64,000 nt of DNA. Origin: Agarophyton chilense (lineage: Eukaryota > Rhodophyta > Florideophyceae > Gracilariales > Gracilariaceae). The notes beneath the pieces are model-generated. The model did not search any database, had not been told where the DNA came from, and was given only the letters and a program-made list of their open reading frames with translations. The stretch is from assembly GCA_030374765.1 (NCBI GenBank), contig JARGXX010000002.1, forward strand, positions 1,612,001 to 1,676,000. The letters run 5' to 3'. The first letter of the stretch is position 1. Every line of letters starts with the position of its first letter. This document shows, in pieces, positions 1 to 64,000 of the stretch. A program made the position numbers and the translations under genes.

Positions 1-959
1 AGTCATGAAGTCAGTAAGCAGGTCGCCGCCAAATGGCGCATCAATGGATGAGACTTTGGACTTTGGAGGTCGATTCGGAACAAACTGGGCGACACGCGCC
101 GTGAGCACGCAGCGAGCTGTGGCTCCCACACTAGGCCACGTTCCCGTCAATAATATCGATGAGGTCGGAAAAGAGAGTGAGAAGAAAGCATCATTTGCAG
201 ATGGTCACATACTTTGTGTCGTCGAACCGTCAAAAGAAGAACCTGAGGTCGTAACTGTTATGCCACCTAAAGTAGCAAACCACAAGAACAAAGCTGAAAT
301 CAGCAGTAATGTTCTGCTACTTAGATGGAAAGACACGGATGTCACTAGAGAACAGAAAGAATCTCCCAAGGCGTGGAGAGATTTCGATCTCGAGCAAAAT
401 GGATTTGGAATGGAAAGGCCAATGTTTATTTACAAGTTTGTATCAACTGACCCGTCGCCGGAGGACGCTCACCAACAGGGAATGTGCCTTGCGCCCACTC
501 CTACGATTATCTTAGAATTTGAAATGGCCTCAAAGGCAGAAAGAATGCGTACAGCGAGAAGAGGATGTAAATTTAAATAAACAGAGTGTTTAATTGAAGG
601 TTCTGGTCGAATCGGAAAGTTCAAGTGAATACAGAAGACTGGCTTAAAAACACCAAGAAGTTGTCAAACCTGAAGAATGTGGTAACGTGATACCAGACGT
701 TTCACGGGATCAATCGAACATTGAGCGCGCTCATTCAGCTCAACAAGAAGTACGTACAGCAGAAACTAGTCCCAGGAGCGCTATCTCCGCCTCGACGCCG
801 CTCAATGGAAGAGATGAGTACGTTATAGAACGAACTACAAACAATGGATGGCACGCTAGGGACAACAATTTACTGTTTGGTGTACGATGGTATGGGTATC
901 AACCCGGAAATAATGCATCGCAGCTCCAACATCATTTTACACGATCTCATGTGTTTTAG
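1..959 (+). pseudogene. 3' end of chromovirus E0 pol, with chromodomain (partial)
   Basis: An open frame at 5-580 (truncated by the window edge) is followed, after stops, by 687-959. The second piece contains a recognisable chromodomain: residues DEYVIER, then a GVRWYGYQPG core and a LxHHFTRSHV end. The same order occurs downstream of integrase in the three other retroelements of this window (EFVVGRI, YFVRWYGY, EHLPRSKV in EB). Chromodomains at the end of pol define chromoviruses and are thought to guide integration to chromatin. The 5-580 piece is low-complexity linker without a recognised domain and would lie between integrase and chromodomain. A degraded opposite-strand ORF follows at 1282-2959. 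Stops between the two pieces show that this copy is dead. Confidence 0.7.
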
Positions 960-1281
960 TAATGTAGAATACCTAAGGTAGATATCCCTGGTAATATTGA
1001 TGATGTTTTAGTCGGTTTAATGGGTTTAGGAAGCCCGGCTCTAATGTAATCCTAAGGGGACAAGAAGCAACAGCATTCTCCGAAAGGCCTGGTATTATTT
1101 AATTACTAAGTGGGCAAGAAGTAACATGAAGTATCATGCAGATGAAGAAGGAGTGAAGAAACATGGAGTAGAAGAACAAGAACAGGACAACGTACCTGGA
1201 TTCAGAAGTGAAGGAGTTAATTTCCAAACAAAACCGCTAGACGGTCTACCATAGTACTATTTCAGTGCGACCTCACGGGCT
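960..1281. other. Spacer between E0 pol end and antisense ORF
   Basis: I see no gene here. It is the short convergent spacer between the 3' end of pol and the 3' end of the opposite-strand ORF, equivalent to 40141-40340 in EB and 61407-61710 in EC. Confidence 0.5.
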
Positions 1282-2959
1282 TTAAGCGCCAGGGCACTTG
1301 CTCATTGAAGAGCTTAAGAGACTCAGCATCTGCTGTGAGTTGAATTGAATAAAATCGGGAGAAATCCCAGCTTCTTCGAGGAACCGCCTGAGATAGTTGA
1401 GTTCCGCATGGTGCGAGGACAGCATTGGATGTTCGGGTTTGTACGCACGACTCTGCATCTCAGCCGTGGCTGTTGAATCGCAGCCATCCGCTTCTGTTTC
1501 AGCAAGAGTTGTCGGTTCAATGCCGTCATTTTCCGTTGGAAAGGTGATTTTGAGGCCCGCCTCTTCAGACTCGTCATCGTAATCGACTTCTTGGAGCTCG
1601 TTCTGTAGTGCGCCAGGGTTAGAAGGCGCAACCTCAAATTGATAACCAGTTGGCTGTGTAGGATGCAATGCTTTCGGATTTTCCCATAGGGTCTCGGCAT
1701 AATCGCCGTCAATTTGTTGTTTGGTCCATGGATCATAAAATACAGGACCGCCTCCAGGCGCTGTCCTTCCAAAGAAATGACCACGAAAACTTCTACCTCT
1801 TGAATTCTGTTGGCTGGGAAACATTGTCCAGTCAATCTGGTCGATGACATTCATCAGGTGCTTAAACTATTCGTGATTGGCACGTGATTTCAATACTAGG
1901 AAAACATGGAGCTGTCTCGCAAGTTTTCAAGCCATTGGGATCATGTAAAACAAGCGATAGGTGTCATACAGATCCCAAAGAACGAACAAGGACACGGTAG
2001 CGAGGAATTCATTCTAGAGGACTATCCAGTAACCGGAGAGCGGATCATTTGCAAGGCGAGATCCCTCGTAGATATTGGCTGTAGAGAGTTCCAAAGGAAA
2101 ACAACGAGGACTCTCTATTACATGCCAACAAGGGGATGGGAACGTAGCGCCCAATGTGCGATTTATACCTAATTCGGCCAATCTACAGCATTTGGTACGG
2201 AACACAGTATCCTAGTCGTGATCAAGTAGGTCTCTCACATTAAAAGAATATCAAATAGGGATTATCGCGCTTGTGGATGTAGTGGAACGTCGCTCGAAGT
2301 TCAGTACTCTCTAAGCAGAGAGCCATGTTGGATACTCCACGAACGCCGCGCCACGGTTGGACATCTAACCCCGCGAGGTTCTAGACATGCGAGTAGGCTT
2401 CTCCGTTTTTTCTGGTGATCTAGGTGTCCAAGTTTCAATCTTTATTTAAATGAACGGCCCCAATCAGGCGGTGCATCCACTGATAAATTAATCGCGTGAA
2501 CTTTTCGCGGGCTTCCGCCACGCTTTCGCAGCGAAAGCGGCTTACCGCGGTGTTTGTAATCAGACAAAGGCTGAGCCAGTCGCTCAAGTATAATGTACAC
2601 CACGGAAGACAGTCAAAAAGTCGGGCAGCGACTACGTATTGACTGATGGGATCATCATGGCTTACAGCCGCGGGGTACAACCAGGGGGCACGAGCGAAAA
2701 GCGCACTGTGCCGCATCTGGTTCCGCCCAAAGAGGTCTGCATAGTGCGAAAAATTCTGAATGGCTAACGAGGATGGTTGCAGAACGGCTGCTGTGAAAGA
2801 AAGGTATGCTGGGCTAGGACACGAGGAGAAATCTGAAAGTGGTACTGTTCTTGATCTTGGAGCCGGACGTCCCGAATGTGAAGTGTTGTGATGATGTTCT
2901 GGAATATCCAGGTTGTCGTAGCACGTTTGTGGATACACCACAAAGCGAGGGTTGCTCAT
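1282..2959 (-). pseudogene. Degraded antisense ORF of chromovirus E0
   Basis: Three minus-strand pieces (2435-2959, 2014-2205, 1282-1854) line up in order with the opposite-strand proteins of EB (40341-42131) and EC (59496-61406). The first holds APWLYPAAVSHDD, matching APWFHPTAVRDDE of EC. The second holds FPSPCWHVIESPRC and GSRLANDPLSGYW, matching VPLPAWWSKVEVPRG and GSRLMHDPNSGYW. The third starts NVIDQIDW, carries a PTQPTGYQF motif (PVGHPTGF in EC) and ends with FLEEAGISP. Frameshifts and stops separate the pieces. The first ATG (2957-2959) lies about 160 bp from the likely LTR start at 3118, the same relation as in EB and EC. Function is unknown. Confidence 0.75.
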
Positions 2960-3104
2960 CGCGAATGTCGCTGGTTGTACAAGAAGACTTTAGGAGCGGT
3001 CGAGTTGATATGCAACGTTTGGAAGGTTGTCGAGACCGTGAAGCCGGAGCGAAATACGCTGTCGATACGCTTTTATGTTCTTGCGTTGCGAGTGATCCGT
3101 GATT

Positions 3105-3235
3105 AACGAGGGGGATATGTCATATTTGGGATGAGTATGGAATCGAATGATCGAAAGGTAACAAAACTCGACATACGGCACTCATAAGCTATTCTTGGTT
3201 CTGCAATTGGTAACGAATTGTTATGAGAAGAATAC
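3105..3235 (+). repeat. Polypurine tract and truncated 3' LTR of E0
   Basis: A purine-rich tract ending GAGGGGGATA is followed by TGTCATATTTGGG at 3118. EB has the same arrangement (GGAGGGAGATA then TGAAGG at 42167). I read 3118 as the first base of the E0 3' LTR, broken off at about 3235 by element X. There is no second LTR in the window to confirm it. Confidence 0.45.
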
Positions 3236-5577
3236 TTCAGAGAAAAATCAAAAATTAGGATTAATTTAATAGCACTGTACTACTGTACACTTGCACGGTG
3301 TGACCACCAAATAATTAATTCGTTTTTTCTATAATAATTACTTTATGACACACCACAGTGTATACATTACACTACAGTAACTTCTTTGCCTCCTGGCACA
3401 ATAACGGGCGCTTGGAACCGGGTAAAGAAGGCAGAGGCCAACCAAAACCCAACTTATTGACGTCTTGGTGTTCACTAAAAATCCTAAAGTCTCCATCGAC
3501 ACAAGACCACTTTTAGTCTCTGTGCTAATCTCATTTCATCTATCGATGTTTTTTCGAGGACATCCTTCCCCTTTGCGCTGTTTACTGTTTCTTTGTTGTT
3601 TGTTTTGTGTGTTGTTTTTGTTGTTTGTTGTTCTCTTTGTGAATACACAAGGGTTGTAGTGCTGACGTCGTGTATCTTACGATCCACCGTACCTAAAATA
3701 TTATCTTGTGTCTACAGGCATCGCTACCCTCCTCAAGCTTCCCTTTTCATCACCTTTCACACACCTTCTTTCAAGGACATTCGCTTGCAAGGCGATGTTC
3801 GCTTCCTGCGTTGTTTTATGTGGAGATTAACACGCTATCGAATACCTTACCGTCTCTCATGAAATACCACATGTAGTAAGAAGCCACGTCGAGGATACCC
3901 AGCAAGAAGTGACTGGAACCTTCAAAAGTTCAATGTCCATCATCGGGAAGGGGGCATCGCAGAAAAGTGTGTTGAAAATCAAGACGTTATTAGTACGAGG
4001 GGAGTGGCGGTATGTGATAAAAACAATAGCTCTCCAACTTTTTTTTCAAAAAGAAAGCTCAAATATGATACGGAGGACAAAGAAAGAAAAAAGTTGCACA
4101 CGGCGAGCTGTATTCTTTATGAAACAAGCACGCAAACATGACAGACTCAGACTGCTGCCTGACGAATGATTCAAAACTGTTAACTCCGCCCAAGCCTATC
4201 ATGATCTGTCAAGAAGGGAAGCCCTTGCAATCACCAATTAGCAAATCCTAGACATCGCGAGGTCAGAACGACTTGGAAGGGTTGCACCCTGCATGTAAGC
4301 CGTTCATGAAAAACAAGCCGGCACGTCGGGGAATCTTTGGAGGTATATGGATCCATTTTTTGTGGGAACCCATGACCGAAATTCCCCAGAACGTCACCCA
4401 AGACAACGGCCCCCTCACCATGGAAATTCTAAATGCACAGCACTTTCAGCAGTACCTTCTCGGAATAAATCAAAATACCGCAGCATGTATGAGAACGGAT
4501 AAATCAATGGGGCAGCTGCAGCAACTCTGCTTCGAGTCCGGCAAAGCAGTTGCGACAGTTCTCGGTTCTCCCGTCAACACGAAGTTGTACCGCATTATAT
4601 ACCACATATCGGACTACATCAATGATTATGGTTTCGTCCGCAAAGGTGATAGAGATGAAATTAAAACATTGCACGAACATACTAAAGAGGTTTTTGTCTC
4701 CACGAAACATTACTTGCATGAACTTGTGCCACAGCTTTTGAACGCTCGAGTTTATTTCAACCTCTACGAGGATGTAGTACAACGTGGGGACGATGTATGA
4801 TCTAAGTTGCTGGCTCCTTACCAGGGATCCGCTGCAAGAACTTGTCGAAAACCCATATGGAAGACTTTGGGCCAAAAATCACATTTTTGATGCGGATTAG
4901 AAGGGTGAAGGTGCCGGAAAGAAATGAAGATCTAACTTCCCAGCTTTAGACACTTATTAGTATATAAAATCGTATCCGCTGTGAACTTGAGAAAACATGA
5001 ACATTGGAGCAGGACATGAAAGGAAACCAGATCCATCAAACTCCAAGTAAGATTGGAGCGATGGCCGGAAAAGAGAGAAAGAGGCCGATAGTGTACAATA
5101 GAAAGGATGTGTTCAAAGTGAGAAATAGAAGGGATGCCGTACTTTACCAAACCGATGGAGACGTACATCATGCCTTTTTGCACGGCATATACCGTTACGA
5201 ACTTACTAGCTTGCCGTGGAGAGTTGCATTTGTGAGAAGATTAAAAAAGTACTGCCTGAGCCTAGTATTGTAAGGATCGTCACCAAGATTGGAGATCGGC
5301 GCTTTTCCCACGCTATTAAAGGGTCTAATATACATATAAACTGCGTGTGGACCAAGAATATTCTTTGAATTTCCATGGTAATTCCAAATCCTTGGATGGT
5401 GTCCAGGAAATATGTGCGGAATAGAAGGATGGTAGAACTATCGGACGCGCCACATGCGATAAAAATAATGCGTTTCTTCGAGGTGGCAGGGTTCGCGCAT
5501 ACGTCTGTTACAGATCAGCAGTGATGATACAAAGGAGGAAGAAGGTTGTGGGAGTTCCGCGCGCATTGCGGGTGGTA
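3236..5577 (+). mobile_element. Element X copy 1 (unrecognised repeat)
   Basis: This stretch is repeated, inverted and diverged, at 16420-18834. Homology begins at TTCAGAGAAA, runs through a long T-rich leader (about 3540-3660, with many TTGTT runs) ending in ACACAAGGGTTGT, then coding-like sequence, and stops after GCATTGCGGGTGGTA. No LTR, terminal inverted repeat, reverse transcriptase or known transposase was recognised. Between copies, protein-level similarity is kept better than DNA identity, so the repeat once encoded protein. The left flank is the truncated E0 LTR. It could be a DNA transposon, a retroelement fragment or a duplicated gene family. Confidence 0.65.
4273..4800 (+). pseudogene. 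Element X protein, copy 1 fragment
   Basis: A 175-codon open stretch shares a clear block with the minus-strand ORF at 17271-17591: QQYLLGINQN, LQQLCFESGKA, LGSPVN and RIIYHI in this copy versus QQHLLGINQN, LQQLCFESDKA, LGSPVN and RIMYHI in the other. Downstream homologous blocks lie in other frames: VRNRRDAVLYQTD near 5117-5160 and MVSRKYVRNRRMVELSD near 5390-5460, so the copy is frameshifted. No catalytic motif or membrane segment is obvious. I do not recognise the family. The first codon of the open stretch is not ATG, and the original start lies further upstream. Confidence 0.5.
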
Positions 5578-5978
5578 ACCTTCTCGTCCGTGCAATTTGA
5601 AACACCTAACGCCAAAAAAGAAGTCTTCATTTACGAGGTTAAAATCAACGATATCTAAACAAAACCAGAGCTATTGCACGTATTAGTTTACACAGAAAGG
5701 CTCAATTTGAAAGGCATTGGTCACCTCGAAGTCTGATTTCAGAAAGCGCAACAAAGGCTCCGACGGCGTTGTGATCGTCATCAAAGATACGTAGATCATT
5801 CCGCGCCTTTCCGTCTCGTCTGCGAAAGAGTGCTCATGGAGCAATGGGAAGATAATCCAATTCATTTTTAATGACGGACTTGGTTCGCTCGGTGCTTTGC
5901 TCACATCTTAAAACACTACATTTTTCCTTATCACCCGCCGTTTCACACTTATATGATTTCTTAGTCTTATTTGGTGAC
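5578..5978. other. No recognisable gene
   Basis: A 73-codon minus-strand open frame (5683-5904) has no recognised similarity. The stretch lies between element X and the pogo-like pseudogene. Confidence 0.4.
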
Positions 5979-7500
5979 TTATATTGGGGGTCGAGATTTC
6001 TTCATAAACGTCTGTTTCTCTTTCATCTTTTCTACAGGCCGAAGTTCGGCTTCATTTCCAGCACCAATCGCCTTGTTCGGAACAGATTTTTTCGATGTTT
6101 CACGAACCGCAACGATGTGCTTCATTAGAAATTGATTCACAAAGTATGCGTTATGAATCAATATGGCTATCTCTGCAAACACGAAAGACGGGCGACAGAC
6201 AAGAGAAGTAAGCGAATGTATACGACTAAAAATGTTCCTATATGCGCGATGTTTTCGGTACGAGTTCGCGGTGGTAAGGTCAATTGTATCATGGTTAATT
6301 ACACATCCACTGTTCAGCATATGGTGGATAATTAGAGGATGGTCTGCCGTTGTGAATGGCTCCACAACCCGAAAGTTCATCGGCCAAATTCAAGCTTCTT
6401 TGAACGCCTTCCTGACCCCTACCAGAGCGACGGTATGGAATCCTGTTATGCTCATTTTAATCTTCAGTGCAACGTTCGCGTGATATATGGCATTGGCGCA
6501 CGAGAAAATCTCTCGTCTTTCTGATGGTAACCTGGAATGCCTTGTTCACGGCTTTATCCCATGGTTGCAACAAACATGTCGTGTTTGCAGGCAGCTTCAC
6601 AACTTCGACATTACACTTCTCAAATACTTCAAACCATTCAATGCTTTTTCGTGAGCTATTCCAGTCCAGAAGTAGAAAAGCGGGCTTCTTCTGTTCCACA
6701 GCAGTCCTCATAAAACTGTCGATATTCTTAAGAACGAGGTGCATATTCTTGGTGCTCACAGACCCGTTCTCGCTCATCCGCATACATGTGTCATCAAGGC
6801 ACCACTCCATCTTAGTAATTCAATGTGGTCTGCCGTCTTCCTCCCTAAAGTCATTGCGATATAAGGTTTCCAGACAATGCGTCATTTTGCGTTTCCTGGC
6901 GATGATCATAAGCAATGGAGCTGTATGTCCTGAGGCTGATAGAGCAATTACTTCTGTATTATGTTTTCCATTTCCTTTCATTGCGAGTAGCTTTCCTTCG
7001 CTGCGGCTGTCAAACGGACTAAAGCACTTTACACTTCGCCCAAACTCCGGCAGTAAGCTAGTTTCATAATATTTCCAAATGCGGTTTGGATTTGATAAAA
7101 TGCCGGGGTGTTCATCTTCTAGATCTCTCAGAACGTTCTTCAAAATTTTTACATGAGAAAATGATTGTGCAGGGAGTCTTGCCGCAGTAACATTTTTGGC
7201 GTTTCAGGACGTCATCTGACTCTTTTTCGAGCGAAATTGCCTCAGTGTATCAATGGGTGGTAGTCTATTCTTGCAACTATTGCGATCTTCTTCTGCAATA
7301 CTCCCTGTAATAAGCTCCATCTTTTCGTAGTCGATTGCAAAGCCGCGTTTTGCTGCCTCGAAATCTCTGTTAACAATCAGCAGCTATTCTGTTATGTGGA
7401 AGACAAAATTCCAACCAGGGTGGTGCTTTATTGGGCCTAAAAGTTTCTTGATTGCCGATTTGTCCCCCACGTGTCGAGTTTTACGCAAGCACTGCACCGC
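5979..7500 (-). pseudogene. Pogo/Tigger-like (DDE_1) transposase, dead
   Basis: On the minus strand, 7143-6820 and 6810-6457 are in the same frame, separated by a TGA. The first holds NPNRIWKYYETSLLPEFGR, a variant of the NxDET signature of CENP-B/pogo transposases in which the first catalytic Asp appears as Tyr. The second holds LLLDWNSSR (second Asp) and LPANTTCLLQPWDKAVNK (third Asp), typical of DDE_1 domains. Upstream, 7500-7144 shows a degraded N-terminal region (KRGFAIDYEKMELITG) with stops. Downstream open frames to 5979 may be its C-terminal tail. The lost Asp and the stops make it inactive. Terminal inverted repeats were not identified. Confidence 0.75.
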
Positions 7501-7836
7501 TGAGGAGGATAAGTTTACCTAAATGGATGTTATACAAATGGAAAGAATTCTCTTGAAAAGATGCGCAGCTTCTTTTCGTCATATCTTCTCAAGTTTTTGT
7601 TCTTCATGCCTGTTTTTGAACGCAGCGGCCATTATCTGCATTGAAGGTGGCATTGCCGGCGGTATCAACATGTTCCTTGGACATTGTGAACGGGACGAGT
7701 TGTGTCTCGAAATACACGGTTGGTGCTGACGGTCAACGATGCTGGGCTCGTCAATTCAAGATCGTTTTCCTCGCAAAATCAAGAGAATGGCTGTATCAAA
7801 ATTAAGCCGTGCGCCACTTGGAGTCTTTGATGAGTG
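7501..7836. other. Region upstream of the pogo-like and piggyBac-like copies
   Basis: The minus strand near 7600-7520 reads NLRRYDEKKLR, possibly the start of the pogo helix-turn-helix region, but stops follow at once. Nothing else is supported. Confidence 0.3.
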
Positions 7837-7874
7837 CTAGTGTCTATACGACCAATGGCCTCCTATGAGGCCAG
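7837..7874 (+). repeat. Left terminal inverted repeat of piggyBac-like copy 1
   Basis: CTAGTGTCTATACG, a short spacer, then a GGCCTC-CTAT-GAGGCC palindrome. It is inverted relative to 10244-10307 and to 43801-43843. Confidence 0.6.
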
Positions 7875-8189
7875 AATTAAAACATCGATAATTATTGTAA
7901 ACTTTTTCCATTTCCTCAACTTTTGGTTCCCAGAAGGTTTCAACACTCTCTTCTTCTCTGGAATCAACCTCAAAGATCAAGAACGATCGTCCACAACCTG
8001 TACACAACATCATCTTCACTCCATTCCTTCATGATTTATCCAGTATGTCATCATCTATGGATTCTCGACGTGTAGTGGGAAACAGAGTGAACAACCGCGC
8101 ACGTCACCTCAAATCGGAGTACGTCTGTTAAAGATTCCTTGGCACACAATGGAAGACGAAACTCGTAAGCGAAAGTATTACAAAGGTGG

Positions 8190-9990
8190 ACGGTGCTGTG
8201 AAAAATAGTCGAAGACACACTTTTGTCACCATAAACTTTGAACTACATGGTGTCTAAAAAGCATGAACTCTCAAAATTTGTAATGCAAAAGCCGGGGATC
8301 ATGTCACGGTTCAGAAAATTGTTCAAGAAGCGGTGAATTCGGACGTGGAGATAAATGGTCTTGCTATTTCTAACGAAGTTACGAACAATAAAGAGCACGA
8401 AGGACAATGCCCTTCAAGGGGGTTTCTTCCTAGGACTTAGACGTTTCGCTCGCTTGAGGACTAGCTTGGTCTATGACAAGCTATACCGCTATTGCGTGCC
8501 GACGGCCGGTTAGGACCGGAAGTGCACACTGGTGGAACACGTGGACTGCACGGATGCTGACGCTCGAGTGCGAGGCGTGCCACACGTGGCCCAGATTCTA
8601 CCTAATGGCTAGTATTATTTAGTATTATTTAGTATTTATGTAGCTACGCTATCGCTATTTAATGTCTATTTTTCGGGCGTGCGCCCACTGTCAGGGGCCG
8701 CGCGCCACACTACTTAGGAAGTTGAGCACTGCTCCCCAGTAAACACCCTCTTGGCAGATCCCAAGGAGGGAGTCTTGGCTCTGAACTCTTCGCCTTCGGC
8801 GCGTCTTCACCGCATACTGCGTGAGCGCCCGTCGCACGTTAGTTCATCCACCTCTCTGTCAACCAAAGTGCTACCACCACCGTGGGTTCATATTTAATCG
8901 CCGACACTTGTCGTAGTCTCGCCCCTGTATAGGGTTTCGCCCCCGTTTCCTCTTGATCTCCTTTTTAGCTCTCGTGAGTGACCGCCTCACTCACCCCGCT
9001 CGTCCACCTCATACAAGTGTTTCGTCGCTCTTTTTCCGACAATCGCCGTGGTACCGCTCCGCCTAGGATTGGTCACACCCGGACTGTGCCGTTCTCACCT
9101 AAACACTCTAGGTATATCCCACCGGATTGGCCTCGGTCTTACACCCGACTCCGTCGTGCCTTTCCAGAGTGGCTCTGTTTCTGTGCTCCGCTGGGACGCG
9201 TCTCCTCCGCCTGAGGCGTGTCTCTCAAGAGAGGAAGATCCCGAACATCTTCGTGGTGTCTCCGCTCCAAGCGTTGTCCTACATTTTGCATCTCTTGAAA
9301 CAGCAAAAGATCTTTTAAAAAAGAGGAACGCGATTCAATGGGGTCGTACAAAAAGCCACTGGAACGTTTCCTATGGAAAACCTTTCCGAACTTCCGATGG
9401 CGGCACGAGGACAGCACGTGCCAATGGTCGCGGAACTGCCTGACTTGGGTGGAAAGATGATGTCTGTGGTGTGGGTGGTTTGTGAGAGGAGATATTTCAT
9501 CAGAACTTGTAGAAGTACCCAACCAGGGACTCCCTCTTCTCGTGAAATATAAAGTGCAACTGATCGAATAACAAAGAAAATTCTGCGTTATATATTAATA
9601 TTTCAGAGGTTTGCGAGAAATAATATTCGTTTTCTTCAAGAATTGATAGCCATAGCGGATCATGTCAAAATGATTTGAGTATAGAAAAGAATTTCGAATG
9701 GAAAGAAAGGTGTTTTAGAGTGAATTCTTCTTTGCTGGCAACGGGCGTGGTTGATGTTTGGAATATCTACAAGGGTGCGTATGGTAACAAATTGAATCTT
9801 ACACAGCGTAATGTCTATTGCAGTCTTGCAAACAGACTAATAGATAAAAAATGGGATGCTATTTGAACTATGAAAAGAAAAAATAAGGAGAAATATGAAA
9901 TAAAAAACCCCTATATGGACAATACCGGCATTCATTTATTAAAGCCAAATCGGAAACAAAGTAAATAATATGGTTCTTTGACCTCTTTAA
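8190..9990 (+). pseudogene. PiggyBac-like (DDE_Tnp_1_7) transposase, copy 1, gutted
   Basis: 8190-8397 aligns with 30050-30232 of copy 2, and 9284-9990 aligns with 31133-31855. The middle (equivalent to 30233-31132, carrying the first catalytic Asp region) is absent and the solo LTR 8398-9283 lies in its place. The longest surviving frame, 9675-9866, reads WKERCFRVNSSLLATGVVDVW and then GAYGNKLNLT, the conserved tail of this transposase group. Stops interrupt the rest. The copy cannot encode a transposase, though its ends could in principle still be recognised. Confidence 0.75.
8398..9283 (+). repeat. Solo LTR of the EB chromovirus family
   Basis: It is colinear over its whole length (886 bp) with the EB LTRs at 32014-32901 and 42167-43051. 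It ends CTACA like the EB 3' LTR, but its first two bases are CG instead of TG. No internal retroelement sequence adjoins it. Solo LTRs normally arise by recombination between the two LTRs of one copy. Here the flanks are not contiguous in the intact relative, so a deletion or patch of about 900 bp accompanied it. Confidence 0.85.
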
Positions 9991-10243
9991 CATATCAAAG
10001 ACGATGCGAAGTCTGCAAAACTACTTAAAAATCAAAACATGTTTGTTCAGAATGCAAAAAGTACAATTACATGAATGTTTCTACATCTCTTAGTGACACC
10101 GGTCATGGTTGTTTTTATAGATCATCTGCGTGACATTTATCATATTTAAAACCATAATTAGTTAACAAAATTGATGTTCATGTGTCAAAATGCGTTTTTT
10201 GGCTCATTTTTTTAAAGTTTACCACACAAATTGAAAAATAGAA

Positions 10244-10307
10244 CTGGCCTCTTAAGAGGCCAATCTGGTTTCACGTGAGGGAAGTCCGCCGGGCGTGCAG
10301 AAACTAG
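10244..10307 (-). repeat. Right terminal inverted repeat of piggyBac-like copy 1
   Basis: A perfect 16-bp palindrome GGCCTCTTAAGAGGCC (with TTAA at its centre), then a spacer and CGTGCAGAAACTAG. It is related to the third-copy end at 43803-43843 and, inverted, to 7837-7874. Confidence 0.6.
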
Positions 10308-11219
10308 TGTCTAAACGCCCGAGTATTTGACTTTGAAAAGGCCAACTTGGACTCACAAGAGGCCAAAAATTTTCTTAAAAAGTAAAAGAACTTGACTTAA
10401 GGTATACGTATTAAATCGTAGAGAAAAAATACGATAAATAAATAAATAATCACCGTAAATCTTTATCGTTGACATAAATGCTCGGAAATATAGTCAAATA
10501 GTGCTTTAATATTCTTTTTAAAGACGATATACTTTTGGTGCAGCAAAATTAAGTAGTCTAAAAAATATAAGTATCAAATTTGTTTGGATTCAACCGATAT
10601 GAACAGAACATGTCAAAAAGAAATACCTTTTTCAATCACCTAGTAATCAATACTTTAAATGATGAGACCATCAAAAGAAAAATGTTTGTAACTATGTGAC
10701 AGTTATGTAGAGCTTGTAGAGTGCATTATTGCTTAATTACAAATCAAAAAGGCTTTATATGGGACCAGTTGTCTTTCTACGAGGTCATCGGTCGTAAAGA
10801 CACTATTGTACAGACAAAAATGGAATGGATAGCCAAACAATCTTCTGTTGATGGCTTCAACTTTATAGATATGCATCAATAGATGATTGAAAGATATATT
10901 TCTTTTTGACTGGTTTTTTGGAGATGGTTTGAGGCCAAAAATATTTGGTTGCTGTGTTATTTGCGACTATTTATATTTACTACACCAAAAGTATATCGTT
11001 TTAGAGAAGAGTATTAAAGCTCTGTTTCACTAGATTTCCGAGGCTTGTCGTCAACGATAAAGAAGTATGGTTTTTATTTTTGTTTTCTTTCTTTCTGCTC
11101 TAAATTTGAAAAATTCATATCTTGAATGAATTTCTGTTACTTTTTAAGAGAAATTTTGGCCTCTGCAACCCCGGCCTGGAATTTTTTTTTCTCAAGCCAC
11201 CAACGCTTAGTCAAACACA
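10308..11219. other. AT-rich stretch without gene
   Basis: No convincing open frame or known repeat. Two GAGGCCAAAA-type motifs recur (about 10367 and 10932), echoing the arms of the piggyBac-like palindromes, so part of it may be decayed transposon end sequence. Confidence 0.4.
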
Positions 11220-11774
11220 GTGGGCAATTGCGTAGGGTTTAAAGACGCCACAGTGTGTGAAATAGAAAAACCTGAAAGACACCTGGTACAGCGCGTGGTT
11301 TACAACGGACATCAAATAATGCAAGCTCTGACGTATCAGGCAGTTAACACTCCAGATGGATTGATTCAGCATATGTACGGACCGTTAGAAGGGCATCGAC
11401 ATAAATGGACTATTTACGTTAAGACCGAGCTTGATGACGCGCTGCCGCTGGTTTCGGAAGTAAATGGTGGTTTTTACTGCATATATGGTGCCTTTAATTA
11501 CAATAGGAGATGGTTTATGGAAGTGACTTTTCAAAGAGCAACACTTACGGCAGCACAGCGGGCTTTTAAAAAGACTATGTCGTCCGTGCGTACCAGTGTA
11601 GTGTAGTTTTTCAAGGAAATCGAGATGCACTTCATCACTGTCGATTTCAAGAGAAAGATGAACATTGTGTCGATGTTACTGTCTAACATTCTCAACTGCC
11701 TGTATCCCAACCACATATCTGTGTACTTCGACGTGGCACCGCCCATCTTCGAGAATGTCGTAAACCACAAGTAA
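11220..11774 (+). pseudogene. PIF/Harbinger-like (DDE_Tnp_4) transposase fragment
   Basis: The frame 11220-11606 contains DATVCEIEKPERH, VVYNGHQIMQALTYQAVNTP and GLIQHMYGPLEGHRH, the hallmark blocks of DDE_Tnp_4 nucleases, then YCIYGAFNYN. The residue after GHRH, usually Asp, is Lys. After a TAG (11604-11606, where relatives have Trp) the same frame continues to 11774 with VDFKRKMNI, LSNILNCLYPN and VYFDVAPP, matching the family tail. The N-terminal part is missing and the first codon is not ATG, so this is a dead 5'-truncated copy. A Myb/SANT-like ORF on the opposite strand (12872-11986) is the expected partner gene of a Harbinger element. Confidence 0.75.
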
Positions 11775-11985
11775 TAGCGACGAGCAGGGCCACCGAGGAG
11801 CGAGGAAAAAGTCCGTCTGACGAGAATACCGAGGGCGATAAGCGAGCAGACTAGTCCGCAACTGCGAAAAGTGGCCTCCCCCAGAAGCACTGCAGATTTG
11901 GAGACCTCCCGAGTATATCGGTTATTCTAACAATGTCGTGTATAACAACTTGCACAAATTTACTTGTTACAATTAGTCACCTTTA

Positions 11986-12872
11986 TCATCGTTTTAAACT
12001 TCTCAATTTCAAGATTTTTCTGTACCAAACGCCTTTCAGGATACTCCCGGCTCTCTTTGTCTCTCTGACTGTGGCTATCGTTGCCCTATTTTTCACGCTT
12101 TGTTCGATCCGCCATTGACAGATGCAGTTCTCAACCAAATCTTTCACTTTCAAGTACAACAAGAGGTACGTCGATCTTTTTAAGTTAATAAGGAACGAAA
12201 ACATCTCCCAATCTTTCCGTTTAGCCATTTTTTTTGTACATGTTCCCTTTGCAGCTGGTGGAGAGCCATCATCTTCCCAGAGCTTTTCATTTTTTTCCTC
12301 CAAGACGCTTTGGAACTTCTTTATTGTTGCCGCATCTATCAAAGCGTGTCTTACCCCTACGTTCTTCTCTTTTTCTTTTTGTTAGTTGGTCGTAACGCCT
12401 TCTTCTGTGAATGCCGATTGTCCTTCGCCTTTCTCATCTTCAATAACAAATGTGGAAGCTTTGTTTATCTCTTCTTCGCTGACAGCAGACAAACGCTGGG
12501 TCTCATCATCATGAGCACTGTATAGCTTTTCTAAATCGTTTTTATTGGTTTTGGGCTGTTTTAAATGTTACATGATCGCTTTTAAAAGCGGTTTTCTGCA
12601 ACTTGCTCGAAGCGCTTCTTAGTCTGGTCATACTTGAGGGTGTGAGCTTTTGCTGCTGCTACTTCACGGACGATCACTAGATCTTTCGCGGTGATGTATT
12701 TTGAGTGACGGCCGCTCTTACCAGTTTGAGGCGCGGTTCCATCTGGTGACGCTACTTCCGCTATGGTGCTGGGTACCGCAGTGTGGGATGGGTTTCCGGC
12801 GGGAGGAAATGGCGGGAAATTGCACACATGCGTCCCGATGAGTTTCCCAAGCCTACTCTCACGGCCCTTCAC
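11986..12872 (-). pseudogene. Myb/SANT-like protein, probable Harbinger partner, broken
   Basis: 12872-12582 encodes a Ser/Thr/Pro-rich start and then HSKYITAKDLVIVREVAAAKAH and KKRFEQVAENRF, the first half of a Myb/SANT-like DNA-binding domain. The same layout occurs at 57010-57976 (FTANLDLALLKEVEAAGTH and LFEDVAKHFN). After stops the strand continues with an acidic stretch (KLYSAHDDETQRLSAVSEEE) and the frame 12342-11986, rich in Lys and Glu. Harbinger transposons encode a DDE nuclease and a Myb-like protein that brings it to the DNA ends. The convergent nuclease fragment at 11220-11774 supports this reading. Confidence 0.55.
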
Positions 12873-14607
12873 TAACGAATGAGTTATCCGTTACAATCGT
12901 CAAAAGGGGGGAACAGAATTCTGCTTGTAGAATTTCAGTGTAAGATTCTTAGCAAAATTCTGAAAACATATTTACAGAGGAGTCCAAGCTTAAGCTCACT
13001 AATATCATTTTGAAAGTAAATATGTTTTTGTGGTTCAGAAAAGCTTTCTCTGTTTTTAACAATATTGTTTGCAGAAAATGTATTTGAGTCCACTTTTTCG
13101 TTTCACAGCATCTTTCCTAGCTGAAGCACAGGAAAGTGATGTGGTTCAAAGGAATGCGGTGAAAGGTAGCCGATTGGAATTGAGTACCGGAAAGCGTGGC
13201 CAGGTAGTGCAAAAACGGGAAGATGTGGGCGGATGGTGCTTCAGTGGTGAAATACAAGAAAGGAGTGGCAGTGGCGACCTGCGTAATCATGAGCACAGCG
13301 AAGCAAGTGGGAAGATGTGGTGTTATGAGACGAAAAGCATTTTGATGAGGAATGGAATATAAAGCTTTGCTGGTTTGAATGACTTGCACTTGTGGATGCA
13401 ACAATGCACGCCGTTCTAGAGTGGAGAGCGATTCGAGAGGGGTGCAACAGAAAGTCATTATTGTTAACCCTCAAGCTTGTGGCCTTGGGAACACTAATGT
13501 GGTAAGATACGCGTTTGAAACCGGAGTCGAGTTGTGATGCGCAGAAGCGCGGTTGGACAGTGGAGATAGCAGCTGAGTGTTGCACTGCTGCTGCGGGTAG
13601 GGGGTGGGCAAGCGAGTTCTGACGCGAGCCTGGCGTGAATTGAGGAGTGAGAAGCTGTCGAAAGTGCGCTTCACGAGAGGGTTACAGTCTTTTCAGGACG
13701 CGGGACAAATGTTCAACATTGATTGTTCTTGAAGGGTGGTTCTGTTTCATACACAGCTTCAGAACGCTTTGTTTGTCACCTCTACGTGCTCCTAGTTTTA
13801 CCTTGGTGTCTTTTTACCTCATACAGTTGTTTGACAGGGAGATCGATACAAAAACGTTTTAGCTTCGAGGTCAAAACACGTAAAGAGAGAAACACCAACG
13901 GGATGCTCGGGGAAAAGGAAAACGCTTCGCGCGCGCCAGGGAGCAGCGTGGAGGACGAGAACGGTGGCGGCAAGGGCGGCGCCCAGCGCGAGTCAGTCAC
14001 TAGCTAGAGCTAGCGAGGTAGGTGCGTAAGTTAGATACCGAGCGGCTGGAAAAGCGCCACGCATGTCTGGCGGGTGTGTAAATAGCGCTGCGCAGCCCGC
14101 ATCAAAGTGCTTACGAACGGTTTGCGCGCGCTCGGCCACAGTCGCCGTCCATAATGGCACCCTGCGCAGCCCGTCCAGCAATGCATACGCCGCCAAACTC
14201 CGACAATATACGACGTCGCCCCTGAGCCCGAAGTGGCTCTGACCACGTCGCCCGTGCTCACAGGGGCCGTTTGCGCCTCTGCGCACGCGCCGCTCTCACG
14301 CCCCCCACGCATGCTCCTCACCGTGTGCTTATCTGAGCTGCACCGCCGCTCCCCGTCGCCCCCTCCCTCTACACACCCCCTGCCCGTGCCGCCATATACT
14401 TCACAACACACGCTACTGGCTATCTCGCCTCTTATCGTCTTCTTAACTACCTCCGCGCCGTGCGCTCCGTCTACCACCGCTCCTTGTTGATAGCGTCTCC
14501 AATTCGTCGTGCTCCGTTCCAAAACCCCGCTGTTGGTGCTTCTGCTCTGCGTGCCGTTCTTCCATGCGGATTGTCCCTCTCTTCCCGCTTCCGCGCACGT
14601 CATCGTC
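12873..14607. other. Intergenic; upstream region of the 14608 gene
   Basis: Several short open frames lie here without recognisable domains and I do not support any as a gene. From about 13900 the DNA is markedly GC-rich up to the membrane-protein gene, with a weak TATA-like CATATACTT near 14394. This part probably holds its promoter and 5' leader. Confidence 0.4.
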
Positions 14608-15771
14608 ATGGTGCTCATTCGTTTCAAGGCGCAGTTTGTCAGTCTTTTCATCACAGTCATGTCGGGCTTTGCCGAGCTGTGTCTCTTCGCTGCCGCGCTT
14701 GGCTTCAACCGATATGCCGAGTGTCAAGCTCTCAGACAAGGCAGACCGGTCAGCGTCCGATATCATCGCATTCGAACCAGGTTTCTCGCCATTTTTGCCA
14801 TGGTCGTCTTCATCGTTCTTGAGGTCATAATGTCCTTCTTCAGTGACCCAGATTTCAGCCGCACACCCGAGCGTCGCCCTTGCGTTTCCGTAGCTAGATA
14901 TGACCTAATAGACGGCCAGGTCTTCGATGTCTATTCAAATTCTGTCCTGATCAACTGTGGTCGTGCAGAAAACCAGACTTTCTTCCAAAGAGTCGGCAAT
15001 CGAAGCAGGATAGACGGTGACTTTCGTTGTAGCAAGTCTGCCTTGTACAAGTATTCTGGAGAGGGCGTCATCAACGCAAGCATTGGCCCTAATGTGAATC
15101 GTACTTTAGCATGCACGCCATCCCCAAAGTACCAAAACGATTCCGAATGCGTGTACAGCGAACTTCGCAACAACGAGCTACTGATATCTATATTGTTATT
15201 GAAAAGTTTCATAGATTTCCTACCGGAAACGATCCCTTTTATGCAAACCCAACTGCTGTTCAACATAAGCAAAGACCAGGAATCTGTGCTAGCGGCGAGA
15301 GCCCTCGATGCATTCATGAGTAACGTGAATGACCCACTGGAATTGCGCCGAAGAATCCTAACGAGTTCTGAAAATTCCGAGTGTCGTTTTGACGTGCTTG
15401 AAGATGCCACTCAAGTTCCACGCTCACTAATTATTATTGCTGTCATCACATGGGCTCTTTCTTTTCTCGCGTTCTTTTCAACTTTTCTATTCAAACGTCA
15501 AATATTCTACGACATGGGCGATCCGTTGCATTGGGCACAGCGCACTCACCGAAACATAGACGAGCCCATCACGTCTAATCCGGTCGTTACCAGCGTATAC
15601 GAACATGGTGAGCGGCTCATGTACGTGTCAAGCTCGTCCTCAGAAGAGTTTGACTTCTTGAGAAGAGTGAAAACGGGGTTGCGAGAGAGGGTTATGCGCC
15701 GGGTGCACATGAATCGGAGTCATGATGACGTTAGTCGTCAACCCGACGAGTCAGTGGAGGAACAGATTTAA
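14608..15771 (+). CDS. Predicted glycosylated membrane protein, unknown function
   Basis: A 387-residue protein. The open frame extends upstream to 14509 with a non-ATG codon; the first ATG is at 14608. Hydrophobic segments lie near residues 7-30 (FVSLFITVMSGFAELCLFAA), 53-75 (FLAIFAMVVFIVLEVIMSFF) and 275-300 (SLIIIAVITWALSFLAFF). Between the second and third lies a Cys-containing loop with several N-glycosylation sequons (NQT, NRS, NAS, NRT, NDS, NIS), suggesting a luminal or extracellular domain. The last 85 or so residues are polar, with a SSSSSEE cluster and basic stretches, as in a cytoplasmic tail. No enzyme motif is visible. It lies alone between transposon remnants, but its uninterrupted frame and regular topology argue for a real host gene. 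Confidence 0.7.
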   Translation: MVLIRFKAQFVSLFITVMSGFAELCLFAAALGFNRYAECQALRQGRPVSVRYHRIRTRFLAIFAMVVFIVLEVIMSFFSDPDFSRTPERRPCVSVARYDLIDGQVFDVYSNSVLINCGRAENQTFFQRVGNRSRIDGDFRCSKSALYKYSGEGVINASIGPNVNRTLACTPSPKYQNDSECVYSELRNNELLISILLLKSFIDFLPETIPFMQTQLLFNISKDQESVLAARALDAFMSNVNDPLELRRRILTSSENSECRFDVLEDATQVPRSLIIIAVITWALSFLAFFSTFLFKRQIFYDMGDPLHWAQRTHRNIDEPITSNPVVTSVYEHGERLMYVSSSSSEEFDFLRRVKTGLRERVMRRVHMNRSHDDVSRQPDESVEEQI

Positions 15772-16419
15772 CATATACAGTGACTCTAGCGTTCAATGAA
15801 ATGATTTGTTCGTTTCGGGGCCTTCGAAACCCTTCAGAAAAAGACCAACACGTGCAAGGCTATTACTTTTCGATATTATTGCTGGCGGTGAGCGAATGGT
15901 TTTGAAAGTGGTGATCGCCAACGAAACAAGCTAACAATCACAGCATGGAAACCCATTTTCCTTGCTCGGCGACGTCTGCAGCTGTGTCCGCATGCCTCTG
16001 GTGTGGAGAGTGCCCGTTCGATACCCGCAAAGGGGGATGACAAGCACGTTGAGGGCCGATCGCAGACAGCTGAACGAACCTTGCACTGAGCCGCCACTAA
16101 GGCCGTGTACAGTCCCCGATATTCAAACTGCAACAAGCGCTGTCCTCACCGCATCCTGCGCACCCCCAACGATTCGAAAATAAATAATCCGTCGACTGAA
16201 ACGCCCACCAGTCTCGAACAGACTGAGCGTTCACAACTACCAGCGCTCCCCGAAGCCCTGTTTTCTTCATCATCACGAAGTGGTACGTAGTCCTGAAGTG
16301 TAGGTATACGTCTCTGTTGGACCCAGTCGGAAGTCGACGCGTACAGTAGCTACCTTTATTCTGTACATGCCTGCTCCTTAACTCACCAACTCCACTCTGC
16401 ACATTCCTTTACAGCTACC
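15772..16419. other. Intergenic, no gene seen
   Basis: This is the 3' flank of the membrane-protein gene up to the boundary of element X copy 2. Short frames on both strands have no recognised similarity. Confidence 0.4.
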
Positions 16420-18834
16420 TACCACCCGCAATGCGCCCTGAACTCCCACCACCTTCTTCCTCTTTCGCATCAGCACAAATCCCGCCACCTTGAAGAAACG
16501 CATCGTGTTTCTCGCATGGGGCGTGTCTGAAAGTTCTACCATCCATCTGTTCCGCCCGTATTTCCTGGATACCATCAAAGGATCGAGAAATACCATGAAC
16601 ATTCGAAACATCTTTGACGGCACGCAGTCTGTTTGTACTTTAGACCTTTTTATAGCGAAAAAAAGCGCCAATTTTCGTACTCAGTGACGATCGTGACACA
16701 ACCATCCAGGGGCAGGTAGTATTATTTGTAATGTTCTCACAATTTCAACACTTTTTGGCAAGCTGGAATAGTAACGATGTATGCTCTGCAAAAGACCGTG
16801 ATTTATGTCTGCATCGGCTTCATAAAGTACGGCATTCTTTCTATTCCGCACTTGAAACACATCTTTTCCATTAAAAATAATCTGTCTGATTCTTTTTTTA
16901 GACCACCACTCAACCTTAACTTGAGGTTTGATGGATCTTGTTTTTTCATATTCAGCTCAAATGGTCATTCTTGCCAAGTTCACATCGTGTGCGATGTTTT
17001 CTACTATTGAGGGTCTGAAGCCGAAAATAGGCAACTTCATTTCCTTTTACGCATCTTCAGCCTTCTCATCCGCATCAAAAATGTCGCTTTTTGGCTTAAA
17101 GTCTCTCATCTGAGTTTTCGACAAGGTTTGACACCTGATTTTCGGGAACCATCAACCAAGACCGTACTTCGTCCACACTTTGTACTCTTTTTTTTAGAGG
17201 TTGATATAGGCTCGAGAGTTAAAACGCTGCGGCGCAACTTCAGACAAGTGATGGTTGGAGGAGACATAAGCTACTTGGGTAAGTTTTTTTTCAAGGTTTC
17301 ATTCTCATCTGTTACACCTTCAGGAACGCAACCAAAATCCTTGATTTGGTTTAATATATGGTACATAATACGTTGTAAATTCTTGTTGACGGGAGATCCG
17401 AGGGCTGTCGCATCTGCTTTGTCGGACTCGAAGCAGAGTTGCTGCAGCAGCTGGATATCACTATCCGTTATCATACACGCTGTGGGGTTTTGATTGATGC
17501 CTAGGAGGTGCTGCTGTATGTTCTGTGCTTTTAGCTTTGCCAGGAAGAGAGAGCTGTTGTCTGGGGTGACGTTATGTGGACTTCCCATCACGGCGCATCA
17601 CAAAAATGGTGCCATATACTTCTAAAGCTTTCCCGATACGCCCGCTTCTTGTTTTTCTTCAACGGCAGACTTGAAGGATACAACTCTTCCAATTCGTGCT
17701 AACTTCGGAATGTCTTGCATTTGTTGATCGGCGATTGCAAGGGGCTTCGTTCTTGGCAGAAAATGATAGGCTGGGGCGGAGTCAAATGTTTTGAAGCACC
17801 AGTTAGATAGCTGTCTGAGTTTTCCATGCTCCACAGCGTGAAGTATATCAAAACTCACAAACTTGAAAGGGCGATGCGGATTTTGGAAAAGTCCTGCCTT
17901 CGCAGGTATTGTACGCAGGTGATTATGTGGGCTTGTATCATCAAGAAAACATCTCGCCATGTGGATCTTTTCTCTTTTTTCGTCCTCAACATCACCATTG
18001 AGCTTTCTATTTGCGAGGAGAAGTTTGAGATCTATTGTCTTTGTCACATCGCGCCGTTCCCTTGGTACTCCTGACGCCTGGATTTTGAACACCGATACCC
18101 GCGATTCCCTATTCCCACTCGTGGAATCTGGAGTTTTTAAGTTCATTTCAGTCTGTCTTTGCTGGGTATCTTCGACTTTGCTTCTTTCTACTCGTGGTGT
18201 TTCACGAAAGACTGTAAAGGTTCTCGAAAGAGGCTGGATGTAAACAGAAAACACCACAGAAAGCTGGCGTCGCCTTGCGAGCGCCTGTTTTTCAAATAAA
18301 GGCGTGTGGAAGAGGATGATCAAGGGCGCCTGAGAAAAATTGCGATGCGTGTAAACACAAGACGAAGTTCTAAGTACGGCGGTACGCAAAAGAAACGAGA
18401 TATAGTTGACAACCCTTGTGTTCTCACAAAAAAATAACAAAAAAACAAAGACAAAACACAAAACAAACAATCAAGAAGCAGTAAATAGCGAAAAGGAGGA
18501 GGACATCCTCGGAACAAGAGCTGTTGCTCAGATGCTGTTAAGAAAGAGAGAATAAACGTTCATTAGTCAGTCCATGGTGACATTGAGGATTCTAGCAAAC
18601 ACCAAGATGGTGGTTAGTTGGTTGTTGGATGGCCTCTGCTTTTCTCAGACGGGTCCAAGCGCCCGTTATCGTGTCAAAAAGCATAGGAGCTACTGCACTG
18701 TAATATATAGACTATGGTGTGCCATAAAGTAAATATTGAAAAATAAAGAAATTAGTTATTCGGTGGTCACACTGTAAAAGCGTACAGAAGTACAGTGCAA
18801 TTACATTTATCGAAATTTGTAATGTTTCTCTGAA
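16420..18834 (-). mobile_element. Element X copy 2 (inverted relative to copy 1)
   Basis: This is the reverse-complement counterpart of 3236-5577, about 2.4 kb long. It shares the leader with TTGTT-rich tract and ACACAAGGGTTGT (plus coordinates about 18410-18510), the coding block and the terminal GCATTGCGGGTGGTA. The two copies form a large inverted repeat with about 10.8 kb between them. The 5' side adjoins about 100 bp of unassigned DNA and then the EA LTR at 18935. No terminal repeats or target duplications were found. Confidence 0.65.
17271..18470 (-). pseudogene. Element X protein, copy 2
   Basis: 18470-17622 (282 codons) and 17591-17271 are in one frame, separated by two stops. The first part carries a polar region (RVERSKVEDTQQRQTE), KIHMARCFLDDTSPHN and AYHFLPRTKPLAIADQQMQ; the equivalent in copy 1 reads AYHDLSRREALAITN. 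The second part holds the shared block QQHLLGINQN to LGSPVNKNLQRIMYHI. Further homologous pieces lie downstream in other frames: VRNRKNAVLYEADAD near 16840 and MVSRKYGRNRWMVELSDTP near 16560. The protein therefore exceeded 400 residues, possibly 600. I do not recognise the family and assign no function. Confidence 0.5.
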
Positions 18835-18934
18835 TTATTATTTACATTACATCTCCTTTCCGAGTACACTACAGTACCAAAAAAATATTATGAGTGCTGT
18901 ATATCCACTTTAAAACGTTTTGATCATTTGATTC

Positions 18935-19568
18935 TGTCGTACAATCACCTCTGGGGTATGCTACTGTTTTGTCTCAGGAGCGTAGTGACGCTCAACCGTA
19001 GGGAACAAGTTGACGATCAACCTTAAAAGGTAGACGTAGTAAACCTCGATGGCAACAGAGCACCGTGAAAACCCGCACGGACAAACGGCGGTGCGACTAG
19101 CCTATACCGTGTAGGTGAACGATGGTAGGCGTCGACGTGCGGGAAAGCCTGAGTGGTAGTTGAGAAACAATGAACCAAAAAGTATAGTCGTGACCCAAGT
19201 GATGCCTGTATTTATCAGATTAGGATGGGGGAGGTGCAGTTCCCTATATGAAGTGGACTGCACTCTACAGATCACCCGGGAGGTGCCAGCAAGGCACGGT
19301 ATCTGACCTAGTGTCAGAGACCTGGCCAACGCTGGCTAGAGTGCCAGGTGGCCACTCAACTACTGTACTAAAATACGCATAATTACAATTACTATTACTA
19401 ACAATTACTCAACCAAAAGGTACAGGTCAACACTACACGTGGCTGACAACACCTAGATGGTAGCTCGCCCGGAGCTGCATGGCCGATGATCCCTCGCATC
19501 CATCAACTACAAGGTCAGTGTAGTATATTGACAACCTCAAGGGTCAAAACTTCTGCCATTATACGACA
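18935..19568 (-). repeat. 3' LTR of EA
   Basis: 634 bp, colinear with 29402-30035 with scattered differences. Terminal TGTCGTA/TACGACA. On the element's sense (minus) strand it is the downstream LTR and is preceded by the purine tract AGAAAGGGAATC. Confidence 0.9.
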
Positions 19569-20569
19569 GATTCCCTTTCTACCCGTGAGGCACGCCTATT
19601 GTCTCCTTCCATCACACCATACAGTGATAGCGAGCGACAGCGGCTCGGGAATCGGAGTGGTGTCTGTACACGACACAAGATCCCTTGAGGATCAGATCTC
19701 GGCGCAAGTATCGGTTGGGGAGGGCGCGCAACGTCGTCTGCGCCCGATTTGAGCGACAACCATTCGAGTAAGGACTGTTATGAGGGCGATGCAGTGTACC
19801 TAGCACGCTCTCGGACATCTTTTCGGTAGTGGACCTGCTTGCTTGCGGTTCTGCTTCCGCATAGCCCCCCTGTCTAACCAAGTTGGTGTCTCACCTTTTC
19901 CCGGTTACTTAAACTTCGGGTCCCTCCTAGGTCTTTGCGCAGCGCCGTCCCGCCTGGCCTTTCCTACGGCTCGACAACCCTTCACGTAGTGCTGCCCTTG
20001 ATTGGCGGCGTCGCGACCGTAACTGTTTGTCCGGCTTGTCACTGAAGGTTTCCTGGCTTCTCGACCTTTCAGGTTTCGTCTACCTTATTAGGATTGACTC
20101 GTGGCGCCGGTGGGGCCTGAGCCTGCGTCGATACAACCATTGAGGTGTTGGCCTGGGCTCGTGGTGGAAGCTTCCGGTTGTGAGACCTTATTGGTGTTGA
20201 GCGGCCCCGTCGGTAATTACGCGACCTTTTTCCGGTTTTGAATTCCGGTTTACCCTCAAGGTAATGACAGGATCGCGCCACCTCCGCGCACGCGTTCGAA
20301 CCCATTCGGTACCACGTCGGTGCACCTCGCGCCGCATCGTTGTTTCGTCACTGATAACTCGAAGGGGTGATTCGTCCCCACAAGCAGCACCAGGGCTCGA
20401 GAGACGTGAGATGCCGGTTACCATTGAGGTTGAAGAAGTGGGCGATTCCGAGGGGATTGATACCCCTGCCATTATTCCTTTAAGGTCGGATTGGTGCCCT
20501 TCCACGATACCTCAAAGGTCTTGACCCGCTCGCGACCGCACGCCGGCCACTGTTGTACCCGAAAGGTCA
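19569..20569. other. EA spacer between 3' LTR and antisense ORF
   Basis: It begins with the complement of the polypurine tract (19569-19581). The rest holds short frames only and is rich in AGGT-containing short motifs. The N-terminal part of the plus-strand ORF may reach into it (20264-20524, Arg-rich frame) but I cannot fix its start. Confidence 0.4.
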
Positions 20570-22729
20570 GTGTCGGTACTACCGGAAAGGTTGGATCCGT
20601 TGGCCGTCTCCTCAGAACGGACCGAAGAGGCTCTACTTCAGAAGGATGAATACGCGCTGGTGTTCACCGCGGGGGTGGAGGTCGAGTCATCACCTCGTTC
20701 GTCGGGTCGAGCTACGGCCTTCCCAACAATGTCAGGTAGCGTCCCATCTCGTGGCCGTGGACGCGGATGTATTACCAAGAGGGTGACTCGCTCGACTTCG
20801 CGAACGCCTACCAACATTTTGTTTCGCAGCATGCCTGTCCCTGCGACTCAGTTCTCCCCTGGGACTCCGGCTGACCAGTACCAACGCAGTGGTGGACTTC
20901 CTTCGACGATTCAAACCAATTGGGCTCACAATCTCGCGTTCGGTGCGGCGAACCGGACGACGAGACAGTATGGACCTTTTCGTATTACCTTCGACCAGGT
21001 GACGAACAATGACCTGTTGAAGCACGATTGGCCTGCGGCGGTGGGGAATTCGTCACCGCCGGCAGCTCCTACCGGACCACAATTGGATACCTACTTGGGT
21101 TTGTCCTGTTGGGACTGCGAGCGCCTTCGCTCCGTTCCATTGCTTTTGAAGAAACGGGACCAAGAGTCTCAACCTCGTCAGGGTCGACTGAAATGTTACC
21201 AGAGTCGGCAGCGTCATACACCTTTGAGGTATTTCATCCCGCCGATATATCAGAGCGACTTGCCGTATGTGCGCATCAAACCGGAGCTGGATTATTACCG
21301 TCGATTGGTGGTGCAAGTGTGACAGTACCCGTCTATTCCGGAGACGTAGCTTCCGGTTTCACCTGACTTGGTTTCCCTGAATCGGCCTTTCACCACTATC
21401 AATTGGGCTGACCGTAGTAGGTGGGGCGAGGATGCAGCGACGGAGAGTCGCGTTCGCACTCGCAACTCGTACACTCGCGTCATGCATATGTTTCATAACG
21501 TCTAGTACTTCTTACAACCTACGAAAGACAGGCGCGATTGGTACGTGCTTCGACCAGAGTGGTGGGAGTCCTATGAGGTTCCGTTATCACTGAGCGTTCC
21601 CACTCCGCCGGTCTTGGCGTACTTCGGGAGTCAGATTTCCCGGAACCTAGAGCGGTATTAACTCATATGGTCGATTTCCTTCTCGGAGTGGACCGTATTG
21701 CTTGCCATTCTGGCTCTCGAGGCCGCCCGTTACGGTATCGATTGGGATTGTCGCAATCCCGACTCTGATATATACCGAGATGTTGTTCAACCTGTAGGTC
21801 GCATCTTCTTCATACCTCCGAGGGTTGCCCAGGATATTTCCCGATTTGGTTACGAGAACATCGTGGGGGGAACCGATTATACCGTCAAGGATTTGGACTC
21901 ACATCTCGAGCAGAGCAAGAATTACCATTGGGATTCCCATCAAGGTTGGGAGGCTTTCGATCTCGCTATTTGGGAGATTGTGCCTCGACGCGCCCAATAT
22001 TATCCCGGGGAGCCTCCTGTTTATGGAGCTCCCGCGAGCCCCGAACCTCATCATGGTACTGTGGAGACACCAGTTGGTCGTTATGCTGGTCCCTTTCCGT
22101 CCGAGCCGTTACCTCAAGGTCGAAAGTCGCCTATCCCTACGGGTGTGACTCCTACTCAACCGAGCTCCTCGCGGGTTGCTGGTCGGGTTCGACCTCTATT
22201 GGCGGGTATTGCTCGTCCTCCACCACAACCTATGATGGATTCTCCGGCCGCGGTCGGTTTGCTGGCTCGAATTCGCCAGTCTTGCGTCATCAACTTTCAG
22301 AGTGCTGGGCCTACCTCCGTGGTTGCTTCATTAGCGCTCCTTGAAGGTTTGCTGCCGCGCCATGCGCAAAACATGGAGGCGCTGAACCAACTTGGTGAGT
22401 TCCGGAATCAGTTCCAGTTGAATATGTACCAACTGCCCACCCGTTAGGTCGCCAATCTGGCAAGCGTCTCTGCTGCTGCGCCATCTGATCTTTTGACGGA
22501 TCCCCTTCTAGGTTCAAACTTGAACCCTGCGGTTTTGCAACCTGCTCCGGCGGTTCCTTTCGTTCATCCTCTTTTGGTTTCGACTCCTCTCCCCAGTTGC
22601 GGGGCTACCACTCCTTCGCTACCTCTTAGGTCAATGGCTCCTAGCATTTCCGCAGGTTTTCCTCCTTGGGTAGTCAATAACACTGGTATTCCTGATTCCA
22701 TTGCTCCTAAACCGACTGGTCCTTCTTAA
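20570..22729 (+). pseudogene. Antisense ORF of EA, divergent and broken
   Basis: The plus-strand frames 20570-21322, then pieces to 21660, 21698-22447 and 22493-22729 follow the EB and EC antisense proteins in order. LPYVRIKPELDYYRRL parallels PPEYGFDVAYYRTYG of EC. RPEWWESYEVPL and LAYFGSQI parallel LPAWWSKVEVPRG and IYYIGSRL. SEWTVLLAILALEAARYG parallels AEWAARVAAHLLWDAHDH. It is much more diverged than EB and EC are from each other, and at least four stops interrupt it. The Pro-rich part at about 22010-22240 and the region near ALLEGLLPRHAQNMEAL correspond to the linker and C-terminal end. No known domain was recognised. Confidence 0.6.
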
Positions 22730-22904
22730 AGTAAATAGTTGTCTCTTCTTGTCTCCTCTACTGTTACATTTGGTTGTTCTTTCATGTCCTCCCTTGTAGG
22801 TAATCCGACACGCATATGCGTCCACCTTCTGTGGAAAATGACACCTTTTCTCTCCCTTCATTAGGCCTGAGTACCACGAAGGTCTAAGGTTAGCCGTCTG
22901 CAGG

Positions 22905-25900
22905 CATCTGCTCCTTGCGACGGCGCCAATATCTGATAGGGAAGTGTGGGGGTATTGCGGCTGGGGGTTCGAGGGTGTCCCCTTTTGGCCCGCAGGCGTA
23001 CCACCTTACGGTGTACTTCAGACCATTTTAGGTTCGCGTGTGGCCCACCAGACGGTCAACGGGAAATTCCTGTGAGGTTTGGTCCTGATCTTTCGGGGGA
23101 ACGCTACCTTGAGGGTTCATACGTTCCGAGTTGGGAGCTTCGTGTGTGGGAGCCGGGTCGTCAGCTCCCGCATTTACCGTGTGAGGTTCGATTTCCGTCC
23201 CTGTTAGAGGGTTATAATCCAGATCATCCCGTTGTAGTTAATCATTCACCTCAATTGGGGCGGGGTCCTCCGAGGGTCGAGTGCGCAGAGCTACCGCTCT
23301 GGGCTCTCGGGCCGAGGTGCCCGCCTCCATGCGATGTTGAACCGTTTCAGGTGCTACCGTAATACGGTCAATTGATATCGTATTCTGTATTCCATCTTAG
23401 TCAACCGTAACGGTGTGGTCTGATGCGTTCAATACCTTATAAGGTCCCACTGATTTGGGTAGAAGCTCCGAACTGATATCTCTGTCAATAGCTTCTTCGT
23501 CTGCTTCATCACCCGGTCGTGGTCTTTTACCTGAGGGTGGGTTGTCTATGTATACATATTGTCCCGAAGATACAGAGACCACTTTGGTTACCCTACGGTC
23601 GTAGTCGGCCTTGTACCGCTTCTGGGCTGCATTGAGGCGGCGCTCTGCATGTTTGAGAGCCCTCCTCAACCTCAAAAGGTTATTCCGCTTGACCTGGGCA
23701 GGGGTCAGTGCGCCAGCTGCAGTGCTGGTGATATGATCTCCCTGAACTACAATACCTGGAGGGTGTCGCGAAAGAACCAAATCAAAGGGAGTGGTCTGCG
23801 TTGACCGGTGTACCTGAAGGTTATAGGAGTAGGTGAGCGGTTGAAACAGCTCATCCCACCCAGTTTGGGGCTCTTCCGTATAGTGTCGTAGCCTTGATAC
23901 CAATGTGTGGTTAAAGCGCTCGACCTGTCCGTTCGTCTGCGGGTGGTAGGCAGTAGTGAAATATTGCTTGATACCCAAGAGGTTACAGACTGCTTCGAAG
24001 AACTTAGATACCAAGTTTGAACCATTATCGGTAAGACGGTACATTGATGCACCATACGGGTAGACCCAATTGTTGAGGAACGTGATCGCCAGCGTGGTTG
24101 ACTTCATCTCCTTTAAAAGTATCGCTCTCGTGAGCTTTGAAAACCAGTCGCTGATCACTAGAATGTGCTGATACCCATTCGTGGTTTTGGGAAGTGATCC
24201 TAGAAGGTCTATCGCAACAAAATCCAGTAGACCCGCTGCTGGAAACAGCTTGAGGTACTTTTGATGCTTTCGAATACCACTGCGGGTACGAACACACGAT
24301 TCGCATTGACCTACAAAGGTATAGACATCATGGGCCATATGAGGCCAATAGAACAGTTGCCTCAAGGTTTAATACATCCTGGTGGTACCGGGGTGTCCCG
24401 ATAGTCGCGGGTAGTGCGCGAGATACAGGACTCTCGAGCGCAGTGCCTTCGGTACCACATTTTGAAGGCTACCATCCAAGGTTGACCTTCTCACGATGTA
24501 CCCATTGTGGTCCACATCGAACGATGATTCTTTGAAACCAATTTGGTCAGCCAGGGTTCTGCAGTACGCATCCTGGGCCTGTTCTCGAAGAAATTCCTCT
24601 CGGGTTACGGGCATGAAGTTCGTTTCCTCTAGGGTCAGTATCTGCGTTGCCATGTCGGTGTTCCGCAAAGCACCTTCTTCAGGTAAGTCCCAATATCCTT
24701 CTAGGTGTTCGCCGGTAACATTTTGGTTTGATGACACCAAAAAGCAACGGATATCATCGTCCACCGGTTCTGTCTCTAGCCCTGAGGTGTTTAAGCGTGA
24801 CATAGCGTCAGCTATGTTGTGCTTGATACCTGGACGGTACTGTACGTCGTATTCAAACTCCGACAGTCTCAACCTCCCACGGGCAAGTCTACCAGACGCA
24901 TCTGCGAGTCCGAGGATCCAACTTAAGGCGTCGTGGTCCGTACGCAACGTAAAGCCCTCACCACACAGGTATGGACGGGGCATCAACATGCTCCACACTA
25001 CTGCTAGACGATCCTTCTCGGTTACCGTGTAGTTCTGCTCCGCCTCATTCATAGCACGGCTCCAGTACGCTATAGGTAATTTGTCTCCGCTGTGCTGGTA
25101 CTGCATGAGACAACAACCAATTTGGGCATGGAATGCATCTGTATCCAGCGTGTATGGTCGACCTGTTTTCGGTAACGCTAAGATTGGCGGCGACAACAGC
25201 GCTCGTTTCAATTCCTCAAAGGTATTCATTTTCGTCGTTCGATAGATTCTCAAACCGTTAAGGTTCACCTTTCTGGAGCTTCTTGTTGAGGGGAGCCGCT
25301 GTTTTCGCGAATCCCTTCACGAAGCGACGATAGACGTTATATAAACCTGTAAAGGACCGTACGTCTGTCTGGGATCGTGGCAACTTGACCTCGTGTACGG
25401 CTCTAGTGTTGCTTGGCGCAACCTCTAGGGTACCAGGGCCCATGATGTGTCCCAGGTATTCAACCGTTCTGGTAAAGAAGACGAATTTGCGTAGCTTCAG
25501 CGTCACCCCCGCCTCAGCTAGGAGGGTTAGTACGATGCGCAACCCGAAAGGCATCCGCATGAAGCGAAAAAAACCTGCGTGGCCCGTGAAGGTCGTTTTG
25601 TCTCGATCCACTTCACCTACAGGTACCTGCCAATAACCACAATTGGCATCCAACGTGGTAAATATCTGCGCATCTCTCGAGGAGTCGATGCACTCATCCA
25701 TTCTAGGTATCGGGTACAAATCCCTGATGGTCACGCTATTGAGCCTCCTGTAGTCCACACAAAACCTCATGCGGTTATCCCGTTTCTTCTGAACCAGAAC
25801 CACGGGACTAGCCCAATCTGAGTTGGCTGGTTCAATTACACCTTCTTGGAGCATTCGCTCCACTTCTTTGAGTTCTACTTCTCTCGCCTTCGAACCTGCA

Positions 25901-26175
25901 CGGTATGGTTGCTGATAAATCGGCTTCGAGTCAGGGAGGAGCTCGATGCGATGCTGTGTGGCCTTAATTTGGCCCAGATGGCCTGACCACATGGTTTCGA
26001 ACTCCTCCAGAAGGTCGATAATACGGCTCCGCAGTTGGCCGTTTTCTTCACCGATCTGGATTGTATCTTGACATTGCCTCTCAGGGTCCGGTTTCTCTTC
26101 TTTGTCTACCGATGCCTTATCGGTTACCTTTGCTTCCAAGTTGGTATTTATCGATACCTTTGTGGTTGGACGCAT
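22905..26175 (-). pseudogene. pol: EA pol: RT, RNase H, integrase, chromodomain
   Basis: Minus-strand frames 26175-25258, 25268-24369 and 24365-23397 give the following. RT: GVIEPANSDWASPVVLVQKK, FCVDYRRLN, LDANCGYWQVPV and then MPFGLRIVLTLLAEAG, which jumps over the YxDD active-site motif. RNase H: LDTDAFHAQIGCCLMQY, TEKDRLAVVW and RTDHDALSWI. Integrase: zinc-binding HYPRLSGHPG with CESC, core Asp in FVAIDLLG, LTDNGSN and NGQVERFN. The integrase has a TAA after RMY (24366-24368). A degraded chromodomain (FPVDRLVGH, YTVRWYACGPKGDT) lies at about 23077-22905 with a TAA inside. The RT deletion and stops make it inactive. Confidence 0.85.
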
Positions 26176-27982
26176 TTGCGTACCCCCCTTCCTTATCGAG
26201 GGCGACCTCGCCGAGATCAGTGTGAGCTACGATGAAGACCCCTTGTGGTGCCGGTAGTGCGATGCCAACATTGGTATTTTTCGGCAACTTCACGTCATGA
26301 CTGCTGAAGTTGCTGAGACACACCTTAAAGGGTTGATTTGGGATGTTGTCGACAATCCCGTTGGCCATCAAGGTGAGGTGTCGATGTGCTAACCTCGGGT
26401 GGTTTTGTAATATGACCAGTCCGGGGGTCGCACACGACACCGGTACCAATATTTGGTGCATTGGCGGGATAACAACCTGTTTGGTAATGCGCACTTTGTT
26501 GGAGACCGTTTCGGTGGATATCCTCTTCATCGGTTTGACGAACCATCCCCGTTTGGTTTCCGTATTACCTAAAATGACAATTCGTCCCCCCTGACGTAGG
26601 GCGACTGTATGGGAAGCAGGAAGGATTGCTTTGACATGTCTGTCAATGAAGTTCGTACCTAGTAGGCAGTCTGTCGGTAAAAGGTCGACAACAAAGAATT
26701 GAAGTCTTACCTTGAGGTGTCCGAGCTGCACCACAGTGGTGAGCATACCTCGAAGGTTTAATGGGCGCTCATTTGCACCCACCAGTGGGTTGTTGTCGGG
26801 AGGTCGGCTCAAGTTCCGAAGTACCGCCTCAGGTATGACGCGGGAGTTCAGGACGTTTGGGCCGGCCCCCGTATCCAACACGCAGGTGACCAGAACCGCA
26901 AGGAGATCGGAGAAATACATTGAAGCCCGTACTTTATAGTTGTTGTACTTGATATGACAAACCGGAACTGGTTGTGACGTGTTCTCTTCCACCTTCAAGG
27001 TTCTGCGTATCGATTGGCCTTCCGATTTCAGGTTGGGTTCGGCCACTACGCCAACCGTTCGGTGTTTTCCTCCTGTACGGGAGGAGTTGAGTCCAAGTTT
27101 TGCGTTTCCCTCGATGGTATTGACCTGTACCGGTGTATGGGGTTGGACCCTATTTGGTGCTTGCGTTGAAGACCCATAGAGGCGTTGGTGATTCTGCATG
27201 CGAGCCTGAATCAACTGGTCTCTCATCCCTGGAGGTAAGCTATCGCAATTGTTTGCCAAATGGTCTGTCGCGAGGCAGAACCAGCAAACGAGGCCTCCAG
27301 CTTGGGGGTCTCGCGTTACCATTGAGGGGGGCTTCGAAACCTGGTTGGTAGGAGCAGTGGCGTAGGATATGGGTGGCGAGTTATAAGAGCTCGCTCCCTG
27401 CATCCTATGCGAGCTCACCGCACTTGGCGGCCATTGTACCGAGTTTGGTGTACGCGCTGACGACCAATTTCCTACCTTCGAAGGTTTGGAGGACCGCCCC
27501 TGGGTCGCTACCAAGTGGATAGCGGTTCCTGTAGGTACTTCGAGGTGCAAGCTACCCTCTGAGGTTGTGGTATCTTCAGTTTCCAAGACCGACCTTTTCG
27601 GTTTATCTTTGGGGGCTGGGGTCACGGCTGGTCCCTTTCCCAGCCGAAGGGTATCTCCAAGGCCCTGGGAGTACCGAGACAGCCTATTGCAGTCTACCTT
27701 TGGGTTAGTGGCCAGGTAATTTCGTACCTGGGAACGGATCGTTCTGTCGACATTGTCGGCAAATATCGACTTTAACCTCGAGGTAGTGAACGCATTACCA
27801 CAACGGGTTGCCAGATTCCAAAGCGCGAGCGAAAACTCCGATTCGGTTTGCCCAGAACTTTGATGGTAGGCGAGTACTTCCGAATAAGCCTCTTGGATAA
27901 CCTCATCGGTGGCGTATGTTTCCAAAAGGGAATTGACCACTTCTGGGTATGACTCCAACATCTCTGTGCCATCCTCATCCAT
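26117..27982 (-). pseudogene. gag-pro: EA gag C-terminal part and protease
   Basis: A 621-codon minus-strand open frame. The first ATG (27982) is probably internal, because gag-like sequence continues upstream to 29254. Early residues (LESYPEVVNSLLETYATDEV, QTESEFSLALW, RCGNAFT) match the retrotransposon gag capsid region of EB (YLLRSYATNSAIQQAI, GESETDYSLRL). A zinc knuckle follows: CWFCLATDHLANNC. The retropepsin motif is VLDTGAGPNVLNS near residue 365, with LLGTNFIDRHVKAILP as the second block. RT begins in the overlapping next frame at 26175. Confidence 0.8.
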
Positions 27983-28084
27983 CGCTAAGGTATTGCCGCG
28001 GAGCCTACCCTGCAGCAGGTAGTATGCTTGTCCTTTCAGGTAAAACTGAAATAGTCACATAGCAGCGCCCTCGGAAAACCCATT

Positions 28085-29254
28085 TTAGTCACATGCAAGC
28101 TTGAAATTCCGTAGAAACTCAATTACCGCCCTAGGATCCGTACCTGTGAAGGTTGTATCACCCATTTGGAAGATGAGCTTCTTGTGGTGCTTAGTAATCT
28201 TCTGAGAAACCTCTTGGGTGTATTCAGAACACTTGTTGATCAACCAATAAGTCCTGTAATCAACCGCTTTGGTGAACATATCGTTCAACGGTTGGGGCAC
28301 CTCCAGGTCCATATCGGTGTCTGACTCAGAGTCGGGCGACTCATTTTATCGCTTTTTACCTTTTCGGTTCTTTTTCAACGACTTCTTCGTCGACCTGTTC
28401 GGTTTCTTCTTCGTACCATTACGGTCATCATCCGAAGATGAACTCGTATCGGAACTGGAGTCTGACGAGTCGGGGTCTGAATCATCCTCTCGATTCTTTC
28501 CCCTCTTCGGCCTCCGCTTCTACCTTTTTCGGTTTCTTCGTCGCTCATCCAACGAATCAGACGAACCGTCCTTGGGACCACCTCCATGGGTATCCTTTTG
28601 AACGAAACCAGTAATTGGTGGCAGATAGATGTCTTGAGGATCTACCTTCCCCGGGACCTCTTTACTCTGCCTTGAACCTTTTAGGTACTCACTATCAGTA
28701 GGTAAGGGTTTGGAATGGGTGGAATGACCCATTTGGAACCCTTGTGGTATGCGCTTTGCGATGTTCACCTGTGTAGGTCGGGAGTCTGCGAATCCCTCGG
28801 AAACTTAAAGGTCATGGACAGTGCGGTAAAAATGCTCCCTCGCATCCGTAAAGAGATACTGTTTCCCCATTTCAGGTATCCTTTCCGACAGCTCTTGAGC
28901 TGTTCGGTCAACTACAATACCGGTAAATGAATCGACGTCCATTGAGGGCGGAACCATCCGGATATCCGACTTCTCCATAACGGTTAATGCATCCTTGACA
29001 GCGAGGGTGACGAGCGCTTTCGCTCGCTCTTCGAGCTGAGGCCATAGCTCCTCCGCTGCAATCTCAATTTGTAATTCCCTTTGAGGTTCCGTTGCCATAG
29101 GCGGCGGACCATGTACCTTTCCGGTTTTGTCCCGAGGGTGCCGGAGCAGCTCCTCGGGGGTTTCCAGAATCGGTTGAGCCGATGGGGCTCCTTTAAGACC
29201 TTTATGGCTTGGCGGGGGGCTCGCACCACGCGTATTCCTTTTAGGTCGTTCCAT
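28085..29254 (-). pseudogene. gag: EA gag N-terminal part, with stops
   Basis: The frame 29254-28805 starts with ATG and is Pro/Lys-rich, then acidic (AAEELWPQLEERAKALVTLA), and stops with TAA. Further frames (28768-28520, 28312-28085) run on to IFQMGDTTFTGTDPRAVIEF and FLRNFKLACD. After a TAA and a TGA the sequence joins the capsid region of 27982. The start lies about 130 bp downstream of the primer-binding site, as expected for gag. Confidence 0.7.
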
Positions 29255-29380
29255 TTGTGACCAATAGTGGTATCCTGTATTGCTTTGCGGGATTTACTGA
29301 AACTAAATAGGTGTAAGAGCGTCCAATCCTTCTCGGAATCTCGTGTGAACTGTGAAGGTACGACGAAACCTAAAAAAACT

Positions 29381-29398
29381 TTCTAAGTCGGGAGACCA
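29381..29398 (-). promoter_or_regulatory. EA tRNA primer-binding site
   Basis: On the minus strand TGGTCTCCCGACTTAGAA starts three bases after the 5' LTR end. The identical 18-mer occurs three bases after the EB 5' LTR. It would pair with a tRNA ending UCGGGAGACCA; I could not assign the tRNA. Confidence 0.8.
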
Positions 29399-29401
29399 AA
29401 A

Positions 29402-30035
29402 TGTCGTACAATCACCTCTGTGGTATGCTACTGTCTTGTCTCGGGAGCGTAGTGACGCTCAACCGTAGGGAGCGTGTTGAAGCTCAACCTTAAAAGGTAG
29501 ACGTAGTAAACCTCGATGGTAACAGGGCACCGTGAAAACCCGCACGGGCAAATGGCGAGGCGACTAGCCTATATCGTGTAGGTGAACGATGGTAGGCGTC
29601 GACGCGCGGGAAAGCCTATGTGGTAGTTGAGAAACAATGAACCAAAAGGTATAGTCGTGACCCAAGTGATGCCTGTCTTTATCAGATTAGGATGGGGGAG
29701 GTGCAGTTCCCTATATGCAGTGGACTGCACTCTCTAGATCACCCGGGAGGTGCCAGCAAGGCACGGTATCTGACCTAGTGTCAGAGACCTGGCCAACGCT
29801 GGCTACAGGGCCAGGTGGCCACTCAACTACTGTACTAAAATAAATATAATTACAATTACAATTACTAACAATTACTCAACCAGAAGGTATATGTCAACAC
29901 TACACGTGGCTGACAACACCTAGATGGTAGCTCGCCCGGAGCTGCATGGCCGATGATCCCTCGCATCCATCAACTACAAGGTCAGTGTAGTATATCGACA
30001 ACCTCAAAGGTCAAACCTTCCGCCACTATACGACA
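29402..30035 (-). repeat. 5' LTR of EA
   Basis: 634 bp, the upstream LTR in the element's minus-strand sense. It differs from 18935-19568 at scattered sites, which implies that insertion is not recent. Confidence 0.9.
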
Positions 30036-31835
30036 AAAAATAATCTGAGACACACTTTTGTCACAATAAACTTCGAGCTACCTGGTCGCGAGAAAGTATG
30101 CACTCTCAAAATTTGCGATATAAAAGCCGGGGATCATGTCACGGTTCAGGAAACTGCTCAAGAAGCTATCAATTCCAAAGTGGAGATAAAGGGTGCTGCT
30201 ATTAGTATTGAAGTTTCGAACAATGAAGAGCAGCATACTGTCACGGATGGCTATCACTGTCATAAAAGGAATCCTTTGAGCCCTCCTACTGTAACAAAGA
30301 GTGACACGAAAGACAGATTTGTGGAAGTTCATTCGACGATATGGACAACGGAAAATGTATCCTTGACTCTGAATGGTCCAGTGCAAATGCATCATTGGAA
30401 AATCACGGGACCTGTTGGCGATTTTATCTCCGCCATTCATGCACCTTTGCGACTCTTTCCATACGATTTCTTCATGTGGATGTTTCCTGTAGCTCATTTG
30501 GAAAAATTAGTTCGATCTACCAACTGTCGGCTGAAAGGAAAAGGCTTAAAGCAGGCTACAGGAGGTAAAATTTTGAAGTTTTTCGGTTTGATGGTGTTAA
30601 TGACACGCTTCGAGTTTTCAAATAGAAGATCGCTTTGGTCTAAAGACAGCTTTCCTAAATATATTGACTCTCAGCAATTCGGAAAGATTATGTCACGAAA
30701 TCGGTTTGAACATATACGGCAATTCATCGTTTTCAGTGGCTCTGAAAACGATCAAAAATCAGAAGAATGCAGATGGTCATGCGTTTCTGAGTTTTTGAAA
30801 TCTATAAATGACCATTGGAAAGCGTTCGTTACTCCCACACACACTTTGTGCGTGGACGAAAGTATGACACGTTGGTATGGACTTGGAGGGAACTGAATTG
30901 AAATAGGACTTCCACACTACACTGATCTTGATAGAAAACCTGAAAATGGTTGTGAATTAACGACAGTGTGTTATGGAAGGAGTGGAAATATTCTCAAAAT
31001 AGAAATGACGATGGGAGCTACGAAACCAGATATGCGGCCTTTTGAATCAGAACATGCGCATTGAACAGCTGTTTTAATGAGACTTATTGAAAATTGGTTC
31101 GCAACTGATCGAATCGTTTGTGCCAAATCATATTTTGAATCTGTTGAAAAAGCTGAAGAACCTTTAAAAAGAGGATTGCGATTTATTGGGGTTGTAAAAA
31201 TAGCCACCAGAAGGTTTCCTATGAAACATCTTTCTGAACTTACGATGACGGCACGAGGCCAGCACGTGTCAATGGTCTCGAAACTGCCTGAATTTGATCG
31301 AAAGATGATGTCTGTGCTCTAAGTGGACGGCGAGAGGAGATATTTCGTCAGCACTTGTAGCAGTATCCAACCAGGAACTCCCATTTCTCGTGAAAGATGG
31401 AGGACACCTGAAGGAATAACAAAGAAAAATCCGTTTTTCATTGCTATTCCAGAGGTTTGTGAGGAGTACTATTCTTGTTGTTCAAGAATTGATAGGCAAA
31501 ATAGGTCACGTCGAGATGATCTGAATATGAAAAAGAAGCTTGAAGTGAAAGAATGGTCCTTTAAAGTGGATACTTCTTTACTGGCAATGTGCGTGGTTGA
31601 TGCTTGGAATCTTTACAAAGTTGCATACGGAAACACATTTAATCTTACACCGAATTATTTCTATTGTAATCTCGCAGACGGATCAATATATAACAATTGG
31701 GTTGCTATTCGAACTATGAAAAGAAAACATAAGGAGGAAAATGAAATAGAAAACCCATATATGGCTGGTACCGGCATTCATTTAATGGGGACCAATCGAA
31801 AAATAAAGAAATTGGATGGTTCTTTGACATATTAA
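30036..31835 (+). pseudogene. PiggyBac-like (DDE_Tnp_1_7) transposase, copy 2
   Basis: Homology to copy 1 starts at the first base after the EA LTR (AAAAATAATCTGAGACACAC). Frames 30180-30896, a middle stretch, 31077-31322 and 31323-31835 lie in order. They show PYDFFMWMFPVAHLEKLV, CVDESMTRWYGLGG (first catalytic Asp), IVCAKSYFES (where an Asp is expected before SYF but Lys is seen), RIDRQNRSRRDDLNMKKK (third Asp region) and TSLLAMCVVDAWNLYKVAYG. Stops occur after GGN, EHAH and MMSVL. The extreme N-terminus is absent, cut off by EA. The 3' end of the transposon appears displaced to 43052-43843 by insertion of EB. Confidence 0.8.
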
Positions 31836-32013
31836 ACATATCAAGGACGATGCAAAGTCAGCAAAATGTAGTGCAACGCCCTCGGCGATATTCCGGTGTC
31901 GGATACTCATAAGTTGATACTGATACTTCCGTGGGGGATGCTTTACTTATGGGAGAAAAGTTGTAGGATTTTGGCGCTATGGTAGCGTGGTATATTTAGA
32001 AGGCACAGATCCC

Positions 32014-32901
32014 TGAAGGACGATGCCCTTCAAGGGGGTGTCTTCCCACAACTTAGAGATTTCGCTCGCTTGAGGACTAGTTTGGTCTATGACAATCTAT
32101 ACCGCTATTGCGTGCCGACGGCCCGTTAGGACCGGAGGTGCACACTGGTGGAACACGTGGACTGCACGGATGCTGACGCTCGAGTGGGAGGCGTGTCACA
32201 CGTGGCCCAGATTCTACCTAATGGTTAGTATTATTTAGTATTATTTAGTATTTACTTAGCTACGCTATCGCTATTTAGTGTCTATTTTTCGGGCGCGCGC
32301 CCACTGTCAAGGGCCGCGCGCCACACTACTTAGGAGGTTGAGCACTGCTCCCTAGTAAACACCCTCTTGGGGGAGACCAAGGAGGGAGTCTTGGCTCTGA
32401 ACTCTTCGCCTTTGGCGCGTCTTCACCGCATACTGCGTGAGCGCCCGTTGCACGTTAGTTCATCCACCCCTCTGTCCACCAGAGTGCTACCACCACCGTG
32501 GGTTCATATTGAATCGCCGAAACTTGTCGTAGTCTCGCCCCTGTATAGGGTTTTGCCCCCGTTTTCCTCTTGTTCTCCTTTTTGGCTCTCGTGAGTGGCT
32601 GCCTCACTCACCTCGCTCGTCCACCTCATACGAGTGATTCCTCGCCCCTTTTCCGACAATCGCCGTCGTACCACTCCGCCTAGGATTGATCACACCCCGG
32701 ACTGTGCCGTGCTCACCTAAACACTCTAGGTATATCCCGCAGGATTGGCCTCGGTCTTTCACCCGACTTCGTCGTGCCTTTCCAGTGTGGCTCTGTTTCT
32801 GTGCTCCGCTGGGACGCATCTCCTCCGCCTAAGGCGTTTCTCTCAAGAGAAAAAGATCCCAAACATCTTCGTAGCGTCTCCGCTCCAAGCGTTGTCGTAC
32901 A
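32014..32901 (+). repeat. 5' LTR of EB
   Basis: 888 bp, starting TGAAGGACGATGCC and ending GTTGTCGTACA. Closely similar to 42167-43051 and 8398-9283. It contains GTATTATTTAGTATTATTTA direct repeats near 32228-32250 that may include the core promoter. Confidence 0.9.
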
Positions 32902-32904
32902 AAC

Positions 32905-32922
32905 TGGTCTCCCGACTTAGAA
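32905..32922 (+). promoter_or_regulatory. EB tRNA primer-binding site
   Basis: TGGTCTCCCGACTTAGAA, three bases after the LTR. Identical over 18 bases to the EA site although the LTRs of EA and EB are unrelated in sequence. Confidence 0.85.
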
Positions 32923-33051
32923 GTTTGAGTCGGGTACACTCAGTCACGATTAATCGGAAAGAGGACTCACAAATTGAGGTTGATCTCAGTTGCTCTCTTT
33001 GAGGAAGCTTCTTGGCCCCACTAGCCGATCCGGTTTGGGTACTCACGTGTA

Positions 33052-34869
33052 ATGGATTCTGATATCATGTCGTCCAAAAACCGTCCGAGGACGCGGAGTC
33101 CAACTAGTGCACTGGAACACTCGCAACCATCCCGTATCCCGGTCCATTCACGGTCTCATACCTGTGAACCGACTAGCGTGCCAGGTGGAAGGACCTCGAG
33201 ACTTCCTGTCTCTGATTCGATAGCCCCAGCAAGTGGAGCAGGACCGGCGTCTGCCGCCGCCCAGATGATCTCCCCTGCTAGGGATGTCATCCTCCATCCC
33301 AGCTTTCCAGCTGTGGAAGAGCAACCCCGCTCTTTGCTGGAAGCTCAAGTCATCCTTGCAAAGGAGTTCGATTCCATTCGAAAGAAGGTAAACCACACTG
33401 CTACGCAGGATTTTTCTGAGGACCTCCGTGTCCTCTGTGCGGATGTGAACTCGATTCTAGAGTCCCTTGGTGGACCCTCGGCCTTTGTCAAGGACGTCAC
33501 GGACAAGTTCTCGTGCGTCCGAAGCCGTCTCGAGACGTTGGAACAAACTCTGATGTCGGGGGATGATCCGGCCGAGCCGGTTGCAGTATCCCACAAGGGA
33601 AGAAAGGAAGAGAACCCCCAGGCTCGAAAAAAGCGAAGGAACACGGATCCTGAACCGTCGGATTCCTCATCCTCGGAGTCCGACTCTTCCGACTCATCGG
33701 TGGAAGTAGCTCGGCGTGAGCGTTCCTCACGCTCAAAGCGGTCAACAGCCACCCATGGTGTGATCCGCGCCCGCACGAAGGGAAGGAAGCACACAGGTTT
33801 GAAGGAGCTGAAACCGACCAATTCGCTCTTTAAGAAGCTCTTATCATACCGGTACTATCGTTTAAAGGACTCCTCTTTGGATCGTACATCCCGTGGTACG
33901 GGAAGAGTGAAGGACTGCATTAAGCGAATGCAGCTCTCACTACGAAACCAGTTGTTTTCTGGAGAAGACCCAATATTGGTGTTGGATTTCTTGGCACGAT
34001 TTGTCGCGGAAGCTGACATCCTTGGAATGAACGAGGGACAGGCCTACATTTCCCTACCGTACTTGTTACGTGTGCTTGCAGAAGACCAGTATCACTCTGT
34101 CAGAGGTTCATCACGCGTCTCCAAAGGAGGCGTCACATGCTGGCCTGAAGCAGTTCAGTACCTCCTGAGGTCGTATGCTACTAACTCCGCCATTCAGCAG
34201 GCTATACACTCCCTGCGGGACACTCGCCAACGTCCAGGCGAGTCGGAAACCGATTATTCGTTGCGCCTTAACAAGGCCTTCCACCGCTGTGGCAATTTTT
34301 ACCCCGCTGAAGAGCGTTGTACCATGTTTGTCGATGGTTTGGACCCGGCGATCCGGACTCTTGTTGCTTGAAGTCGAGAAGATAGACCTAAAGCCACGTA
34401 TTTGGAACCAGTGCAGTTCGCTCGCGCAGAAGGTGAAGCCCTGCGCGCACGCACTCCTGGCTCCAGGGTTAGATCTGCAAAAGCGTTGATGTTACGACCG
34501 GGTACTCCGTCAGCTTCGATGATCGACGAACAGGCCTCTCGAAGGGATTATGATAACGTGCAGCTAGCCCATAGCGACGTTCACTCCATCCCGACAACAG
34601 AGGTACCGTCAATCTTGGGTGAGTCAAAAAACGTGATTGGGGATGACACGCTACTCTATGCGGATAATGGTCGCGTTCGTGCGCCACGCGTCCCACACGA
34701 GAGTGGTAATGTCCGCTTTTCGCGTCCTGGTTGGAGAGATACCCGCCCCGCGGTGATGTTCGCCGAGCCTCGCCACCCAGCACCGGCTTCTGATCTGATT
34801 TGTCATCTCTGCTACCAACCAGGCCATACTTCTCCACAATGTGTGTTGTCTTTCCGAGAATGGGAATAA
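33052..34869 (+). pseudogene. gag: EB gag, one internal TGA
   Basis: One frame from the ATG at 33052 to a TAA at 34867-34869, broken by a TGA at 34369-34371 that is probably a decayed Arg codon. The N-terminus is Ser/Pro-rich. A low-complexity SSSSESDSSDSSVE stretch lies near residue 205. The capsid-like region runs from about residue 300 to 440 (EDPILVLDFLARFVAEAD, YLLRSYATNSAIQQAI, SETDYSLRLNKAFHRCGNF). A single zinc knuckle CHLCYQPGHTSPQC (CX2CX4HX4C) lies near the end. It forms the particle shell and binds RNA. Pol begins in another frame. Confidence 0.85.
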
Positions 34870-34921
34870 GTCGTAGTCAATTACGAGGCCCTATCCCCGT
34901 AGGACAAAGCAGCTGTTCCGG

Positions 34922-37900
34922 TTGCATCGTATATCCGTGCTCGAACGGATGTTCCACGTCACGTGTCGCTTCCCTGAGCTCGGGTGGTACCTGCACCGGA
35001 ATCCCGTGTCACCGACGTGGTCGGTCACCCCACGGCTTCTGCGGTACCTTCTGGACCTGATGCCCCGGCGTTGCCTGCTCAACGCCCTGAGCAGCCGCCT
35101 CCGGCGTAGCAGGCCCAGAAAAAAACTAAATGTGGGAGTCTTCTCTCAAGGAGGGGCGCCCTCAAAGTCGAGGTCGACGGCGCCCGAGGCGTCCAAGCCT
35201 CGCTCCACGGTCAAAATCCTTTCAAGGAAAGAGGCCGTCAATGACGTGAACTCGAAACACTTTAGTGTTCTGCGTCGTCCGTGGAAACGTGTTTCCCATA
35301 ACCGGTTCCCGGATAGACTTCTAGTGATGGCCAAGAGAAACTACAAGGTCTATGCCGACCTTGGCCTTTCATCCCAGTTTATGGTGCGACACCTTACCGT
35401 CTTAGACACCGGTGCCGGTCCGAGCTTTGTCGTGGAGGAAGTGTTACCGCCTGCATTGCAGTCTAGGATCCGCCGCGACCACGTCCCGGAGGTCGCTGAC
35501 GCGAACAACAAACCGTTGGATACGGTGGGGTTCATAGAACTGGTAGTCGGCGTTGGCGCTCGCGTGGTGAAACTCGACTTCGTCGTATGTCGGAAATTAG
35601 CCGCCCCAGTCATCTTGGGTTTCGACTTTTGCGACAGCTTCGTCGAAGCGATCTTCCCCCGCCAACGGCGTGTCGAGATGGAGGATGGATCGTCCACTCC
35701 GATCGTTCGTCGTCCGCTAAAGCGTGCCACGAAGAAGCATGTCCCGATACCGGCAGCAAAGGAACCTGGACCGGATAACCGTGAATCTAATAAGCTCCGC
35801 GTCGTAGCGTCGTTGTGCGTCCCGCCTGAGTCCCAAATGATGGTGAAAGTAACCTCCCGTCAACACGGACTCCGGGTCTTGCAAGCATTGTCGTCACTGA
35901 ATGACAGGCACAGCCTCGCAATTGCGAATGGAATCGTCCATGTGAAGCCAAACCAACCGTTTCAAGTGCTGATCGCCAATCTAGGGACAGTACCCCAGTA
36001 TCTGGTGAAGAACCAAGTGATAGGGTCCGTCATGCCGCACCCCATCGCTATGGTGCCGACAAAGCTGACCGCAGCTGACGTTCTCGGACTCGTTCAATCT
36101 AAGAAGGGGGACAGCCCGGAACCCATTTCATCACCGGTACCCGGGATTCAACCTGTAAAATCAGGGACGCAGCCCGTTTCAACGAGTGGTGACCGCCCCG
36201 ATCCAGTCCAAGAACTCGAGGACCTGGATCTCAGCCACGTCCCGGAGTCATACAGCCATCGATTGCGAGAAATTTTAAGGGACTTCCCCACTATGTGGGA
36301 CGGCTCCCTTTGTGAGATTGCCACTACGGGACACCGGATTGATCTGCTACCGGACACCCGACCCATCTCTCAGCACCCATACCGTGCCGCACCCGCCGCA
36401 CGCGCGGAAGAAAAGGCACAAGTGGATAAAATGCTTCCAGCAGGAGTCATTGAACCGACTCAATCGCCGTGGGCTTCTCCAGTAGTACTGGCTCCAAAGC
36501 AGGATGGTTCCTGGAGGTTTTGTGTCGACTACCGTCGGTTGAATGCCGTCACCGTCAAGGACGTGTATCCAATCCCAAGAATGGAAGAGTAAATTGACTC
36601 GCTGGGCACCGCCACCGTCTTGACAAACCTGGACGCCAATTGGGGATAATGGCAAGTTCCGGTAAGGAAGCAAGACCAGGATAAAACCGCTTTCGCGTGT
36701 CACTCCGGTCTCTACCGTTTCAAACGGATGCCTTTTGGTCTTACCAACGCCCTCGCTACTTTCCAGCGAGCCATCGACATCCTATTGGCCTGCTTCAAAT
36801 GGCGTACCTGCCTGGTCTACCTGGATGACATAATCGTCTTCTCAGATAATCTGGGCAAACATCTCACTCATGTGAGGGATATCATGACCACGCTACGAGA
36901 TGCGGGTGTCACTCTTAAGTTGAAGAAATGTGACTTCTTCACGGACACCGTGAAGTATGTCGGCCATGTTATCTGTCCAGGACGTGTTACAATCGAGGAG
37001 ACTCGTGTAAAGTCACTCAAAGAGGCTAAAGAACCGCGGACGCAGACCGAGCTTCGTTCCTTTCTGGGACTCGCGAACGTCTACCGACGATTCATCCCGC
37101 ACTTTGCGGACAAGGCTGCACCGTTAAACGCGCTTTTGCGGAAAGGCCAACCACCAAAACTGGACCCCCTAACCCCCGTTCAAACGGAATCTTTTAACTC
37201 TCTTAAGGATTCTGTCGTCTCCGCCCCGATCTTCTCGTTGTCCAAGCCTGGAAGGCCCTTTTCCGTAGATACGGACGCCAGCGACTACCAAGTAGGTTGT
37301 GCACTGTTTCAAACTGCACCCAATGGGGAAAGACGCCCCGTAGGGTACTGGTCCCGATTGCTAAACGTCCACGAGAAGAATTAATCCGTCTCGGAGAAGG
37401 AATGTCTTGCAGTAGTGTGGGCATTACAAACGTTGCGCCCCTATCTCATGGGTAATCATTTCACCGTTTTTACGGACCACGCATCGCTTCGATGGCTACT
37501 CTCCATCTCGGAGCCCTCAGGCTGCTTGATGCGTTGGCGTCTCCGTCTAGCGGAATTTGACTGACGTGCAGTACCAAAAAGAATCGTGTAACACCGAAGC
37601 CGATGCTCTTTCTCGCCTGGTCACTACTGGTGAAGCACTACCCGTCAAAGACGAAGAAATAACCTGTTTTGCAGTGAATGGCTACGACGCTACCATCGAA
37701 GACGAGGAACGAGACACGGACTCTTAAAATTCCGGTTCCGAATTAGACGACTTTCTTCTCTCGGAAGATTCCGAGAAACCCTTACCAGGGAACTTCGTGC
37801 CTATTACTCCAGAGGAGATGATACAGGAGCAGTTCGCTGACCCGTTCTGCGCGAAGGTCCGCGCTCAACTCAATGGAGGAGGTACTCTCCCCTTTCAGGT

Positions 37901-40140
37901 GAATGACGCCGGATACCTTGTACGGACCGTCGGATCGCACCCACAAATCGTGGTACCACATAACCTCCAGTCGAGAGTATTGCGGATGTCGCACTACTCC
38001 AAACTGAGTGGCCACGTCGGGGGACGGAAACTTTACCTCACCCTACGCCGTAACTTCTACTGGCCTGCCATGGCAGTGGACTGCTACGCAACGGTGCGGT
38101 TTTGTACCGATTGCGCTCTGAACCGTGTCAAACTCCGCCGTCATGCGACGAAGTTGAAGCTGTTTCCAGCTCGCTCTCCATTGGAGTTTGTTTCCATCCA
38201 TATACTCGGTCCCTTGCTTACCACTAAGCGGAATTACAAGTTCTTACTCGTAATTACGGATCGCTTCTCCAAGCTGGTCCGGACCGTACAGTTACGGAAG
38301 ATCTCCGCTATGAGCGTGGCTCAAGCCTTCGTCCTACACTGGGTCTTCGTCTACGGCCCACCGGTCAACCTCCTCTCCGATAACGGGAGACAGTCCGCCT
38401 CTCGTTTCTTCGAGGATGTATGTCGCATCTTGGACATTAAGAACCTGTTCACGACCACATACCACCCCCAAACTAATGGACAGGCCGAACGGTTCAACCG
38501 GACATTACTTGCGACACTCCGTTCATACTTTGCAGACCACCCCAAAGATTGGGACTTGTTCACTGATGCGCTCAGCTTTGCGTACAATACGCAGGTGCAC
38601 AGGACAACTGGATTAACGCCCTTCGAGCTGGTCTTGTCCCATACCCCACCGCCCGTGGCGCTGGAACTACAGCCCACGCTTGATACCTTTCTGCCACCGA
38701 CTGCTTACCGCGAAGCGTGGAAAACTTGGCTCAAGAAGCTCGTTCCCGCCGCACGGCGTTCAATGGGCCGAGCCCAGGCCGCTTAAAAGCGTGACTTTGA
38801 TATCAAAGCCCCTCGCTCGCCGCCACGTCTCGCCCCCGACGATTATGTATTCATCCGCAAGGAGTATTGGAACCCAGAGAAGGAGAAACGCCACAAGCTG
38901 TCACCCGTTGCCGACGGCCCCTTCCGGGTTATTTCGGTGGCTCCCGACACTGTCGTTGTTGACCTCGCTGGTAATCACGAACGCATCTCCCGCCATCGCG
39001 TGGTATCGGCTTCTCCGCCGTTAACATCCCAACCTACTGGTGTGACTGCTCCGGTTGAAACCGATTCATCGACCCCCTTACCGCAGGTCCACCCGCGTCC
39101 TTACGCGTTACCACACCCATCCCGGGGTTTGTCTGACCTTCCACTACCCGCGGCGCCCAACCCGAAAGAAATCATGTTGGGTATTCGTCGCTCCTCCCCA
39201 GTCCACCCGACGGACACCAACTCCGGTGCATCGTCTAAGGAGGGGGAGGCGCCCGACAGCCTTCGTAATCCGGTCGATACCGTCGCTGGAAACGCCGCAC
39301 CGTCGCGTGTCATTCTTCGCCCATCAGAGGTACCTGATACCGACGTCCTGGACGACTCGACGCAGTCGCTATCAAAGCCTCAAAACGCAGCTGTGGATAA
39401 AGCCACCAAAACTCGCCGAGGTGTCACCACACGTGCAATACGGAATGCAAATGCGCTCGACGCACTGCAGCCTGATACAGTACGAGTGCACGACGCACCG
39501 CCAAGTACCCTGCACAGGGAGGCGGATACATCCACGGCGCTGACGCCGGACAGCCAGCCATTGGAACGCTCACGTGACTACACGGAACCTCGCCGTGGGA
39601 CAGAGATGTGCGACAATGCGCCACCGCCCCAGCGAATCTCACCGCCGAAGCGAGCTTCACCACGCCGATTAGTGGAACGACCACCCGGGTTACCCGCTGG
39701 TGTGGGTGGGCCCTTCAACCGGAGTGGGAAGCGCCGAAACAAGCCTGGCACTTGGGGAAAATGAGCCGCCGAACTCGGGTCGACATTCTACTCAGCCGAG
39801 GACTGCCTTGCGCGCTACACGGTCCGACCGGAAGGAAGCCGCCCAACGCGTGATCACTTCGGTACCCCCTGGCTCAGGACGGGTACCACCCGGAAATAGC
39901 GACACCGTCATACGGGATGGCCGGGAAGTGTACCGACAAGAGTTCGTGGTCGGACGCATTTTGGAGCACTCCTACCACCCAGAGGGGTATATCCAATACT
40001 TTGTCCGTTGGTACGGGTACGGCCCCGAACGGGATTCAGACGAACCGATAGAGCACCTACCTCGGTCAAAGGTGGTAAAGTATCATCGTCGTACTATCAC
40101 GGCTTTGCTGGCTACCATAGACCGAGCCCAAGTGGGATAA
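34922..40140 (+). pseudogene. pol: EB pol: protease, RT, RNase H, integrase, chromodomain
   Basis: Protease: VLDTGAGPSFVVEEVLPP near 35400. RT: GVIEPTQSPWASPVVLAPK, FCVDYRRLN, MPFGLTNALATFQRA, LVYLDDIIVFS (active site intact). RNase H: VDTDASDYQVGCALF. Integrase: zinc-binding HYSKLSGHVGG with CTDC, core block SIHILGPL in which the first catalytic Asp is His, LLSDNGRQ and TNGQAERFN. A chromodomain (EFVVGRI, YFVRWYGYGPER) ends pol at 40140. In-frame TAA codons lie at 36590, 36647, 37382 and 38784, and frameshifts near 37560 and 39750. The copy is dead. Confidence 0.9.
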
Positions 40141-40340
40141 GAAGACACGATGGGGATAAAGGAACAGAAGATCTGGATAAGGACGCTTGGAAGAAGGAGA
40201 AGATGCACAGAAGACCTGGAGAAGGACACTCAGAAGAAGTGGAAGAGAAGAAAGAAAACAAATACGTCATAGACGGAAGCAGTTTACTATTTTCGGAGTT
40301 GCTGCACACACTACCGCACAGCAGGATATACTAACCAAGA
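40141..40340. other. EB convergent spacer
   Basis: 200 bp between the end of pol and the end of the opposite-strand ORF. It is purine-rich on the plus strand (repeated GAAGA and GGAGAAG). No gene. Confidence 0.5.
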
Positions 40341-42131
40341 TCACAAGGAATTAGTTGGAAAACTCGGATTGCCGTGCGCGCCAACCGAATCGCTAGCGAA
40401 GTTACTCCCACCGGTCAGGCGTGCCACGAGGGCGTCTCTCATCGCACCGATGTCGCCGCTAGCCGCTTGCGCATTCAGTCCAACACCCCGAAGGAACTGG
40501 GAGATCACGACCGCCTCTGGGCGTCTGGGAACCTCGATAACTTCCGGTTCGTCCGGCAACGCCGCAGCCACTGGATCGATGACCGCACCTGCGTGAGTCG
40601 CTCCCTGCGCCGACTGCGCCGTAGTATCGGCACCATCGGGATCTCCAACGTCTTGCATGACCTCGTCGCCACGGTATTCGCCCTCCTCCTCCGGGAGATC
40701 ATCACCGCCATAGGTGTGGTAGAAGTCATCCGAGTTGACAAACCCCACAGGGTGCCCGTATGGTATGCCTCGCGGAGCCATCCGGAGTGCCGACGCCTCC
40801 GCCTCGGAGATCTCTTGCTGCTCCCATGGGATAAAGAAGATGAAATCTCCCGCCAACGGCGTGCGACGCCCCGGAGACCGATCAGCCCCACCGGCTTCTT
40901 GACCACGGCCGCTCTGCCGGACAGGCACGACAGCCCAGTCGACACGCCCAATGATGTCGATGAGCTCCTGAGCTTCATCAGCGTTATTGACACCTCCAAG
41001 AGGGAGTTGAAGGTCCAGCTGCCGGATGTAACCACGCAAACGCGGAGGAAGATACCACAGTCGATACTGGTCGTAGGCTTCCCACAAGATGTACGCCGCG
41101 GCGCGGACTGCCCATTCGGTTAGGTCCACGAACCATAAGCCGAAGTGCGGATCCTCGATGAGGTACGATCCCAGATAGGAGACGACTGGAGGCAACTCCA
41201 CGTAACATCCCCGGCACACCTCGACGGAGGACCACCACCCAGGCAGGGGAACGTATCGCCCGAACTGATAGAAGGGACTAATCCGGTTTATCTCCGTGTT
41301 CTGATAAGGGACAAGGAACCCAAAGCGGGATCTGCCCCGACGCTCCTCGCGGATGAAGTTCTGTAACCACCGATATCGGGACTCACGACGAAGGTGAGGG
41401 AACTCGGCACGAATGATCGGACGGACCCAGCAGATCGTGTCTTGACGCGCTCGCGGTTGACCGCGCCATGCGTAAGTTTCCAACGCCGCAAGGCGGTCAC
41501 AATAGCCGATCCCACCCTGAGTCCGGTACATCCGTAGGTCGAAGCCGAATTCGTCGGGGATGGGGTGTTGGAAGTTCGCCCGGCTGATCCGTGAGTACCC
41601 GATGCGGACGTATATACAATGCGCCTCTTCCGCCGACTCGCGCCTTCGCCGCAGAATCGCGTGAATGGGAACCGCCACACGGCGTCGCCAGTCCCACGAA
41701 GTGGTGATCAAAGCCGGCAGCTCGCCCGGGAGACCCGCATTGCCATCAGCATACGCGGCCACGAGTTCTTCATCGAAGACCGCTGTCGGATGGAACAACA
41801 GAGCTCTCCGGAGAATCGCCGCATGTTGAAGCGGGTTTAACCCGATGAGTTCGTCGTAACTGGGCCAGGTGTCCTCCGCAGGAGTGATATGGCTTGAAGC
41901 TTCAACGGGACCCCGGGATCGGCTCGGCGCGGTTGACGAGGCACTCCCCCGCGGGATGTGGTCGCGGGAAGTTGGCGTACGATGCGGAAGAGCGCTCGAA
42001 GTTCGAGGAGTGGTTACCGCGTTGGTGCGTTTGTCGTTCGGTTGTGCAGCTCTGCCTTCGACAGCCGAGTGGTCGCTGGACGCGTTACGCGGCTCGCTCT
42101 TATGCCGGTTGGACCGTTGCCTCCCCGCCAT
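40341..42131 (-). CDS. Antisense ORF of EB, intact 596-residue unknown protein
   Basis: A 596-codon ORF opposite to gag-pol. It starts with ATG 35 bp from the 3' LTR and ends 200 bp from the end of pol. Residues 1-90 are Ser/Pro/Arg-rich and probably disordered. The conserved body follows: LLFHPTAVFDEELVAAYADG, WDWRRRVAVPIHAI, DEFGFDLRMYRTQGGIGY, RSRFGFLVPY, PLPGWWSSVEVCRGCYVELP, TEWAVRAAAYILWEAYDQYR. A second module holds FIFFIPWEQQEIS and IPYGHPVGFVNSDDFYHTY. An acidic linker and a C-terminal segment (VISQFLRGVGLN) close it. No signal peptide, transmembrane segment or known fold was recognised, so it is not an env-like protein. Homologues sit in the same place in E0, EA and EC. The 3' LTR would have to supply an antisense promoter. 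Confidence 0.75.
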   Translation of the reverse strand: MAGRQRSNRHKSEPRNASSDHSAVEGRAAQPNDKRTNAVTTPRTSSALPHRTPTSRDHIPRGSASSTAPSRSRGPVEASSHITPAEDTWPSYDELIGLNPLQHAAILRRALLFHPTAVFDEELVAAYADGNAGLPGELPALITTSWDWRRRVAVPIHAILRRRRESAEEAHCIYVRIGYSRISRANFQHPIPDEFGFDLRMYRTQGGIGYCDRLAALETYAWRGQPRARQDTICWVRPIIRAEFPHLRRESRYRWLQNFIREERRGRSRFGFLVPYQNTEINRISPFYQFGRYVPLPGWWSSVEVCRGCYVELPPVVSYLGSYLIEDPHFGLWFVDLTEWAVRAAAYILWEAYDQYRLWYLPPRLRGYIRQLDLQLPLGGVNNADEAQELIDIIGRVDWAVVPVRQSGRGQEAGGADRSPGRRTPLAGDFIFFIPWEQQEISEAEASALRMAPRGIPYGHPVGFVNSDDFYHTYGGDDLPEEEGEYRGDEVMQDVGDPDGADTTAQSAQGATHAGAVIDPVAAALPDEPEVIEVPRRPEAVVISQFLRGVGLNAQAASGDIGAMRDALVARLTGGSNFASDSVGAHGNPSFPTNSL

Positions 42132-42152
42132 GTCGACGGCGTGTTCGTCACC

Positions 42153-42166
42153 TAAGGAGGGAGATA
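42153..42166 (+). promoter_or_regulatory. EB polypurine tract
   Basis: AAGGAGGGAGATA directly before the LTR start TGAAGG. Near-identical tracts precede the 3' LTRs of EC (AAGGAGGGGGAGA) and E0 (GAGGGGGATA). Confidence 0.8.
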
Positions 42167-43051
42167 TGAAGGAAAATGCCCTTCAAGGGGGTTTCTTCGC
42201 AGGACTTAGAGTTGGCTCGCTTGAGAACTAGCTTGGGCTATGACAAGCTATACCGCTATTGCGTGCTGACGGCCGGTTAGGACCGGAAGTGCACACTGGT
42301 GGAACACGTGGACTGCACGGATGCCAACGCTCGAGTGCAAGGCGTGCCACACGTGGCCCGGATTCCACCTAATGGTTAGTATTATTTAGTAATTTTTCGA
42401 ATTTATTTAGTTACGCTATCGCTATTTAGTGTCTATTTTTCGGGCGCGCGCCCACTGTCAGGGGCCGCGCGCCACACTACTTAGGAGGTTGAGCACTGCT
42501 CCCTAGTTAACACCCTCTTGGGAGACCAACGAGAGAGTCTTGGCTCTGAACTTTTCGCCTTCGGCGCGTCTTCACCGCATACTGCGTGAACGCCCGCCGC
42601 ACGTTAGTTCATCCACCCCTCTGTCAACCAGAGCACTACCACCACCCGTGGGTTCATATTTAATCGCCAACACTTGTCGTAGTCTCGCCCCTGTATAGGG
42701 TTTCGCCCCCGTTTTCCTCTTGTTCTCCTTTTTGGCTCTCGTGAGTGGCCGCCCCACTCACCCCGCTCGTCCACATCATACGAGTGTTTCCTCGCTCCTT
42801 TTCCGACAATCGCCGTGGTACCGCTCCACCTACGATTGATCACACCCCGGACTGTGCCGTGCTCACCTAAACACTCTAGGTATATCCCGCTGGATTGGCC
42901 TCGGTCTTACACCCGACTCCGTCGTGCCTTTCCAGAATGACTCTGTTTCTGTGCTTGGCTGGGACGCGTCTCCTCCGCCTGAGGCGTGTCTCTCAAGAGA
43001 GAAAGATCCCGAACATCTTCGTGGTGTCTCCGCTACAAGCGTTGTCCTACA
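42167..43051 (+). repeat. 3' LTR of EB
   Basis: 885 bp, TG...CTACA. It differs from the 5' LTR by scattered substitutions and small indels, including GTCGTACA versus GTCCTACA at the end. Confidence 0.9.
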
Positions 43052-44503
43052 ATCGGCATTGCTATCGTTCACTGAATAATCATTTCTATCCCCACTTCCG
43101 TAGTATATGCTGAAGTCTCGGTGGAATTACACCCACATTTAGAAGATACGCAAGGCTCTACGCTGAGTTCCTCTTAAAAATGAATGAGCAGGTTTTTGAA
43201 CATCTTGAGTGTATTTAACCCTCGCGGGGTATTGCAATACACAGAATCACGTTCAAATCCAAATTTGTTTGTATAGAATTTATAAAATACAATTTGTAGT
43301 CAACAAAATTGATGATCATGTGTCAACAAGCGTTTTTAAGACTTTTCAGAGGCATTCCTTAAAAGTTAAAACCCAAAGTTTAAATACCTTTAATTCCATA
43401 CCAATTTAATCCTAATTAATCAACTTGTACCACATATTATGGTCCCTGACGAATCAATCTCTTTAGCAGATGTCACCTTATTCTTACTGATGTTAAAAAG
43501 GGGCGCAAATGCGTTTTTAGACCATAATAAGTTTTAGAATTAGTCGAGCTCCCGTAGAAGTTTTCGAGTTACACTGAACTCGTCGAGATTTGAACCGTTT
43601 TTATCAGTCTCCGAGCGGTCATGAAACCACTGAGCTGCTTTTACTGAAGATAACTGTCTAAAGAATGTACTCTTTGAGCAGCAGGAACGTGGTTAGAAAA
43701 TTCGGTTTCACTAAAAAAATAGAATACGCTACTGCAGCATGAAAGCCAGCGATTTTTACTATTTTTTTGGAAAATAGAACTGGCTTCAAATGAAGCCAAG
43801 CTGGCCTCATGTGAGGCCAATCCGCCGGGCGTGTAGACACTAGGCTTTCCCTGATCGAGCGACGCGCTTTGCGAGCGCATACTACACTATAACAAAACAG
43901 CTCTCCCGCTCTGGGTACGGCTGCTTCCCATACTTTTAAGAAAGAACGGGGTCTATTGTAGACGACCAATTCCATCGCTACATGTGCCACTCACGCGTGA
44001 TTCACCGTGAATTCACGCTTGCCAAGAACGGGCCTGAATTGTGAGGCGTTGATACCGAAGAAATAGCTCCTCATAACATGCAGCGCAGAATCATGTGGCA
44101 GCCAATGAAGAACCGGAGAGCATATCGCTACTATAGTAGATATATGCAAAGTAAACACTTGGCAGATTGACAACCAAATATTCCTGTCGTCACCCAATCA
44201 TATACATAGCTTAACTATTATGGTAGCTTTAAGCTTTCAGGGTCAAAAGGGTTAATGACCACATATTTTGAAAGCGAACCTTTTTGTCGTTTTCACAGTC
44301 TTTTGGGTGTCCTTGTGTCGACGGCACACAGCGCTCGTGCCGAGAAATGAACGCTTTGTTCCCGATGATCGCGTGAGTGTTAGAGATGGAGAGCTGTTTT
44401 AATTACTAACGTATTAAATTCATTTTCCTTTCTAAATACCGTTAAGTTTAATCGCGCCTACCGATTGTTTGCTGTGTACGTGAATGTCGGAGTTGTTGTT
44501 TCT
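43052..44503. other. PiggyBac-like 3' end remnant, then upstream region of the 44504 gene
   Basis: GTCAACAAAATTGATGATCA at 43300-43319 matches copy-1 sequence at about 10165. 43770-43843 matches the copy-1 right end: AAAATAGAACTGGC, palindromes GGCTTCAAATGAAGCC (43782-43797) and GGCCTCATGTGAGGCC (43803-43818), then CCGCCGGGCGTGTAGACACTAG. I read this as the 3' end of the copy at 30036-31835, separated from it by EB. From about 43850 to 44503 there is no gene; this part would hold the promoter of the next host gene. Confidence 0.6.
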
Positions 44504-46360
44504 ATGACCTGTCTCAATTACCCAGCATCTCCTCCCCTCAAACCAGAAGGCCAAGACTTACTTCGGCTTTGGAATCGCGTCGAAGGGCTTGACTTGAAAA
44601 TTGCTGAGCAGGTCACAAGACGCGTACTTCTGGTCGATGCCGCGCACCCCGTCTACTCCCTCCAACCCCCAAGTCCACCCGACTGTCCCAGATTGCTTTC
44701 TTTTTTGAAATCTTCTGCGTTTGCTAACCTACCACTGTCAATAGATCCCGCATCGAGAGGGCAATCGAATGGACCAATCCCGAGATACGGAGTTCCGCCT
44801 GCCCGTGCCGAAAAGAAACGAGCACAGATTCGATATCTCATCTCAGTCCTTTCTGTCATCATCGACGCTCATCCTGTGGAAAACCCCACCATCGTTGATC
44901 TTTGTGGCGGCTGCGGTCATGTTGCTCTTGTCATCGCCGCTCTCCTGCCAAACTCCTCTGTACACATCGTGGACGAGAACAACAAGGCTCTTTCTATCGC
45001 CGCGGATCGCGCCAGGAACGCAGAGTTGAACAATGTGCAAACGCACCACGTTTCCGTTCAAAATCTTTCTCTTTCGTTTGACATAGCTTTGGCGTTACAC
45101 GCATGCGGCGGCGCATCTGATGCCGCCATATCTGCCGCCGTCCGCTCTAACGCCGCTCTTGTAATTGTTCCGTGCTGTGTAGGTGCGATGGTCACTTTGC
45201 GAGGTTCAACAACCGGAGCTGCAATCGCTCGCACACAGCCGGTCCTGGACTTCTGTGGTCGTTCTGAGGTAGATTGGCATGAGCCGCGGAGCGCCTTATT
45301 TAGAAGCTTGGTCAAAGACGGCGAGTATGATTGTCTCGCAAAAGCGGCAGATTTCAGTGAACACGGAACAGACGACTGGCGAAAGATTTCGAAAGCTTTG
45401 CTTGAATGGGATCGCCTACAATGGCTCCGGTCGGGGCACTATGAGACACGGTTAATGAAGATGAGGCCTTTATCTTGCACCCCCAAAAACGACGTTCTGG
45501 TAGCATGGCCCAAGAAGGAGGGTTATGTGTTCCCTGTCGAGTGGTCGTTTGATGAGCTAAGCAATGGATTTGTCCGCGACGTTGTGGAAGGCAGTGTGTT
45601 GAATGGGCTCGGGCCTGTCGAGGTAAGGGAAGTGGAAAGAATACTGAGAACGTTGGTATGTGACGAGAATTCCAACGGAATATATCGCTCAGCGATTGGT
45701 GCTGGCAAGAGACGAAGAAAGGTGTTTCATGCTGTTGCTGAATCAATGGGTTTATGGCATCGAAGCAATGGGCGAGGAGCACAACGCACTGTGGTCGTAT
45801 CGCGTTCATCACACTGGCCGTTCTTCTTTTACACTTACGTAGGGCTCGGGGGTCCAATGGTTGAATCCATCTGTGCCGATTATGTCAATGAAGTGCCTGA
45901 AAAGTTACTAGAGCGCCGAGTTCTTGTTCGAGGGCGACCTCATCACATAACAATAATTTCTCCAACTGAGGCCAACCTCATAGATTCTAAATATAGAGAC
46001 GATCGAGACGCATGCCTACAATTCATTTCCCAGCGATTGTTGGGAACCTCTTTACTAGCTTTGGGCCTTGGACGTGTTCAGTGTTCTTCCAAGTTGCGCA
46101 ACTCTGTGGTAGGGCGTGGGGGTGAATTTCAGCCCGAAATTGTCAGAAAACCTCCATCGACTTTTTCCGAGCAAGAGGCATATTATGTCGTAATCAAATG
46201 GCCAGAAGCGCAGAGATTAAGGAATGAAATGGGTTTACCCCAGAAAGATTTGCATATAACCTTGGGTTTCACCGAGAAGGATATTCATAATTGCCGAAAA
46301 GATGCGCGCACTTTAGTGTGTCGAAAGGAGCGAGACCATATTGTAAACTCGTTCGGCTAA
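44504..46360 (+). CDS. Methyltransferase / R3H / 2H-phosphoesterase fusion protein
   Basis: A 618-residue protein, starting at the first ATG of the frame. Residues about 100-310 form a class I SAM-dependent methyltransferase of the Methyltransf_32 (GSTCD-like) kind: motif I IVDLCGGCGHVALV near 131, LALHACGGASDAAI near 197 and VIVPCCVG near 220. Residues about 390-437 resemble an R3H domain, which binds single-stranded nucleic acid: RRKVFHAVAESMGLWHRS and then QRTVVVSR. The C-terminus has two HxT motifs, HHITII near 480 and LHITLGFT near 583, spaced as in 2H phosphoesterases, which act on RNA ends with 2',3'-cyclic phosphates. The combination suggests RNA modification or repair. Intronless. 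It converges with the next gene, 142 bp away. Assignments rest on motifs only. Confidence 0.8.
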   Translation: MTCLNYPASPPLKPEGQDLLRLWNRVEGLDLKIAEQVTRRVLLVDAAHPVYSLQPPSPPDCPRLLSFLKSSAFANLPLSIDPASRGQSNGPIPRYGVPPARAEKKRAQIRYLISVLSVIIDAHPVENPTIVDLCGGCGHVALVIAALLPNSSVHIVDENNKALSIAADRARNAELNNVQTHHVSVQNLSLSFDIALALHACGGASDAAISAAVRSNAALVIVPCCVGAMVTLRGSTTGAAIARTQPVLDFCGRSEVDWHEPRSALFRSLVKDGEYDCLAKAADFSEHGTDDWRKISKALLEWDRLQWLRSGHYETRLMKMRPLSCTPKNDVLVAWPKKEGYVFPVEWSFDELSNGFVRDVVEGSVLNGLGPVEVREVERILRTLVCDENSNGIYRSAIGAGKRRRKVFHAVAESMGLWHRSNGRGAQRTVVVSRSSHWPFFFYTYVGLGGPMVESICADYVNEVPEKLLERRVLVRGRPHHITIISPTEANLIDSKYRDDRDACLQFISQRLLGTSLLALGLGRVQCSSKLRNSVVGRGGEFQPEIVRKPPSTFSEQEAYYVVIKWPEAQRLRNEMGLPQKDLHITLGFTEKDIHNCRKDARTLVCRKERDHIVNSFG

Positions 46361-46502
46361 TCAATCCCCTCGAATTCGTTGCCGATAAAGTTATCTACTT
46401 GAGTGAACTACAAAGATGTTTGTAGAAGAAAAGGACATGTATGAAAGACATGCCTGGAAAGTATGTCACAATGTTAGCGAAGCATCTTGCCCAAATACTC
46501 CT

Positions 46503-49500
46503 TCATTTCACTATTCTAGCCCCCCTCTCTCCAGACAGGGCGTTGACAACTTTCGGTGAAAAGTGATCTGCCTTGAAGTTCGGGTTCGGACTCCTCTCTT
46601 CGTCTTCCATACCTCGTCCGTACGCATCACGTTCCACATACTCCCAGTCATCCTCCACAGCGGCGGCAGGAGCAACCACTACAAAGTGGGTTGCAGCAAA
46701 CCACATAATAAGTATGGTTCCAAGAACGAAAGCCACACCGATTCCGACAGCAACACCGGGCGAGCCGACGTCTGCAACCCCATCCCCTCGTATATCGTCT
46801 TTGATTGGACCAGCTATTCTCTCTTTTGGTACACCAGCAACGAAGAGCCCTTGGTTCTTTGTCAGTAGAGTGACTAAAGATCCTGTAACAGACACCACGT
46901 CTTCGTCATCGGTTTGGAATACAAAACAATCGTCTGCGTCGCAGAAATCAAGAGGCACAGAACTGTCATTCCGAATAATCCCGGCTTTGATTTCGCTTGG
47001 AGATTCGCTCGAGTCCATGTCAAACTTCATGGTTACTTGGAAGCATTGTGAGGGGATCTCATTTCTTTCAACCCCACGAACCTCAAGAATTGGACATTGA
47101 GTAACCCGATTATCCACGTCCAACAATAGCCCTGTAGCTGCTATGGATGCTTTGGGGATGACGATGATCGACACGACTACCCTTCTCGACGAAAAACTGG
47201 GTATCATATCTGGACATAGTTTTCTTTGTATCTCTAACAACTCAATCGTCTCACCCACTTGAGCACTATTGCACGAAACCTGGACATGGAGCTCAACTGC
47301 CGGAATCTCCGTAATTGAAGATCTACTGGGAATCTGGCCTCTGATGACAGACTCCCGTAAGGCGGTAGATTCGGTTCCGGAGAATCCGCAGGTCTCTTGT
47401 TGCGCTCTAGCGGATGCGATGAACCTTGTCGTCTTCAACAAAAGAATACCATACGCTCTTCGTATGGAGCCTGGCTCTTGGAGAATTCTCCGTCGCGATG
47501 TTCCTTCGTGGCCAATGTTAAATGCAACAGCTAGCGAAATGTTGGCAATCGTCGACACTTTCTCGACAAGAGTGTCACTAACCAGTGCTTCTATGGTGCT
47601 GTCCTCAGTTATTTCGATCGCAGTCTCAGCTTGTCTCAAGGCGGCAAAGAGGGTTGACTCATCATCAAAAAGCCTTTGAGGCACGAGCAACAGGTAGAAC
47701 GTCAAATCGATAGCAGCGAGAATCTGATTGGGACGATAAACCGTTGTTCTTGTCAGATCCTCGCTTATCCGGCTCAAGTTTGCCACATATGATTGAGTTA
47801 GGTCAATGAGCGACTGCGCCTCTTCGGAAGAGTCAGATTCAGTTAGAGAGACGACTATACCTGCAACATTACTTGCAGCGGAAATCAAAGATGTCAGGCA
47901 CCCATGATCGCGAACGGCTTCGCAAAAAGCAGCTTCTTCTGTAAGATTAGTTAGTCGCTCGGCCAAATTTTCTAGCACAGTTTGACCTTCCAAGGGAGCA
48001 GGTGTATTGACAGAAAGAGTGTTATTTAGAGTAACTTTGTCAACCAAAGTGCCGCTCACCGTTTTTGCCTCACACTCAACCTGATAGATTCCCTCTTTGT
48101 GAACGCTGAAGGTCGCAAAAGGAACGGAGCTGCAGCCTTTGCCGACAGAAAACTTTTCCTGTTGTGAGCTGATTAGAGAGAAGCAGTATTCAATCTCCTG
48201 AGCCTCGAATGAAAGCTGACCGCTAATGGTGAATACTGTTTCCGATGTAATCCCAGAATTTTCAATCGGTCCAGTACACGACAATTTAGGTGCTTCGCTC
48301 GTTACAAATGATATTTCATAAGTCTGAACCCATGAGCTCTGTGATGAAAATACGGAAACGTCCACGACATACTCTGTGGTTTCTGCAAGAGCATTTGCAG
48401 CGAATCCTAGTGGAAGACGTGACTTCTCTCCGCGAGTAGACACGAAGCCGCGTCCTTCCTTCAGAACACCTTGCTGAAGAAGAAGATATTGCTGGCTAAC
48501 CTTCGCCATCTCGAAAGACCAGGTGACGAAGATATCATCACTTTCGGGCTGAATAATAATGTCGGAAAAGAGGTTGGCCCTCTTCAAGTCTACTGGAATA
48601 CCTTTTCCGTCCACTAAATGCAGTGAAGTCAGGTCTGGAACCACCTGGGAGCTTTCCGATGTCTGCATTTGGAAGTATGAGTAAGTTTCGGAGGAACGGT
48701 TTTCTTTCGAAACTCTCAGTCCAAAAAGGAAGAAAGTTGGATTTGGAACTGCCGCGTTGTCCAAACGCGAGTCAAAGAGGTCCGCGGCTGCGATCGTAAT
48801 GTTCACAGAATTAAGTATCTCAGGCAGAATAGACGAGCAGTCGATGATGTTTCTCGAGAATGACGAGTCGAGGGAGCTCTGGCAGCTCATCCAATCGTAT
48901 TGGATCTCTGTTGTTGGATTGCTTTCATCTGGCAAAACATCAGGATCAAAAGAATTACCACCGTTGAGATGGAGATCGTTTCCACTAACGATTAACGTTC
49001 CATTCAATCCATCGTTGATTATGGCCTCCAACTCCGAGGGCACTACAACGATATCAATCGAGTCTTGCCCACTTATTTTCTTATTGTTCGCCAGGGTAGC
49101 AATCAGCTCCAGCTGCGATACGCCAATTTGAAGATCTCTGCGTGCGATATTGAACTCGAGTCCAAGTTTAGTTGGGCCTGTGACATCTTGAGCCTTCAGA
49201 GATGCATTTCTGAACCCCATGTTTTCGTCAACCACGTATCGCTCGCCTCGATATACCCATTCGAGAAGCACTTCAGAGATGTTGCTCGCTTCCACCACTA
49301 AAGATGCTTGAATCAACGTCGTTGTGTTCAGAGAACGCCTAAGGGTCTCGATTCCGAATATATTCACCAATATATACTCATCAATGGGATTAGCAAGCAC
49401 AATCGAAACTTCCGAGCTATCAAAGAGTCCGATGGAGTTTGTCACATTGACCTGCAATACATAGGGGATTCCACTCGTGCTTATCATATCGGAAGAGACT

Positions 49501-51293
49501 GTAAACATCTGTTTGTCGATTGTTGAATCGCCAAGTAAAACTGTTTCCCCGTTTGCATTTAACAGACTCCAGAGATACGTGACATCGATATTGTTGGCAG
49601 ATACCTCGGCCACGAAGGTAGCTTCGTCAATATACGGAATGACGTAGGACCTGTTGTCATTTGTGCTACTATCGGCGGCTGTGATAGAAACAATGGGAGC
49701 AACGTTGTAAGTCAAGAGGAATGAGTCCGAACGTTGAGCACAAACCTCGACTAATACTTCATAGGTAAACTGCCGTCCTAAAGATGACAATGGTGGGGTA
49801 AGGAAAATTATACTTCCATTGTCAGCGATTTCAAAGTCTTCACCACGAATTTCAAATCCTCCAACTCGTACCAAGCTGGAACTCTTGAAACCGTCAAAGT
49901 TACCATCAAGAACAATTCTAGTACCACCTTCAGACTCTGTAATGTTAGGCGCCAAACCAAGCAGTTGCGGAGGAGTGCTGAAGTTTGTTGCGAACAAAAT
50001 ATCATTCTGCAAGGAAATCGCGTTAAAGGAGTCGGATCCATAGAAAACTACGACGGAGAAGGAAACATCTTTTCCAACCCCACCAGAACTTCTGAATGAG
50101 AGAAAAGACAAGTCTTCTCTCTCATCGTAAGAAAAAAGATCTTGGGTTTCGGGCCAAATCGAGACTGATCCATCCTTGTTGCTAGTCAGAATTTCTCGTT
50201 TGTCACTAAATCGGAAATTGTATCCAGTTATGTTCAAAGTCTCAACTCCGCACGGAAGACTCTGATAACTCAGTTGCTTAGCAACGCTAACTACAACTGG
50301 AGGAGCCCGTTCAACGATGCTAAAAACAACGGCTTGTTCGTATGGATCCCCATTTTCTCCCAGTGAATCCCAATTCAATTGTAACGTAAACTTTCCTGAC
50401 TTGTAGGGACGAAAATGTGCTCCAAAAGTCGGGAAAGCGTCTTCATTCCTTGTTGCGAAACCAAGTCCGCACTGCGTAGGGTTTTCCAAAACCAGTCCAG
50501 ACGAATCATACGAGCTTCCAGTAATAGAGCACGTGGTTATGTCGAACCAGAAAACTTGATCGTCGGCAACAACAGAAACCGATGCCAAGTCGAGAAATGA
50601 TATTCCGTTTGATCCCTCATAAGCGAAATTGTTTGGCAAGATTCCATACGAAGGGAATTCACGAACACCCTGGTCTTCTCGATCGTAAGTTTCAAGTTCA
50701 ATGGAGTTCGCATACCCAGAGAGTATGACTGCATTCTCAGAGACTTTGCCGTTGCCATCAGGCTCGTATAACACAATTCCATACACATTCACGGGAATTT
50801 CATCTGACTGAAATTGTAAGGGTTGTCGAGCACTTGAAGTCGCCGAGAGGGAACACAAGGTTGTGGCAGGAAATCTTTCAAACGTGCAAGCCACAGTAGT
50901 ATTGAACGCAGTGGCATCTATACCGACAATCGCAGTGACTGTATTCGTGATCGTGCAGGAGTTGTTGAACAAAACCACGGACGAATCACAGGCAAAGCCA
51001 ATGACGAATTCATCCAGTGATGATCCACTAGGGGGCATGAAAATGAAGTTAACAAGAAGTTCATCCGACTCCCCATTGACAAGGAAAAAGTCTGTGCCGC
51101 TCTGGGACCCCACTGTTATTCCGACGGAAGGAACCGATTGAAGTTGTCTGTACGAGTCGACAGTCGACGGAAAGTACGGAAGGTGTTGTTGAGCTGCGGT
51201 TTGAATCTCAGAGAAGAGACTGAACGACGTGAGAAACAAAACTATCGAAACCATACTTCCAACATTGGCGCTCTCGCTACAAGCCCCTCTCAT
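46503..51293 (-). CDS. Large REJ/IPT-type single-pass surface protein
   Basis: About 1596 residues from the ATG at 51293; the ATG at 51254 (MVSIVLFLTSFSLFS) is an alternative and begins a clear signal peptide. An open extension to 51536 is probably not coding. The ectodomain has many N-glycosylation sequons, an IPT/TIG-like segment near residues 440-525 (LGLAPNITESEGGTRIVLDG), a PKD/Ig-like segment near 535-630 (VTYLWSLLNANGET) and a REJ-like region near 750-980 (LHLNGGNSFDPDVLP, IQYDWMSCQ). One transmembrane helix lies near 1510-1535 (VAVGIGVAFVLGTILIMWF), followed by about 60 acidic cytoplasmic residues. REJ and IPT modules occur in polycystin-type and adhesion proteins; a role in cell-surface recognition is inferred. 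Intronless. Confidence 0.75.
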   Translation of the reverse strand: MRGACSESANVGSMVSIVLFLTSFSLFSEIQTAAQQHLPYFPSTVDSYRQLQSVPSVGITVGSQSGTDFFLVNGESDELLVNFIFMPPSGSSLDEFVIGFACDSSVVLFNNSCTITNTVTAIVGIDATAFNTTVACTFERFPATTLCSLSATSSARQPLQFQSDEIPVNVYGIVLYEPDGNGKVSENAVILSGYANSIELETYDREDQGVREFPSYGILPNNFAYEGSNGISFLDLASVSVVADDQVFWFDITTCSITGSSYDSSGLVLENPTQCGLGFATRNEDAFPTFGAHFRPYKSGKFTLQLNWDSLGENGDPYEQAVVFSIVERAPPVVVSVAKQLSYQSLPCGVETLNITGYNFRFSDKREILTSNKDGSVSIWPETQDLFSYDEREDLSFLSFRSSGGVGKDVSFSVVVFYGSDSFNAISLQNDILFATNFSTPPQLLGLAPNITESEGGTRIVLDGNFDGFKSSSLVRVGGFEIRGEDFEIADNGSIIFLTPPLSSLGRQFTYEVLVEVCAQRSDSFLLTYNVAPIVSITAADSSTNDNRSYVIPYIDEATFVAEVSANNIDVTYLWSLLNANGETVLLGDSTIDKQMFTVSSDMISTSGIPYVLQVNVTNSIGLFDSSEVSIVLANPIDEYILVNIFGIETLRRSLNTTTLIQASLVVEASNISEVLLEWVYRGERYVVDENMGFRNASLKAQDVTGPTKLGLEFNIARRDLQIGVSQLELIATLANNKKISGQDSIDIVVVPSELEAIINDGLNGTLIVSGNDLHLNGGNSFDPDVLPDESNPTTEIQYDWMSCQSSLDSSFSRNIIDCSSILPEILNSVNITIAAADLFDSRLDNAAVPNPTFFLFGLRVSKENRSSETYSYFQMQTSESSQVVPDLTSLHLVDGKGIPVDLKRANLFSDIIIQPESDDIFVTWSFEMAKVSQQYLLLQQGVLKEGRGFVSTRGEKSRLPLGFAANALAETTEYVVDVSVFSSQSSWVQTYEISFVTSEAPKLSCTGPIENSGITSETVFTISGQLSFEAQEIEYCFSLISSQQEKFSVGKGCSSVPFATFSVHKEGIYQVECEAKTVSGTLVDKVTLNNTLSVNTPAPLEGQTVLENLAERLTNLTEEAAFCEAVRDHGCLTSLISAASNVAGIVVSLTESDSSEEAQSLIDLTQSYVANLSRISEDLTRTTVYRPNQILAAIDLTFYLLLVPQRLFDDESTLFAALRQAETAIEITEDSTIEALVSDTLVEKVSTIANISLAVAFNIGHEGTSRRRILQEPGSIRRAYGILLLKTTRFIASARAQQETCGFSGTESTALRESVIRGQIPSRSSITEIPAVELHVQVSCNSAQVGETIELLEIQRKLCPDMIPSFSSRRVVVSIIVIPKASIAATGLLLDVDNRVTQCPILEVRGVERNEIPSQCFQVTMKFDMDSSESPSEIKAGIIRNDSSVPLDFCDADDCFVFQTDDEDVVSVTGSLVTLLTKNQGLFVAGVPKERIAGPIKDDIRGDGVADVGSPGVAVGIGVAFVLGTILIMWFAATHFVVVAPAAAVEDDWEYVERDAYGRGMEDEERSPNPNFKADHFSPKVVNALSGERGARIVK

Positions 51294-52339
51294 TAGTATG
51301 ATAGGACTATACAAACCAATGTCGGTGTATGTCAAAGCTATGAAGGAGGTCTGAAGTCGCACTGAGAAGAGAACGAACGCTCCGATTCGATGTTCTCGCA
51401 CACGATGTTCTCCATTCATACACCAACCTTTTGAATAGGAGTCGATTCCGAGTTGTTTCGGTTTGATTCTCTGTGTGATGCCATTCCAAAGGGTGCCTGC
51501 ACACTTTCTGGTTCGCTGACAAAACGTAGTGGCCATATGATGTAGACAACTAGATTACATCTCTGAAGGAGCATCAAGTCTAGGTAGACGTGACAAGCCA
51601 TATCGTTTGGCGACGGACATCAGACCGTCGGCTCGAGATATCCGATACGCTTATGGTAGTGTGCCTGCTCCGTGTGGGGAAGGTCTGACCACGTCTGGGT
51701 TTAGACGTGTTCCCGAAAAGCTGCACAGGGAAGTGCTGAGGTCCTATCTACTGAGTGAGCTAACGGGGGCTGATATGTCTGTCAGCCTTCATATACTGTA
51801 GGTGTTTCAATTATACAGTGGCCAGAAGGTCATAAGCAGGATTCAGACAGCAGTTCCTTTATTTCGATAACGCTCTTGATGCAAACTGGCACCAATCGAG
51901 CCAAGGATTAAACGAGTTCCTGTAGATGGCGTGAAAGGTCTGCGAATGTCAGAAGATGACAGTAAACAGTGAAGACTGCGGGCGATGAAGCGCAATCGGT
52001 GGGCATTCAAATGGTCCAAAGATCTCAGACCCTTTCAGACGGTTCCTCACGAATCATGTTTCTCAGACTATGCACTGGCTGTTCTTGAGCCAGTGCAGAG
52101 TTCGCTAGCGAAGATGGCATTGTTTCGCAAGGGCCACAGACCAAGTTTTGGAATCGAGGTGTCGTTCTTTTTCGAGAAAGAACACTGGGAGCACGATGAA
52201 GGTCCCAACAAAACGACGAGATTGGATTTGGCATTCGCTTTATAATTAACGAACGAGGGACTTCACCACAGTTCGCTAGCAAATTTTGGGAAACCATACG
52301 CTGCAGACAAGAGCTTTACACAATGCTACGAATCAATCA
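51294..52339. other. Intergenic, no gene seen
   Basis: This lies between the start of the surface-protein gene and the stop of eS1. Short frames (for example 51985-52245) lack recognisable similarity. It should hold the promoter of the surface-protein gene near 51300 and the 3' UTR of eS1 near 52300. Confidence 0.4.
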
Positions 52340-53342
52340 TTACGCCGGAATATCACCAGGAATAGGCTCCTGTGGCGCCATAGGCTCTTCGGGAGCCGCC
52401 TCAATAGGAGCACCTACGTCCTCAGTCACTCCACCTGCTTCATGGAGTTCCATAAGCTTGGTAATATCAAACTTCGGAGCTTTCAGAATCTTCACTTTTC
52501 TAATGTGTACATCCCTGAGCGGGTAAATACCGGAAGTGGCTTTCATTATCTCCTTTCCAATGACTTCGGGGATGAACTTTCGAACAAGTTCTTTGAGATC
52601 ACACTCCGACGCATCACGGGCCATAATTTCAACCATCTTCGCACGGATTTCACGGATTTGGCTGCTCTGGGCGTAAGTCGTCTTCTTCACTTGGCCATCT
52701 CTGCGCTTCGTAAATCCAATTGCGAACATCCGCAGTAAATAGCCATCGGTAGTCTTGACATCGACATGAGCTTCGATAATAGTTTGCCATTTGCGGACAA
52801 GCGAACACAATTTATCACGAGTGAGATCCATACCATGGAAATTTGTGAGGCAAGAACGTCCTTGAACCTCCTCACACTTTAGACGAATCTTACGGTAAGC
52901 CATGTCCTCAGACTTCTGAAGATCAGCCAATATGACTTCATAGATACGGCCTTTAAGGGCTTCAGATGCGATCTTCGTACCTTGGGTGCGCGAAACTAGA
53001 GTCTTTCCAACCTGACGCACATTGAAGATAGATGGAGCCTTGATGTCGTACCATTCCTTGCGCAGAAACGGATCCATTACCTTCTTACGGGATCCCTTTC
53101 CCTTCTTTGACAAACGCTTATTTTTACCGACCGCCTACATAAATGGAATCAAACCTCTGAAAGTTAGTGAAATGAATAAATATGGACGATCGCCCGGTGC
53201 GAATTAGGTGCCCAATGCGAGTTAGGTGCCCAATGCGAGTTCGATGTTAGGGGCACGGAACAGCTCAGCAAAGGCAAAGGCCTTAATCCATGTAAAACAT
53301 TGAGAGCGGACCACGTTTTTCGTAGAAAAAGCTACTTACCAT
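52340..53342 (-). CDS. RPS3A: 40S ribosomal protein eS1 (RPS3A), one intron
   Basis: The coding sequence is the ATG alone at 53342-53340, spliced to 53134-52340. The protein has 265 residues (human 264). Exon 2 starts [18 protein letters not shown], the expected N-terminus of eS1, and has no ATG of its own. ATG is followed directly by the donor GTAAGT, and the acceptor is TATGTAG before GCGGTC. Characteristic blocks are [49 protein letters not shown] and [19 protein letters not shown]. It is part of the small ribosomal subunit near the mRNA exit. A pyrimidine tract 30 bases before the ATG may be a TOP-like element. A housekeeping gene, seemingly intact. Confidence 0.95.
53135..53339 (-). other. 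eS1 intron (205 nt) between start codon and second codon
   Basis: Donor GTAAGTAGC directly after ATG and acceptor ATGTAG. A branch-point-like CACTAAC lies about 30 nt before the acceptor. A closer TTTCAG after the branch site would shift the frame to an early stop and seems to be skipped. An 18-bp unit ending GGTGCCCAATGCGA is repeated twice in tandem (53203-53238). Confidence 0.85.
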
Positions 53343-53371
53343 TTTGTGTGAGTCTCTTAACAGACTACAAA

Positions 53372-53389
53372 GTAGAAAGAAAGGGGAAG
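53372..53389 (-). promoter_or_regulatory. Pyrimidine tract upstream of eS1, TOP-like
   Basis: CTTCCCCTTTCTTTCTAC on the minus strand, about 30 nt before the ATG. Ribosomal-protein mRNAs of many eukaryotes start in such a tract. The transcription start is not known here. Confidence 0.4.
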
Positions 53390-53611
53390 TAACAGAGCTG
53401 CTACCGGAGGAATTGGATTCAAAGCTGCGCCGGTGATGTTGACAAAAGCGGGGAAGAGAGTCATTGCTCATGGAAAGGCTGACCGCGGACGCCGACCGTC
53501 GACGTTATACACGTTGCCACGGATGGTTTTTGTCTCAATTGAGTAGCACAGTTATATAATTATAAATAAATAAAAACTAGAGCCTGGTTACATCCCCGTG
53601 TTGCGCAGAAA

Positions 53612-53713
53612 GCGTCTTTGGCCGAGTGGTTAAGGCGGCAGACTCAAGGATAATAACACCGCGTGCGTTCTGCTTCACGTTTGTGAGCATGGGTTCGAAC
53701 CCCATAGGACGCA
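53612..53713 (+). tRNA. trnL-CAA: tRNA-Leu(CAA) with 19-nt intron
   Basis: Acceptor stem GCGTCTT pairs with AGGACGC (one G-U), discriminator A at 53713. D-arm TGGCCGAGTGGTTAAGGC. Anticodon stem GCAGA/TCTGC with anticodon CAA at 53645-53647. A long variable arm (TCAC/GTGA) and T-arm ATGGG-TTCGAAC-CCCAT mark it as a class II tRNA. A 19-nt insert (53649-53667) lies one base 3' of the anticodon, the canonical position of nuclear tRNA introns. B box GGTTCGAAC is present. A T6 run lies about 33 nt downstream. The upstream DNA is AT-rich. Confidence 0.93.
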
Positions 53714-54016
53714 TATGATATGAACTCCTTCTGCGCAGCACTACATTTTTTGAAATCCTCAATAATTGGGCCTCATTCACATCGTGCAGGCCAGTTTCCT
53801 GTAAGTAAACGCGGAACACTTGATCGAAAACACAGATGCACGGTATCACTTTGCTGTACAACCTCGACGAAGATATTCTTTCGTCAGGAATTTTATGTGT
53901 ACGGTACAAAGAAAGGAGTCTTGCACTACAATATCAGTACTCCCTACTCAATCAAATGACAAAGACACAGGCAAAGAAAGAGACTCCATGTTTCCGCCCT
54001 TAAATACAAAGTTCTG

Positions 54017-55486
54017 TTACTCCCTCATGCAACTGCGTTCTAACTCGTCAACAACCAACTGCGTGTGCATCGAGTCCTGCAAGTCCTGCAAGCCCTGCTC
54101 GTCGAAACGACGTAGGGCCCCGCGAATTTCATCAAAGAAACGAGCGTTTCGAAGGCTGTCCCGGCAACTAACAAAATTGGAAAAGTGGCTGAGAGCCGCC
54201 TGCAAATCCGAGCACCGAACTGCTGCGGCGACAAGGGTGGCCATAGTATCCATCCGCGGCTCACACAAATTGTTTTTCATGTCCCCAGCCACTTGCTCCA
54301 TGAAGTCTATGTCCATCATTATCCCGGCCGCCACAAGCGCCAAGCGATAACTTATTTGATTCGGTTGAAACCCAGCTCGCTTAATGGCTGCGTACAACCC
54401 CGGGACGCGTTCTGCCTCGCGTGCTGCCAGACAACAATTAATCAACGCGTGAAACGTATAACGATCGCCCCTGAACGACGTGCTGGCCTTCATTTCATCG
54501 TAGATTTCGAAGGCTTTTTGCAAGTTGCGACCTTTACAGGCCTCTATCAAAATGTTGAACGTGGTCTGTTGCGGTTGAACCCCAAATACGGTCATCTCAT
54601 CGAAAAGAGCAACCGCCTCATCTATCATGCCCAATTGTCCAAACGCCGCTATCACCTGTCCGAAGGCTGCGACATGAACACTAAGCCCAGCGCGCCACAT
54701 TTCACGAAGCGCTAGTAGGGCAGCAGCAGGGCCTGCTGAGGCCACGTGCACCCGGATTAATGCAGAAACTGTGTACGCATCGGCCTGAATTCCAACAGCA
54801 TTCATGTAACGGTGAACAGACTCTGCACCGGTGGCATTATGTGCGCGAGCAAAGAGGTCGATCAAAATGTTGCAGAGCAATAAGGAGGGCTTTGGAGACG
54901 AGGCGAACACCCACATCGCAAATCCTATGTCCGGCTGCTTGGATCGAGCCACCACGGTAAGCAAGTTTGCGCGTAGATGATCATCCATAGCGACACGATT
55001 TTGGCGGAGCTCATGGTACAATTGCATTGCATGTTTCGAGTTTCTGACAGTTGCGCATGCCGTCAGCAACAAACTATATGTATACTTGTCGGGTTTGATA
55101 CTGTGCTGCCTTAGTTGACCATGAAGCCACAGACAGCGATCGAAAGCATTCTTGTTCCGCACAAGCGCTCTTAAACGCATGTTGACCGCACGGAGAGTAA
55201 AAGGTTGTGGTAACGGCTCTGGCGGGTGCGATGCCTGCGGCGGGCGAATGACGGCCGGCGGTGGTGGCGCGGGAGGAGTAGCCAGGAAGGCTGAAATTGA
55301 TGGCACAGACGTGGTAGAAGCATGATCAACATGCGGGCGAGCTGATGGCGATGCTGGGCGGAACGAGACACGGCGTCTCCTCGGAGAACGATGCAAATGT
55401 CCGGGCGAAGCGGGTGATGTCCGCGATGGAGACGGATGCGATGGAGTACGAGGAGTCGCCACGGAGGCTGGAGCGAATGCAATCAT
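54017..55486 (-). CDS. Pentatricopeptide repeat (PPR) protein, probably organellar
   Basis: 489 residues from the ATG at 55486; the frame is open upstream to 55702 but without an ATG. The first 100 residues are rich in Ser, Pro, Arg and Ala with few acids, like an organelle transit peptide. From about residue 110 on there are around eight 35-residue helical repeats: PDKYTYSLLLTACATVRNS, PSLLLCNILIDLFARAHN, ADAYTVSALIRVHVASAG, VHVAAFGQVIAAFGQLGM, PQQTTFNILIEACKGRN, GDRYTFHALINCCLAARE, PNQISYRLALVAAG. PPR proteins bind organellar RNA and steer its processing, stability or translation. The P-type spacing has no visible editing (DYW) or nuclease domain. The target cannot be predicted here. Intronless. 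Confidence 0.88.
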   Translation of the reverse strand: MIAFAPASVATPRTPSHPSPSRTSPASPGHLHRSPRRRRVSFRPASPSARPHVDHASTTSVPSISAFLATPPAPPPPAVIRPPQASHPPEPLPQPFTLRAVNMRLRALVRNKNAFDRCLWLHGQLRQHSIKPDKYTYSLLLTACATVRNSKHAMQLYHELRQNRVAMDDHLRANLLTVVARSKQPDIGFAMWVFASSPKPSLLLCNILIDLFARAHNATGAESVHRYMNAVGIQADAYTVSALIRVHVASAGPAAALLALREMWRAGLSVHVAAFGQVIAAFGQLGMIDEAVALFDEMTVFGVQPQQTTFNILIEACKGRNLQKAFEIYDEMKASTSFRGDRYTFHALINCCLAAREAERVPGLYAAIKRAGFQPNQISYRLALVAAGIMMDIDFMEQVAGDMKNNLCEPRMDTMATLVAAAVRCSDLQAALSHFSNFVSCRDSLRNARFFDEIRGALRRFDEQGLQDLQDSMHTQLVVDELERSCMRE

Positions 55487-57009
55487 GTCGTGCAGAGGAA
55501 CGCTACCAACCGGAACGCCGTGCCTGCTCCTGAAACGAGAGGACCCGCCGTGGATGATACCCGATGCCACTCGCCGCCGCCTATAAGTGCGAAGATGGCG
55601 GCCAACCGCTCTTGAGGCAAGGGCGTGGCACGCGCAGATGTGGGCACAAGATATTTTGTTGGATTTTTGTGGCCCGGACCCATCGCCGCGCCAGAGCACC
55701 AACCGCTTATTTCATTCTGCCGCGCCGTGCTGGAGGTCGCATTTCGGAAATCGAAGCTCGACGCAGCTCGAGGCCGACACAGTGTTTTTCGCTGACCGTG
55801 TAATTCCGTTGAGTGCTCTCTGCAGAGCACGTTTCCTCCTCAGATATGCTTCCACTCCGCGTTCATCCCTCTCCGCCCTAGCTTTAGCCCTCTCCGCCCT
55901 GGCTTTAGCCCTCTCCGCCAAGCTTTAATCCCGCGCACATGCTTTCATATCGCGTGAGCGGTTTCCTTGCTCAATTCATTGGTTTCTTGCTGCCCTAACC
56001 CTCATGTCGAATAACCTAATCTTGGAATCATCTAAAGGTGATGGGAAACAGGTGTTTTGCCGAGATTGCAAACACGCGTTATTCTTGCCATTACCACCAG
56101 CCAATGGCGCCTACCCATTCAGCCACATTGCACCACCATTGAGGCTCAAACGCACATTGTAAGGTTCAAAATTGCCAATCCCAGCCAACATTTCAAGCTA
56201 GGGCTTCTCCGTTTCAAACAGAATGGTCTTCACTATCAACTATCCCCCAGATATTTGTGATTCTCGTTTCCCGGGGGTTCGCTGACGCGCCTCTTCCACT
56301 GTTGGATTGGCGACGCTACAGTCTACGTTTCATAATATGCCACACCAGTTGTGCACCTGTTATGCCTTTCTGCTGAACCTGTGCAAATCGTGAAATCTCC
56401 TCACAAGACGCATCCATGATGCCTGCAGTTTTCGTTGAACAGCCGATGATTCTTTCTGAATGGGTTGATTTCTGCTATCTCCACGCAAATACAATGCTAC
56501 AGGAACACTGCGGCGCCATGGGAGCTATACAAACACCCTCCTCTTTCGCCGGGCTACGCGGCGTGTGCTCAGACCAGCACGAAAAGATGCCGGGCACGAA
56601 TAATGATAGGCTCACGTGTTTATCGTCGTCACATGTTGAGTCAATTTAGTTTCTAAGCCCCAGCTGGGGTGTCTACCTGTTTTATAGCTCTAAAGGGCCC
56701 TGTACGGTATGGGTCAAACCTATTTACGGCGCAGAATCCACATTCTTCAATGGTTGGCGGCTCTTGGACGACCAACGGTCTTTGGTTGGAACTGGAGCGC
56801 TGGAGCCTCCCTCCCTCGGCCTCTCCGACGGTGGGTGTGACCACCACTAGTGGGTTTTGGCCGGTGCCATTCGGTAATATTTCGGTGGAAATTTCGGTCC
56901 CAAATTAGGGTTAGCCAACCCCCACCGACATCGTCGACCGGAATTTCGGCTTTTCGGTATCCCACACACATGCCCTACCCGACGTCTAACAGCCTGCACC
57001 ACCACCACC
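55487..57009. other. Intergenic with small tandem repeat
   Basis: The first 300 bp are GC-rich and should hold the PPR promoter. 55869-55929 is a 21-bp unit (CTCTCCGCCCTAGCTTTAGCC) repeated about three times. The rest shows no gene that I can support. Confidence 0.45.
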
Positions 57010-57976
57010 ATGTCAACCATTGAAAACCAGCCCCCTTCTCGACAAGTCCCATCAGGGGCGGTTGTCGTTCCTGAGACGGAATACCAGCATCAATGCCCCC
57101 CCAGCCGATATACATGCAGCCCTCTACTGATACCGCGCAGCCTGGGAGCAATCCGGCCACTCGTAACGGCACTGCTCATCGCAAGTTCACAGCAAACCTC
57201 GATCTGGCTCTTTTGAAAGAAGTAGAAGCAGCAGGCACACATCGCGCGCCACAAGGGCAAACTTTGGTGCTATTTGAAGACGTAGCAAAGCACTTCAACA
57301 CTACCAAGTTGGTAAGTTGGAAGATGGATAGAAAAAATTGCCAAGACCGTTTCACGCTCTTGATGAACAAATTCAAGAAGGATGATGGTCATAAAGGGGC
57401 TGCGTCTGGTGATGGGGAAAATAAAGAGAATACTAGTAGCAATGTTAAGGTCTAGTCACGGAAATCGATGACTCCAAGGACGAAACACCAAAAGTCAAAG
57501 CGGAAGCATTTGATAAAGAAGCCGCACTTTTAGCTGCAAGGTAACAGGTAAGCGACATGGAAATAGCTATATCTTTAACAAGTAGAAGTATAGATGGAAT
57601 TGAGGAGACATGGACGCCAAAGAAGCAGAAAAAAAGTCATATCCAAGCGAAAACAGATATGAGCCGAGTTATTTCAGTGATGGAGAAAGCAGAGGTGGAG
57701 CTTTGAAGTTTGCTTAGTCGGCAGGAAGGTCGTCACGAGAAGCTGCTAGACTTCGAGGAAATCCGCATTGCGCCAGAAGAGCACCGTATTGAGACGGGAA
57801 CAATTGCTGCAAAGCACCATAATGATATCGAGAGGCGTAGGGTAGATTCAGGGGTGCAACGGTTTACATAGGAGAAGAAGTGGTCTGCGGAGGCTCCAGC
57901 TGAGAGTCGATTGAGACTGGAAGTTCAATGTTCCATATTGGAGTTCATCAGGGACTTAAACGCCAAGGAAAACTAA
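57010..57976 (+). pseudogene. Myb/SANT-like DNA-binding protein, broken
   Basis: Starts at ATG 57010 (MSTIENQPPSRQ). The frame moves by one near the C-run at about 57093-57100 and continues to 57455 with FTANLDLALLKEVEAAGTH, LVLFEDVAKHFN, WKMDRKNCQDRFTLLMNKF, a complete Myb/SANT-like domain. After another shift a charged, coiled-coil-like C-terminus follows to 57976 (KVKAEAFDKEAALLAAR, KKQKKSHIQAKTDMSRV, LLDFEEIRIAPEEHRIE), interrupted by three stops. It resembles the ORF at 12872-11986, which lies next to a Harbinger nuclease, but no nuclease is found beside this copy. It could be a domesticated or orphaned Harbinger gene now decaying. Confidence 0.6.
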
Positions 57977-58466
57977 GTTAGTATGTTTAATTATGCCAAC
58001 AAGAAGCGCGCGCCTATTCGGGGAATGCCAGCCCGCGCAAAAAGCTTGTGAAGAGCCCATCTTAAGCCTCTTAAAGGCTCCTTAGTTATTTAGGGCTCCC
58101 ATGGTGCTCAAGTAAGTCTCAAACGACAGTGGTGGGCATTTGAAGAAGTGCGAGCTTTGGGAGCTATACTAGCAAGTTCGCATGTTACAAAGAATAGCAG
58201 ACACATGGTACGAAAGGCCAACAGGAGTCTGTGGGAGACCTTAGTTTCGTGGCGGGTCTACATGAATAAAGTACTTCTTGATGTCTTTGAACGCCCACTA
58301 CACAGCTATCCTACAAGCATACATTTGCTTGTTGGAATCCTTTTTTTCTCGGGTCAAAGATCCAACTTGAAATCCGACGTGCAAATAACTTCGAAGAACA
58401 AAGGCCGGGTGCCCATACAAGTAAAAATGTCTGCCTCCAACTATTAGCGATCTTTGGAGATCAGTA
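57977..58466. other. Intergenic, no gene seen
   Basis: A 99-codon frame (58148-58447) lacks recognisable similarity. I support no feature here. Confidence 0.35.
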
Positions 58467-59414
58467 TGTGGAGCAAAACCCGGCGACGGGAAGTGCTCTC
58501 AAGGTGTTCGAAGCCTTGCTCCCTGGGGGAGGCAGACTCAGAGACAGAGCCCTCCGTTCCACCCGTAGTGTGGGGTGTAACTCCCACGGGGGATTCCGGC
58601 AGTACCGACGGAGGTGAGGGGTAGAAACCGTTGGATCGGGAATGGGTATGGGTATCCCAAAGAATGGGGGAAAATCCGGCGAAGAGGAAAAACGGGGCGA
58701 GGGTCGGGCACTAACAGGCACCGGACCCGAGAACCAGAAAAGGGGCGAAACAACAAAAGAAACCCAATACAGGGGCGAAAACCTGTCCTCGAAAGGAAAC
58801 ACAAAAAGCACGCAACAAGTAAGCAGAACCTCCACGGGGTATCGTGCACGCAGGTCGTCTGAGCGGTCCCAAGGGGGTGGTTGCACGGATCCCAAACGTG
58901 GGCACTCTCCAAGTGGAGTCGTGTCCCTACGCAGGCGTTGCTAACCAGAGCCCGTTCCGGGTTATAAGGCCGAAACGATGGCGACGAAGAACCTCTAAAG
59001 GTATCGAAGACCAACCTTGGTTCTCATTTTCTCTGAGCTTCGGACTGTCAGATCTCGTCTCCCTAAGTAGGGCCCACTAACTAAACTCTACAGTAGTGCA
59101 CACCTGCTCAGGGCCATACACGTGGAGATCCAACTGTCAGGGCCCAAAAGTCCAACGTTCTAACAAATATCCGAAAATCGGTGCCAAAATTAAGCCACGT
59201 GTATCACGGGGCCAATCCAACCATGGGCCAATCCAACCATGGGCCAATCCAACCATGGGCCATCCGAATTTTCACTTCCTAGGCGAACTCTAACCAGAAA
59301 ACAGTGCCACCTCAGCACACCTTAGAGGGGATCATAGTCATAACCCTCGGAGGGTTCAATTCTCATTCTATGAGTTGCATCTTCAAGTATCCCCTAACTG
59401 GGCGTTGCTCTACA
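58467..59414 (-). repeat. Probable 3' LTR of EC
   Basis: The right boundary is set by the polypurine tract and TG. The left boundary (TGTGGAGC near 58467) is a guess. It includes TTCGCCCCTGTATTGGGTTT on the minus strand, resembling CTCGCCCCTGTATAGGGTTT of the EB LTR, and a 16-bp tandem repeat (59209-59263). Confidence 0.6.
59209..59263 (+). repeat. 16-bp tandem repeat in the EC LTR
   Basis: GGGCCAATCCAACCAT repeated three times plus GGGCCAT. Exact copies, so a recent expansion or an element under constraint. Confidence 0.9.
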
Positions 59415-59495
59415 TCTCCCCCTCCTTAAGACGAGGAAGAACATTCCGAGCCGCGGGTGTCTAACTTTCCGATCACTATACATACTAATCTCCCA

Positions 59496-61406
59496 ATGGG
59501 GTCCTTCACCACTTCTGAGGATCGCCACAAAACCGGCACATCGGTACAACTTTCTTCCACTCCTCCGACTTTCGGCGATACGCAACTTCTCGCAGCAGCG
59601 GTTCCGACTAGCCCTCTCAAGGGAATGAACCCATACGTCATCAACCCACTCTCGGGGCCATCGGCCTCCGCGCTGGCGGACAACGAAGCTCCCCAGCAGG
59701 GTGAATATTTCTCCGGTTTGGATGCGGCTCCGTCAGGTACCGAACCTTCCGCCTCGGCGGTCAACCGACATCCTCAGGAGGATTTGGACATCACCGCGGT
59801 GGCGTGGAACTCCGCTCATGCGATGCCCTTGGTAGCAAACTCCAGAGGTTGGATCTCAAACGAATCCTTTCGAAGGTGGAGTCCCCTTACCGATCCGGTG
59901 ATATATTCCCGCGCTCCGTGGTTCCATCCGACAGCGGTTCGCGACGATGAGCTCATCGACTCCTACGTGGAGGACGGCTTATTGCCGGGTGGCCTACCTG
60001 TTGAGGTTGTACGTTCTCCCGATTGGAAGGCGCGGGTAGCCATAGAGCCTCAGTATCTATACCGCAGTCGCGGGGAATCCCTGGACAAGGCACGCGCAGC
60101 GATGGCGGCTCTGGCCTACCAGCGATTGGGGAGGTCACGCTTTGACCATCTGGTTCCCCCGGAGTACGGGTTCGATGTCGCCTATTACCGCACGTACGGT
60201 GAGGTCTCCTACGGGGATAACTTGGCAGCTTTTCCCGAAGCCGAGTTCCGCGGACCGGGTTTTCCTCTCCGAGAAGATATGCTCCAATGGAGTCGTCCCA
60301 TCCTTCGGGCTGAATTCAGGTACCTTCAACGGCAGTTTACCCAGTATGGGTTCGATCGACGCGTGCGCTTCGAGCGCCGCTCGCGCTCCCGTTTCGGGTT
60401 CCTTGTCCCGTATCCTCACGTGGAACTGGAGCGTATCCGTAACACGGCGAAGGTTGGGCGATTCGTGCCCCTTCCAGCTTGGTGGAGTAAGGTCGAGGTC
60501 CCCCGAGGGTGCTTTGCTGAACTGCCCCCATGTATCTACTATATCGGGTCTCGTTTGATGCACGACCCGAACTCGGGATACTGGGCCCTCGTTGCAGCCG
60601 AGTGGGCAGCCCGCGTAGCGGCGCACCTCCTCTGGGATGCTCATGACCATTTCCGTATCTGGTATATTCCTCCGATGCTACGGACCATCATGCGTCAGAT
60701 CGACCTTGTCCCAGCGTTGGGTTCGGCCAGCAACGTGCAGGACCTGTATCCAATCTTGGACGTGATCGACAACACCCAATAGGATCGAGTTCCAGTGGCA
60801 AATCAGCCCGCAGGGGAAGGATCCGCGCGAGACAAGTCTCCTGGCCGGTACGATCCGGGCTCCGGTAACTGGGTCTATTACAATCCCTTCGAAGGGGTTC
60901 GCATCAGCGCGGCGCAAGCACGGGCGCTGATTGACTCGCCTCGACCGATGCCGGTTGGACACCCGACGGGGTTCATTTATACCGACGATTACGAGTACGA
61001 GCCTCCAGTAGACCTGGACGATCCAGCGTTGGATAACGAAGTGCCAGCTCCTAGTGGAGTACTTCCTGTGGAGCCATCTGCACCCTTCCAACCAGTGGGA
61101 ACGACCTCAGCTGCGGCGGCGAATGCATCCGGCGGCGGTTCATCTGCTCCCCCCGGGTGGGGTGTGAACACCCTTGCGCAGGCGCCGGTTGCCACTCCGC
61201 AAGCGGATAGTGTGCGACAAGGCCTCGTGAACGCAGGCATTCCGATTCCCCCGGGTATGACGGATGTGAGCCAGATGTTGGCTTTCGCCTCGGCGTACCA
61301 TCAGGGTCAGAATCCCAACGGTGGCGGGTCCCTCCTCGGGCTTTCCGTAGTTCCGCCTTCGGGCAATTGTGAAGTCCATAGCTTGGCGACAATAGTAAAC
61401 TTCTGA
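59496..61406 (+). pseudogene. Antisense ORF of EC, one nonsense codon
   Basis: The plus-strand frame runs from ATG 59496 (open upstream to 59457) to 61406, interrupted only by TAG at 60780-60782 after DNTQ, where EB has Trp (RVDWAVVPV). It matches EB along its length: APWFHPTAVRDDELIDSYVE, DWKARVAIEP, PEYGFDVAYYRTYGEVSYG, RSRFGFLVPYPHVELERI, PLPAWWSKVEVPRGCFAELP, AEWAARVAAHLLWDAHDHFR, YYNPFEGVRISAAQARAL, MPVGHPTGFIYTDDYEY. The C-terminal segment (LVNAGIPIPPGM) parallels FLRGVGLN of EB. It starts about 80 bp from the 3' LTR. No domain was recognised; function unknown. Confidence 0.75.
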
Positions 61407-61710
61407 TATTTGCATAACTTCCTTTCTTCTTCCTTCCTAGGATCTTAACTTCTACTTCTCTTCTTCTTCCTTCTTAGGATCTTCTTCATCTTCTTCTTCA
61501 TCTTCTTCCCTTCGTGGGTCTTCTTTTCCTTTTTCATTATAAACTGTCCCGATAACCGGTGCTGTGTTCCCCGGTTAACGGCGCTAGGCCGAGGGCCAGT
61601 AAACATTCCCTCTCAATACGTGTTCTTCGGGATACTCTCCTCAATTCCTCTTCAGAGGTCCAACATCTTCCTCACTTCGAGGTCGCATCCACACCAGTTC
61701 CCGTGGTGGT
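61407..61710. other. EC convergent spacer
   Basis: A pyrimidine-rich tract (CTTCTTC repeats, 61428-61530) on the plus strand, then unremarkable sequence up to the end of pol. It is the counterpart of the purine-rich spacer at 40141-40340, though with the opposite bias. Confidence 0.5.
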
Positions 61711-62028
61711 TTACCCGACTTGGGCACGATCCAGATTTGGAGGCAAGGTTACCCGAGCGCGTCGGTGATAGGATAAAACCTTAGACCTCGGAAGGTGCTC
61801 AATGGGTTCCACTGTATCCTCCTCAGGCGAGAATCCGTACCATCGGACTTGGTAGCGAACTTCTCCCTCGGGGGTGTAGATGTGACGCACGATGCGATCG
61901 ATAACGAATTCCTGCGGGTATACTTTTCCCTGTTCGGGCTTGTCTTCCATCTTGGAACGCTCAAGTTCCCTTGAGGGTGCTAACGTAGGGTCTAGACACA
62001 CCCCTGTGGGATCTTTTCCGTGTTGCAA
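61711..62028 (-). pseudogene. pol: EC chromodomain, end of pol
   Basis: 106 codons in the frame of pol: EFVIDRIVRHIYTPEGEVRY, VRWYGFSPEEDT, EPIEHLPRSKVLSYHRR. It shares its spacing and the end DRAQVG with EB. It is separated from the rest of pol by 62029-62550, which carries stops. Confidence 0.8.
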
Positions 62029-62550
62029 GCGGGTCTCAGCACTTCGTCCAAACGGCGCCGAGTGGCCTGTGGGCTACGTTGTAACTTCCGTCTACGGAGT
62101 CAAAACGGCCCATTTTTGGAATCTTCTTAAGGCTGAGATCTTCCCGATAACAACGGTGTTCTTAGATTCCGTGACGGTTGAGAAACCGCGACGCGGTAGC
62201 GTCTCCAATCTCAGGGGGATAAGACTTCAACGTCAACCCGAGCTACGGGGACGAATGTTGCTCTGGTGTAACGCGCCGTGCGACGGAGGCGGTTTGCGCG
62301 ACGGTTGGTCGTCAGAGCCTTTTGATTGGCTCGGTGAGGCGGGTTGCGCGACGGTTGGTCGTCAGAGCCTTTTGATTGGCTCGGTGCCATTCGACGTGTG
62401 CCACATAAATGCGCGGGCGCCGGTTGCCACTCCGCAAGCGGATGTGAGGTGGCGCTTTCGGCACGCGCTAGCACTCTCCTGAGCTGTCCCCGACGGGTCT
62501 CACTTATTTCTTTCCCATTCCTGAGGGTTCCAGTGTCTCCATAGGAGTTC
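62029..62550. other. Insert or rearranged stretch inside EC pol
   Basis: It holds a 50-bp tandem duplication (62286-62335 and 62336-62385) and a 28-bp stretch (62416-62443) identical to 61181-61208 in the antisense ORF. Neither is expected in pol. The pol frame is closed here. Confidence 0.7.
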
Positions 62551-64000
62551 CTATTCCCATTCCATGACGGAGAGCCAAATTTGGTCAACCTCGTCGTCGA
62601 GATCTTCCCCGTGCGGGTCCGCTGACACAGCTCGTTCCCGAGAAAGCGGGGTTTGAGTGTGCGACACCTCAGTGTCTCTTCCGCGCCGGCGGGTGATCGT
62701 CGGCTCTGTAGGCGTTCCGGGTGCGGAGTTCTCCACACGACTCTCCCTAGGCGGGTTTTCGTCATCTTTTCTGACGTCGTGCTCGGCTGGGTCGGCGGTG
62801 ATGTCGTTACCCATACGCTGGGGTTGTGACTTCTCTGTCGCCGGCTCGGTCGGGCTCGCCGTCTCACTGTGAGAACTAGATTCCCTGTTAAGGCGACTGG
62901 CTGACGCCGAAACATCGTCCTGCGAAGGAACTAAGTCCTCCTCCCCCTCCTTAGGCGGAAAGCCAGGAGGCTTGATTACCTCCGGTGGGAAAGTAACTCT
63001 GTAAGAGTTCGTTGACTGGGCCCTTGAGGGAGCGGGCCCAGGTTCGGGAGTATCCGAAGTTTCCGGTAGGTCGATTAAACCACGTTCCGGGTGCGGAAGT
63101 ATAACGGGGCGGGTGTTCGAATCTCCGCCTGACGGGTTAATTTCCGTTGAATCATCCCCTGTGGAGGGCGTTGGTGCCGACACCACTTCCACATTTGGGT
63201 TGGGCGCTCTTGTGATGCGGTCCCTGGAGATCCGTTCGTGGCGGTTAGCGATATCCAATACCACCGTGTCCGGGTCTACAGAAACCACACGATAGGGTCC
63301 GTCCACAATTGGCGAAAGCTTGTGCCTACGTTCCTTTTCAGGATTGTAGTATTCCTTTCGAAGGAAGACGAAGTCGTCGGGCTCCACCTGAGGTAGAGGT
63401 TTGCGAACCCGATTGTCAAAGTCTTTCTTGTAGGCGCGTTGAGCTTTGTCCATTGCTTTCCGGGCTATCGGCACCATCTTCGTAAACCACTCCTTCCAGG
63501 CTTCTCGGTACAATCCCGGTGACGGGTACGTCGACAGCGTCGGTTGAGCCTCGATGGCGACCGGCGGCGGTGTCCTCGACAGTACCAGTTCGAATGGGGA
63601 TAAAGATGTAACCCGATGTACCTGGGTGTTGTATGCATACGTGATAGCGTCTGTGTACAAGTCCCAATTTTTGGGGTGATCCGCAACATACGATCTCAAA
63701 GCGTTGAGTATCGTGCGGTTAAACATCTCCACCTGGCCATTCCCCTGAGGGTGATACGTAGTAACAAATAAATTCCTTACATCAAGGATTCGACATACAT
63801 CCTGAAAGAACTTTGATGCGAATTGCCCTCCGTTGTCGGATAACAACTGCACCGGCGGTTCATATACGAACACCCAATGGGTCACGAACGCTTGCGCGAC
63901 GGTAGCGGCGGTGATCCGCTTCAGCGGCACAGTTCTCGTTAACTTAGAGAATTTGTCAGAAATGACAAGCAGATACCGATGACCTCGGGGCGTTCTGATA
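62551..64000 (-). pseudogene. pol: EC pol: integrase core and C-terminal region, partial
   Basis: The frame is open from the window end (RGHRYLLVISDKFSKL) to 62551. It carries LLSDNGGQFASKFF (second catalytic Asp), NGQVEMFNRT (catalytic Glu), the conserved tract PFELVLSRTPPPVAIE, a C-terminal DNA-binding part (DDFVFLRKEYYNPEKERRHK, GPYRVVSVDPDTVVLDI) and a long Ser/Pro/Glu linker. It stops before the chromodomain, which lies in the same frame further on. Whether the integrase part is still functional cannot be judged because the first Asp is outside the window. Confidence 0.85.

Follow-up and report, generated by a model that had tools for sequence, protein, structure and literature searches.

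The window, the whole 64,000-nucleotide stretch of Agarophyton chilense DNA analysed here, contains four retroelements or their remains, labelled E0, EA, EB and EC. The minus strand of EB carries an antisense accessory ORF (aORF) at 40341..42131 that encodes 596 aa from an ATG at 42131. Its minus-strand reading frame (42182..40341) runs for 613 codons up to a TGA at 40341-40343. Alignments and an AlphaFold2 model place its conserved, mostly helical domain at 40728..41870 on the minus strand, or residues 105-485 when counted over the stop-to-stop frame. Direct repeats mark the approximate LTRs (5' LTR 32015..32909, 3' LTR 42166..43059), and a polypurine tract is evident in the sequence at 42153..42166, all of them on the plus strand. 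A plus-strand ORF at 33025..34371 is taken as gag from its position and by eye (no Pfam match). It is followed by pol at 36650..39764, where Pfam identifies RT, RNase H and integrase in several broken frames, and by a chromodomain at 39937..40092 (PF00385, E 1e-7), both also on the plus strand. In minus-strand sense, the 3' LTR lies directly upstream of the aORF. The insertion is old: of the 936 columns in the alignment of its 5' and 3' LTRs, ~ 25 nt of flank per side included, 101 show a difference. The copy is also atypical: aligned with the 29 others of its family, it lacks 87 columns (29 codons) present in those copies, as well as a single base close to the 3' end, yet the long frame is still open.

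A preliminary description held that all four elements are chromoviruses with an ORF on the opposite strand between pol and the 3' LTR. Location and strand stand, but the frame is open end to end only in EB. The EC aORF (plus strand, 59496..61406, first ATG at 59496) is interrupted by an in-frame TAG at 60780-60782. That of EA (plus strand, 20525..22729) is broken into pieces at 20525-21322, 21662-22447 and 22448-22729, which are also supported by matches in its own genome, and E0 retains minus-strand remnants at 1282-1866, 2014-2211 and 2435-2989 (1282..2989 overall). The chromovirus assignment is likewise firm in part. At the 3' end of pol, chromodomains exceed the Pfam cut-off in EB and in EC (minus strand, 61756..61914, PF00385, E 5.4e-9), whereas those of EA (a 41-aa remnant, minus strand, 22905..23027, no Pfam match) and E0 are called by eye only. 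Both EB and EA have LTR repeats and, by Pfam, the order RT, RNase H, integrase. A polypurine-tract region of EC was recognised from its sequence at 59413..59430 on the minus strand. The claim that the proteins are related to each other was borne out: the motifs listed for them are present in the translations, and EB and EC share 44% identity across 307 aa (E 4e-73).

Several other features surround these elements. A third copy of the EB LTR (8399-9291) is apparently a solo LTR, and a DDE_Tnp_1_7 transposase fragment (29991-30893, E 9e-23) lies between EA and EB. An inverted repeat of 315 nt with 76% complementarity occupies 4357-4671 and 17292-17606, 12.6 kb apart. Probable host genes fill 44384-55711 and encode a methyltransferase with a 2H phosphoesterase domain (44384-46360), a REJ domain protein (46503-51554), ribosomal S3Ae (52340-53134) and a PPR protein (54017-55711). 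About 4-5 kb ahead of the window start, an E0-type aORF remnant with 59% identity lies on the opposite strand (C2:1607253-1607834).

Coding evidence and selection

One representative each of five families (EB, EC, ED, E0-like and EA) was used to compare codon positions. Identity at positions 1, 2 and 3 is 0.51, 0.59 and 0.31 for EB-EC and 0.66, 0.72 and 0.36 for ED-E0. Across the six pairs among EB, EC, ED and E0-like the ranges are 0.51-0.66, 0.54-0.72 and 0.28-0.36, and across the four pairs that include EA they are 0.40-0.47, 0.44-0.52 and 0.27-0.31. Amino-acid identity among EB, EC, ED and E0 is 34-50%. A 36-frame translation test, which covered four of the ten family pairs (EB-EC, EB-ED, EC-ED and ED-E0), ranked the aORF frame top of the frame combinations in all four, with scores of 846 vs 499 for the runner-up in EB-EC and 1266 vs 798 in ED-E0. 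The runner-up was in every case the sense-strand frame labelled -1. When the commonest base was taken at each site of 30 EB and 30 EC copies, the aORF frame contained no stops and the other five frames contained 8-25. Judged from these sequence comparisons, the aORF is protein-coding.

Selection within families was examined in the same number of copies (30 EB and 30 EC), with variants divided into singletons, found in one copy, and shared variants, found in two or more and taken as mostly predating insertion. Singleton N/S relative to neutral is 1.05 in EB and 0.94 in EC, which is neutral, and shared-variant N/S is 0.60 in EB (Fisher p 5e-5) and 0.54 in EC (Fisher p 0.015). A majority-codon version gives 1.03 and 0.96 for singletons and 0.59 and 0.53 for shared variants (EB and EC, respectively). 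By region, shared N/S is 0.55, 0.64 and 0.57 in the N-terminus, core and C-terminus of EB and 0.86, 0.36 and 0.60 in those of EC; of the individual regions, the cores alone reach significance (p 0.001 in EB, 0.005 in EC). The N-terminal part of EC thus shows no constraint (0.86 on 28 shared variants). The intended positive control failed, as neither the pol tail nor the chromodomain is constrained in these EB copies (1.07 and 1.07), and the EC chromodomain shows no constraint either (1.96 on 12 shared variants). Since neither shows a reduction, the shared-variant test stands without a working positive control; with that qualification, the shared variants carry a signature of purifying selection. 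Most of the differences seen between any two copies are post-insertion decay and would yield a ratio near 1 whatever the gene. The preliminary description had named such a ratio between copies as evidence against a gene; it is indeed found for single-copy variants, but shared variants fall to 0.54-0.60 of neutral.

Could the frame be open simply because of base composition, or because the sense strand or its RNA is conserved, with no protein made? Other long frames do overlap the aORF (sense 40335-41123, minus 40505-41119), and the shared-variant ratio is reduced in one of the other five frames, an EC sense-strand frame (0.48, p 0.006). However, that frame has 21 stops at the commonest bases, where the aORF has none, and it has third positions in common with the aORF frame. 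The strong counter-evidence is the near-random identity at third positions between families while amino acids are kept, which rejects the codon-bias explanation foreseen in the preliminary description and leaves a by-product scarcely credible. A second reading, that the antisense RNA matters through double-stranded RNA control of the element and the protein is secondary, draws on the idea that retrotransposon antisense RNAs could feed siRNA production, as discussed in a passage of PMC7264820. Here the amino-acid sequence is conserved and the nucleotides are not, which makes this very improbable as the main role, although both roles can coexist.

Linkage to chromoviruses and spread

The 79.8 Mb genome (135 contigs) was searched separately with each query, so that all counts are lower bounds. 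Long aORF matches number at least 72 for EB, and there are at least 94 matches for EC, at least 146 for EA and at least 150 for E0 and its relatives. A further family, with 63-66% identity to protein P0002, has at least 88 matches, 61 of them without stops, and proteins P0009 and P0007 as queries recovered open frames of 652, 587 and 611 codons. The genome thereby holds hundreds of aORF matches in at least six families. Outside it, a protein collection contains ten aORF homologues, the two named ones being BWQ96_03215 and BWQ96_10156 of Gracilariopsis chorda, which belongs to the red-algal order Gracilariales. The member furthest from the rest is EA: L062, an EA-type copy with its frame open, is 27% identical to the G. 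chorda protein P0003 (E 4e-13).

The EB LTR, with the 5' LTR as query, was matched at 30 of 30 EB loci and at 1 of 30 EC loci. A chromodomain lies on the strand opposite the aORF, in convergent orientation, at 27 of 30 EB loci and 29 of 30 EC loci. Approached from the other side, 52 chromodomain matches were picked from at least 150; 34 have a listed aORF within 3.5 kb, all convergent, and 18 have none listed. These figures give no unbiased rate, as the aORF list of 34 coordinates is incomplete and was drawn up after both tables had been seen. The sole one of the 18 that was read, C128:807275, picked by its chromodomain and chosen for its long pol frame, does have an aORF on the other strand, where it falls into two stop-separated parts (281 and 342 codons); identity is 61% to P0003 (186 aa) and 54% to P0002 (340 aa). 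Two more of the 18 (C95:1341345 and C96:1151152) have a same-strand aORF ~ 4 kb off, which we read as belonging to a neighbouring element. The chromodomain matches shown to have the gene do not include the top scorers, such as C113:592415. Integrases of EB, EC and EA are only 40-67% identical, yet the aORF occupies the same place in all three. The gene accompanies a number of distinct element families.

Two aspects of element organisation emerged from these searches. Many chromodomain matches lie in a frame of exactly 120 codons (for example window 61756-61914, C115:1452320, C68:4962748 and C98:293423), and several adjoin EC aORF matches; the chromodomain of the EC family seems to have split off from pol. 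Equal-score aORF matches at C68:3138517, 3147714 and 3156911 are spaced by exactly 9197 bases, and two on C77 lie 9249 apart. These evenly spaced matches are probably tandem arrays of one element.

Properties of the protein and alternative roles

The aORF is about 600 codons long and specifies a large helical domain, a variable linker and, at the C-terminus, a short, conserved pair of helices. The preliminary description recognised no domain, and Pfam and PDB sequence searches of the proteins agree, yielding nothing above chance. Structure prediction, which it had proposed as a check, gave a well-predicted helical core in an AlphaFold2 model from a 13-sequence alignment, with block means of 75-95 up to model residue 360 except at 151-170 and 321-340. 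A fold search with this model found no match among PDB or viral structures, capsids included. Searches for TRP28 (PF04195) gave no match with an 8-member alignment at E ≤ 1 or a 13-member alignment at E ≤ 0.1. HBZ of HTLV-1 is a leucine-zipper protein; like the aORF, its gene is antisense at the 3' end of the element, but no leucine-zipper transcription factor domain was found by Pfam in the 8- and 13-member aORF sets.

With hydropathy as the only transmembrane indicator, 13 of 15 proteins have a maximum 19-residue value of 0.93-1.63, as do four of five own-genome families; the peaks are EA (2.09) and P0007 (1.86). The pI is acidic (4.9-6.4) in 13 of 15 proteins and reaches 8.9 in EA and 9.0 in P0007; acidity does not favour plain nucleic-acid binding. 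In the aORF proteins of five families arginine is common and lysine rare, unlike in the sense genes of EB, whose frames contain 4.5-7.4% lysine. One copy per family has 2, 6, 5, 8 and 12 lysines, against 11.7, 12.2, 11.0, 12.8 and 16.8 expected from each copy's own codon base composition (pooled, 33 vs 64.5). Taken singly, lysine is significantly low (p<0.05) only in EB, EC and ED, and P0007 has 35 lysines and P0008 12. Lysine poverty is a trend in part of the family only.

Envelope-like ORFs of plant elements are known from Athila and Sireviruses. Env-like ORFs likewise lie between pol and the 3' LTR (PMC7264820, in the part that deals with them), and EA and P0007 each have one fairly hydrophobic stretch, so that an envelope-like or cell-to-cell movement protein for passage of the element between algal cells comes to mind. 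Env-like ORFs are in sense orientation, however, whereas the aORF is antisense; the other 13 of the 15 proteins lack a strongly hydrophobic stretch and a viral fold match is absent, which together make such a role unlikely. Capture of a host or viral gene that rides along as cargo, with no part in element function, would accord with the lack of any relative of known function and with gene capture by LTR elements, described in a section of PMC7264820. It appears quite improbable, because the same place in families with divergent integrases and the relatives in another genus mean that the gene is old and has been retained; element copies took up the output of the genome searches. The helical domain, linker and C-terminal helix pair would also suit an additional particle protein with a structural or assembly function, for example a scaffold or another capsid-like protein. 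A gag-like ORF (called by eye) is already present on the sense strand and the fold resembles neither a capsid nor any other structure searched, and we regard this as rather unlikely. The aORF is very probably a genuine protein-coding accessory gene of chromoviruses, convergent with gag-pol and situated between pol and the 3' LTR. Codon positions and shared variants thus support the preliminary suggestion of a new accessory gene, as a conserved gene of an unnamed protein family.

Known antisense genes and a possible role in red algae

Antisense ORFs in the corresponding position of plant Tat-lineage elements, to which the preliminary description had pointed, are confirmed in the literature. The aORF-3R of Tat/Retand-type elements (maize Grande GENE23, rice RIRE2, Silene Retand) is antisense, lies between pol and the 3' LTR and is conserved across families, according to the passages concerned in PMC7264820 and PMC11963269. 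The A. chilense aORF is alike in position, in its many copies and in between-family conservation. Retand, however, is a non-chromovirus lineage of flowering plants in which 97% of clusters encode TRP28 (PMC11963269, same passages), whereas the elements here have chromodomains and the aORF lacks a TRP28 match. That no such ORF had been described for chromoviruses of this kind is upheld insofar as our literature searches uncovered no report of this gene in algal chromoviruses, but an antisense extra gene outside the Tat lineage is known: the gypsy-type element Boty (BcGypsy1) of the fungus Botrytis cinerea has an additional antisense gene, brtn, as outlined in PMC7264820 and PMC8365987. Like the aORF, brtn is an antisense extra gene of a gypsy-type element outside plants. 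A survey of 3372 green-plant Ty3/gypsy elements tallied additional ORFs of 250 codons or more together with their orientation (PMC6317226, in the portion relevant here), and reverse ORFs may exist in green-plant chromoviruses. An antisense gene at the 3' end, with its antisense promoter located in the 3' LTR, is also found in retroviruses, as in HBZ of HTLV-1 and related antisense genes (relevant parts of PMC7264820 and PMC11963269). The functions of antisense extra genes of LTR elements are stated to be unknown where PMC7264820 treats them. The arrangement is thus already known from Tat/Retand and Boty, and the protein family and host lineage appear to be new.

Expression may follow from this arrangement. 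The aORF ATG is 35 nt from the 3' LTR in EB, ~ 65 nt from the polypurine tract in EC and ~ 10 nt from the polypurine-tract complement in ED. On the basis of the EB and EC distances, we infer that an antisense transcript would start in or beyond the 3' LTR and express the aORF. Upstream of the ATG, the aORF strand of EB, EC, ED and an E0 relative has a pyrimidine tract and then TTAG or TTAAG, which in EB is the polypurine-tract complement ending in TTAG just before the ATG; no such tract could be made out in EA. It resembles a splice acceptor but is also the plain complement of the plus-strand priming tract, and so proves nothing.

As far as sequence features can indicate, the product is most likely a soluble factor whose antisense transcript would come from the 3' LTR. 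With less certainty, such a soluble, intracellular, helical protein may act in trans on the element's own cycle. In line with a proposal made for maize GENE23, and by analogy with HBZ of HTLV-1, it might, tentatively, regulate element expression or counter host silencing. More speculatively, and with a rather low probability, the aORF may represent a new fold as old as the Gracilariales chromoviruses, present in at least six families and acting as a trans factor against host control. Were this true, lysine poverty would fit a protein that dodges ubiquitination while engaged with host machinery linked to ubiquitin or silencing. The polypurine-tract complement might also supply the antisense mRNA with its 3' splice site, in which case one DNA element would serve both plus-strand priming and antisense splicing.

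Regardless of the role, the aORF proteins form a family of their own in red algae, for which one genome supplies hundreds of matches, many stop-free copies among them, and which can be usefully aligned. These copies and a helical model of good confidence make expression, localisation and structure directly testable, and if the fold is new the protein becomes a structural target. The family adds to the case for repeated origin of antisense accessory genes in Ty3/gypsy elements.
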